Assembly (NCBI GenBank): GCA_022264855.1
Contig: JABYQU010000060.1
Location: forward strand, 1 to 64,000
Direction: 5' to 3'
Source of the DNA: Lenzites betulinus
Lineage: Eukaryota; Basidiomycota; Agaricomycetes; Polyporales; Polyporaceae
DNA: 64,000 bases
Part shown: piece by piece, positions 1 to 64,000 of the stretch
Layout: the number at the start of each line of letters is the position of its first letter
How positions within the stretch are numbered: the first letter of the stretch is position 1
Notes under the pieces: generated by a model
Told to the model about the DNA's origin: nothing
Databases searched by the model: none
Seen by the model: the letters and a program-made list of their open reading frames with translations, nothing else
Made by a program: the position numbers and the translations under genes

Positions 1-482
1 TGTTGTGAGCCGAGAGCCAAAGCGCCCGCTTCCTGAGGCCTGTGGGGCGCGGGAAAGCGCCGGGCTGATAAGATTAGAGTGTAATCTACAAGAGATAAGC
101 AGTAGATCAGTAAAAACAATAGATAACAGCGCTCCCCCGGGGCACCTGCCTAATTAGGCAGGTCCCGGAGGCTTTCCAGGCACTTTCCCGGGAGGTCCTG
201 ATGCATCAGAGTCCCTACGGTACATAATGCAATAGGCCGCAGGCCATTTACCGGTACCTGATACATCAGAACTACAACAGCTGCTGTTTGCTGAGGGAGC
301 GCGGAAGCCTTTTCGCGAAGGTGCGAATCTGGTCGGGTAGGAGGGCACTTGAGAGTGTATCGTTTTGTCGAGACGCGGAATGCAACACACGGTGAATTGC
401 GGGCGAGACGGCGCTATCGCCATCGAAGGAGGAAGCCGACAAGTGAAACTTGTACACACACCCCCTGCGGTGGTCACCAGAA
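1..482. other. Flank left of the first inverted-repeat element; no gene recognised
   Basis: Reading frames cross this stretch on both strands, but none gives a protein I recognise and the longest one runs on into the inverted repeat at 483. A short palindrome (gcctaattaggc) lies near 149-160. It may be the remains of an older transposon, because everything to its right up to 10.7 kb is transposon-derived. Confidence 0.4.
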
Positions 483-1268
483 TGATGCACTCAACCGACC
501 GGTAAGGACGGATGGAAGAGACGGTCGAGAGCCCAGAAGGTCGAGACCAGGCTGCGAAGACGTCTCGCGGAGCGCGAGGAGATGCTAGGTTTGCGTCGGG
601 TGCCCTTATGGCGGTGCAGTACGCAGAGAAGCAGTACGCAGAGAAGCATGGAGGGAGGGGAGTGGTAACGGTCAGGCGGAAGGTAGGCGACGACTCAACT
701 GAGCTGGCGTTCCCACGGTATGCAGGAGGGTCGCTTCGTAGCCGGTGTCGGCATCGCAGAAGGCTCGTCACGCAATCACAACGCTAAACGCTAATCGCAG
801 GGTTCGCAGGGTTCGCAGTTCGCAGAGTTCGCAGAGTTCGCAGTTCGCAGTTCGCTAATCGCAGGGTCGTCGCAGGGTTCTTCGAGGGAAAATGAAGCTC
901 TGAGCCAAGGGGGAACCTCAATTGTCACGGCCCGAGGGCGTAGGTATTTACAGGGAGTGTCCGCACGTCCGACGCCATCAGAAAGTCTCTACGGAAGGTC
1001 CATCGCGAAGGGGATCGAGGCCGCGATGCGCTGACCGCCAACGCGTAAACGCGGAACGTACCCCCGCGCCCCGACGGACCAACACCACGGAACGCACACC
1101 CTCGCGTGCGGATCGGCCCATGCCCTCACGATACCGCGTGATAAGCCGTCCGCACACGGACAAGGCCCCTATGCTGCGATGAGCCCTCCGCATGCCGGAG
1201 CCCTTGGACTTGCGGAAACCGCGAAAAGAACAGGTCGTGGGCGTTGGCTCGGCGCGGGGCGTATCAGC
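483..1268 (+). repeat. Left terminal inverted repeat
   Basis: This is the left arm of the 483-4850 element. The outer ~525 bp match the right arm almost perfectly. The inner part is more diverged and carries about 36 extra bases after 1076 (accaacaccacggaacg onward) that the right arm lacks. A short internal tandem array of the core cgcag(g/a)gttcg lies at about 795-880. Confidence 0.8.
795..880 (+). repeat. Short tandem repeats (ttcgcag units) inside the inverted repeat
   Basis: Units of 8-9 bases (gttcgcag, agttcgcag, ggttcgcag) repeat about nine times, and the same array stands inverted at about 4448-4535. Subterminal repeats of this kind are common transposase binding sites in long-TIR elements; that role is inference here. 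Confidence 0.6.
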
Positions 1269-1308
1269 ATCACAGCCCTTGTGGTACATACTAACAGAGT
1301 TCAATATT

Positions 1309-3409
1309 CCAGATGATTTGTATCACTCAAGCTAGCGAAGAAATGCTCCTACGGAGCGGGAATCTTGCATACACTCTCCTTAAACAGCAAGTTGCATTGC
1401 TCTCGCGCCAGACGGACACACTCCAAGTTGAAAATAGCACACAAAAGTGAGTGCGCAGGCTACACAGGAGCTTATACAATATTAACCTATTAAATTTGTG
1501 TATTTAGACGTCTCTATGAACAGATGATGGACCGAATCCCGCAGCTCATTGGCATGTCAGCGGCACACACTGACGACGGTGTGCAATCTGGACCACTGAC
1601 AGATACTACTGCTGTTCATCAGATGCACGTCAGGGACTGCGGTAGCCAAAATCCGCCCATTCTGGGACTCAACTGGTCGTATCCCGAGCTCTGCACCAGA
1701 CCAGAAGGCGTTGAATTCACTTACTGATGTGCTACTGACTACAAGGAAAGGGCAAAGACGGGAGGACGACCAGGACCACATGACGAGTGCATCAATGTTG
1801 GCCAGAGATTCATTGAGGACGACGAGGGAAATGCGGTATCAGGTACCGTGGCCAAAGAGATCCATGATATGTTACGCTCGCTGCTTCATTCGCTAGCCTG
1901 GTCGGGTCAAGCTGCAGCTCTCCAAGACGCGCTGACACACGAAGCTCGTGTGTACATCCATCGCATGCTTTCACGCCGCTTCCCCTTCTTGCTCCTATGC
2001 GACAGCGGCGCATGGAAAATCAATGAGCTCATCAAGCAGATGTACCATAGCTTCAAGGGAAGCCAAGCCAAACACTCTAAGGCAGCGCCAGCTTCAGTGA
2101 AGGCTGAAACCATGGACAGTAACGGACCATTTAACGTGCCCGTGGGCTCCAAGAAACGCGAACGCCAGGGTAGCCTACTCTCCTTAGAGGGCTCTCCAGT
2201 CCCTGCAAAGTCCGCGCGCCGATCTGCACCGCCACCCGAGCACGCAAACACTGACACCGAGCCTCTGCAGGTATAGTCACCCACCATCTCAACCCTGCCA
2301 TGTATTCTGTCACTGATGCCGCTGCAGTACACCACCTCGCCACCGCTGTCAGTGAGCAGAGGCCCGTGCGAGACTACTGCCCCAACGCGACTTCTGCTGG
2401 TTGGCACTGCTCCCAGTCCGAGTCTTGCGCCCTCTGCCGATTTGGATCCTCCCCTCACTGTGCCGACTACCTGCCCTGAGGACAACTCTACCACAGCCAC
2501 CACCCAAGTATTTGTAGATGGCAGGTCCGAAGCAGCGGGTACGTAGTAGTACACCATTCCTCTCGTCTAACCTATCAATCTATACTCACGGCAGGACTTA
2601 TAGCATCAACAGGCGAGGCAGCGCCGCCACCCGGAACAGGGATCATCAAGACTGATCACGCTATTGTGCCAGTACGGAAGCCGTTGTAAGTCAGACTCGT
2701 TCATCTGTCCCATACTGTTTTAACATATTTTCTGTAGTTCGACGCAGACCCCAAGGCGTTCATTGCGCCTCATGGCAGGAGACCCGCCAACTGCTGGCAC
2801 CCACATCGTTTCGTTAACGCCATCCCTCAATGCAACTCCTACTGAAATACTGACCGACACACAGCCCGGGCCGGTGCCACAGGTTGCAACTACTACACAA
2901 GTATCGGATCTCAATATTGGCGCAACAGAATGTTCGAACCCGGGCATGGGAACGAGCAGCATCGCCGGCGCCATCACCACGGCCACTAGCTCCAAGGGCC
3001 GACCACATAAGGGAACTGCTGTCAAGGCAGCGATGCGGTACAAACCCGATGTGATAAGTGACAAGTACGTGAACAGCTCTGCGTCTATGTTCTAGTATAT
3101 GCGCTCACGGGCACTTCACTGATTGTATGATAGGAATCTATTCATGCGGCGTATGGTTGAACGCGACCCCGAGGTGCTGTACACAGACGTGCTCACGGCC
3201 TTCGATAATCTGATGTCTGAAGAACTTGAGGCATGCGAAGCTCTTTCACACTGTCAGTTGCATCACTGAACTGATCGCCTTTGCAGCAACTCAAGCAGGA
3301 TTGTTCTCGGGAGTGGCGACAGGTATGTCTATTGACCCAACTTCATGTATCAGAGAACTTCTATTGAAATCATCCTGCAGAGGAAGGAAAGCAGGATCTC
3401 AAGTTAATG
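1309..3409 (+). pseudogene. Damaged gene of an Agaricomycete-specific, transposon-associated protein family
   Basis: Joined exons give an N-terminal coiled-coil piece (LLRSGNLAYTLLKQQVALLS, then after an intron ending tttag, KRLYEQMMDRIPQ). A middle region around 1775-2060 reads GQRFIEDDEGNAVSG, then FPFLLLCDSGAWKI. This order resembles a family I know from mushroom genomes, in which a stretch rich in charged residues and GxxVSG precedes a FPxLxLCxxxWK motif; it has no assigned function. Low-complexity Pro/Ser/Thr exons follow, then a charged C-terminus near 3130-3409. At 1725-1727 a TGA lies in the frame that otherwise runs on into the middle region, where relatives usually have Trp. I therefore call it a pseudogene, although an unrecognised intron is possible. 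It lies wholly inside the inverted-repeat element, so it is cargo or a degenerate element gene. Confidence 0.45.
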
Positions 3410-3537
3410 TGAGCCTGGTTAGCTTCACGAGGCGGCGACATTGTGCGCCAGACTATAGTCCTCCAAACACGGCACGTATGTCCATAGTATACTCTACCCA
3501 CATCTCCTTGTGTGACATAGTAGTATAGCGACGCGAC

Positions 3538-3771
3538 GGTGATACACCCCGCACCGAGCCAACGCCCGCGACCTGTTCTTTTCGCGGTTTCCGCAAGTCC
3601 AAGGGCTCCAGCATGCGGAGGGCTCATCGCAGCATAGGGGCCTTGTCCGTGTGCGGACGGCTTATCGCGCGGTATCGCAAGGGCATGGGCCGGTCCGTCG
3701 GGGCGCGAGGGTACGTTCCGCATTTACGCGTTGGCGGTCGGCGCATCGCGGCCTCGATCCCCTTCGCGATG
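3538..3771 (-). repeat. Right terminal inverted repeat, inner segment
   Basis: Reverse complement of about 1003-1268. It ends at 3771 in cgatg, where the solo LTR was inserted. It lacks the 36-base block present in the left arm. Confidence 0.75.
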
Positions 3772-4327
3772 TGAAGAACTCTGAACCTGGAAGGCTGTGA
3801 GCCGCACAAAGAGGAATCTTCAGTCTGTGAGCGAAAGACTATAATCATATTGACAGTACCTGTGAGCCGCACAAAGAGGAACTACAAGTACTGGTAAGTA
3901 ACACATATGTAGGCATAGAAGTAGTGGGACTTACTCTTCAGTCTGTGAGCGAAAGACTGAAGAGCTATGGCAGAGAATGTCCTCCTTATATACTACTAGA
4001 GGACTGCGATGAGTAAGCATAAAAGAGAAGCATGTGACGTCCAGAGGACGCTGAGTAATTAGCCTATGCGATGAGTAAGACGATGAGCAAGACTACGACG
4101 ACATATCGCGCAAGAATGATGCCATATTCTAGAGACTTCCATAGGTATCTGGAATGTACCGGAGCAGCGTAGAACGCACCAGAATCATCAGTAAAGATGA
4201 TGAGATGCCATGTATAGTACAATGTCCATAACAGGTAAGTAAGAATGTCCATGCCGGCGTATTGTAGACGCACGGCCACACACGGCAACTCCCGGTCCGG
4301 CACAGCCGTAAACACGGAAGTTCAACA
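3772..4327. mobile_element. Solo LTR (556 bp) with 5-bp target duplication CGATG
   Basis: The segment starts TG and ends CA. It is flanked by CGATG at 3767-3771 and again at 4328-4332, and it exactly interrupts the inverted repeat that is continuous in the left arm. TG...CA ends with a 5-bp duplication are the hallmark of an LTR. With only one copy and no gag-pol between, it is a solo LTR left by LTR-LTR recombination. It holds two short direct repeat pairs (tgtgagccgcacaaagagga near 3796 and 3860; cttcagtctgtgagcgaaag near 3820 and 3936) and a TATA-like run near 3986, possibly the old promoter. Gypsy or Copia cannot be decided. Confidence 0.8.
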
Positions 4328-4850
4328 CGATGGACCTTCCGTAGAGACTTTCTGATGGCGTCGGACGTGCGGACACTCCCTGTAAATACCTACGCCCTCG
4401 GGCCGTGACAATTGAGGTTCCCCCTTGGCTCAGAGCTTCATTTTCCCTCGAAGAACCCTGCGACGACCCTGCGATTAGCGAACTGCGAACTGCGAACTCT
4501 GCGAACTCTGCGAACTGCGAACCCTGCGAACCCTGCGATTAGCGTTTAGCGTTGTGATTGCGTGACGAGCCTTCTGCGATGCCGACACCGGCTACGAAGC
4601 GACCCTCCTGCATACCGTGGGAACGCCAGCTCAGTTGAGTCGTCGCCTACCTTCCGCCTGACCGTTACCACTCCCCTCCCTCCATGCTTCTCTGCGTACT
4701 GCTTCTCTGCGTACTGCACCGCCATAAGGGCACCCGACGCAAACCTAGCATCTCCTCGCGCTCCGCGAGACGTCTTCGCAGCCTGGTCTCGACCTTCTGG
4801 GCTCTCGACCGTCTCTTCCATCCGTCCTTACCGGTCGGTTGAGTGCATCA
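4328..4850 (-). repeat. Right terminal inverted repeat, outer segment
   Basis: Reverse complement of 483-1008, nearly perfect, including the inverted ttcgcag array. Together with 3538-3771 it makes the full right arm of the element. Confidence 0.8.
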
Positions 4851-5392
4851 ATGCGACGATATGAATGTCAACACACATGGGGCGCCGCGCCGTTGGAAGG
4901 AAGAGTGAAGGTGGTGCTGGATGAGTCTATGGCAGTGCCAAAGCCGCCAGACACCGTTGTTGGTGTACTTGGTGTTAAGGACTGCAGCTCACACATAGAG
5001 GAAGCTGCTGAAGGAGTTCTAGTAGCCAGGAAAAGAGTGCTGCTAGTACGGTCTCCTCCGCTAGCAGCGAGGTTGCCTGGATGGGTGGGCAGCGGGTTAA
5101 ACAGCGAGGTATCCATTAGAAAACAAGATATAGTAGTAGACCACGGGAAAGGAGCGATGGGTATGCAGGGAGATGAGGAGCAAAACAAAATCAGGGTATA
5201 TGGAAGATGCTCAAGAGGACAAGATGCAAGCAACACGTCGACAATCGAGAGACGACTTGTGGAGTAGTAGTACGTTGTCCAGAATTGGAAGGTGCAATAT
5301 CGGACTCCGCAGTGAAGTTGTATAGGCTCCAATCCTTTCGGTGTTTCAAATGTGTATCTTATAGTAAGTACTAGTAAGAGTAAGCTCAAACT
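4851..5392. other. Region between the long-TIR element and the Plavaka stop codon
   Basis: Open frames of 142 codons (plus) and 173 codons (minus) overlap here, but neither matches a family I know. The stretch lies directly downstream of the Plavaka transposase stop and is most simply its 3' untranslated or subterminal region, or an older element fragment. Confidence 0.4.
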
Positions 5393-5443
5393 CTACCCGT
5401 CCTCCTGACTATGAGGAGAGTTATCATCATCATCGCGCTCAAG

Positions 5444-6300
5444 GAGTTGTATACATCAGTTGTTGCAACATTCTAGGTGTAATAAATAGCGGTAGTTGCA
5501 ACTTCGGCGGTTTAAGGCCAAATAGGCGCCGTGTGGCACAGCCACTGACGCGCGAGACGCGGGCGCCTATCTGCAGTTGCAGTCACGGCGAGGTGGGCGT
5601 CTATTGTAGTTGCAGCCACGAAAAGAACACGCAGCCAGCGGAATTGAACACCGGACCTGCTGCAAAAGCCTATAAGTAAGAGTGATACACATAAACCACT
5701 CAGCCACAGAGCTGTACAATCTCAAGGCTGTCCACGGTACTAGTTCTGATACATTTCCCCAGCTACTAATGGCACCCCCAGTTACTCTAAGTCCTCACGC
5801 AGTGCCAAGCTTCAGCAAGATGTCAGATTCCAGTGATATAAATGGACCACTCGGCCACAGAACTGTACACCCTATAGGAGTATATATGGTACTAGTGTCC
5901 ATCCATTCCTTTGGCTACTAACAGCATTATAAGTCCTTATGCAGCATCAAGATCCGGTAAGGACTTGGAGTACCATTAGTAGCTGGGGAAATCCATCAGA
6001 ACTAGTACCGTGGACAGCCTTGAGATTGTACAGCTCTGTGGCTGAGTGGTTTATGTGTATCACTCTTACTTATAGGCTTTTGCAGCAGGTCCGGTGTTCA
6101 ATTCCGCTGGCTGCGTGTTCTTTTCGTGGCTGCAACTACAATAGACGCCCACCTCGCCGTGACTGCAACTGCAGATAGGCGCCCGCGTCTCGCGCGTCAG
6201 TGGCTGTGCCACACGGCGCCTATTTGGCCTTAAACCGCCGAAGTTGCAACTACCGCTATTTATTACACCTAGAATGTTGCAACAACTGATGTATACTCTA
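5444..6300. mobile_element. 857-bp foldback MITE, hAT-like, with 8-bp target duplication
   Basis: Two arms of about 325 bp (5449-5770 and 5975-6296) are almost perfect reverse complements around a ~200-bp spacer, so a single strand folds into one long hairpin. CGCTCAAG flanks it at 5436-5443 and 6301-6308. The ends on the transposase strand read TAGAGTATACATCAG and (G)AGTTGTATACATCAG. An 8-bp duplication and TAG-like ends suit the hAT superfamily. It has no coding capacity. It lies near the C-terminus of the Plavaka transposase, after the IDDIVGALER segment. Confidence 0.8.
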
Positions 6301-8036
6301 CGCTCAAGTGCTCCTACAATGTCATCAATGTCTACACCAAGCTTGTCCATGGCAAAGTAGACTTGTCCCTTACAAACACTGCTCATGGCGCATGGAAGAC
6401 TATTGCAGGGAATCATAGCTACTGTTGCTACAATTCCTTTGATGTCAATTACCTCAAGCTGTCGGCACGGAGGCTCTGGCAGTTGGGCAGCCCACACAAC
6501 ACCGGATGAAAGCTGCAGAAGGGTCTGATCGAGAGGTCCATACTTCGAAATGAGTGCCAATGTCTGTAACTGTCCCCCGAACGTGCAGCGAAAGTAGTAC
6601 TGCACCTCTCCAAGTCCAAAAGTGCTGCTAGCAGAGTGCAGCGCACCCGAATTGGCAAGATCTATAGGATCGCTGACATGCGATGTTGTAGCACCAAGTT
6701 GATACTGATTTATGGTTGATATGAGAATGCAAAAGACGCTGCAAGTAGTATAGGCTACTCACTCTCACGTTGCGTGCTGTTTGAGTCATCCCATTTGCAA
6801 CCTCCTTCCATGCAGACCGACAGATCTGTCCGTTTGGGAGCCGGCAGCGTGCCCAGCGCTGTACGCAAGACCGCATATTGTCGACCCAGCAGGCGCATGC
6901 ATGAACAGGCCCTACACAATCTTCGATATACCGCAAGATAACGATGTCTTCATCATCACCGACAGGGTGAGAGCGTGGTTCTCGAGGATGTAGGAGTGTG
7001 TAGTTATCGCCCATGTCAACGAGAGGAACTTTGGAGGATGTAGGCATTGTAGCATTGTCGAGATCAGGAAGCATGGTTGTGAGTGCATTGACGCGCGCCC
7101 GACGTAATGCACGTTGCGAAAGATTAGCGAATGGATTCAAGGGTTGTCGTATCTCTGCTCCGAGGTCTCCGATAATCCGTTCCATGGCAAACTGACAAGT
7201 GCAAATGAGTGATCCAACTCGGCAGGTCTCCGTTGGTGCATGAGTGATGCTATGCATACACTGAGGGACAAAATGGATACGAGAAACCTTCCGCCGGACG
7301 TAGAGAACCTCATAGTCGTGTGCGAAGTCCGAAAGTAGAATGTGGGCACGGGTACGCTGTGCGGCAGAGCTACGGCGCTGAAAGACGATCCGAACAGCAG
7401 CGACTAGCTTGCAATAGTGCTTCCAGTACTGTTCAGGAAGTATGCCATAGAGAAAACCGGGCGCCATCCCGTAGAACCAGTTGAGGAACTCCCAACACTT
7501 ATATCCACTTGAGATTTTCTCCGCTGGGTTACGAGGAGGTCGGTCGAAAGAGCCAGGAAGGAACTGCCTTGCCGAGGCCACTTGCTCGCCGTGTTTAGCC
7601 CAAGTCTCGCCAAGAAGACACACCCAGTCCCACGACACTTTTGAGTCCCCATTTCTTGTATCGCACTCGAAGGAGCCGTGCCAGTGCCTATAGAAAAGAT
7701 CCGGGATGTTCAGGCCAAAGAGGTGCATGATGTCGGCGGGAAAGAGACGGGGAATGGGCAGCATGTGGTTTGGGGACAGTCCAGAGAAGAGGCTCGGTTT
7801 TGAGATGCCTGTGGTAAGGCGACGATTCTCGTAGTTAGTGACAGATGTTGCACCGCGGATATAGGCTAATTTCTCATTGTATAGCTCAGGAGACGACTCC
7901 CCGATGTCTGCCGGGTCATAGTCATCATCGTCACAGCCGCCTTCCACGTAGTTATCGGGCTTAAGACAGACAGAGTAGTAATGGGAGCCTCCCGGCTTTC
8001 TGCGACCTTTCCGCCCACACCAGTGACGACAACCGA

Positions 8037-8869
8037 CATCAGGGAAAACCCCCCCTCCGAATATGCACGAACTAGCAGTAATATGCACTAATGTTCGCAA
8101 ATTTGCTGTATTCCCTAAAATCTGCTATTTAGATCGGTCCCTTGCAAATATACTGCATTAGATGTCATTAGACACTGATATTTTGGGGGCTTTGTGCCAT
8201 TTGAGTGGAATATATAATGAATAGAGCAACATTCTACATGTTTCAAAGGCCCTATGGTGGCTTCAGGAGCCGCAGGCCTGGATTGAAACAAAAAACAATT
8301 TAAAAAAATTAACCACTGCAGGAATTGAACCTTTAGCCTCCAGGTCACCGGTCACCGGTCACCCTTGCCACAAGTGCAACTTAACATTACCAACCACTAG
8401 GCCACTGCTCCTTGCTTTACCTTGGAGGTGCATAGCCTATGTACCTTCTAATTCTGGACTTAGCCATCTGGCCACACCTAGCCTCGGAAAACTAATGCCT
8501 GTCCCATTCCCCTGCACATCTATACATACACTTCTTACTTGCCACATTTCAATAACATCTGAAAAATGAAGTATAACCATTATGGTGCTAAGAGTAGGCA
8601 GTCTGATGGTGTCCACATGAAAATGAAGATATTAGCTGGTGATATCCAATGATAGACATATTATCACACATGCCCTCCTTGTGAATTCACATTTCAGCAT
8701 GTTCAAACCAATGTTGATATATCCACATGTATTCAAGTGGTATAATAGTAGTATACATACATGCACAGTCTTATACATATAAAGATAGCAAGGCATTAGA
8801 AGTGAAAGAACCTGGTATCAGCATTAGTAGTAATTTAGTGCTTATTCGGAGGGGAGGCTTTTCCTGATG
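8037..8869. mobile_element. 833-bp non-autonomous element with ~27-bp inverted ends
   Basis: The ends CATCAGGGAAAACCCC... (8037) and, inverted, CATCAGGAAAAGCCTCC... (to 8869) match over about 27 bases, down to CCTCCGAATA. GA stands on both sides (8035-8036 and 8870-8871). Removing the segment plus one GA restores HHGRLGCRHWC, the canonical Plavaka motif. The interior is AT-rich and non-coding and includes a tRNA-like block (8302-8412). The superfamily is unclear; a 2-bp duplication of GA is unusual. Confidence 0.7.
8302..8412 (-). ncRNA. tRNA-derived, SINE-like segment with Pol III A and B boxes
   Basis: On the minus strand, TGGCCTAGTGG (about 8394-8404) fits the A box and GGTTCAATTCC (8321-8331) fits the B box. 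They are separated by a tRNA-like distance with an extended middle, and a run of seven T follows at 8308-8302, a Pol III terminator. The acceptor and T stems pair poorly, and three copies of a gtcaccg unit fill the variable region. This is a degenerate tRNA-like promoter as in SINEs, not a working tRNA. It lies inside the 833-bp insertion. Confidence 0.5.
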
Positions 8870-10740
8870 GAGGCGTCCATGGTGGCTGACAAGGCCCGTG
8901 ATGTCAGGTGCGCCAATGGCGTCTGCGCCCGTAAGGAAGACCCATGGCCGTGAGACAAAGACGAGGTCCCGGGAAGCATCCCAGATATGAAACCCTTCAT
9001 TCTGAAGAGCTGCAACATGGTGGAGGCCTGGGAAGAGGAAGGAGTCGGAGTGCTTTGGTTTCATAGGCCCTGGGATGATAGCGCCGGGGAGGATGTAGCG
9101 TTTCTTGTATCGCTTTTCGGGGGCAACGTCGATAAGGAGCCAGATATAAATCCAGCAATTGGACGCCTTGTGTTCGTAAAGTTGTGCGCCATCCATTGAG
9201 AAGTAGAGGCACGTGTCGGTATCCGAGATGCGGTTGTGCTGACATGCGTCCCAGAAGTCGGTGCCCTCGATGATGTCGCTGATGAAATCAAGCTCTCCCG
9301 TGCGCCGTAGTTCCTCCCAAATTGTTGGCATGCGTTCTTGACGATACCGCATATCCGCAGCGCCCTCTGGAGACCGATAGCGTGCCTGTATCTGTGGCCC
9401 GACCGGGTATGTGTCGAACTGTCGTCGCGGCTTCTTCATTGTCTTCCGTTTGACGGTGACGGTCTCGTAACGTGGTTCGGGGCAGTACCGGCACTCCTCG
9501 AGCGTGGCCCATGGGCCTGTATAAGCCATACAACTGTTAGGACACATGTCGTGGCTTAAGGAATAGACCCCAGTCAACGACGCGATCTTCTTTTTAACGA
9601 GGTGGAGAGTTAAGAGATTGTCGTCAGGATGCCGCTCGAGGACCGCACGACGGGTTGTTGTATAGATATCATCGGCACCTTGGCTGTCGGCAAGATACAT
9701 GCGGATGGATAGACGTTCATCTGGAGTGATGGTCGCAGGCTGTGTGATGGGCTCCTGGAGCTGCCGGACAGCATCTTCGCTGAGAAGCGAGTCCTCGAGA
9801 CGGGGATTGTCTCGTAGCATGTTGACGAATATCTGGGCAGCGTCGATCTGTGGAATACCGGTCAAAGGGGGTATCGCCACGGCGTGGGCACGCTGCACAC
9901 CCGAATCTTGTATCGGTGGCAAAGGGGGAATTGCACGGGCAAGCGGCACGTCTGGCTCTTGTATCGGAGGCTCCGGAGGCGGGGGTGCTTCCGGCTGCAG
10001 CTCCGCGATGGGAGGGCCTGGGAGACCTATCAGAAGCTCCGCCAAAGAGGCGTCCTCGCGTGGAATCATTCTGCGCATGCTCGTATGCTCATCATCTAGC
10101 TGTAGATATTCATTAGAGTCCTCTCGCAGTAGCTGAGATAAATGAGTACGTACACGGCCGGCTTCGTTTGGTGGTGGATCCATACGGTTAGACTCTTCAT
10201 GTTGAGACTTGTTCACAGGCGAACCACGAGGAGACAGTGGTGTGTCGTGTGTACGGGGAGGGTCCCCGGTCGTGCGCTGCTTGCGAGAAGGATGTCCTGA
10301 GGCAGCTGCATCTTGCTCGCCTTCGGGGCAAGCGCGTTTCCGCGGCACTGCATATGAAGGATCGGGGAGGGGGATGCGCCCGTCTTGAATTTGAGCCTCA
10401 CGCTCTGCACTATGGCGAAACCATGTTGCGCGAGAGCACCAGAACTTGCCTATTTGACGACATTTCAGACAGCGGCAATAGAAAGGTCGGGCGATTTTCT
10501 CTGTCTCTGAGCGACCCGCTTCAGGCTCGCCATTCTGCATCTAGTACAGATTGTAAAGTTTCCGTTGAGTATATCAAGTTCACAGACAAAACAGCCGTTA
10601 TAGAAACTGTACTCACAGTCTGTTGTCTGGAAAACCACACCTCTGAGTTGCAGGGGAGGCAGCGGCGGCGTTCCTGGTCACAGAGCGAGTACAAACTGGC
10701 CCAAGGCACCCACACAGCAATTACATTCGAAGGTTGCATC

Positions 10741-11548
10741 CATTAACGTGGCTAATACATGCGGAAGTCGTAGAGAATGCTCTTGAATCGTTGGAAGAGA
10801 GAGGATGGGCATCCGGTCCCGCCACATGATGGAGGTTGTGAAACAAGAGGGCATTAGCGCCGAATTCTTCGGGCGCGCTCGTACTCAATCGTGCTCACTC
10901 GTGAGACTGCATCTCCCAATCGCTCTCATTCCTGCACACTCTACCACGTTTTGACTGGGCTTGAAGCTTTACTAGCATTCATGTTAACCCTGGGACGTAG
11001 CAAACACGTTCCGGCGTTCACTCTGGCTCCGAGCTTCCTTCGACTTTGCCACGAGTCCGCGTCTGCTGACTAGCCATAGACAATAACGCAGTCCTTCTCG
11101 ACGTCGACGATCGCTCGGCTCGCGCGCGCACCCCGGTCTTCCGGCCACAGTGCCGTTGCCATCTTTCCGTAACAGCATAAGCCCGAGACTCCGCGCCCGC
11201 CCATGCAGCACTGCTCGCGGGGTCGCCGTGCTCGATCAGGCTGCTGGACCCACCGTTTGAGGCTGCCCGATGCGGAATACAATAGTCCACAGCCGCCCAT
11301 ACGACCCGCATTGTCCATTGCTCTTGTGCTGGGACCGCGGTAGCCTGGCCCGCCGTGCCTTCCACGCATTCGCGACGGACGCGCGCAGCGTATATGTAGC
11401 GGCGGATCTGCGCACGCGCGGGGGAATTTGTTACCAGCCCTCCCTCCGCGCATGCGCAGCTGCCGCCAGCTGTGCAATACTGTACTACTTCTACTTGGTA
11501 GCTTTGCCGACCCGCCCCACGACGTACCGCAGCGCGAGAACGTTGAGC
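10741..11548. other. Intergenic gap between the transposon nest and the first host gene
   Basis: No supported gene. It should hold the unrecognised right end of the Plavaka element and the promoter of the gene at 11549. An open frame enters from about 11270 in frame with that gene, but upstream of its ATG the composition looks non-coding. Confidence 0.4.
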
Positions 11549-12379
11549 ATGTCCCCGACGTGCACCATTCCTTATGAAGTCCTCCTCGAGTTCTCGAACG
11601 ACACGTCCGATGCCGCCACGATGCAGGTGCTGCGGAGAGACTCCGGTAGCGGCGGCGGGCCCCAGGGCGCACCGGGCCAGGCGGGGCCCGTCATCTTCCT
11701 CCACCAGGGCGAAAGCATCTCGCTCGTGCTCACCGCGGGCGTCGCGTACAAGTACGCGATCAGACAACAGCTCCGGGAAGCGGACCTTTCGTGAGGATTT
11801 GCGCTGCTGCTCGTGTCGCAGGGGCGACGTCTGATCTGTATTGTGTGCATGTGCAGCGTCAAGATCTGGAGCGACGCGCAGTGCAGACTGTCGGACGTCT
11901 TCAGGGCGCCCACGACGGCGCACTGTGGAAAATTCGACGAGGGGGTGGCCCTCACGGAGGGGATTACTGCGACGCCCAAGACGTCTTCGTCGGGATTGGC
12001 GCACAGACAAGCGGTCAGTCTCGCTTCGGATGAAAAGGCCTGTCAGCATTGTACTGACTCCAACGTGCGAACAGCCCAGGAGCCAATATGGGAGGAGATA
12101 GCTGGAAGAAGGGGAATCTCGGGGAGGAGTCCTGTGCTTGATTTTCTCGGCTACGTACAGATCCATACGTTGACCTCGTCGCTTCCTTGCTCTCGCGTAC
12201 GTACATTGTACCATAGTTTTCCTCGCACCGTCCACAGATCTCGCTATCCAGATCGCGCGTTTTGGATCTTGGCAGCCCTCCTAAATGAGCGGTCAATAAC
12301 CCAGCTCGCGGGAGTACGAGCGGACTTACGTGAAGATATCCCAGACCGCGGTCTGGTTGATATAGAAGGTGTTGCCTGA
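11549..12379 (+). CDS. Conserved fungal protein of unknown function
   Basis: Exon 1 (11549-11790) starts MSPTCTIPYEVLLEF and continues with ATMQVLRRDSGSG, GPVIFLHQGESISLVL and AYKYAIRQQ. A 66-nt intron (11791-11856) joins DLS to VKIWSDAQCRLSDVF. This pattern (beta-rich, a HxGESxSLVLxAGxxYKY core, then W.DxQCxxSxVF) resembles short unknown proteins in polypores. It has no signal peptide or known domain. A second possible intron (12014-12079, 66 nt, branch tactgac) keeps the frame whether or not it is spliced. The open frame would end at 12379, overlapping the 3' end of the mannanase on the other strand; the true stop may be earlier. Confidence 0.55.
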
Positions 12380-14636
12380 AGCAGCGCACAATTAGCGTCC
12401 TCCGTGGGCATGCTATGTGGATCTAGATTCGAGCGTACCGTCGTTCGGGGAGGCCTGATGAGGGAGATCCGTCAGTTCATTTCCGAGATCTCGCGAGGGG
12501 AAAGCAGGGCTTACTCCGTGGTTGATAGCGTCGGCGTACTTGATGATACGGTTCCCCCCGTTCTCGGTGAGGCCGAGCTCGCCGAATTGCCAGGGCATGA
12601 TGCTGTTGTAATTGAGGGGCTTCAGTTTAACTCACTACGCGATAAGGCTCCACGACAGCGTACCCGCTAAGAAGATGCAGTTCAGTAACGGACAATGTCT
12701 GGGGTATTTCAGGACTCACGCATGGTTGGTGTCTAAAGCCCGCTGAACCCATGAGGGATAGATGTCGGTCTTATTCTCTGTGTGGTCTATTAGATAGCGC
12801 GCATGCGTGGAGAGACAAAAGCACCCACTCAGTCCACCGACACCGAACTCCTCGAGAATCACCGGTTTATTGGCAGCGTTAGCGGCTACAATTGAATGAA
12901 CGGGCTGACAAAGTTAATGCAAATGTGCAGAACATACCGCGTGCGTGGTCGTCGATCCACTCGAGACCCCAGCTCTCAACAGTCCAGTTGGAGCCCGGGA
13001 AATCCTAACACAGGTTTTCTGGTGTAAATATACTTCCCAATGGGACTAAGACATGTCTCACCAGCTCTGGGTACCTGTGCATGCGATGAGTACACCGAAA
13101 ACACATCATTTCGCTACTGGACTCACCATGACTGAGGATACAGATGCTTAAGATATTATTCAGTATATATGTCGCGTTCGTTTGGAAGACGCGTGTAACT
13201 CACGTATGTCCCGAAATCGATATTCGGGAGGAGTAGATCATGGTCGAAGTCTTCGCCCGCTATACAAACGTGACTTCAGCACTATGTAGTAGTGCAAAAG
13301 AAGTCGAGGTGACCCTACCTTGACCGTTGAAGTTGTAATCGCTGACGAGAGTGTGATCGAACCAGCTGAAAAGTTCAAGTTGGGTATGCGGAAGGCCTAT
13401 TGGGTGAGTAGAGGACATACTACTTGGCGGGGTTCTTCCAAAAGAAATGACCCTCCCCACCGGTCGTGATCAAATGGTTCGGGTCCCTGCCTATGATCAG
13501 CTACTTCAAAAAAATACTCATCACCTTCGCACTTACAAGCTACGAACGAAGTCGGACTGCTGCTTGTACCATGTCTTCAAAGTGTTCGAACCCGGCACAC
13601 AAGACGGCCCTGCGGGAAGCGTGTCACTCAGGCAGCGTGCCTCGTTCATCAGCTCCCACGCAAAAATGTTTGGTGAATCCTTGTAGCGTTCGACGATAGT
13701 CTTCACGTAGGACTCTACATCTGCGAGTCAGATGAGACTGGGTAGTGGCAGTAAACTCGACGCACGGTAAGAGCTTATGATTCTTGGGTCCGTGAAGAAG
13801 ACATCATGCGGTTGATTGTCGCCAGCTATCCATTGGATATAGAGGTCAGAACCCTAAGAAGATGCGCATGAGTGATATTTTGAAGCGTCCACATGAACAC
13901 CTACACCATAGCCAACCCTAAGCAAGACCAATGAGTGAAGTCATTGTGCAAACGCGGACGTGTACTGACCAATTGTTGGTGAAGGCAAGGATGATCTTGA
14001 TACCATGTTTCCCCGCAGTGGAGATAACATGGTCCAAACGTTGCAAGCCTTGCGGACCGTCGTTCAATATCCACTGACTGCTATTCCATACCTGATACGC
14101 GTGCTCAAACACCAGTGAAGTTGTGTATGGAGTGAGTTATATCATACCTGGTAGTAGGTGAGGTTAGACTCCAGAGCAGCCGGAAGCTCAGTGGCGTTGA
14201 TGGCGTTGAACCCCTGCAAGTGCTCGTTCATGAAGAAGTTGGAAGGTTAGGATGCAAAGTCACGGACCCAGGTACGCAAGACTTTGACCCCAGCCTGCTG
14301 CATTGTCTCGAACGTTCGTTCGACATCTTCTGCCGTTAGGAGCAGAGGAAGCCACTATAAAATTGGGTAAGTGCGATATAAGGTCGAGAGCTCCAAGGAC
14401 ATACATAGGAGTTCGCTCCAACGAACGACTTGAATTCGAAAACAGAACCTTAGTAGCGATTCTGGGTGCACGCAAAGAAGCAGACTCACGAAAGGTTTTC
14501 CGTCAAGCTCGAATTGCTTTCCCTTGGTCGTGACAAACCCACGGGGTACATTAGTACTCCTACGTGGCGTGCCGGTCGCGCTTGATCCTAGCGCGAGGCC
14601 CCAAAGAGCGAGTACACATCCCAGTAAGAGTCGCAT
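12244..14636 (-). CDS. Secreted GH5 (subfamily 7-like) endo-1,4-beta-mannanase
   Basis: It hydrolyses beta-1,4 links in mannan and glucomannan of wood hemicellulose, outside the cell. The start MRLLLGCVLALWGLALGSSA is a signal peptide. Short exons then give FVTTKGKQFELDGKPF, FVGANSY, WLPLLLTAEDVERTF, GVKVLRTWVRDF, GIKIILAFTNNW, ERYKDSPNIFAWELMNEARC (acid/base Glu in the NE pair), LITTGGEGHFFW, NIDFGTYV, KPVILEEFGV (nucleophile is one of the EE pair), MPWQFGELGL and a last exon ending INQTAVWDIFT / RAAKIQNARSG. All catalytic landmarks of the family are present and the gene appears intact, with about ten introns or more. No cellulose-binding module is seen. It is divergent from Ipi1 and convergent with the small gene at 11549. 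Confidence 0.9.
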
Positions 14637-15263
14637 AGCTGGCGAGACAGGAGGGCACGAAGGGTGTTTCTCGCCAGCGAGGCTTTTATTCGCCCTTGGA
14701 GTATACCCGAGGCATTATGCGAGCTACTATGATCAGCCCGCTGGACTTCGTAGTACCTCACTGATTTCTGCGGGAGAATATCGGCTAACGGTCAGCTGTG
14801 CGGTCGATATCATCGGTGCAAGAGGCGCGTGATACGACCGGTGGGCGACTCGGACATCAGAATCCGTCGGTCACTGCTCATAGGGGTAAGACGGCGCAGA
14901 AGTCCGCACTATCAGCATGTCGCGACATGACAACGGTGCGGTCCACCGTTCAGGCTGTTCAAGTGACGCGACGTCGTGCCATTCTTGTGAATAGAGAGCT
15001 GATCGCGGAGGGCCACCGGATCTCTTCAACCGCATTCAGGTATTATCTTAGTAGAAATAAGTGGATGTTCGCGCGGGCTGTAACGCTAATGGTGTGCGAA
15101 GAGGTATGTCTGTGGACGAAGGAAAGCTTGAGATTCGCGATCTACAGCAGGACGGTAGGCGCCTATGCGACTTGCCTTTTCTGGCGTACGGTATTTTCTT
15201 CCGCAATAGGCGCCCGTACGGAGTACGTTCGTTCTGTTCTGACTTTGAGAGCATTCGACAGAT
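14637..15263. promoter_or_regulatory. Shared divergent promoter region, mannanase / Ipi1
   Basis: 627 bp separate the two start codons on opposite strands. Open frames here overlap each other and look like chance. No specific operator could be assigned by eye; carbon-regulated sites would be expected on the mannanase side. Confidence 0.4.
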
Positions 15264-18245
15264 ATGCCGAAGAGCAGCAAGAAAAAGAAGGATAAGGCAG
15301 CAGACTTCTCAGTATGACATTACTACCGCGAAGCTCTACTAGTCACTGACGTCGATTTGCCTATCAGAAAGCTAAACTAAAGCTTGGCAAGGGCAAACAA
15401 GTAGCTAACAATGTCATCGACACTTCGTTCAAAGCAAGATGTGAGTGGGCCCTTCCTGGCAAATAAAATGCGTAGCTAATGTGACATGCAGCCATTGCTC
15501 TACCTACCCAGAATATAGCCACTGATAGGGATGGGGACACACCTACTACTAAGCGACGTCTAACATTCGACGCTCTCATCGGCCACCTGAAGCATTACAA
15601 TGCCAACACTCGAAAAGGTATGATCCTGGAAATTTTTGAGCAACAACTGTGCTAAAGAACATTTTAGATGCTCTACTCGGGCTTCGAGAGTTGTTAGAAG
15701 CCAACCCTCAGCTTGTCAACACGCATTTGACAACCTTGGTCAATAGTTGCGTTCGCGTCGTCAGCGACGAGGTAAAATTTTCCTGGTTCCTAAGATTTTT
15801 CCCTTTCTCACATGACATAGGATTCAAGCGTTCGGAAGACCTTGCTATCATTCTTCACTTGGTTGTTTAGACAAGTACCTCGGGTATGTGACACTCGGCA
15901 GACGTCATCTCGAGGCCTTCTAACACGCGTTACAGGATGATATCATCCCACACTCTCCTGTACTGCTACTTTTCACCACCTCCGCCCAGACCCACATCTT
16001 CCCCGAGATCCGCATAGACGCCATACGCTTCCTTGACATCTTCCTTGAATACATCCCTGACGTAGTCACCGAAGGGTGGACCCGGCAAGGCAGTGGCAGC
16101 CATGGACGGAGAGTCCTCGAAGGGTACCTTGGCATCCTGAATGCTGGCACCTCGTTTGGAGAGGGCGGAGGTATGTCGGCCCATAGATCACATATGCTTT
16201 ACGATTTGAACGCGGAAATTTCAGACACAGGACCAATTCAAGCGACTTCTACCGCGAGTGTAGTTCTGTCATCTGCTGTATGTATGTCTTATGCTATCTT
16301 CGTATATGATTCTCACCTGTGTTCTTTCACCAGTCAAAACTGGTTGTCCTGAAGTCTCTTGCGACCTTCTTGGGTTACGCGGTTGCCGCGACTAGCGCTG
16401 CGAAAGACGTCACCAGCGATTCACACACGGGAAGCCTGGCAACGCCAACATGGTACTTCTCGTCATCATTCGCATCGACATCCGCCTTCAACGCATTCGA
16501 TGCTCTTCTACGACCCACGCTCCAACCCTTGTCGCATTCTGGTCAGCACCCTTCATACCCGAGCGCGACAACGACTTGGGCGCCAGAGGCTTCTGACGAC
16601 AACGAGGACGACTTTGAGGGGCTTTTCGATTTCGTCGCATCGTATTCCGCCCCTTGGGCTATCCATGAACTGAACGACATCGACGCCGCTGTTGCGGCGT
16701 TGAGTGAGAATTCGCAATACGGTAACGGACTAGATACTCAAGTTGCTTCGACTGCCGTAGGCCTCCTATTATGCTTCATCATGTGTCGGGACTATCGCTG
16801 AGACTGGGATTTGACAGCACATAGCTCGCACCTTACATGCCACGCTTGTATCGGCATTCCTCGACTGCGCTCCGACAGTCTTTTCTCCAAGCTCAACCCC
16901 GCCGGAGACCGAGCTACAAATGGTGCTTGTGGTGTGTCGAATATGCCGCAGCATGTACGGCAGAATTTTGCAAGACACGTCCGAGGTTAGTCGATCTCCT
17001 CTTCCAATCAGCGCGAGCCGGTTATTGAGCAGCACACAGTCAGCAGGTCCACACGAGACCGCCGAGGCAGACTTGCAGACGATGCTGTCGTACCTCTCTC
17101 CCTACTTCCCCTTCGTAGTCACCGGGCCTTCCACCGCAAAACGCGACGTCAAGATCGAGCAGGCCTTCCAGGACCTCAATCTCATCTTCTGCGAGCTCTC
17201 GTCACTCCTCGTATTGGCCTCCCAGAACAACGGTAAGCGGGCCCCTGCGCCTCGCAAGTCGAAGGCCCGCACAACGCGCACCAACCGCGCCTCCTCCTCC
17301 GCCGAATCCGCCTCTGTCGCTAGTGCACGGCAGATCGAGCGCGTCAGCGAGTACATCGTCCGTCTCCTTCGCGGAGAGACGTCTTCTGCCGGCGCGCAAC
17401 AGTCAATACCACGGCCGATCACGTCCCAAGCCTATGTTTCCCTCCTCCCGACCATCTGGTCCCTGCTCAACAGCGCAACCGCTGATGCAGCCGACTCCAC
17501 GTCGACGCTCTTCTCCGCCGTGATGGAACATGCCGTCAAGACATCGTCGGCGTCCGCGGTCAAGAGACACACGATCGACTTCGTGGGGCGGCTTATTCTT
17601 GTCCGTTACGCCGATCGCATCGTTTCCGTATCGTTGACTTACTAGTGTCTGTAGCTCGACAGGGAGCCTGAGTACACAGGCGCGTTCAGAACTGGACAGA
17701 GTCAACAGACCGATGCGACGCTGGAAGAATGGGTCGTGCAACTACCCAAGGTCCTATGGGAACTGGCTGGGAACCATCTCGCGACTTCCGAGGTAGGCGT
17801 GATCATAGATAGACCACCGACATCTCACTGAACGCCGCGCTCCACAGACTATCATACGCCTCCTCCTGCGGCTGTCGCAGCGGCGGTCCGCGTTATTCCG
17901 CCCTGAGGTGAGTGATTACTCCGAGCCTCTCCCTTTTGATCCGCTATCAATATACCCTTTTTATTGACCGATACCTGTTGACAGACATACGTCTCCCTCC
18001 GGTCGCGATGTGTTCCTTACTTCGCGTTCACCCACCCGACGCGCGGTAAGCTGCCCGGCCAGTACGCGAAGCTGCCGGTTAGCTCGCCCCTGCGACGCCT
18101 CGCCCTCGACTTGGTGGCTACGCTTATCAGCCAGGGCGCGCGCAAAACCAGCGAAGGCGTTGACGAGCTCATTGCTGCCGTGGAAGAGGCTACACAAGGG
18201 ACTCCGGAAGCGGCGTACTTCGCGGGTGTTTTTCCCTCGCGCTGA
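15264..18245 (+). CDS. IPI1: Pre-rRNA-processing protein Ipi1 (TEX10 family)
   Basis: Ipi1 works with Ipi3 and Rix1 in the nucleus, in ITS2 processing and late assembly of the 60S ribosomal subunit. The gene starts MPKSSKKKKDKAADFS / KAKLKLGKGKQVANN, the typical basic start. It continues with DTSFKARSIALPTQ, PTTKRRLTFDALIGHLKHYN, KDALLGLRELLEANPQL, a heat-repeat-like stretch with DSSVRKTLLSFFTWLFRQVP, and FTTSAQTHIFPEIRIDAIRF. The C-terminal half is helical and ends AAYFAGVFPSR. About ten short introns were placed from clean GT-AG joins that preserve the frame. The family-defining N-terminal domain is complete. No lesion seen. Confidence 0.9.
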
Positions 18246-18458
18246 TCGCACATGATGTTAACGCTATTTGTACACATAGCATCGTAGACTCCATAATGTT
18301 AGTTCCACTATCGTACACCCACCGCTCGATCTATACAGAGTCGGGTATCTGGTCACGGACAATTCATCGTCTACCAGCCCGCCGGTCTGTGTGCAGCGCA
18401 CAGTCATCGTTCTCCCGTCGGATCGAGTATCCAAGCTCAAAGCATTCCGCACGAGCGT

Positions 18459-20773
18459 TCAAACTAACGTAGCGGCTTTCCTGTACATTTCCAGCACGGT
18501 GCTGAAGTCGAGTTGCTTGTCAGGCGGCCAGTGGTGGTCGGGCTCGTCTTCCGAGAAGGGCTCGTCCTCCGCACTGACTTGGCCCTCTCCGTTGGCTTTT
18601 TGCGACCCTTTTTCTTCTTCACGCTCGGGCTCGTCCGCGCCGAGCTCGCCCCCTCCGCTGTCTTTTTGTGGCTCGGCCTCTTCTTCCTGATCGGCCCCTT
18701 CTTCCTGCGCGTCCTCTTCGTCCAGCTCGGGCTCCTCGTCCGCATCGACATCCATCCTACTCTCCTCGTCCGAGCCGCTCGAGCTGTCCCAGCTCGACTC
18801 ATCCGAACTGTACCTGACCCGCTCCTCCCGCTCCTCCCACTCCTCATTCTCCTCCTCCCCCTCCTCCCCCTCCTCCTCCTCCTCGAAAAAAAACGAACCC
18901 GAGTCATCCACATCGTCGTCCTCGAACCCCAACGACGGGAACTCATCGAGATGCACGCCCCCGTCCGGCACGAGCGCCTCCCTTGTCTGCCTCACGCGCG
19001 TGTCCAGCATGCGCACGTACCGGCACTCCTCCCCCCGCAGCGGCGTCTCCGGCGCGCAGAGCAGCGGGAGGTCCACGGGCCTCGGCATCGTGCTGATGCT
19101 GCTGCTGATGAGCGCCATCTCGAGCAGGAGCACGCGGCGCACGAGCGGGTACGGGTGCGCGACGTTCCAGTCGTGCAGCTGCGACAGCTCCGCCGCGCGG
19201 CGCAGCGACGGGAGCCACCAGTCGAGATACTTGAGTGCGAGCTGCTTCGCGAACGGGTGCGGGGGCGGCCCGAGCAGCGGGAGCTGGAGGAAGAAGACCC
19301 AGGGCGGGAGCACGAGGTGTTCGACGAGCGGGCAGAGGTCGAATATGGCCTCGGTGGCGGATATGGTCTCTCCCTGGTCGGCGGGGGACACCCAGGAGGA
19401 GCGTCGGGGGTAGAGGTTCAGATAGGTGAGGCGGCGGCCGTGGGCTTGGAGGAACCCGACGGGGATGCGGGAGGTCTCGATGGTGGTGAGCCGCTGCAGG
19501 AGGGGCATCTTCCACGCCGCCGTGGTACAGTCCACAAATCGGGTGTCGGAGACAGGTATATACAGGTCCGTGAGCCGCGGCAGGTCTACAACGGGTTGAA
19601 GGACGAGCGTGTCCCCCTCGCTCAACACTCGTTGTACGGACAACAGCTTGAGGGTCTCCAGGTTCTTCATCCCAGACAGCATATCGTGGAGGTGGGCGGC
19701 CTGGCTGTAAGACAGCGTGAACGCGAGATCGAGCACGCGCAGCGTCGACAGACGGTCCCGATACGCGAGCTGGAACGGCGCGGGCTGCGGGTCGACAAAC
19801 CACTGCGAGAAAAACGTCCCGCTATACTCCTCCGCCGGCGTATGCCGCAGGGGCACAGCGAACCCGTCCGCGATGTGGAACTCGAACACCCGCAGCGCCG
19901 TGCACAGCGCGAAAATAACGGCCAGCGCCTCGCGCACCGCGTCCGCGCACGCCCACACAATAATGCACTTGTCCAGCCGGATGCTCTTGATGAGCGTGGC
20001 GAGGCCGCGGTGGTTCCCCGGGCGGCGCTGGTCGCCCGCGAGCATCGCCGCGAGGGCAACGACCTGGCCCATGCGCCGGAGCACAATGTCCTCGTACAGC
20101 TGCTCCGTCGCGGGCGCGACCCAGTGCTTGCACACCAGCGTGAGCGCCTTGCGGAAGCGGAAGTCCGCCAGCCACGCGCTGTGCGTGCTCTGCATGACGG
20201 AGGGGTCCCGGTCGAAGCGCGGCGCGCGGGCCTCGCGAAATATGGCGAGCAGCACCTCGTGCGGGAAGCGCGTGTTGCCTGGGTACGCCGGCTGCTGGAA
20301 GTACGTCGGTCCCGGTAGGCACTGCAATGCAACGCAACGGTGCGGCTGTCAGTGCCGGTCGACGGTGTGGTGAGTTTCAGGAATAGCCTACGCCGCTCTG
20401 TTCCATAAAATACTTGACTGCGCCTTTCAGCGCCGCTTGTTCCTTTCGTAACGTATGCATTTCCTGGCGGACGAGTTATCAGCAAGTACTGCTCTCAGCG
20501 CGCAATCCGATCCTCTGTCATTGATCAGCGCGATGAACCGCTACTAACCACTTTGACGCGTTCCAGGACCCGTTTTTCCTCTCTCAGGTAGGCAGCCTCC
20601 GTGCGAAGGGAGGACAGCTCCTCCGCGATGCCTATAAGCGGGCGCGCAACGAGCTCCTTGAGCACAGACGCGTCCTCCAGGGCTCGCCCGTCGTCCGCCG
20701 ACGCGCCCTCCGCAGCCACGACTGGCAGATTTGGAGTGGCCTGGGACGGCGACTGCGCCAGGCTCGAGTCCAT
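18459..20773 (-). CDS. Coiled-coil F-box protein with acidic tail
   Basis: Likely a substrate adaptor of an SCF ubiquitin ligase. Exon 1 (from ATG 20773) starts MDSSLAQSPSQ and runs into a heptad-rich coiled coil (ELSSLRTEAAYLREEKRVLE). A 24-codon exon (EMHTLRKEQAALKGA...) follows. An intron with donor gtaggc and branch cactgac then leads to the large exon from 20321. There the F-box reads FPHEVLLAIFREA, followed by KALTLVCKHWVAPATEQLYE and LRR-like segments (LRVLDLAF, NLETLKLL, LPRLTDLYIP, RLTYLNLYP). The last ~150 residues are extremely acidic (EEEEEGEEGEE). Predicted length is about 719 residues. Coiled coil plus F-box is a common Agaricomycete plan. This is the intact parent of the two 5' fragments in the tandem array, and a transposon sits 76 bp upstream of its start. 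Confidence 0.75.
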
Positions 20774-20849
20774 GGGTGCTGTTCAAGTCGACGACTTCCG
20801 AGCCGACAGTGGCACAATATTGGAATTCGGAGAGCGGACTGTGGCGCCT

Positions 20850-21178
20850 CAGGCTCCTACCCACCCGCGGCTTCGAGTTGGGGGGGGGCGGATTCAGGTG
20901 GGAGGGGATGGGCTGAATCGAGGAGGTAGAGGATGAAGTTCAAGCCAGGTGGCAATAGATCAGGTTACGTCCGAGAATGATGCACGTGCTAAGTCATATA
21001 ACCGAGTGTCCCCCCGCCCAACTCTCAGCAGCGGCTGGCAGCAAACACGAGTAAATACACGGAGCCCGGACAGAGAGCGCCCAGCACCCTCCCCATTTGG
21101 AAGGCGGGCCACCGAGGCGCCCAAGGTATTATCAGTGTATTCTCAACGCAGGCGAGTTTCTGTCTGCCGCTTTAGGGA
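20850..21178 (+). repeat. Left terminal inverted repeat, copy 1
   Basis: It matches the reverse complement of 26779-27092. The outer ~67 bp and the inner ~190 bp are nearly identical between the two ends. A middle block of about 80 bp (about 20920-20995) differs between left and right. Confidence 0.85.
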
Positions 21179-21240
21179 AGCAAGTAGCGTGCCGAGCTCG
21201 CGCGAGCAGCGTGCCTTGAACTCGTTGTTCTCCCACCACC

Positions 21241-23984
21241 ATGGACCCCCACCGCGCCCATTTAATCCAGCAAACTCTACTATATCTACAATCTAGCGGT
21301 ATCCTGCTCTCCGAGCTCATCTTGTATGCCTTACAGCAATATCATGACCCTTCCCATCCAATCCTCCGTGATCTAGTCGTCCATACCACCAGCATCGCCG
21401 CTGCATTATACCACCAGGAGGCGACTACGAATCAGCTCTGTTCGTGGGCTCACCAACTCGCCTGCATACGGTATGGAAATGCTATGCACAAGTTAACACT
21501 GCGCGAGAACGGGTGGCACTTCAACGCCGCGCAAACCCATCCGGATCAGCTGCGTGATTTCCGAATCGAAGACATGGTTGTAGGGATGTACCGCAGGGCG
21601 GGTGAGCTGTGGGGCCTTTTCCAGGCCATGATGGGCTTCAAGCCTGGTGATTTGCCCCCGGTCGAGGCCGAGACCGTGCTGGATGAGGACGATCTGGACG
21701 CGGAGTACTGGGGTGCAACCACAACGGAGCTAGAAGAGAAGAAGGCAAAGCAAGCGAAATTCGTCAATATTGTACGTCCACTACGCATCTCACCATTAGA
21801 AACCCGCTGACCCATTGACCTGTTAACAGAAAATCGCCGTGATCTTGAGTATTCTTGCGCAAGGGCGAGATCCGCGCTGCAACGCCCTCCAAAGTATTGT
21901 CGGGATTTTCTGCCATGCCTGCAACGCTCCCGAAAAACTTGTAAAAGTTCTCTCTAAGATGGGGGTCTCGGTCTCACTCAAGTCCGTGCATCGCGCTATC
22001 ATTTCCCTATCTCACAAGAGCTCTGAGAGCATCGAAGAGCTCGGAGCCACTCTCCTCGCCTCAATTGGGTTCGACAACTTCGATCAGCTCCTTAAGGCTT
22101 TGGTTGCCACCGTCGATGATCCCCGTGCACGGGGGATGCTCCACATGGCGTCCGGAACGCTACTCCGCCTCGACCATGGCGTCACACTCGAAGACCTCCG
22201 GTGTTCGCGTCTTATCTGGGCGCGATCTGAATTTAATACACTTAGCCCCGATCGCTGCCTGTTTGATCCAACAGCCACCCTCGAACATCTGCTCTTCTTG
22301 CACCCTGAGACGAACGCCGAGGGTTCGTTGTCGCGGCGCGGTCAGTTTCGTTCTTGGATGTTCCAGCGCACCCTGGTCAAACACGGCCCGGAATTCTTTG
22401 AGAAGTACGCCGCTGAGCTCTCGGAGCCATCTCCCGTCGATCAAATCCCTGTCACAACGCTGTACCAGGTGCCGCTCCGTGCGATGGACATCAACCTTTC
22501 GACCGTGTCCGGTAATATTGAGGCCATCGAGAATATGTTCCGGCAGGCAGGCATCGGCGATCCGAGCATCCCAGGCCAGTCCCGCATGGCTGAGGACATA
22601 TCGGAGTTCGTCACGCTGGTTCACGGTGATCTGGGCACGTTTGAGCGAGTTCTAACAGCACGCCGGCGTCGTTCTGTTGAGCATACGCCGTTTGATCGCC
22701 TTCAGTCGGTGGTCTTTGTCATGGGCCTCTTTCATGTCAAGATGGCGGCTGCAGACACTATCTGGCGCGTCTTTGTGACCCCGGATGGTGCTCGGAGGGA
22801 TCCATTAGGCTTTTATAAACTCGCCGCCAGACTCCGCCCAAACGACAGTAACCATCTCATCTCGAACGCCAAATTTCGCGAGCAGCACGAGCTCATCGGG
22901 GACGTCGGCAATGTGCTCCGGCTCAATGTGTGGGAGGTTGAGGTCAAACGGCGCACTCGTTTGTCCCTCGCACAGTGGGCTGCAAAAAAGCCGACCCTTT
23001 CCGAAGTCCAGGAAATTGCGGATTATATTGCATTGCGTTACGTCGAAGGGGACGGTATGGATCTCTATGACGACTGGCTTGAACGAGTAGGAGGCCCCGG
23101 GAGTCAGGATCAAGTCTATGCAAACACTCGCAGAATTCACAATCTTCTTCTTCTCTACGAGGAGTTGTCATACGCAATGAATGCCGGGGACATTGGGCGT
23201 GTGGAAACACTCCTGCCTGCATGGATTCCATTATTCCGTGCTGTGGGGAAACACAAGTATGGATCGCGTACGTTACGCTTTATGCATTCCTTGTATTTTG
23301 TTTATCCCGAACGTTTACGGTGAGTCGCTATCCGACACGAGAGCAACATTAGAGAACTTATTTTTCGCTTTGAAGGCGTGCCATACGGTATAATATTCTT
23401 GTGAATCCAACTGGCAAGCCAAACGAGTTTCGAGCCGTTGACTGGATCGTTGAGTTCCTTAACCTCCTTATCAAGGTTAGCAGGGCAGGCTCGGGGTTGT
23501 ATTATCTGAACTGATTAGAGTATAGTACTTCTACGGTGGCGAAGGCTCTAACTACACGAAGGAGCGGATCTTACTCGAGTCGGTGCTAGTCCTGATCTAT
23601 CGTAACGTCCACAAAACTATGGAGCGCAACTTTGCACTGCCCGGAATTACAATAGCGCACGGACAACCAAATATGCAGGCGACATTCAAGGCCGTATTAG
23701 CAGCTATCGTAGCGGAGGGGGAGAAGGGTCCAAACGAGTATGTACGAGGGCGTCGTGCACCGTATGTACTGCCGGACTCGATTAGTGATGGTGTAAGTAT
23801 ACTCAAGGCGGAGGGGCTGAAGAAGGCGCAGACACAGGAGAGGGGCACTGATCAGGGAGACGTGGAGATGGGGGAGGCAGAGGGTGATGGGGAACAGGCG
23901 GCGGAGGCGGAGGATGAGGAAGCGCAGCTTGAAGGTGGGCTGGGACTAACGGTGGACGACTTGAGCACGGAAGGGTGGCTTTAG
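21241..23984 (+). CDS. DUF6589 protein, candidate DDE transposase (copy 1)
   Basis: Four exons (21241-21771, 21830-23319, 23376-23475, 23526-23984) give about 859 residues. Landmarks in order: a helical N-terminus (MDPHRAHLIQQTLLYLQ), an acidic linker, then IGFDNFDQLL, PLRAMDINLSTVSGNIEAIE, VTLVHGDLGTFERVL, VVFVMGLFHVKMAAADT, VNPTGKPNEFRAVDWIVEFL and FYGGEGSNYTKERILLESV. The tail is Glu/Ala-rich. This order (FDN, HGD, FH, NPTG) is that of fungal DUF6589 proteins, whose function is not established. The FDN and HGD aspartates followed by a helical region resemble an RNase-H-fold DDE transposase; that is inference. It is the only non-helicase gene between the inverted repeats. No signal peptide or membrane segment. 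Confidence 0.8.
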
Positions 23985-26754
23985 TTGATGTAATAGATGC
24001 ACTTACTTTCTCCGACGCGAAGAACGATGCGGCGGACAGGCCGATCCGCAAACAGGGTGTCCAATGGGCAGTACGGGCGGACGGCAGTGACACTCGATGT
24101 CGTGACGCCAGTGGACGGGCCGGCGGCGTTCGAAATGGTATGCGCACCCATTGTGTCGTTGAGCGAGCTGTTCGGCTGCGCATTCTCCTTGTCGCGGCGC
24201 TCGCGCATCGTCTCGCTGTAGTTGGGACACATTTTATTTGTGCGTATATGGCCCGTCGCGTTGCATGCGCTGCACTTGCGCGGCGCGGCGACTCTCTTAG
24301 CAGCGGCCAGAGGCCCGGCAGCTGCCGCATCGGTGGGGTTGACGGGCGTATCTTGCAGAGGGTCGCGGGAGACCTGTGGCTCGACCGTTTGTGGATAGAT
24401 ACTAAAAGTAATGTCCCGCACGCAGTGGTTAGTACAAGGATTAAATACATATGGTTGATAACACGTACCTGTTCACCACGCACAATACCTCCTCGCCCAG
24501 TTTGGTTGCCAAATCCCACTTGGTTTCGCGAAAGAGGTTGGCTACTGATGTGAGCTTGCGGGCGCGCGCGCAATCAACGATACGCTTGAGTGTGTCATTG
24601 GGCATGATGTATGATGCACCTAGGTTATTGAGGTGCGCGCGGCCGTACTTTGCGAGCATTTTCTCTCGCCGGAGGGCGTTGAGCGCGGCATGGAGTTCGA
24701 TGTCCTGGCTGTCCATTGTATACTTTGCAGCAACCTTCGATGCACGAGGGGCGGTAGCGGTCGCGGCGGGAGCGTCGGAGGTGGGAAATACGGAGAGGAG
24801 AAGGCTGTAGTGCGGGGAGCAGAGAGAGCAGCAGGGGCCAGAGGAGGGGGGAGGAGTGAAGCAGCGTGCACAACAGACTTCGGTATCAGGAACTATTATG
24901 TAAGATGTAAACAACCCAAGTCAGGACTATTAAACCAAACGAGCACCTACCAATTCTGTCGTTCTCGTAGAAAGCGGTGATAGGCTTACGATAACACTTC
25001 GCGGGACGTGATGCGGCGTTAATCAAGCTATCTAGTTCTGCTGAGATCTGAGCAGCCTCTTTCGTCTTCTTCTGTTTCGCTCCTCTCTCGCCTGGCTCGT
25101 CTGCTGCCTCCCGCGACTGGGAATACTCCACACGCAGGCTTTCGTACACAGTCAATGGAGGAGGCCGCGCAACTTCGTCTCCACTCGGGCTGCTGTTTTG
25201 CCGATCTGGTACCTCGCCACCGCCTGCCGATGCCTGCAATTCGACATCACCCCCATCCCCCTCTGCTGGCCCCTCCGATGATTGCACCGGCACGTCGACG
25301 CGAGACGTTCTGATGGCCAAAGAGCCACCTTCGGCAGGGCTGGGGCCAGGAGCGGCCGTCGAGGTCCGTGTCTTCTTCCCATTTCCTGCTCTCCCACTTC
25401 CTGCCCCCGTCGTTGTATCCGCCCGCTTACGCTTGCTTGCCTCCTTCTGAGATGCCTTCCGAGCATCCGCGTCTCTCCGCTTCTGAGCGCGCGCCATCGC
25501 CGAAGCCTTCTCGTCATCGAAGTACTTCGGTTCAACAAGAAGGACTGCAAGTCCCTCCATCCCGGAGCCTCGAGCTGCCCGGCCGAAACGTTGCCAGAGC
25601 GCATCGAGATCGCAGGTTGCCTTCCACTGCACCACGATCTCAATGCTTGGTATGTCAACGCCCTGAAATCTACTTAGCATACTACACAGGTGTAATTGTA
25701 TTAAATGTATATCTCACCATGCCAAACGAGTCTGTACAAAACAGTCCCAAAATGTTATGCTCTCGGAACGCCTCGGTGGTCTGCTCCCGAAAGCGCGATG
25801 TATTGTCCGAATTGAACCAAACAATACGGTCGGAATATTCACGTGGGAGACGCTTGCGCAGAGCCTCGGTCGCGTTGATCGAGTCCTCGATATTATCGAA
25901 AAAGACTACGAAAGGACGAATGCGCATTTGAGGTGTCCAGCCGTCGGGAATGAGAAAGTCGAGATCGCGATAGCTGGACACCGCATACTGCATCTTCCGC
26001 ACAGTCAGGAATACGTTCGGACGGTCGTTAGACCTGCGGATATACAGCATGCGGTCCCGCCGTGCTTGGACGATCGAAATGACATCCGTCGACACAGACT
26101 TGGTGAACGTGGCAGATGGCATCAGATAGGGAACCCTGGGCGGAAGCATGTTCCGCAGATTACCGGACTCCGCGAGCGACGGGCGAAACGATCCCCAAGC
26201 TTTGATGCAATGAGCTTCATCCCATACGACGCTTACCAGCCGCGAGGTGAACTTCGCATTCCTCCATAGCCAGTCGAAGGACAATTTATTCTTGAATGCG
26301 ACTTCAGGATTAAGCATCACGGCCCCGTGAGGGAGAGTAGCCGCTGCCTAATGGATAGTTAACTTGGGAATGAACATTAATGTGAAATCAGATTCAAACG
26401 GCGCACCCTAAAACTGTCCACATTTGCGTTCTCGCCCGAAATGGCCAATGCACGAATACCGAGGGCATCCAACTGTTGCCTGTTCTGGCTGCCGAGGAGA
26501 TTGAGCGGGGTGATGACCAGCTGAATGCCTTCAGGCCGGAACAGGAGGGGAATCCAGAATGTTAATGTCTTGCCAGAACCCGTGGCTGAGACACAGACAA
26601 TATCATTGTCCCCCTTCAACACTGCGAGCGCAACCTCACATTGCCAGAGGCACGGCTCTCGACCGAGCTTCTCCGCCGTCCTACGCCTGATCTCCGGGAT
26701 ATCAGGAAGGTCGGCGGGGGCAGGAGCGGCGCCCGACTCTCCCACTGTCGACAT
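23981..26754 (-). CDS. RecQ-like DNA helicase with zinc-knuckle tail (copy 1)
   Basis: An ATP-dependent 3'-5' type DNA helicase by family. ATG is at 26754 (MSTVGESG). Motifs in order: Q-like LWQCEVALAVLKG, Walker A SATGSGKTLTFW, TPLNLLGSQNRQQL, Walker B VVWDEAHCIKAWGSF, PSATF, FNSDNTSRFREQTTEAF, CTDSFGM / GVDIP across an intron, and motif VI WQRFGRAARG. A basic linker follows (RKASQKEASKRKRAD). Next come a Cys cluster (VCCARC...CCSLC) matching the RecQ zinc-binding position and, after more introns, a CSACNATGHIRTNKMCP knuckle that resembles the TAF1-type zinc knuckle. The stop TAA (23983-23981) overlaps the DUF6589 stop. It likely acts with the DUF6589 protein in movement of the element. Confidence 0.85.
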
Positions 26755-26778
26755 GTGCACACGAAGTGCTGGGCCTTC

Positions 26779-27092
26779 CTAAAGCGGCAGACAGAAACTC
26801 GCCTGCGTTGAGAATACACTGATAATACCTTGGGCGCCTCGGTGGCCCGCCTTCCAAATGGGGAGGGTGCTGGGCGCTCTCTGTCCGGGCTCCGTGTATT
26901 TACTCGTGTTTGCTGCCAGCCGCTGCTGAGAGTTGGGCGGGGGGACACTCGGTTAATAGGATTGAGCACGTGCATCATTACTGGGATCTAGCGCTGTCTA
27001 CGTATCTTGAACAAGACCTATTCCCTCCCTCCTCGATCCAGCCCATCCCCTCCCACCTGAATCCGCCCCCCCCCAACTCGAAGCCGCGGGTG
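26779..27092 (-). repeat. Right terminal inverted repeat, copy 1 (clipped)
   Basis: Reverse complement of 20850-21178 except for the ~80-bp variant block. It ends at gccgcgggtg, ~14 bp short of the full terminus, joined directly to F-box exon 3. Confidence 0.85.
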
Positions 27093-27705
27093 AAGTCCGC
27101 CAGCCACGCGCTGTGCGTGCTCTGCATGACGGAGGGGTCCCGGTCGAAGCGCGGCGCGCGGGCCTCGCGAAATATGGCGAGCAGCACCTCGTGCGGGAAG
27201 CGCGTGTTGCCTGGGTACGCCGGCTGCTGGAAGTACGTCGGTCCCGGTAGGCACTGCAATGCAACGCAACGGTGCGGCTGTCAGTGCCGGTCGACGGTGT
27301 GGTGAGTTTCAGGAATAGCCTACGCCGCTCTGTTCCATAAAATACTTGACTGCGCCTTTCAGCGCCGCTTGTTCCTTTCGTAACGTATGCATTTCCTGGC
27401 GGACGAGTTATCAGCAAGTACTGCTCTCAGCGCGCAATCCGATCCTCTGTCATTGATCAGCGCGATGAACCGCTACTAACCACTTTGACGCGTTCCAGGA
27501 CCCGTTTTTCCTCTCTCAGGTAGGCAGCCTCCGTGCGAAGGGAGGACAGCTCCTCCGCGATGCCTATAAGCGGGCGCGCAACGAGCTCCTTGAGCACAGA
27601 CGCGTCCTCCAGGGCTCGCCCGTCGTCCGCCGACGCGCCCTCCGCAGCCACGACTGGCAGATTTGGAGTGGCCTGGGACGGCGACTGCGCCAGGCTCGAG
27701 TCCAT
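26978..27705 (-). pseudogene. Chimeric 5' fragment of the F-box gene fused to transposon end (copy 2)
   Basis: Exons 1 and 2 and the first 161 bp of exon 3 are intact, so the coiled coil and the F-box core (FPHEVLLAIFREA) remain. After WLADF the frame passes into the inverted repeat and adds TRGFELGGGGFRWEGMG and about 20 more residues before a stop at 26978. The LRR-like body and acidic tail are lost. The 5' sequence is unchanged for the 76 bp up to the next transposon copy, so transcription is possible but would depend on transposon sequence. Confidence 0.7.
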
Positions 27706-28172
27706 GGGTGCTGTTCAAGTCGACGACTTCCGAGCCGACAGTGGCACAATATTGGAATTCGGAGAGCGGACTGTGGCGCCTCAGGCTCCTACCCACCCGC
27801 GGCTTCGAGTTGGGGGGGGGCGGATTCAGGTGGGAGGGGATGGGCTGAATCGAGGAGGTAGAGGATGAAGTTCAAGCCAGGTGGCAATAGATCAGGTTAC
27901 GTCCGAGAATGATGCACGTGCTAAGTCATATAACCGAGTGTCCCCCCGCCCAACTCTCAGCAGCGGCTGGCAGCAAACACGAGTAAATACACGGAGCCCG
28001 GACAGAGAGCGCCCAGCACCCTCCCCATTTGGAAGGCGGGCCACCGAGGCGCCCAAGGTATTATCAGTGTATTCTCAACGCAGGCGAGTTTCTGTCTGCC
28101 GCTTTAGGGAAGCAAGTAGCGTGCCGAGCTCGCGCGAGCAGCGTGCCTTGAACTCGTTGTTCTCCCACCACC

Positions 28173-30916
28173 ATGGACCCCCACCGCGCCCATTTAATCC
28201 AGCAAACTCTACTATATCTACAATCTAGCGGTATCCTGCTCTCCGAGCTCATCTTGTATGCCTTACAGCAATATCATGACCCTTCCCATCCAATCCTCCG
28301 TGATCTAGTCGTCCATACCACCAGCATCGCCGCTGCATTATACCACCAGGAGGCGACTACGAATCAGCTCTGTTCGTGGGCTCACCAACTCGCCTGCATA
28401 CGGTATGGAAATGCTATGCACAAGTTAACACTGCGCGAGAACGGGTGGCACTTCAACGCCGCGCAAACCCATCCGGATCAGCTGCGTGATTTCCGAATCG
28501 AAGACATGGTTGTAGGGATGTACCGCAGGGCGGGTGAGCTGTGGGGCCTTTTCCAGGCCATGATGGGCTTCAAGCCTGGTGATTTGCCCCCGGTCGAGGC
28601 CGAGACCGTGCTGGATGAGGACGATCTGGACGCGGAGTACTGGGGTGCAACCACAACGGAGCTAGAAGAGAAGAAGGCAAAGCAAGCGAAATTCGTCAAT
28701 ATTGTACGTCCACTACGCATCTCACCATTAGAAACCCGCTGACCCATTGACCTGTTAACAGAAAATCGCCGTGATCTTGAGTATTCTTGCGCAAGGGCGA
28801 GATCCGCGCTGCAACGCCCTCCAAAGTATTGTCGGGATTTTCTGCCATGCCTGCAACGCTCCCGAAAAACTTGTAAAAGTTCTCTCTAAGATGGGGGTCT
28901 CGGTCTCACTCAAGTCCGTGCATCGCGCTATCATTTCCCTATCTCACAAGAGCTCTGAGAGCATCGAAGAGCTCGGAGCCACTCTCCTCGCCTCAATTGG
29001 GTTCGACAACTTCGATCAGCTCCTTAAGGCTTTGGTTGCCACCGTCGATGATCCCCGTGCACGGGGGATGCTCCACATGGCGTCCGGAACGCTACTCCGC
29101 CTCGACCATGGCGTCACACTCGAAGACCTCCGGTGTTCGCGTCTTATCTGGGCGCGATCTGAATTTAATACACTTAGCCCCGATCGCTGCCTGTTTGATC
29201 CAACAGCCACCCTCGAACATCTGCTCTTCTTGCACCCTGAGACGAACGCCGAGGGTTCGTTGTCGCGGCGCGGTCAGTTTCGTTCTTGGATGTTCCAGCG
29301 CACCCTGGTCAAACACGGCCCGGAATTCTTTGAGAAGTACGCCGCTGAGCTCTCGGAGCCATCTCCCGTCGATCAAATCCCTGTCACAACGCTGTACCAG
29401 GTGCCGCTCCGTGCGATGGACATCAACCTTTCGACCGTGTCCGGTAATATTGAGGCCATCGAGAATATGTTCCGGCAGGCAGGCATCGGCGATCCGAGCA
29501 TCCCAGGCCAGTCCCGCATGGCTGAGGACATATCGGAGTTCGTCACGCTGGTTCACGGTGATCTGGGCACGTTTGAGCGAGTTCTAACAGCACGCCGGCG
29601 TCGTTCTGTTGAGCATACGCCGTTTGATCGCCTTCAGTCGGTGGTCTTTGTCATGGGCCTCTTTCATGTCAAGATGGCGGCTGCAGACACTATCTGGCGC
29701 GTCTTTGTGACCCCGGATGGTGCTCGGAGGGATCCATTAGGCTTTTATAAACTCGCCGCCAGACTCCGCCCAAACGACAGTAACCATCTCATCTCGAACG
29801 CCAAATTTCGCGAGCAGCACGAGCTCATCGGGGACGTCGGCAATGTGCTCCGGCTCAATGTGTGGGAGGTTGAGGTCAAACGGCGCACTCGTTTGTCCCT
29901 CGCACAGTGGGCTGCAAAAAAGCCGACCCTTTCCGAAGTCCAGGAAATTGCGGATTATATTGCATTGCGTTACGTCGAAGGGGACGGTATGGATCTCTAT
30001 GACGACTGGCTTGAACGAGTAGGAGGCCCCGGGAGTCAGGATCAAGTCTATGCAAACACTCGCAGAATTCACAATCTTCTTCTTCTCTACGAGGAGTTGT
30101 CATACGCAATGAATGCCGGGGACATTGGGCGTGTGGAAACACTCCTGCCTGCATGGATTCCATTATTCCGTGCTGTGGGGAAACACAAGTATGGATCGCG
30201 TACGTTACGCTTTATGCATTCCTTGTATTTTGTTTATCCCGAACGTTTACGGTGAGTCGCTATCCGACACGAGAGCAACATTAGAGAACTTATTTTTCGC
30301 TTTGAAGGCGTGCCATACGGTATAATATTCTTGTGAATCCAACTGGCAAGCCAAACGAGTTTCGAGCCGTTGACTGGATCGTTGAGTTCCTTAACCTCCT
30401 TATCAAGGTTAGCAGGGCAGGCTCGGGGTTGTATTATCTGAACTGATTAGAGTATAGTACTTCTACGGTGGCGAAGGCTCTAACTACACGAAGGAGCGGA
30501 TCTTACTCGAGTCGGTGCTAGTCCTGATCTATCGTAACGTCCACAAAACTATGGAGCGCAACTTTGCACTGCCCGGAATTACAATAGCGCACGGACAACC
30601 AAATATGCAGGCGACATTCAAGGCCGTATTAGCAGCTATCGTAGCGGAGGGGGAGAAGGGTCCAAACGAGTATGTACGAGGGCGTCGTGCACCGTATGTA
30701 CTGCCGGACTCGATTAGTGATGGTGTAAGTATACTCAAGGCGGAGGGGCTGAAGAAGGCGCAGACACAGGAGAGGGGCACTGATCAGGGAGACGTGGAGA
30801 TGGGGGAGGCAGAGGGTGATGGGGAACAGGCGGCGGAGGCGGAGGATGAGGAAGCGCAGCTTGAAGGTGGGCTGGGACTAACGGTGGACGACTTGAGCAC
30901 GGAAGGGTGGCTTTAG
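28173..30916 (+). CDS. DUF6589 protein, candidate DDE transposase (copy 2)
   Basis: Same four-exon structure and protein as the copy at 21241, shifted by 6932 bp; no difference seen. All landmarks (FDN, HGD, GLFHVKM, NPTGKPNEF, YGGEGSNYTKER) are present and the frame is intact. Confidence 0.8.
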
Positions 30917-33686
30917 TTGATGTAATAGATGCACTTACTTTCTCCGACGCGAAGAACGATGCGGCGGACAGGCCGATCCGCAAACAGGGTGTCCAATGGG
31001 CAGTACGGGCGGACGGCAGTGACACTCGATGTCGTGACGCCAGTGGACGGGCCGGCGGCGTTCGAAATGGTATGCGCACCCATTGTGTCGTTGAGCGAGC
31101 TGTTCGGCTGCGCATTCTCCTTGTCGCGGCGCTCGCGCATCGTCTCGCTGTAGTTGGGACACATTTTATTTGTGCGTATATGGCCCGTCGCGTTGCATGC
31201 GCTGCACTTGCGCGGCGCGGCGACTCTCTTAGCAGCGGCCAGAGGCCCGGCAGCTGCCGCATCGGTGGGGTTGACGGGCGTATCTTGCAGAGGGTCGCGG
31301 GAGACCTGTGGCTCGACCGTTTGTGGATAGATACTAAAAGTAATGTCCCGCACGCAGTGGTTAGTACAAGGATTAAATACATATGGTTGATAACACGTAC
31401 CTGTTCACCACGCACAATACCTCCTCGCCCAGTTTGGTTGCCAAATCCCACTTGGTTTCGCGAAAGAGGTTGGCTACTGATGTGAGCTTGCGGGCGCGCG
31501 CGCAATCAACGATACGCTTGAGTGTGTCATTGGGCATGATGTATGATGCACCTAGGTTATTGAGGTGCGCGCGGCCGTACTTTGCGAGCATTTTCTCTCG
31601 CCGGAGGGCGTTGAGCGCGGCATGGAGTTCGATGTCCTGGCTGTCCATTGTATACTTTGCAGCAACCTTCGATGCACGAGGGGCGGTAGCGGTCGCGGCG
31701 GGAGCGTCGGAGGTGGGAAATACGGAGAGGAGAAGGCTGTAGTGCGGGGAGCAGAGAGAGCAGCAGGGGCCAGAGGAGGGGGGAGGAGTGAAGCAGCGTG
31801 CACAACAGACTTCGGTATCAGGAACTATTATGTAAGATGTAAACAACCCAAGTCAGGACTATTAAACCAAACGAGCACCTACCAATTCTGTCGTTCTCGT
31901 AGAAAGCGGTGATAGGCTTACGATAACACTTCGCGGGACGTGATGCGGCGTTAATCAAGCTATCTAGTTCTGCTGAGATCTGAGCAGCCTCTTTCGTCTT
32001 CTTCTGTTTCGCTCCTCTCTCGCCTGGCTCGTCTGCTGCCTCCCGCGACTGGGAATACTCCACACGCAGGCTTTCGTACACAGTCAATGGAGGAGGCCGC
32101 GCAACTTCGTCTCCACTCGGGCTGCTGTTTTGCCGATCTGGTACCTCGCCACCGCCTGCCGATGCCTGCAATTCGACATCACCCCCATCCCCCTCTGCTG
32201 GCCCCTCCGATGATTGCACCGGCACGTCGACGCGAGACGTTCTGATGGCCAAAGAGCCACCTTCGGCAGGGCTGGGGCCAGGAGCGGCCGTCGAGGTCCG
32301 TGTCTTCTTCCCATTTCCTGCTCTCCCACTTCCTGCCCCCGTCGTTGTATCCGCCCGCTTACGCTTGCTTGCCTCCTTCTGAGATGCCTTCCGAGCATCC
32401 GCGTCTCTCCGCTTCTGAGCGCGCGCCATCGCCGAAGCCTTCTCGTCATCGAAGTACTTCGGTTCAACAAGAAGGACTGCAAGTCCCTCCATCCCGGAGC
32501 CTCGAGCTGCCCGGCCGAAACGTTGCCAGAGCGCATCGAGATCGCAGGTTGCCTTCCACTGCACCACGATCTCAATGCTTGGTATGTCAACGCCCTGAAA
32601 TCTACTTAGCATACTACACAGGTGTAATTGTATTAAATGTATATCTCACCATGCCAAACGAGTCTGTACAAAACAGTCCCAAAATGTTATGCTCTCGGAA
32701 CGCCTCGGTGGTCTGCTCCCGAAAGCGCGATGTATTGTCCGAATTGAACCAAACAATACGGTCGGAATATTCACGTGGGAGACGCTTGCGCAGAGCCTCG
32801 GTCGCGTTGATCGAGTCCTCGATATTATCGAAAAAGACTACGAAAGGACGAATGCGCATTTGAGGTGTCCAGCCGTCGGGAATGAGAAAGTCGAGATCGC
32901 GATAGCTGGACACCGCATACTGCATCTTCCGCACAGTCAGGAATACGTTCGGACGGTCGTTAGACCTGCGGATATACAGCATGCGGTCCCGCCGTGCTTG
33001 GACGATCGAAATGACATCCGTCGACACAGACTTGGTGAACGTGGCAGATGGCATCAGATAGGGAACCCTGGGCGGAAGCATGTTCCGCAGATTACCGGAC
33101 TCCGCGAGCGACGGGCGAAACGATCCCCAAGCTTTGATGCAATGAGCTTCATCCCATACGACGCTTACCAGCCGCGAGGTGAACTTCGCATTCCTCCATA
33201 GCCAGTCGAAGGACAATTTATTCTTGAATGCGACTTCAGGATTAAGCATCACGGCCCCGTGAGGGAGAGTAGCCGCTGCCTAATGGATAGTTAACTTGGG
33301 AATGAACATTAATGTGAAATCAGATTCAAACGGCGCACCCTAAAACTGTCCACATTTGCGTTCTCGCCCGAAATGGCCAATGCACGAATACCGAGGGCAT
33401 CCAACTGTTGCCTGTTCTGGCTGCCGAGGAGATTGAGCGGGGTGATGACCAGCTGAATGCCTTCAGGCCGGAACAGGAGGGGAATCCAGAATGTTAATGT
33501 CTTGCCAGAACCCGTGGCTGAGACACAGACAATATCATTGTCCCCCTTCAACACTGCGAGCGCAACCTCACATTGCCAGAGGCACGGCTCTCGACCGAGC
33601 TTCTCCGCCGTCCTACGCCTGATCTCCGGGATATCAGGAAGGTCGGCGGGGGCAGGAGCGGCGCCCGACTCTCCCACTGTCGACAT
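30913..33686 (-). CDS. RecQ-like DNA helicase with zinc-knuckle tail (copy 2)
   Basis: Same protein and exon pattern as the copy at 23981-26754. Walker A, DEAH, motif VI, Cys cluster and zinc knuckle are all intact. The stop codon again overlaps that of the DUF6589 gene at 30914-30916. Confidence 0.85.
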
Positions 33687-33929
33687 GTGCACACGAAGTG
33701 CTGGGCCTTCCTAAAGCGGCAGACAGAAACTCGCCTGCGTTGAGAATACACTGATAATACCTTGGGCGCCTCGGTGGCCCGCCTTCCAAATGGGGAGGGT
33801 GCTGGGCGCTCTCTGTCCGGGCTCCGTGTATTTACTCGTGTTTGCTGCCAGCCGCTGCTGAGAGTTGGGCGGGGGGACACTCGGTTAATAGGATTGAGCA
33901 CGTGCATCATTACTGGGATCTAGCGCTGT

Positions 33930-34636
33930 CTACGTATCTTGAACAAGACCTATTCCCTCCCTCCTCGATCCAGCCCATCCCCTCCCACCTGAATCCGCCC
34001 CCCCCAACTCGAAGCCGCGGGTGAAGTCCGCCAGCCACGCGCTGTGCGTGCTCTGCATGACGGAGGGGTCCCGGTCGAAGCGCGGCGCGCGGGCCTCGCG
34101 AAATATGGCGAGCAGCACCTCGTGCGGGAAGCGCGTGTTGCCTGGGTACGCCGGCTGCTGGAAGTACGTCGGTCCCGGTAGGCACTGCAATGCAACGCAA
34201 CGGTGCGGCTGTCAGTGCCGGTCGACGGTGTGGTGAGTTTCAGGAATAGCCTACGCCGCTCTGTTCCATAAAATACTTGACTGCGCCTTTCAGCGCCGCT
34301 TGTTCCTTTCGTAACGTATGCATTTCCTGGCGGACGAGTTATCAGCAAGTACTGCTCTCAGCGCGCAATCCGATCCTCTGTCATTGATCAGCGCGATGAA
34401 CCGCTACTAACCACTTTGACGCGTTCCAGGACCCGTTTTTCCTCTCTCAGGTAGGCAGCCTCCGTGCGAAGGGAGGACAGCTCCTCCGCGATGCCTATAA
34501 GCGGGCGCGCAACGAGCTCCTTGAGCACAGACGCGTCCTCCAGGGCTCGCCCGTCGTCCGCCGACGCGCCCTCCGCAGCCACGACTGGCAGATTTGGAGT
34601 GGCCTGGGACGGCGACTGCGCCAGGCTCGAGTCCAT
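33930..34636 (-). pseudogene. Chimeric 5' fragment of the F-box gene fused to transposon end (copy 3)
   Basis: As the fragment at 26978-27705, but the C-run one base shorter shifts the transposon-encoded tail, which reads TRGFELGGADSGGRGWAG and stops at 33930. Coiled coil and F-box core are kept; the substrate-binding part is missing. Confidence 0.7.
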
Positions 34637-35103
34637 GGGTGCTGTTCAAGTCGACGACTTCCGAGCCGACAGTGGCACAATATTGGAATTCGGAGAGCGG
34701 ACTGTGGCGCCTCAGGCTCCTACCCACCCGCGGCTTCGAGTTGGGGGGGGGCGGATTCAGGTGGGAGGGGATGGGCTGAATCGAGGAGGTAGAGGATGAA
34801 GTTCAAGCCAGGTGGCAATAGATCAGGTTACGTCCGAGAATGATGCACGTGCTAAGTCATATAACCGAGTGTCCCCCCGCCCAACTCTCAGCAGCGGCTG
34901 GCAGCAAACACGAGTAAATACACGGAGCCCGGACAGAGAGCGCCCAGCACCCTCCCCATTTGGAAGGCGGGCCACCGAGGCGCCCAAGGTATTATCAGTG
35001 TATTCTCAACGCAGGCGAGTTTCTGTCTGCCGCTTTAGGGAAGCAAGTAGCGTGCCGAGCTCGCGCGAGCAGCGTGCCTTGAACTCGTTGTTCTCCCACC
35101 ACC

Positions 35104-37846
35104 ATGGACCCCCACCGCGCCCATTTAATCCAGCAAACTCTACTATATCTACAATCTAGCGGTATCCTGCTCTCCGAGCTCATCTTGTATGCCTTACAGC
35201 AATATCATGACCCTTCCCATCCAATCCTCCGTGATCTAGTCGTCCATACCACCAGCATCGCCGCTGCATTATACCACCAGGAGGCGACTACGAATCAGCT
35301 CTGTTCGTGGGCTCACCAACTCGCCTGCATACGGTATGGAAATGCTATGCACAAGTTAACACTGCGCGAGAACGGGTGGCACTTCAACGCCGCGCAAACC
35401 CATCCGGATCAGCTGCGTGATTTCCGAATCGAAGACATGGTTGTAGGGATGTACCGCAGGGCGGGTGAGCTGTGGGGCCTTTTCCAGGCCATGATGGGCT
35501 TCAAGCCTGGTGATTTGCCCCCGGTCGAGGCCGAGACCGTGCTGGATGAGGACGATCTGGACGCGGAGTACTGGGGTGCAACCACAACGGAGCTAGAAGA
35601 GAAGAAGGCAAAGCAAGCGAAATTCGTCAATATTGTACGTCCACTACGCATCTCACCATTAGAAACCCGCTGACCCATTGACCTGTTAACAGAAAATCGC
35701 CGTGATCTTGAGTATTCTTGCGCAAGGGCGAGATCCGCGCTGCAACGCCCTCCAAAGTATTGTCGGGATTTTCTGCCATGCCTGCAACGCTCCCGAAAAA
35801 CTTGTAAAAGTTCTCTCTAAGATGGGGGTCTCGGTCTCACTCAAGTCCGTGCATCGCGCTATCATTTCCCTATCTCACAAGAGCTCTGAGAGCATCGAAG
35901 AGCTCGGAGCCACTCTCCTCGCCTCAATTGGGTTCGACAACTTCGATCAGCTCCTTAAGGCTTTGGTTGCCACCGTCGATGATCCCCGTGCACGGGGGAT
36001 GCTCCACATGGCGTCCGGAACGCTACTCCGCCTCGACCATGGCGTCACACTCGAAGACCTCCGGTGTTCGCGTCTTATCTGGGCGCGATCTGAATTTAAT
36101 ACACTTAGCCCCGATCGCTGCCTGTTTGATCCAACAGCCACCCTCGAACATCTGCTCTTCTTGCACCCTGAGACGAACGCCGAGGGTTCGTTGTCGCGGC
36201 GCGGTCAGTTTCGTTCTTGGATGTTCCAGCGCACCCTGGTCAAACACGGCCCGGAATTCTTTGAGAAGTACGCCGCTGAGCTCTCGGAGCCATCTCCCGT
36301 CGATCAAATCCCTGTCACAACGCTGTACCAGGTGCCGCTCCGTGCGATGGACATCAACCTTTCGACCGTGTCCGGTAATATTGAGGCCATCGAGAATATG
36401 TTCCGGCAGGCAGGCATCGGCGATCCGAGCATCCCAGGCCAGTCCCGCATGGCTGAGGACATATCGGAGTTCGTCACGCTGGTTCACGGTGATCTGGGCA
36501 CGTTTGAGCGAGTTCTAACAGCACGCCGGCGTCGTTCTGTTGAGCATACGCCGTTTGATCGCCTTCAGTCGGTGGTCTTTGTCATGGCCTCTTTCATGTC
36601 AAGATGGCGGCTGCAGACACTATCTGGCGCGTCTTTGTGACCCCGGATGGTGCTCGGAGGGATCCATTAGGCTTTTATAAACTCGCCGCCAGACTCCGCC
36701 CAAACGACAGTAACCATCTCATCTCGAACGCCAAATTTCGCGAGCAGCACGAGCTCATCGGGGACGTCGGCAATGTGCTCCGGCTCAATGTGTGGGAGGT
36801 TGAGGTCAAACGGCGCACTCGTTTGTCCCTCGCACAGTGGGCTGCAAAAAAGCCGACCCTTTCCGAAGTCCAGGAAATTGCGGATTATATTGCATTGCGT
36901 TACGTCGAAGGGGACGGTATGGATCTCTATGACGACTGGCTTGAACGAGTAGGAGGCCCCGGGAGTCAGGATCAAGTCTATGCAAACACTCGCAGAATTC
37001 ACAATCTTCTTCTTCTCTACGAGGAGTTGTCATACGCAATGAATGCCGGGGACATTGGGCGTGTGGAAACACTCCTGCCTGCATGGATTCCATTATTCCG
37101 TGCTGTGGGGAAACACAAGTATGGATCGCGTACGTTACGCTTTATGCATTCCTTGTATTTTGTTTATCCCGAACGTTTACGGTGAGTCGCTATCCGACAC
37201 GAGAGCAACATTAGAGAACTTATTTTTCGCTTTGAAGGCGTGCCATACGGTATAATATTCTTGTGAATCCAACTGGCAAGCCAAACGAGTTTCGAGCCGT
37301 TGACTGGATCGTTGAGTTCCTTAACCTCCTTATCAAGGTTAGCAGGGCAGGCTCGGGGTTGTATTATCTGAACTGATTAGAGTATAGTACTTCTACGGTG
37401 GCGAAGGCTCTAACTACACGAAGGAGCGGATCTTACTCGAGTCGGTGCTAGTCCTGATCTATCGTAACGTCCACAAAACTATGGAGCGCAACTTTGCACT
37501 GCCCGGAATTACAATAGCGCACGGACAACCAAATATGCAGGCGACATTCAAGGCCGTATTAGCAGCTATCGTAGCGGAGGGGGAGAAGGGTCCAAACGAG
37601 TATGTACGAGGGCGTCGTGCACCGTATGTACTGCCGGACTCGATTAGTGATGGTGTAAGTATACTCAAGGCGGAGGGGCTGAAGAAGGCGCAGACACAGG
37701 AGAGGGGCACTGATCAGGGAGACGTGGAGATGGGGGAGGCAGAGGGTGATGGGGAACAGGCGGCGGAGGCGGAGGATGAGGAAGCGCAGCTTGAAGGTGG
37801 GCTGGGACTAACGGTGGACGACTTGAGCACGGAAGGGTGGCTTTAG
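35104..37846 (+). pseudogene. DUF6589 gene, copy 3, frameshifted
   Basis: Identical to the other copies except that GGG becomes GG near 36587 (catggcctc against catgggcctc). This shifts the frame right after FDRLQSVVFVM and ends the open frame at 36640. The rest of the gene is unchanged downstream (36604-37185 is open in the original frame). A homopolymer sequencing error would look the same, so real loss of function is uncertain. Confidence 0.75.
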
Positions 37847-40615
37847 TTGATGTAATAGATGCACTTACTTTCTCCGACGCGAAGAACGATGCGGCGGACA
37901 GGCCGATCCGCAAACAGGGTGTCCAATGGGCAGTACGGGCGGACGGCAGTGACACTCGATGTCGTGACGCCAGTGGACGGGCCGGCGGCGTTCGAAATGG
38001 TATGCGCACCCATTGTGTCGTTGAGCGAGCTGTTCGGCTGCGCATTCTCCTTGTCGCGGCGCTCGCGCATCGTCTCGCTGTAGTTGGGACACATTTTATT
38101 TGTGCGTATATGGCCCGTCGCGTTGCATGCGCTGCACTTGCGCGGCGCGGCGACTCTCTTAGCAGCGGCCAGAGGCCCGGCAGCTGCCGCATCGGTGGGG
38201 TTGACGGGCGTATCTTGCAGAGGGTCGCGGGAGACCTGTGGCTCGACCGTTTGTGGATAGATACTAAAAGTAATGTCCCGCACGCAGTGGTTAGTACAAG
38301 GATTAAATACATATGGTTGATAACACGTACCTGTTCACCACGCACAATACCTCCTCGCCCAGTTTGGTTGCCAAATCCCACTTGGTTTCGCGAAAGAGGT
38401 TGGCTACTGATGTGAGCTTGCGGGCGCGCGCGCAATCAACGATACGCTTGAGTGTGTCATTGGGCATGATGTATGATGCACCTAGGTTATTGAGGTGCGC
38501 GCGGCCGTACTTTGCGAGCATTTTCTCTCGCCGGAGGGCGTTGAGCGCGGCATGGAGTTCGATGTCCTGGCTGTCCATTGTATACTTTGCAGCAACCTTC
38601 GATGCACGAGGGGCGGTAGCGGTCGCGGCGGGAGCGTCGGAGGTGGGAAATACGGAGAGGAGAAGGCTGTAGTGCGGGGAGCAGAGAGAGCAGCAGGGGC
38701 CAGAGGAGGGGGGAGGAGTGAAGCAGCGTGCACAACAGACTTCGGTATCAGGAACTATTATGTAAGATGTAAACAACCCAAGTCAGGACTATTAAACCAA
38801 ACGAGCACCTACCAATTCTGTCGTTCTCGTAGAAAGCGGTGATAGGCTTACGATAACACTTCGCGGGACGTGATGCGGCGTTAATCAAGCTATCTAGTTC
38901 TGCTGAGATCTGAGCAGCCTCTTTCGTCTTCTTCTGTTTCGCTCCTCTCTCGCCTGGCTCGTCTGCTGCCTCCCGCGACTGGGAATACTCCACACGCAGG
39001 CTTTCGTACACAGTCAATGGAGGAGGCCGCGCAACTTCGTCTCCACTCGGGCTGCTGTTTTGCCGATCTGGTACCTCGCCACCGCCTGCCGATGCCTGCA
39101 ATTCGACATCACCCCATCCCCCTCTGCTGGCCCCTCCGATGATTGCACCGGCACGTCGACGCGAGACGTTCTGATGGCCAAAGAGCCACCTTCGGCAGGG
39201 CTGGGGCCAGGAGCGGCCGTCGAGGTCCGTGTCTTCTTCCCATTTCCTGCTCTCCCACTTCCTGCCCCCGTCGTTGTATCCGCCCGCTTACGCTTGCTTG
39301 CCTCCTTCTGAGATGCCTTCCGAGCATCCGCGTCTCTCCGCTTCTGAGCGCGCGCCATCGCCGAAGCCTTCTCGTCATCGAAGTACTTCGGTTCAACAAG
39401 AAGGACTGCAAGTCCCTCCATCCCGGAGCCTCGAGCTGCCCGGCCGAAACGTTGCCAGAGCGCATCGAGATCGCAGGTTGCCTTCCACTGCACCACGATC
39501 TCAATGCTTGGTATGTCAACGCCCTGAAATCTACTTAGCATACTACACAGGTGTAATTGTATTAAATGTATATCTCACCATGCCAAACGAGTCTGTACAA
39601 AACAGTCCCAAAATGTTATGCTCTCGGAACGCCTCGGTGGTCTGCTCCCGAAAGCGCGATGTATTGTCCGAATTGAACCAAACAATACGGTCGGAATATT
39701 CACGTGGGAGACGCTTGCGCAGAGCCTCGGTCGCGTTGATCGAGTCCTCGATATTATCGAAAAAGACTACGAAAGGACGAATGCGCATTTGAGGTGTCCA
39801 GCCGTCGGGAATGAGAAAGTCGAGATCGCGATAGCTGGACACCGCATACTGCATCTTCCGCACAGTCAGGAATACGTTCGGACGGTCGTTAGACCTGCGG
39901 ATATACAGCATGCGGTCCCGCCGTGCTTGGACGATCGAAATGACATCCGTCGACACAGACTTGGTGAACGTGGCAGATGGCATCAGATAGGGAACCCTGG
40001 GCGGAAGCATGTTCCGCAGATTACCGGACTCCGCGAGCGACGGGCGAAACGATCCCCAAGCTTTGATGCAATGAGCTTCATCCCATACGACGCTTACCAG
40101 CCGCGAGGTGAACTTCGCATTCCTCCATAGCCAGTCGAAGGACAATTTATTCTTGAATGCGACTTCAGGATTAAGCATCACGGCCCCGTGAGGGAGAGTA
40201 GCCGCTGCCTAATGGATAGTTAACTTGGGAATGAACATTAATGTGAAATCAGATTCAAACGGCGCACCCTAAAACTGTCCACATTTGCGTTCTCGCCCGA
40301 AATGGCCAATGCACGAATACCGAGGGCATCCAACTGTTGCCTGTTCTGGCTGCCGAGGAGATTGAGCGGGGTGATGACCAGCTGAATGCCTTCAGGCCGG
40401 AACAGGAGGGGAATCCAGAATGTTAATGTCTTGCCAGAACCCGTGGCTGAGACACAGACAATATCATTGTCCCCCTTCAACACTGCGAGCGCAACCTCAC
40501 ATTGCCAGAGGCACGGCTCTCGACCGAGCTTCTCCGCCGTCCTACGCCTGATCTCCGGGATATCAGGAAGGTCGGCGGGGGCAGGAGCGGCGCCCGACTC
40601 TCCCACTGTCGACAT
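37843..40615 (-). pseudogene. RecQ-like helicase gene, copy 3, frameshifted
   Basis: Identical to the other copies except that one C is lost near 39113 (caccccatcc against cacccccatcc). This breaks the frame in the basic/acidic linker after motif VI. The helicase core would still be made, without the Cys cluster and zinc knuckle. As with the DUF6589 copy, a homopolymer error is an equal explanation. Confidence 0.75.
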
Positions 40616-40965
40616 GTGCACACGAAGTGCTGGGCCTTCCTAAAGCGGCAGACAGAAACTCGCCTGCGTTGAGAATACACTGATAATACCTTGGGCGCCT
40701 CGGTGGCCCGCCTTCCAAATGGGGAGGGTGCTGGGCGCTCTCTGTCCGGGCTCCGTGTATTTACTCGTGTTTGCTGCCAGCCGCTGCTGAGAGTTGGGCG
40801 GGGGGACACTCGGTTAATAGGATTGAGCACGTGCATCATTACTGGGATCTAGCGCTGTCTACGTATCTTGAACAAGACCTATTCCCTCCCTCCTCGATCC
40901 AGCCCATCCCCTCCCACCTGAATCCGCCCCCCCCCAACTCGAAGCCGCGGGTGGGTAGGAGCCTG

Positions 40966-41439
40966 CTGGGGGGTGGGGGACGTAAGGAAGGAGACAGGCA
41001 ACGGTCAAACAGCGGCCGCGCACAACAAGACCGCAAATAAATATTCGGGGTTCCTCCCACGGCTCGATCTTTCCTCCGCCCCGATCCGCAGCCCCTCTCT
41101 CCGGCGCCCCCTCGCCGTCCGGACCCGCCGTGCAGCCAATCCGCGCCCTGCCCTGCCTCCGTTTCAGGCATGCCACCGGCCGCGGCCTGGCGCGGGGGTT
41201 GCCGCAGAGAGGGCGTCCATCTGTGCGCGCCGTGCTCGAAGATGTCGCCGCGGCCGGTGTCATCGATGCGATGGCAGGTGCGCGGCCATGGACACTCGTC
41301 ACGCCTTCCCCGCATGGCCCCACGACGCTCGTCGCTCGCCGCCCACCGCGCTGCATCACCCACGCCCCCCGCGTCCTGCCTGTCGCTGTCGTAATACAAC
41401 TCGTAGAGCCCGCTCCGTACATCGTGCACCGCCCGTACA
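40966..41439. other. Unique spacer between the transposon array and eIF3h
   Basis: Before the insertion this was continuous with the sequence upstream of the F-box gene. It is GC-rich and has overlapping long frames on both strands that look like chance. It should hold the eIF3h 3' untranslated region. Confidence 0.45.
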
Positions 41440-43058
41440 CTAGTTGCCTGCGTTGCCCTTCGCCGCGTACATTTTCACCAGCCCTGTGCTCGCCGTCTCC
41501 TCGAGGCTCTTCCCGTACGCATCGATCCGCCCGAGCAGCAGCATGCTCTCCAGCCGGCTCGGCTCCGCCGGGATCTTGAACAGCCTCGTCACGTCCTCCT
41601 CGGGCAGCGGCGCCAGCCCCGCCGCCACCCGCTGTACATTCTCCTCTTTCCGCTTCGCCAGGTACGAGTCCGCCTTCGCCTTTTCGCGTGCGATCTGCCG
41701 CTGCAGGTACCCGAGGTTGCCCTCCTCCGTCTTGTAGTTGTCCAGCGCCTCCACAATCAGCTCCAGATTCCGCGGCATGTTCGCGTTCCCCAGGTTCAGG
41801 CTCGCGTACGTCGGCGGGATCGCGGAAGAGGGCAGCGCCAGCGCCGGGTTCGTCTGCACCGCCGCCGACACCGCGGGCTCGGCGAGCGTGCCAAGGAACG
41901 AGCTCAGGAGCGCGTTTGTGCGAATTTTGAGCGGCACCTCCTCGAGGATGCTCGAGAACGTCAGCCGGTGGTCGATTAGGCTGCAAAGCCTCCGTTCAGC
42001 GCGTTTTCCCACCGGACATAACGCAAAGCCAATCACCTCGTGCTGCTGAAGTTGTTCCTCTTGTACGCGTCTAGGAACGCCCTCGTGAGACGGAACGCCC
42101 GGAAAGACGCGTTCCCGCGTGCGGTCTGCGAAATGTCTAGCACGGCGATTGATGAGTCTTAGCAACGGCGCGAAAACACGTTCGGGGGTTCCAGGCGCAC
42201 CGTGCACGATGATGATGCCGCCGTGGCGCAGCCGCTCCTGGTGGATCGCCTGCGTTTCGACCAGCGTTTGGTTGAAGAACGACCCGAGCGTCATGCCCTG
42301 GTAAAAGCCGATCACGCTATCGTCGGCCTGCACCTCCTTTAACGAGCGAAGCATCGCCGACTGGTACCGCGCTGCACGCCGACCCGGATTAATTTTAATC
42401 TGCCGTCATTGCCGCAGCAGCACCGCGCCCGCACTCACAAATGCTCTTCGCGGACTTGTCGTCCTCGTCGTTCGAGTGGTGCGGCAGCGGGAACGAGTTC
42501 GACACCTCCAGCGTCCCGTCCAGGTCCAGGCCGAGCAGCAGCCCGTGCGCGGAAGAGCCCGGCGCCTCTTTTGCGTGCTTGACGATCTTCGAGACGGCCT
42601 GCGCGAAAAATCGACCGGGGCAGCCGCGGAGCACGCCCGAGGATCAACAAACGCCAGATAAATCGCGTCAGTAAAGCCTCCATCGCGGACACGGGCGCTG
42701 CGTGCGCAACCCCGAAAGAAGGGCAGCGAGACCGGAGCGCACGGGAGGCACGGACGCCGTCGAAGGCGTGCGCGGGAATGTGCCCTCGACCCTAGGACGC
42801 CTGCCGGAGGCAATTTGCCTCGACCCGCACCCGTCAGGCCCAGAGGGCACCGAGGGAAATGACCGCCCGTGCGGCGAGGGATGGGCTGCTCACCATCGCG
42901 TCCAGCTGCACGCTCGTGATGTGTATCTCCGCCTCTATATCGATCACCTGCGCCATCGACGCAGGGATGGCTTCATAGGTCGGTGCGCTCGGTGTGGGTG
43001 CGGCTTGGGGTGCGGGAAGGGTTGCGGCGAGGGCCGCGGCCATGGATGTTGCAGCCAT
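41440..43058 (-). CDS. Translation initiation factor eIF3 subunit h (MPN domain)
   Basis: Part of the eIF3 complex that loads mRNA on the 40S subunit in the cytoplasm. Five exons. Exon 1 starts MAATSMAAALAATLPAP and ends HITSVQLDAM. A ~290-nt intron leads to AVSKIVKHAKEAPGSSAHG, LLLGLDLDGTLEVSNSFPLP and NDEDDKSAKSI; the MPN domain continues RYQSAMLRSLKEVQADDSV, GFYQGMTLGSFFNQTLVETQ and IIIVHD. Two short introns then give FRAFRLTRAFLDAYKRNNFS and LIDHRLTFSSILEEVPLKIR. The C-terminal helices end VKMYAAKGNAGN. The JAMM zinc ligands of active MPN+ enzymes are absent, as expected for eIF3h. The transposon array lies 474 bp beyond the stop. Confidence 0.92.
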
Positions 43059-45025
43059 ATATGCGGGGTTTTGGAATTTGTTCTAGTGTGCACAGGTAGT
43101 TTTATGGGCCTCCGAGCTGAGAGAAATAGCAAGCAAGCGGAGAGCTGGACTGTAGGGATGCGCTTGAGTACGCCGGCGAAAAGACAAGGCTCTGAAAGTT
43201 AGAGGCTCTTGCCAAACATGCCAAAACTCGTCCATGCACGTGATCTCATATTGAGCCAAGAAGTTCGCTCGAGCTTCTGCCATGCTTTTCGTGCAATGGC
43301 CATGGTCCTCGCAGTCAGAAAATGTCAGCCGGAAACTTCGTGTAAAAACGAGCTTCTAAATGAAAATTTATCTACGCCCCATGTTGCATGCACAACAGCG
43401 CCATGATTTCTATACTTTATAAAGCACTGCATGTTCTAAAGAATTTGCTACGGAAAAATATGTCTCAAATACGAAGTTTTCTTTCCATTTTGTGCTCAGT
43501 TACTACGACCTGAAATATCCACAGGTTTGTACGGAACATATCTGGTACGATCACGTGCCGAACGCATCGAACCCCAGATAAGGCACAAGGAGGTCTTCGT
43601 GACGGGCATAATACTCTTGAAGTCGAACCTCCACCATCTCTCCTCCTCCTCGTCGAAGGGCCGTCTTCCCCACACCGCCGCCTCTTCCTCATTCCGATGC
43701 CTGTCAGACACCCTCCTCCCCCCGACTCAGCACTAGCCCATGTAATATGTACTGACCTACTAATCAAACAGCATGATCAGTGCGGAAAACACGCATATAG
43801 TGAGGTAAAATCATCATTACTAGCTTACAACCTTTCAAACTGATGTTAGTACTAATCAATTTCTGCAGCCCATCGGTACATTTTTCGACCGTGCTCGTTC
43901 AACTTCTGACAGCCTTCGAGCTCGTTACTAATATTGCTAACATACTGACTTACTGACACCACTGACATACTGACTTACTGACATTACTAACAATACTGAC
44001 ATACTAATCTGGTGGGCTTGATGAGGTCCAAGTACATTGTAAGTACTCTTAGTAGTGTATAGTCTCATGTTCAATATATATCTTGTGCCGGCCGCATATG
44101 ATAGCTGTGGCTTGTTTGAGTGCCATGTAAGCGCCAACGCGCGAAGAGCCAGGCTACGTCATTTGAGATAGGCGCCAAATTCTAAAAAACATCGAGGAAA
44201 ACTAGCGGAAAACGGTATATATTGTGTGCGTTTGCTCAGGGTTTGCTGCGAAGTAACGTCAGGAAAATATCCATCATACTCTGACTTTGACTGACATTTT
44301 TCGGTAGCAAATGTCGGGCGACGCCCAGTGAAGCGGATCGCAGTCAAAGTCCTGCAACCCCTATCATTACATGCGAACTTTTCGAAGGTTTAAACAGTAA
44401 TCTTGCTACTGTCATCCTCCACATTAATTGAGAAACGATGTACCATAACTTGACGAGATCGCTACACAAACGATGCATGCCAATGACGCCTTCAGGAGCT
44501 GCTCTAAATATAGATACAGGAACACAGTTACTTGGGATGTCAGCTCCATTAAGCGAGGCATAGAGTTCGATCATGTTACTTGTTAACTGCCTGACTGACC
44601 AACCACTGGCCGGGGAAAACTGTTGAAAGTGACAGACTCGGCCGAAGGAGCAATCGGACGTGCTTCCTCGTCGCCCGTTCACAGCGGCGAACAAATGGAT
44701 CTGAATGCTCCCCAGGCGAAACCTCGTCCCACGGTGTTCAACCCGTCAAACAGCAGGGCCTCCGTGGTCTAGAGCCCCTTGGTGGGCGGGAAGAGGCAAG
44801 CCCAGAGGCTCGCAAGGATCGCGAATCATCGGCACGCAGCCCGCTTAGATGAGCGCGCGCCGGGTTATCTTATCAGATACCCCAAAGCCCCAAACGGGTT
44901 TTGCCGGAGTATGACTTAATGCCCATGGCCGCCGGTCAGGCTCAAGAACACTAACTCTCCTCCGCCCTCGACCGCTCCCATCCTCCCACCGCAGCGACCG
45001 CGCCCGCCAAGGCCTGCATGCGACC
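43059..45025. other. 2-kb region with no confident gene; short tandem repeat inside
   Basis: It holds the eIF3h and zinc transporter promoters. Small frames exist on the minus strand: 43496-43711, with an Arg/Glu-rich stretch EEEERWWRFDFKSIMPVTKT, and 44344-44694. Neither has a recognised relative or clear exon structure. The first could be a gene remnant. Confidence 0.4.
43932..44010 (+). repeat. Short tandem repeat of (tg/ta)actgacatac units
   Basis: Imperfect repeats of tactgacttactgac and tactgacatactgac alternate, with variants ending ctaac. A simple minisatellite; no function visible. Confidence 0.6.
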
Positions 45026-46886
45026 ATGTTGTCTCGCTCCACACGCATAATACTCCTGCTCGTAATTGATGTTTTCTTCTTCTTCACCGAGCTCATTGTC
45101 GGTAAGCAAATGCTCGATCAACTTCGTTGGTGTGCCTTACTGAAGGTCTGCAGGGTATGCGGTCGGGTCGCTCGCGCTCGTCGCGGACAGCTTCCACATG
45201 TTGAAGTGAGCAATGGCCGCTGGCGGTGTGGCGTGAAACATGGAGGGGCTAACGGTGCTGCCACAGCGACGTGCTGAGCCTCGTAGTGGCTTTGTACGCG
45301 ATCAAGGTACCGTCCCGTCTCCGTGCCTCATCCGCCCCCTCCAGTCATTAATGCGGGCCATGAACAGCTCACGAACCAGACGCACATCGACTCTCGCTAC
45401 TCGTACGGCTGGCATCGGGCTGAAATCCTTGCGGCTCTCGTCAATGGCGTCTTCCTGCTCGCTCTCTGCTTCTCCATCTTCCTCGAGGCCATCGAGCGGT
45501 TCTTCAGCACGCCGGGTATGTACATAGCCATTTCTGCTCTTCTTTTTCTCACCGGCGACTTCTGCAGAGGTATCAAACCCAAAGCTTGTCGTCATTGTAG
45601 GCTCGCTTGGTTTAGCTTCGAACATTGTGGGGCTGTTCTTGTTCCAAGGTAAGCCATACATACGCAGTATGTCATGGACAACGTAAACTCATGAACCACA
45701 CAGAGCATGGCCACGACCACGGCCACAGTCACGACAAGGGAACCCCCTCGCCCTCCAAACCACCCAGCGTGCATGCGGCCGAAGACGGCCAGGTGACCCC
45801 CCGGCCTAACGTAACATCCCCGACTTCACGGACGAAGTCCCGCGAGCGGTCGGAGTCGTACTCGTCCATGTATGGACACCCTGCTGCCACTCGTGCGTCC
45901 ATCGTGCAGGCTGCCAACGAGGCCACACGTGCTCGGTCAGTCTCGCCATCGCGCGTCACTCGATCGAGGTCGCGTGGTGGGCGCGCGAGCATGGACGACA
46001 TTCGTGACGACAGCCCGAGCGACTCGTCGCTCGACGAGCAGCGCACTATGAACGAGCGTACACCCCTGATTGGAGACCATGTCAGCGAAGAGTCTGTCCC
46101 GCACTCTCTTCACGCACACGGTGGACACGGCGGTCACGGTCACTCTCACGGCGGGTCGATGAACATGCGGGCTTTGGTCTTGCACGTCATGGGCGACGCT
46201 TTGGGTAACGTCGGTGTTATTGGGACCGGTCTTGTTATCTGGCTCACGACTTGGAGCGGGAAGTACTACTTCGACCCTTTGATCAGCTTGGTTATCACAG
46301 TGATCATCTTCTCGTCTGCATTGCCCCTCGGTGCGTTCTCCACCCAAAAAGTCACAGAAGTTTGCACTGACCATACGCGGACAGTTCGCAGCACGTCGGC
46401 GATTCTGTTGCAGGGCGTGCCGGCGACGATTTCATTGGACGAAGTGCGTGACGCGATCCTGGCGGTAGATGGGGTGCTGTCTGTGCACGAGCTGCATGTG
46501 TGGCAACTGTCTGAGAACAAGATCGTCGCGTCGGTGCATGTGATGGCGTCGCGCAAGCACGACTTCATGCCCGTGGCGGCGCAAATCCGCAAGGCGCTGC
46601 ACGACCGGGGCATCCACTCGAGCACGATCCAGCCCGAGTACCACCCGCCGCGGAACGCGCCGCCCGAGGAGGAGCTCAGAGTAAGCGTCTGTGCGCCAAC
46701 CTCGGGAGCGCATCGAGCTGACGTCGGGCCGCAGCTGTCCGCATCGGCGTCGTGTCTGATTCTGTGCCCGCCTGACCAGGAGTGCAACCCGTCAGAAAAC
46801 GCCTGCTGCCGTGAGTGCGCCCGATCGCCCGCCGCCGATGACGCTCACGCCTTCTGCCCCTAGCGCCGCCCCCGACGGACGTGTAG
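45026..46886 (+). CDS. Vacuolar zinc transporter, CDF family (Zrc1/Cot1-like)
   Basis: A Zn2+/H+ antiporter that moves zinc into the vacuole. Exons join to MLSRSTRIILLLVIDVFFFF, ELIVGYAVGSLALVADSFHM, LNDVLSLVVALYAIK, SRYSYGWHRAEILAALVNGV, then GLASNIVGLFLFQEHGHDH. The HxxxD-type zinc sites of the family are at DSFHMLND and HVMGDALGN. A long cytosolic loop carries His-rich clusters (HGHDHGHSHD near the start and HGGHGGHGHSHGG at the end) and Ser/Arg-rich sequence. Six membrane helices and a C-terminal domain (VHELHVWQLSENKIVASVHV) follow. The last exon (46864-46886) ends CCPPPPTDV. It is convergent with Med5, 137 bp apart. Confidence 0.9.
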
Positions 46887-47023
46887 CGGGTGCCACGCTT
46901 CTCTTATACGTCTTTATCCGCACCCTGGGCTTCCTTGTTCCAGCTGTAATCGCCTCCGCCACACGTATGATACCGATATTATTGTTGAATAAAATACACC
47001 CTCGCCAGAGAATCCGAAGGACG

Positions 47024-50000
47024 CTAGAGCTCGGCTGCAAAGGACGGAAAGTTGGCGACAAAGGGCGGGATCGCCGCCAGCCGCTGCAGCACCATGCTCG
47101 CGCTCGGCCCGTCCCCGCGCCGGCGCAGATCCCCCGCGAGCCGGCGCGCGAGCGCGGTCACGGACTGCCCCAGCACCGGCCGCTCCTCCCCGCACCCGAC
47201 CAGCATCGCGCGCTCGAGGTGCAGCGCGGACGTGAGCGCGGACGACACGACGGCGACGAGGAACTCGACCTGCATCGCCTGCTCCGCCGCGGACGTGTGG
47301 TCCGCGCCCGCGACGAGCGCCGGCAGCACCAGGTGGAAGAAGATCGGGAGCAGCGGCGGCGAGCGCGGGGTGCGCGCCATCGTGAGCACGAAGGTCGCGA
47401 TCCGCCGCGGCACGTCCGTGTCCATCGTCGCGGTGAGCGAGAGCTCGGCGAAGAGCGTCGTGAGGAATTTGGTGGGCGGCGCGAGGAGCAGGCAGCGGTC
47501 GACGTCAAGCGCGACTGCTTGCCCGCCGCGCGCTGCTGAGAGCGCGTTCGTGATGAGGCGGCGGGCCTGGTCGGGCCAGTGCGCAGTGGGCATCACCAGC
47601 CCGCTTGGCTGCTGATCTGCAGTTACCGCGTGAATATATGTGTGTATAAGAAATAATGCGTACTGACCTTCTTCGGGGAGCCCTAGAGCGCGCCGGGCAG
47701 CCTTGCGGATCGGGTTGTGATCAAACGACCCCAGAGCGGCTTTGTTGTGTTCGGCCAAGGGGTCCGGGAATGTTCGCAGCGTATATGGCGCGGACAGGGA
47801 GAGCACTGCTGGCGGGCAGGATGGGGATGTGAGGAGCGTCTTGAGTACCTCCAGGTGCCCTGGTGCTGTGTACCTGCATATGTCCTCTGAGCATGCCACG
47901 GTTATGATGACTATGCGCAAGGACTCACCCTCGTCGTTGGATCTCCGAGAGCAGGAACTTAATCACCCCGGCGAGGGTCCAGTTGAGGAGGGGCCCCAGG
48001 AAGTATGAGATTCCGTTTGATATCACTTCCTTGTCCATCTTGCGCTCTACACATTGCGTGATCGCATGTGAGAACAGGGCTGGCGCTATCTTCAGGAGTA
48101 CTTTTGGCCTCGTCGCTCTAGGGTATAGTATGAGCAGCTGGGTCCGGAAACGAAGGAAGTGCTGATCCTCACCGCAATATGGTGTCTTCGATGCCTTCGC
48201 TATTGGGGTCGAAGAGAGCCTTGGTCCACGAGTTGAACGCGGAGAGGTCCTCGCCCTTCAACTCATCAAAGCGGTGGCTCAACCCTGCTCTACTCAGGAA
48301 GCCGGGGTCCAGCTGTCTCTCTCCCACTGTGAATGAATACGTTGACAGCTACAACCACAAGGTCAACACACGCATGTTATCGATAACAAGATGGGGCCGT
48401 ACGTTAAATCGCGCTATAGTCGCCTCCACGAATAGCACGACATCCCCCAAATGGGTCACCGCAGTCTGTGGATCACCTGCGAAGAATAGTTAGCATTTAC
48501 CCCACCCACAAAATCGGCCGCAGCAGCTTACCAACTGTTTCACAATCGTAATCCTCGACGAACGCCAGCGCATGTGCCACCAAGTCCGAGATCTTCGCGT
48601 GCAAGGAGAGCATGTCGAGTGCCATTTCATGCTGGCACAGCATTTTGCAGACCAGGCTGAGTGTTTCCGTGTCGACGTTCTTCGTCGACGACGTGAAACG
48701 CTGTATAATCTATCAGACACGCGCACTTGTAAAGCTCGGTCTGCTTCCGTGAGCGCACCTTTTCGACGACCTCTGCAAATGCGGCGTGACAGCATGGGTC
48801 CCTCCACGCGCGGTAGAGGAGGACTTCGATGTCCTCGGGGCTTGCGTCTGGGGACAGCTTGGCTTCAAAATAGCCCTATGCAGCCATCAGTAAACTCAAC
48901 CTTATACAGCGCTATGTTCCTACTGGTAGATCGAACCCCGCATCCTGCGCCTCCGATGCCACTCGAGGATGGAAGTCGTTTGGCAGGTTTGGGTTGATGA
49001 TGGTGACTACCGCTTGCTCCACCAGGCCCACATGCAGGAGCTGATATAGGAACTCTGAGGTGAAGTTGTGGGCACCCCTATGCGATGATGAGCGGGTTAG
49101 AGCGCTGGTTAGGACATTCACAAGGCGTAGGACACCTACACCACCGACTTGTCGCTGGCTGTGTCAGACCCGCCGGTTGGACCGCAGTTGTCTATTCGCT
49201 CTAACAGGTTTGTGTGGCCGAAGATGGCGGGTAGAGCGAACTGGAGCGCTGAATGCTAGACGGGAATTAGAACGAACATATGGGTGGTGATTGAGTCAGC
49301 GATCCTTACCCATTCTGCCTCAGCCATCCCTTCGGGGCGCGCCGACTTTTGGAACTGGGCCAGAAGATGAGGTAACTAGCAAAAGCGAGCACCAACCACA
49401 CGACCTGATCAGCCGCATACAAGTTGAACAAATGGTCGAGCACCTACTCGACCAATCGTGAACGCCCTCCATATTGACGACGCCCGAGTAGGACCTGTCG
49501 AGCTGATACTTTGAGCGAGGCATGTCAAGGCAGAAATCAGCAGCTGTGAATAGAACGTCACGGGCGTCCACGAGGACCACCGAAGGAGGGCGGACAAAAT
49601 TGCAACAGCGCGCGGCCCATCGCCCGACCCAAAATCACTCGCCCTGTTGAATATCTGTTTGAGAAACGCGCGTCAGCGCCACGACACAGCCTGCCCCCAT
49701 CCCGACGCACCATGTGGTTCAACACCAGGCTGCACGTCACGATGTCCGCCTCGGAGCTCGACCCCAGGATGCCCGTAGCGGCGTCCCCTTTCCCAGCGCT
49801 AAGGTGCATGATCTGCGCCTCGCGCGCGACGCCCGCGTCGTCGCCCGCGAGCAGGTGCAGCGAGATCGCGAAGCTCTCGAGCACGGGGCGCACGCCGGCC
49901 TCGAGCCGCGGGTTCTGCAGCAGGTCGTTCGCCTGCGCGAAGTGCAGCAGCGCCTGCGGCGTGCTGATGTTCAGCTGCGCGGGGTCGCCGAGGCAGGTGA

Positions 50001-50626
50001 TGAGGAGCACGAGGAGCATCGAGGCGGAGGTGGTGAGCTGCATCTGGTGGAAGTGGCCCGCGGGGAGCTCGTAGGCGGTGTGCAGGAGGGACATCGCGTT
50101 TTGGATGGTGTTGAGGAGCCGGGAGACGGGCTCGCCGTAGGGCACCAGGGAGCCGATGGTGGGCATGCCAGAGGCGTAGTGTTGCTCGAGGACTACTCTG
50201 CAGAGCATGTCGAGCGTGGAGGCGTCGCGCAGGTTCGGAGAGAGTGCGGCGGCCAGGAATGTGGTTAAGTATGTTGGTAGGGATAGTACACCATCCTGGA
50301 TGGCCTGTCTGAGGTACGCCTGGAGTGTGGGGTCTCCAGGATAGTGGCGGAATAGGACTATAACAGAGTCTTGCAAAACGTACATCAACGAGATGCACGG
50401 AGTTGAGTAAGAATTGTTGGCTCAACTGCTAATTTCTGTCTCAGGATTATGGGTCCCATGATGAGTGAAGTTCTTGGAGATGAACAATTTGCAAAGTTCA
50501 ATCCACTGTGGAGGTGGCAGCAGGGGATCAGTGTGGTTTGCATGCCCCTCGCTATGGGCTCTTACTCACTCTACGTGGCGTTATCCCACTTTGAAATGCG
50601 TTTCGCGTTAGTTCAATCAAAGACAT
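47024..50626 (-). CDS. Mediator complex subunit 5 (Med5/Nut1)
   Basis: A tail-module subunit of the RNA polymerase II Mediator, acting in the nucleus. ATG at 50626 gives MSLIELTRNAFQSGITPRR. Introns join to WIELCKLFISKNF and then SNSVIVLFRHYPGDPTLQAY, SLPTYLTTFLAAALSPNLRD, STLDMLCRVVLEQHYASGMP, ALLHFAQANDLL and LETLSLVCKMLCQHEMALD-like sequence. HALAFVEDYDCETVGDPQTA / VTHLGDVVLFVEATIARF follows, with a helical C-terminus ending VANFPSFAAEL. The whole protein is alpha-helical repeats without catalytic motifs, as in Med5. The middle part (48.0-49.6 kb) is cut by many introns that I did not resolve one by one. Confidence 0.75.
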
Positions 50627-50967
50627 TCCACGCGTTGGCGCGCTGGATCCGTTGAGAGTCCCACTTGTGGGTCCGGTGAACTTGAACGAACGAGTCCAGT
50701 GCCGGCGTCTAATATGTGCGACGGTTTGTACCTTTTCCAGAAAGGCAAGTACACAAGAAATGTATGGCAACGGCGCGGCGGCGCTCGTAGCTCAGTTCGC
50801 GTCGTATGTTGTGGTTCTCGAGTGACTGCAAACGGCATCTGAGCCGTAATATATAGGTATAGATGACTAGATACAGTATGTCCTATGTGCCTTGTAATAA
50901 GGTATGCTATGGTACGAAGTCCGAGGTATGCAAAATGTGATGTCAGGTGGGGTCGTGCTCCAATGTA
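50627..50967. promoter_or_regulatory. Spacer between golgin 3' end and Med5 start
   Basis: 341 bp holding the golgin 3' untranslated region and the Med5 promoter. No gene seen. Confidence 0.4.
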
Positions 50968-53900
50968 TCAAACTTTGGAAATGAGCCTCCGCGTCTCCTG
51001 GGGTGTGAAGTGCAGAATCGTAGACAGAATTCGGACGAGATGTGGCTGTAAATGCATGTCAGCATATCAGATGGCGTGCAGGATTATATAACTTACCCGC
51101 ATCTCCTTGTGCTCGAGGAATTGCATGATGACGTTGCGTAGGTACTCGAAGTTGACCTCCTCGTCCGACTTCATCGCAGTTGGGGTGGATGGGCGCGAGG
51201 AGGGTGTTTCCCTAGCTAAGTCCGAGATAGAAGACCTAGGAGACCGAATCTCGGATGTACTCTCGTTTCGCGAAGCCCAGTAGCCAACGCCGGGGTTACG
51301 CTGCTTTTCGAGCAATGCCACAGAAGACTGGACCTTTCGAAGCTCCTCGCGCAATGTCTGGAGCAGATCATTAGTATTGCGGCGGGGCGTAGTGAATTAC
51401 CAGCTTACCTTGTTCTGGGAACGGAGTTGTGCTTCACGGTTCTTGCTCTCGTCGACGGACTGCTGAAGCTCAGCAGTCTTCGAGCCTGCCTCGGCAAGCT
51501 GGGCCTTCGCGGAAACCTACAAATTAGCGTCAGTGACTCTGTACTTGTCCAGGCAGCGCCAGTCGATTCACCTCAGCCTCAGCTGCCTTCTCCAGTTGGG
51601 TGTGGAGGTCAGTGATCTGTCGCTGGTACGCGCCAATCTCAGCGCGCAACGACTCGATCTCCGTCCGCAACGCCTGTACGCCCTCCGCTTCCTCCTCCTT
51701 GGTTTTCTGTGATGAGCGTATAGTGGCAGTCAGCTCATCCACTTCCTTCGCACGCTCGGCGAACTTCTTGCTCCATCTGGCATCCGCCTCGTCGCGTTCC
51801 CGTTCGGCCTCCAGCAACCTCCTCCGCAGGTCGCCCATCTTGGTCTCGTACTTGGACTCTGCCGCTGAGAGCAGGCGGCTGACGTCCTCTGCTGAGGGGC
51901 TTGGGGACTGAATATGGATCTCCTGTTCACGACGAACATCCGAGAACTCCTCTTGGAGGAGGGCGACTCGCTCAGTAGCCTCGCGTAGTTGGTACTGCAG
52001 CTCGGTGTTTTGGCCCTGTAAAGACTCCAGTGCGGACTGTGAAGACTCGAGCTCGGCCTGACGAAGCTGTAGTTGATCGAAGAGCTCGTCTTTCTCCTCT
52101 GAAAGGGTCTTGACTCTACCCTCCAGGTCGGATATTCGAGACCTCCTGTTCTCCATCTCTCTGACATGGGCCGTCTGATGATGGCGGTCAATACATCGTA
52201 GACGGTTAGGAAACGGAACAACGAACCTTGGTGGTGATAGCCTCGAGCTCGAACTGGCCCCGCAACGCGGCTAGTTCTTTCTCATGCCTGTCTCTTAGAG
52301 CGGCGACCTCCTTGTCGAACTGTGCTCGGAGTCCTTGGACGGCCGTCTCCCGCTCCACGTTGACCTTTTCGATCTCGCCCTGCAGGCGCGCTCGCTCGGC
52401 CTTTTCCTTCTCCCGCTCGAGCTTCTCCGCCTCCTTCGTCGTCACGACCTCCTTCAGAGCATCGTCCCGTTGCTTCTCCGCCTGGACTAGCTTTTGGCGC
52501 ACGGTCTTCAGCAATGCGATCGCCTTCGTCCGTTTCTCCTCCTCGTCCTTCGCCGAGCCATTGGCCTTCTCAAGTTCGGTCTGCAACCGCTCCATGTCGG
52601 ATTTTCGCTTCGCTGACTCCTGCTCAATCTGCGCGGTCACGCCCTGAGCCGCTTTCAGGAGCTTCTCAGCTTCCTCGACTTGGGCCTTCAGTTTGTCGAT
52701 TTGGTCCGACTGTGATTTGGACTCAAGCCTATGGATGTCGCGAAGTTCTTCGATGCGTTCCTCCTGGCCTGTGTTCCCAATTAAAAGGCGGTACTTCGAC
52801 GATAGTACCATTATACGTACGAGTGAGCTTGCCGCTGAGCCGCCGTATCTCGTCCTGCGCCATCTATAGCAAGATATCAGTTCTCTAGCTCAACTTTGTT
52901 GATGTTATTTGCTCACCTCATTCTTGAGCGTCATGTTCTGGAGGAAATCTCGTAGACCATCCACTTCGGTCACGCTCTCAACGGACGTCAGCTCACGCAG
53001 AACGCGGTCGGCAGCCAACTTCTCCGCTTGCAAGCGCTTGAAGGACGTGGACACATCTGTACGAGACGTTAGCGCTGCCAGCCACGCATACGACCAAGTA
53101 GACTTGCCCGTGAACCGCTGCTCTACGAGCTTCAAGCGCTTCTGCAATGCCTCCACGTCGTTTCTGTCGGAGTCCTTCAAACCTGGAGTCCCGGCTCTCG
53201 AAGGCACTTCTAGAGACCGTCGTGGAAGAGGCGTATCTACGTCGGTGATCACCTGGGGAGTGAGCGCATTCGTTATGGACGCGTCACTATTGGTAGCGGC
53301 AACCTCTTCACCGGGGACAGACCTATCCGGCTCCGCCGTCTGGTTTACTGTGGGAGAGACTTCTACCACGACTTCAGGTCGTTCGTGTTCGGCTTGTGTA
53401 GGCGTCTCTGGTGAAAGAGTCTCGTGAGGACCATTAGAAGCAGGCAGCGGCGTATCTGAGGGAGGTGCTGGGGCGTCTGAGGGGGGTACAGAAACCTCTG
53501 CGGGAGGTACGGAATCGGGTATATCTGAAGGAGGGGATGGTATGTCTTCCGGCACTACTGATGTTTCCGCAGGGGGTGCCACTGTGGTTTGCGAAGGTTC
53601 GGGGGAAGTTTGTGCAGGTAGTGCTTCGGTAGCGCCTCCTTCACTACTTCCGGGAGGGTTCTCTGAAGCTGGCGCCTCAGAAATATCCGCTGGTGCAGCG
53701 GTTGGTCCTGGACTTTCGGTACGAGGGCCAAGCGCAGCGACAGACGATGTATCCTCTACCTGAGGCTCCGCGTCTGTACTCTTTTCGTCTTGCGTGGAGT
53801 CAGCAGAGTGGGTAGCTATAGCAGTCTTTTCTGGAGCTTGCGTAGCGTCCTTCTCCACCGACTCTTCCACCGGGTCCGACGTGACAGGTCCAGCTTCAGA

Positions 53901-54503
53901 AGAAGGAAGTTCCAGAGGTGCAGGTAACGAAGTAACGGATATGTTGGCAGCATGAGCAATCAGAGACTGGAACGGCTGAGGTGCGGGAGAGACCAAAGGG
54001 GAGTCTGGGAGAGGCGTAGACCTTGGCGAGAGAGGATTGGGCGGGCCCTTGACCGTTGGGAGATCCGGGGTAGAGCTGCGACTTGGGGGACCAGCAAGCG
54101 GGTGGTCCGCAACTGACACCGGGGCCGGAGATGCTCTAGAAGAAGAAGCTGGCGTAGTCGCGTTCGACGCATCTCCGATGGCGAACTTTGCGCGTAGCCT
54201 GTCCTCTAGGGTGGTCCGGGTAGAAGGACGTGGTTTGGGCGGAGGTGTTGCCGCGGGCTCCGGGGGACTGGTGGACACCTGGGCGGTCGCATTCGCTGGG
54301 CTAGCTGGACGCTGAGCAACCAAGGTTTTCCTGAGATTATTCAGCGCGGATTCGGCCAGGAGGGTGGAGGAGGACAGAGAAGCGCGAACACCGTCCACTG
54401 ACGGCCGTGCGGGTGCCTCTTCTGCGGACCCGCCCTCTGCAGAGCCCGCCGGTTTGACAGGTTGCGCCAGACTCTCTACAGCATGTCTCCATTGACTAAA
54501 CAT
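50968..54503 (-). CDS. GRIP-domain golgin (Imh1-like)
   Basis: A trans-Golgi tethering protein that binds Arl1-GTP through its C-terminal GRIP domain. Exon 1 (54503 to about 52917) starts MFSQWRHAVESLAQPVKPA and is long, Pro/Ser/Glu-rich and disordered. The following exons (MAQDEIRRLSGKLT; GQEERIEELRDIHRLESKSQ; NRRSRISDLEGRVKTLSEEK) form a nearly continuous coiled coil. The GRIP domain spans the last intron: EVNFEYLRNVIMQFLEHKEM then HLVRILSTILHFTPQETRRL, ending ISKV. The Tyr and aromatic residues of GRIP are present. Divergent from the complex I gene with 234 bp between starts. Confidence 0.9.
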
Positions 54504-54737
54504 TCCTGCACGCCGTCAGAAGTTTAGCCACAGCCCGAGAGTGCTAGCAGTGACGGTGGGGAAACGTGAGCGGTGAACGGTGCAAGCGCGTCCGCGCAAT
54601 CAGGCCGCAGCAATAGCCGCCCATGTCCTCGCGTCCGTTCACGGACCCCTAACCCTGTGCACATACGCGCTGTCCGGGTTCGCCCACCGACTTGACCGCA
54701 AGCTTGCACGCTCAGAACGGGTCTCTACCTTACACCC
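54504..54737. promoter_or_regulatory. Shared divergent promoter, golgin / ESSS subunit
   Basis: 234 bp between opposite start codons; it must hold both core promoters. No specific motif claimed. Confidence 0.45.
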
Positions 54738-55168
54738 ATGCCCTCGCCGTCCTCCCTACGAACACTCCAGCGGCGGGCCTGTGCTGTTCGCAGCACGCCC
54801 GTCTCCAGGCGCTATGCCTCTCATGGACACGGTCCCAGTTACAACGAGCCTACTGGCTACCTCTTCAGCGAGAAGGTGCATACCCTAGTCACCCAGCATC
54901 GGTCTAAACAGCTCACCGTTCATGTTTCCCGCCGTTGCAGCCACTACCACCTGGGCAGAAGCGCAAGAAGGAGACCTGGGAGAACGTGTGGTACATTGGG
55001 ATGTACGGTACCATGGGGGTTGCCGCCGTCCTGCTCTACTACAAGCCCGACACCAGGTGTGTTAAACTGCCCATATCATCCCCATCCATTCTGACAGATA
55101 ACAGCATCAAGAGCTGGGCTCTAGAGGAAGCCAAGGCACGCCTAGAAGCCCGCGGGGACAAGGCGTAA
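54738..55168 (+). CDS. Mitochondrial complex I accessory subunit ESSS (NDUFB11-like)
   Basis: An accessory subunit of NADH:ubiquinone oxidoreductase in the inner membrane. Three exons (54738-54875, 54941-55056, 55105-55168), about 105 residues. An Arg/Ser-rich mitochondrial targeting start (MPSPSSLRTLQRRACAV) is followed by SYNEPTGYLFSEK, LPPGQKRKKETWENVWYIGM, one membrane helix (YGTMGVAAVLLYY) and a charged tail (KSWALEEAKARLEARGDKA). This layout is that of the ESSS family. Confidence 0.85.
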
Positions 55169-55396
55169 CTCCGCTAGACTGTATCCTACTGTCCCACCCT
55201 AGCTCTGCCATCTCTCTCTTTGAAGTCATTCTCTGCCAATTGAAACCAACTCAGCGATAAATCCTGGATGTTAAGATCCTTCATTACGTGCCATCCAACT
55301 GGCATACGTGCTAAGATTATGTCTAAGTATTGTGTGGTCCCTCTTGCAAACGGCAGTTGATGCCGTGGTCATCAAACACGAAGTCAACCCAACACC

Positions 55397-56167
55397 TCAG
55401 TGGTCAGACTCGCAGTGCTTCTTGTAGTCCTCCTCCGACATGAGTTTCTCAAGCTGCTCGAGCACCGGACGTCAGCCATAGACAACCATGATATCAAAGA
55501 AGAACGCACCTCGGAGGGATCGCTCAGCTTGACCTTGCACAACCATCCTAGATACCACTTCAATATACGGAGTGACAATGCATACAAGCAGGCTTACCCT
55601 TCTCCTCAGGAGACTTGTTCAGGAGACCGGGCTGATCGTTCAGAGTCTCGTTGATCTCCTCTACCGTGCCAGAGACCGGGGCGAACTGCGTGAATTACGC
55701 TCCTTAGCTGCAGGGCTCAGGACGAACGAAGTTGCACATACGATATCAGAGGCAGCCTTCACACTCTCTACCGCACCAATCTGGTCTGGAGGACAGTTCC
55801 AAATTAGCCAAAATATTGAGAATATGTCACGGAGGAGCCACTTACCACCCTGGGCAATCTCCGTACCCTTCTGGGGGAGCTCGACGTAGACCACGTCTCC
55901 GAGGCTTGACTGAGCGTAGTCCGTGATAGACACCGTGCCGATCTTCGTCTGGTCGTCGTACACGACCGCCTCGTGGTCCTCTGTGTACTTTTTCGCTGCA
56001 AGCATCACAGTCTTAGCTTGTAGCACATTTGCTAGTTGCTATGTTGACTCACTAACGAGCGTCCGCACGAAGGTAGGACGGAAGACCCGTGCGGAAGGAG
56101 CAGCGCGATGCGCTGCGCGCAGGGCGGACGAGCCGGAGCGGGAAGCGTTGCGGACGGCGGCGAACAT
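55397..56167 (-). CDS. Glycine cleavage system H protein, mitochondrial
   Basis: A lipoyl carrier that shuttles the aminomethyl group between P, T and L proteins in the mitochondrial matrix. The start [20 protein letters not shown] is a targeting sequence. Exons then give [50 protein letters not shown] (the Lys of ESVKA is the lipoylation site), [39 protein letters not shown] and a last exon [19 protein letters not shown]. Length and motifs fit the family. Convergent with the ESSS gene, 228 bp apart. Confidence 0.92.
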
Positions 56168-56613
56168 CTTGGCCTGAGAGGGTAGTTTCGTGTACAGAAC
56201 CGTGCAACGTTGAAGGAGACGGGAGGATGCGGCGGAGACAAGGACGAAAGGACGCGGGACGGGCTGCCGTTCAAAAGTCTCGGACCGCCCTTCGAGGCCC
56301 TTCCCTCTTATGGGTGTCGCATTTACGTATGTAGCGCAGAATCGTATCAGCTCGTTTGTCGATAGCGTGCTGGTATTCCGCCCGCTCAAAGTGCATGGAT
56401 TGAAAGCGATTGAAAATAGCATCTATCTAGCGACGTGCAGACATGCGGGAGTAACATACAGTGAATACGGCGGCGAGCTAGTGTCGAGTGTGCAAGCTCG
56501 ATGGCTCGTTTTGCAGAGTGAGTGGGGAGTAGGATATACAAGCACGGGGCATTAATTAGGGGGCGTGTCTACGTAAACGATAATGCAAGCAATCCTCTCC
56601 CGTTCAAGCAGGT
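56168..56613. other. Spacer between EF-Tu 3' end and H-protein start
   Basis: 446 bp with no supported gene. It holds the H-protein promoter and the EF-Tu 3' untranslated region. Confidence 0.45.
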
Positions 56614-58496
56614 TTAGACCGTCTCGAGGACCTTAGTAATGATACCTGTGCCGATGGTCTTGCCACCCTCACGGAGCGTGAAGCTGAGGTGAACGATTAG
56701 CAGCCGTTTGCAATGAGCGCATGTTTTCACTTACCGAGAGCCGACCTCGCCTGCAACGTCGTTGTGGAGAGTGCAAACCATCTCAACGTTGTCACCGGGC
56801 ATGACCATCTTCTCCTCAGCGTCAGCGGTACCCTCGGGCCATGACAGCCGTGTGCTGATGTCGGCCGTGCGGATGAAGAGCTGGGGGGTGTAGTTGGCCA
56901 TGAAAGGAGTGTAACGGCCACCCTCATCCTTAGTCAGAACCTAGAGTGTAATAGCGTCAATTTCATGACCTCATATTCATCCACGTGAGGTTGGACGCAC
57001 GTAAATCTGAGCCTGGAACTTCTTCACTGCCTTCATGGAGCCGGGGGCGATAATGACCTGACCGCGCTTGATCTGCTCACGCTTGATACCACGGAGCAGA
57101 GCACCCATGTTGTCGCCGGCCTCACCGCGGTCGAGCTCCTTGTGGAAGGCCTCTGTACGACTTTATGAGCATTCAAGTCATGCATCTGAACGGCGCCACA
57201 TACCAATGCCAGTGAGGACAGATTTGATCCTAGTGCCGAGACCGAGGACTTCGATTTCGTCACCCTTGTTGCAGACGCCACGCTCCACCTGCGCATGTAT
57301 CAATAACTGCTATGAGCGGGCACCGCGGATGTACTCACACGGCCAGTGGCGACAGTGCCGCGGCCAGAGATAGAGAAAACGTCCTCAACGGGAAGGAGGA
57401 AGGGCTTGTCAAGGTCACCTAAAAATCATGAGCATGGACGTATGCGCTATATGGAGGAGATATTGGCGTACGAGGGGGGATCTCAAGCCACTCGTCGCAA
57501 GCCTTGATCAGCTCTCGAATTTTGTTGGCACCAATCTCAGGGTCGCGACCCTCGAGGGCAGCCAAAGCAGAGCCCATGACAATGGGGGTGTTCTCGCCGT
57601 CGAAGTTGTACGTGGAGAGTAAGTCACGCATCTCCATGTCCACGAGGTCAAGCATCTCCTTGTCGTCAATCATGTCGACTTTGTTGATGAAGACGACGAG
57701 CTTCTTAATGCCGACTTGGCGAGCAAGGAGCAAGTGCTCGCGCGTCTGGGGCATCTGACCGTCCGTCGCGGACACGACAATAATGGCACCGTCCATCTGT
57801 GCCGCACCAGTGATCATGTTCTTGATGTCTGGGGTACTCTGAGTGCTGGCCTTCTGATACTGCCGTAATGTGGGACTTACAATCAGCGTGACCGGGGCAG
57901 TCGATATGGCCGTAGTGACGGTTCTCACTCTCGTACTCGACATGAGCAGAGTTAATCGTGATACCACGGGCCTTCTCTTCGGGCGCCTTGTCAATCTGGG
58001 AGTAGTCGGTAAATTGAGCAGCACCAGTCTCCGCCAGGACCTTGGTGATGGAGGCCGTCAAGGTGGTCTTGCCGTGGTCGACATGTCCTATGAGGCCAGT
58101 AAGCTATCACATCAAAGATGCTACTGTAAGTTGAGCGCATACCAATGGTACCGATGTTCAAATGGGGCTTGGCCCGGGAGAACTTGGACGAGCTGGGGTC
58201 AGCGTACCCTCTTGAGAAGACTGCACAGAGTGGAACTGTAAGCATTTGAAGTGCGCATGTTGCACGACAATTACTCACTCAAGCTACGGCCAGCTGTCCT
58301 GCAGGGCGCCGAGTGCGAAGAGGTAGGGTACCTGGCCGAGCTCCGTGTACAGCTGGACAACGCGTGCGTCGCTGGCAGATGAATCTCAGCACATGGGCAC
58401 ACAGCTAGTCGAGGTGTTAAACGCAAGATACACACCACGCGAGCTGTAGAGACGGCGGGCAATGAGCCTGGTAGGGGGGAGCTGAGCCTTGAACAT
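56614..58496 (-). CDS. Mitochondrial elongation factor Tu
   Basis: A GTPase that delivers aminoacyl-tRNA to the mitochondrial ribosome. ATG at 58496 starts a targeting sequence ([20 protein letters not shown]). After short introns come [14 protein letters not shown], then G1 [13 protein letters not shown], the switch I region with [11 protein letters not shown]3 DCPGHADY, G4 NKVD, G5 near GSALAALEG, and domains II and III ([34 protein letters not shown]-type end [20 protein letters not shown]). Many short introns, at least eight. All G motifs are intact. Confidence 0.95.
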
Positions 58497-58702
58497 GACG
58501 GCGACAGACAGACGATGGCACTCTCCAGCGTGAGCCAGTCGCGCGCTCAAAATTCCTGAGCGCCGTCCTCCGGAGCCGCGGCACGGCTTCCTCCGGTCCC
58601 TCGCCGGCGTGGCAAGCGCCCGTTCGGTCACCGTGATTGTGGCCCGATCCCGAGTGCGGGGAACTCACCCAGCTCTGCGCCGTCCCTCAGTCTTCCACCG
58701 CC
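58497..58702. promoter_or_regulatory. Shared divergent promoter, EF-Tu / Pex14
   Basis: 206 bp between opposite start codons, the tightest divergent pair in the window. Confidence 0.45.
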
Positions 58703-59841
58703 ATGTCTGCCCCCGAGCGACAAGAACTTATGCGCAATGCAGTCGCGCTGCTCTCGGACCCAAAAGTACGTGTGTATGTCGGCTCTCAAACGCCAAAGTC
58801 GGCTAATGAGCGATGTTAGGCGCAAGCGGCGCCCCTCGCGCAACGCATACAGTTTCTAGAGGCAAAGGGCCTCACTAGCCCAGAGATCGAGGAGGCTCTG
58901 CGCATGTCGGCTTCCAGCCAAGCCGCCCCGCGTGCATCTATGCAGGGGTACCCTCCTAGTCCCTATGGTCCTGTCTACGGTCCCATGCCATATTCACCCG
59001 CACAAGCCCCGCCTCAGGAATGGGATTGGCGGGACTACTTCGTGAGTCGAGTTGGCTCGTATTCTCACTAACTAATAAACATATCCTGCTCCAGATCACT
59101 GCGGTAGTATCAGGCACGATTGCCTACGGGGCAGCAGCGCTGTTCAGGGTGAGTCTATTTCGGGCGTGTGTTAGCTGTTCCTAACCTAGCGTGTACAATA
59201 GAAATACGTCGCGCCTCATCTCAAACCTCCCTCAGCAACTGCATACGAAGAGGACAAAGATGCCATGACCGCGCAGTTCGATGCCGCCGAAGCTCTACTA
59301 AAAGAGATCCAGGCCGAGACGGCTGCGGTCCGAGTCGCCGTGGACGAACAGAACGAGAAGGTCGCGAAGGTGACCGCAGACGTGGAGAGCGCAGTGAAGG
59401 ACATGCGCGAAGGCGAAGCGCGGACAAGAGACGAAATGCGGGAGATCCGCGAGGAGGTCAGCACCGTGCGCGAAATGCTGCCGAAGGTTCGTTTCCCCCG
59501 GATCGTGCTGCAGTGTGTCCATCGCTGAGGTCAAGTGACAGATGATCGAGAAGAACAAGGAGAGCCAGAACCAGTCGCTCGCAGAGCTGCAGCAAGAGCT
59601 GAAGTCATTGAAAGCACTTCTGCTGAGCCGCGGGCCGGGCGTGTCGACAGGACCGACGACCCCTGTGCTCCCTGGCAAGCCCTCGATACCTTCATGGCAG
59701 CTTGCTTCGGCGCCGACCAACGCATTCACGCCGCCAACTGCTACGCCTCTCCCACCCAGCCCCGCCCCCAGCGCGGTTCCGAGCTACCTATCTAATGGCA
59801 AGGGCAAGGAGGTTGCAGCTCCGGACTCTGAGACATCTTAG
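58703..59841 (+). CDS. PEX14: Peroxisomal membrane docking protein Pex14
   Basis: Docks the Pex5 import receptor at the peroxisomal membrane. The N-terminal Pex5-binding domain reads MSAPERQELMRNAVALLSDP, then, after an intron, AQRIQFLEAKGLTSPEIEEA. A Pro/Tyr-rich stretch (GYPPSPYGPVYGPMPYSPAQ) and WDWRDYF precede one hydrophobic segment (AVVSGTIAYGAAALFRKYV). A coiled coil (LLKEIQAETAAVRVAVDEQN onward) and a Pro/Ser-rich tail follow. About 350 residues over at least five exons. Order and motifs are those of fungal Pex14. Confidence 0.92.
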
Positions 59842-59945
59842 CTTGCTATATCGTAACGTGCTAGTAATATCGTATGGATTATATTATTTGGATATCTCGA
59901 CTGACGAGTCTGCGTGGGTAGTCAGCTATCACGCCCTGCGTGGCA

Positions 59946-61048
59946 TCAGGCAAGGACTTTCGACAGTATCTCATAGTCGATCGTCTCTTGTTCAGCGTCG
60001 TCATCATCATCACCCGATGTAGATTTCTGCTCGTTGACTAGAGATCTGAAAAGCGAGGTCATTGGAGAACTGGTGCCAAACACAACGTACGAACTCGGTG
60101 GTATCAACTTGAAGTGCATCGTCCTTTGTGGCGGAATCATGCTCAGGAGATATTGGGTCGACCTCGAACCTGGAGGGTGTCAAGTTTGTTGGGAGCTGAT
60201 GATAAAAGGAGCATACGAACCCAGTTTTGCCATAAAACTGGCGGGCAGCTGCATTGCCTGGAATGACCGTCAATGGTCAGTAGCATCTGAAAGCGCTCGT
60301 TACGTACTTTTCAGGACCGTTAGCATAATCTTCGACATCCCCCAATGTTTGCCTATGGTAGTGAGCTTCTCCACAAAGAATCGACCTAGCCCCGCGTTTC
60401 TGTATGCTTCTGATACCTGGAGCTCGTAGCTGTGCCCATAAAATAACGGTGAGCGTATTGCGCAAGTCTTATGATTTATGACACTGACCAGTACAACCAG
60501 TCATCCGCTTCGAGTTCATCCCATTCGAACCTGAACTTAGAGAAGGCTGTCAGGGCTCCCCCTGCATCTTCCCCAGCATCGTCTTCGAAAACGAGGATGA
60601 ATCTCGCGTTTCGATGGAACAGCTCCTTGCGTTTTTCCTGGGGCTCCCATCCAAATGAGGAGGGCTCCATTCTGGCAGCACGACTTGAGATACTTTGTCC
60701 TCGATCCTTAGTCGAATATGTTTGCGTACAACGCACGCATGTTCGTTTCCCAGAGATCCCAAACCTCTTTGCGCAAGTCCTTTGACAGCGACGGTCCAGT
60801 CGCGACGCGTACGCGGAGTCTGTATTACCGGGCGGCTGGTCAGGACTCTAGGGCGCCGAATAATGGCGCGTGAACTGGTACGGTTTTCCTTTGAATGTTT
60901 GCCAGGTGGCTGTAATCCCCGCCACCTCCGCGATATCTGCAGCGGAAGCCTACGTACAAAGGTCCTCAGGTCAGCTTCGACACACGAGCACATATTTAGC
61001 ATTACCAGGCACCTTATTAGCCTTCCTGGTTAGTTTTGACGTGACCAT
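59946..61048 (-). CDS. N-alpha-acetyltransferase 40 (NatD, histone H4/H2A N-terminal acetyltransferase)
   Basis: Acetylates the N-terminal Ser of histones H4 and H2A in fungi and animals. ATG 61048 gives MVTSKLTRKANK, then ASAADIAEVAGITATWQTFK. Further exons give LSKDLRKEVWDLWETNMRAL, SSFGWEPQEKRKELFHRNAR, FRFEWDELEADDWLYW, and the GNAT core YELQVSEAYRNAGLGRFFVE (acetyl-CoA loop RNAGLG) and KIMLTVLKS / GNAAARQFYGKTGF. It ends near DYEILSKVLA. The core matches Naa40 better than other GNATs because of the NMR...W.P.EK segment. Head-to-head with Rio2. Confidence 0.8.
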
Positions 61049-61394
61049 GGTCTGTGTTATGCCCTAGGCTGTAGAAATTTGAAACGTCTGTGGACGCGTC
61101 GCGCGTCGCATGCAAGGAAGCTTTCAGCCACCGCCACCGACCGTGTAAGCGCCCATATAGATCGGGAACAGACTTCGATCACATGACGATCTGTTACTTT
61201 TCTTTCGTTAGCTTCAGTCTCTTCAGCAAACGACTGCTCTCTTGTCTCCCAGTGGAACTCAGTCAGAACTTGCATACTAGGCCTGAAAAGACTCTTCTAC
61301 CTGCCGCCTTGCCTGAAAATTTCCACGACCGCTTGGGAGCCCTTGCTATACATTTTCGCAGCTTCGCCTTCAGGCACCTGGATATACTAGAACT
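61049..61394. promoter_or_regulatory. Shared divergent promoter, NatD / Rio2
   Basis: 346 bp between opposite start codons; no other gene seen. Confidence 0.45.
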
Positions 61395-63510
<2,116 letters not shown>

Positions 63511-64000
63511 CGGGCGTCGTTGTATGCGTGTGCTCGTGCGCTGCTGTATTACCGCCCCCCTCGTGCTGTACTCTAGCTGTGTATTTTATGCGTGCGCGGG
63601 AGGTGGAGAGATGAGAAGTACGAGTACCGCCGAGTCACGACGCGGTCGCCCATCCATGCGCCGAAGCACGATCGGTCCATGCCCCTTCTGCGAAAAGATA
63701 GGCCGAGGTGCGAGATGTGACGACAAATCTGGGAGGGAGCGTGGTCTCCGCCGCGTCGGGCGCACACGCCATACTGCGCGGCTTCTCGAGGGCTGCCGAC
63801 GCCGCACCTGTCACCCCAGAAGGACCTCGAAAGCACCGCGGGCCGTGCGCGCACCGCGCCAGACGCTGTTCGGGCACGCGCTCAGTTCGCCGCGCGCGGT
63901 GCATGCGGGCAGCCCATGTCCCCGCACGCAGTCAGGGAGCATGCCAGGTGGCCCGGAGCGAGCTCAGGCGCGGCGTACGCCGGACCACCGTCCACGGCGC
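63511..64000. other. Right edge of window, no gene recognised
   Basis: Short overlapping frames on the minus strand only, none with a known motif. It holds the Rio2 3' untranslated region and perhaps the edge of the next gene. Confidence 0.4.

Follow-up and report, generated by a model that had tools for sequence, protein, structure and literature searches.

The window, a 64,000-nucleotide stretch of Lenzites betulinus DNA, carries at positions 34713-40965 an element that we consider, with a probability of roughly 0.83, to be an AcademH-type DNA transposon that moves by cut and paste, with DUF6589 as an RNase H-fold DDE/D transposase and a RecQ-like helicase as an accessory protein. The recurrence of its ends in the genome, the 9-bp target-site duplications around other copies, the predicted fold of a DUF6589 homologue, and the two neighboring genes together point to a cut-and-paste transposon in which DUF6589 is the likely transposase. 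On the strength of the helicase, the duplication length and the low copy number in Basidiomycota, the element is filed as a probable member of AcademH with its transposase labelled DUF6589; this filing is likely and goes by the published description of AcademH. A function is proposed for DUF6589, a family filed as unknown; the element itself probably belongs to a known group. On this view the DUF6589 genes of these fungi would be candidates for transposase genes instead of genes of the host, and the RecQ-like helicase next to many of them would be carried along by the transposon, not a product of helicase expansion in the host.

The inverted ends of the element are approximately 330 bp long and 91% identical (blastn E 1.6e-126). 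The original prediction had described ends of about 320 bp enclosing just two convergent genes, and this arrangement is present, with the slightly greater end length measured here. What the original prediction had not noticed is that three near-identical units lie in tandem, repeating every 6929-6932 bp, and that the element is the last of them. The features of the array and of the element are as follows.

20160-27091, plus strand: tandem unit 1, with 690 bp of host flank (20160-20849), the element from 20850, and a right end without its last 12 bp
27092-34022, plus strand: tandem unit 2, with a copy of the host flank, the element from 27782, both genes open, and a right end without its last 12 bp
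28173-30916, plus strand: DUF6589 gene of unit 2, an open frame of 859 aa with three GT-AG introns
30913-33686, minus strand: helicase gene of unit 2, an open frame of 844 aa, with exons 33686-33339, 33279-32650, 32594-31883, 31824-31401 and 31333-30913
34023-40953, plus strand: tandem unit 3, in which the repeat stops 12 bp before the element end at 40965
34713-35043, plus strand: left terminal inverted repeat of unit 3, reading from 34713 CAGGCTCCTACCCAC, with the tip CAGGCTCCT
35104-37846, plus strand: DUF6589 gene of unit 3, with exons 35104-35634, 35693-37181, 37238-37337 and 37388-37846
37843-40615, minus strand: RecQ-like helicase gene of unit 3, with five exons, a C-terminal cysteine cluster and a zinc knuckle
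40636-40965, minus strand: right terminal inverted repeat of unit 3, whole up to its tip, reading to 40965 GTGGGTAGGAGCCTG and ending in GGAGCCTG

The units differ by no substitutions, only by one-base homopolymer lengths. Units 1 and 2 differ by a single base, in a C run within the right end. In each of them the right end breaks off 12 bp before its tip, where a copy of the host flank from the left side follows. In unit 3 each gene frame is broken by a length difference of one base, near 36586 in the DUF6589 gene (relative to units 1 and 2) and near 39112 in the helicase gene; both genes are open in unit 2. Splice sites were read on unit 2 and the landmarks transferred to unit 3 for its exon borders. 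The 690 bp of left flank included in each unit comprise the 5' portion of a gene, seemingly F-box-like in our own reading of the sequence, that has no Pfam match and whose presumed start codon lies 77 bp from the element; the right neighbor of the array encodes eIF3h. At the junctions at 27092 and 34023 the truncated F-box-like 5' part and the transposon end form short chimeric open frames.

No target-site duplication was found around the array when lengths of 2-12 bp were compared across it, the best 9-bp comparison giving 5/9. A search for the flanking 9-mers in the opposite flank, on both strands and with up to one mismatch, gave one match, 3 kb away on the opposite strand and with one mismatch, which is not convincing. 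Tandem duplication after insertion accounts best for the array: a single insertion just upstream of the F-box-like gene would afterwards have been amplified into three units. That the three units are an assembly artefact of one insertion, a reading that concerns the array only and not the identity of the element, is a less likely but serious alternative. The lack of substitutions between units, with homopolymer differences alone, would fit it. Against it, the same junction, lacking 12 bp of the right end and containing 690 bp of flank, occurs twice, and the last unit alone has a complete right end.

The product of the plus-strand gene matches DUF6589 (PF20231). The minus-strand gene encodes DEAD and Helicase_C domains with RecQ-like scores and a zinc knuckle at the C-terminus, and its four introns in unit 2 are all GT-AG. 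The spliced unit 2 models fill the interior of the element, as had been claimed, and the stop codons of the two genes overlap; together with the domain matches, they confirm the predicted RecQ-like helicase lying tail to tail with DUF6589. An alignment of 70 helicases shows conservation of the Walker A residues, of the DE in the DEAH box, of a QRxGRxxR motif, and of the cysteines C549, C570, C571, C574, C584, C585 and C588, among which we take C549, C570, C571 and C574 to be a RecQ-type zinc site. A database helicase, P0092 (495 aa), matches the frame-broken reading of unit 3.

The proposal that DUF6589 is the transposase gains support from the predicted structure of a DUF6589 homologue, which matches the transposases Hermes, ISCth4, RAG1, P and Transib; absence of a given fold from this list of matches does not count against that fold. 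ISCth4 is an IS256-type relative of MuDR. Candidate catalytic residues in the unit 2 protein are D259 and D444, both conserved in the alignments, with either D604 or E622 as the third acidic residue, and alignments judged by inspection place an invariant His of DUF6589 proteins in a GxFH motif. In none of 61 homologues was a transposase family other than DUF6589 matched (Pfam, E 0.1). A profile built from a divergent alignment, with 7999 candidates scored, gave at least 30 relatives; among the 30 listed (E up to 1e-8) there was no other Pfam domain beside DUF6589, and the named proteins were all from mushroom-forming fungi. The two single-protein searches were limited in like manner. Viral contigs gave 110 pattern matches with no relative among them, and the sequences of solved structures gave a single match to the DUF6589 profile, by chance. 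Our limited literature search found no mention of DUF6589.

We propose that DUF6589 would bind the ~330-bp inverted ends, excise the element, and insert it into target DNA through cuts with a 9-bp stagger, which would leave the 9-bp duplications. The RecQ-like helicase would travel along as an accessory, most likely unwinding the ends or aiding repair at the donor or target site. A promoter common to both genes probably lies in the ends as well, as each start codon adjoins a near-identical inner part of an end. In unit 3 complementarity is 95% in the outer 85 bp and 99% in an inner 183-bp block, with a gapped, diverged stretch between them; the inner block of the left end (34862-35044) lies directly 5' of the DUF6589 start, and the distance from inner block to start is ~60 bp for DUF6589 and ~20 bp for the helicase.

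The ends of the element match 18 places in the genome, six within the array of the window and 12 outside it, so that the ends do recur elsewhere, and five loci carry perfect 9-bp duplications. Two of these five are DUF6589 plus helicase elements on contig C87: they are 6469 and 6470 bp long, in opposite orientation, 3318 bp apart, and each has its own perfect 9-bp target-site duplication. Their ends (~315 bp, 93%) have the same first nine bases as the window element. The helicase and DUF6589 genes occupy opposite ends in tail-to-tail orientation, with open reading in the exon pieces found, and the two elements differ by one base in a G run. Two near-identical copies with intact duplications 3.3 kb apart suggest recent local transposition, which would make the part of the helicase in cut-and-paste directly testable. 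The other three perfect loci, on C14, C31 and C26, are shorter, at 3.4, 1.6 and 0.26 kb respectively, and their ends are related. The C14 copy (L007/L008, C14:17128-20498) is a 3.4-kb foldback with arms of 1568 bp (99.9%) and the same terminal sequence.

The duplication is 9/9 at five of seven insertions, with 7/9 at C22 and the 5/9 already given for the array on C66, the contig of the window. When other lengths between 2 and 12 bp are compared at these five loci, none matches in full except 2/2 at C26. Contigs C83 and C65 have one end only in the DNA examined, and weaker matches to the inner part of the ends occur twice on C61 and once on C21. In total the search yielded, as lower bounds, two families with both genes and a small number of further copies. 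Two further inverted-repeat structures lie in the window: a 4.37-kb structure at 483-4850 with 523-bp arms that are 100% identical and no duplication of 5 bp or more within 6 bp of its ends, and an 848-bp foldback at 5449-6296 with 334-bp arms (98.5% identical) and a GCTCAAG repeat just outside its ends.

Adjacency of DUF6589 and RecQ genes, on which the original prediction had also relied, is found both here and among the listed proteins of other fungi, and neither of the two outcomes named there as refuting it was obtained. A helicase match lies within ~2.6 kb at seven of the nine DUF6589 sites found in this genome (the array counted as one; the counts are lower bounds). The pairs are convergent on C66, C87 (twice), C58 and C20, and divergent on C64 and C14; of the two sites lacking a close helicase, C74 has none among the matches listed and C1 has one ~17 kb off. 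The more divergent pairs at C58:286431-293288, C20:26833-33603, C64:2550-10165 and C14:1-7119, two of them head to head, have no recognizable ends in the DNA examined, and may be decayed copies or further lineages of such elements. In that DNA, a scan of these four pairs found no repeats of 8-10 bp accompanied by inverted tips; the same scan on C87 gave 31 placements at 8 bp and 9 at 10 bp, the six listed of each being palindromes paired between the inverted copies. An 81% inverted pair on C58 was considered as element ends and rejected, as inspection found no duplication. We also considered a telomere-linked helicase, given pairs near the contig ends of C14, C64 and C58 and a lone helicase match starting C36. 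The contig-end stretches read held at most one TTAGGG and no array, and assembly breaks at repeats explain the contig-end position equally, so the idea was dropped.

Consecutive locus tags for the two genes occur in four other species: Trametes pubescens (13660/13661), Pleurotus ostreatoroseus (004312/004313), Trametes cinnabarina (scf184970 g97/g98) and Tricholoma furcatifolium (004012/004013, on a 5.8-kb contig). At least 19 of 60 named DUF6589 proteins, from 15 species, share a contig with a helicase match, one such contig being 8.5 kb; this is a lower bound because 61 of 91 DUF6589 matches (one skipped) and 75 of 112 helicase matches entered the count. Contigs of equal size were taken as the same contig, and megabase contigs indicate linkage only. 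In a mirror-tree comparison of 19 pairs the distances correlate with r = 0.894, a value reached in 0 of 5000 permutations, with species history contributing, and nearest neighbors agree in only 8 of the 19 pairs. The 19 include the pair of the window itself; the P0045/P0186 pair was dropped, and for one T. polyzona contig P0094 was chosen over P0102.

A separate helicase-carrying superfamily with a DUF6589 transposase, resembling AcademH in helicase and duplication length without having its transposase in common, is an unlikely alternative reading of these data. It would account for the match of the 61 homologues to DUF6589 and to no other transposase family, and for the silence on DUF6589 in the literature searched, and AcademH was compared by description alone; against it, the helicase, the 9-bp duplications and the low-copy basidiomycete distribution agree with AcademH as described in the consulted parts of the sources cited below. 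We give similarly little credence to a more specific form, a helicase-dependent superfamily apart from AcademH whose transposase would be the mushroom family DUF6589, with GxFH as its signature where hAT, P, MuDR and Kolobok have C/DxxH, with an obligate co-evolving RecQ partner, and with an activity that amplifies its insertion site into flank-carrying arrays.

Long inverted ends, together with 9-bp duplications, are typical of MULE/MuDR elements. A Mutator-like element with a captured helicase is very improbable, even though the 9-bp duplications fall in the 4-10 bp range that the consulted part of PMC10045372 gives for MuDR, the broad fold class is the same, and ISCth4 is among the best fold matches. 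No MULE domain was matched in the 61 homologues at E 0.1, and the invariant His lies in GxFH in place of the C/DxxH that, in the consulted text of PMC9587614, stands between the second D and the last E in the MuDR/hAT/P/Kolobok/Dada group. The chance that DUF6589 and helicase genes are mere neighbors between unrelated inverted repeats is negligible: the sites lacking a close helicase (C74, C1) and the pairs lacking these ends (C58, C20, C64, C14) would fit it, but two whole two-gene copies on C87, each with its own duplication, and the linkage and co-divergence in other species contradict it.

The AcademH-type transposon that we favor can also be set against other named groups. Kolobok duplications are TTAA, whereas those here are 9 bp. 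KolobokH, according to the consulted text of PMC9587614, is a fungal Kolobok lineage with a RecQ helicase downstream of the transposase domain, one Kolobok being named with a helicase on the complementary strand. It thus resembles our element in having a RecQ helicase within a fungal DNA transposon and differs from it in that the helicase here is a separate convergent gene on the opposite strand; in the alignments inspected, DUF6589 also has no C/DxxH at its invariant His. The hAT elements (Hermes) usually make 8-bp duplications in the consulted part of PMC12730594; at length 8 at most 3/8 match in the six insertions outside the array, and no hAT Pfam match was found in the 61 homologues (E 0.1). 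The parts consulted of PMC12730594, PMC8290104, PMC12210899, PMC10294476, PMC9970103 and PMC9674265 do not settle the affiliation.

AcademH is a published but little-studied group. It is a lineage of the Academ superfamily reportedly due to Kojima (2020). The original prediction knew of no named superfamily with this pairing, which is probably wrong, as AcademH is a named helicase-encoding lineage with duplications of 9 or 10 bp in the portion of PMC10045372 consulted. The tandem triplication is particular to the window locus and sets it apart from AcademH. The likenesses are a helicase encoded beside the likely transposase in both the C66 and C87 elements, 9-bp target-site duplications at the copies found here (PMC10045372, in part), and low copy number in a basidiomycete, our counts being lower bounds and AcademH being low-copy in Basidiomycota in the passages of PMC10799480 consulted.
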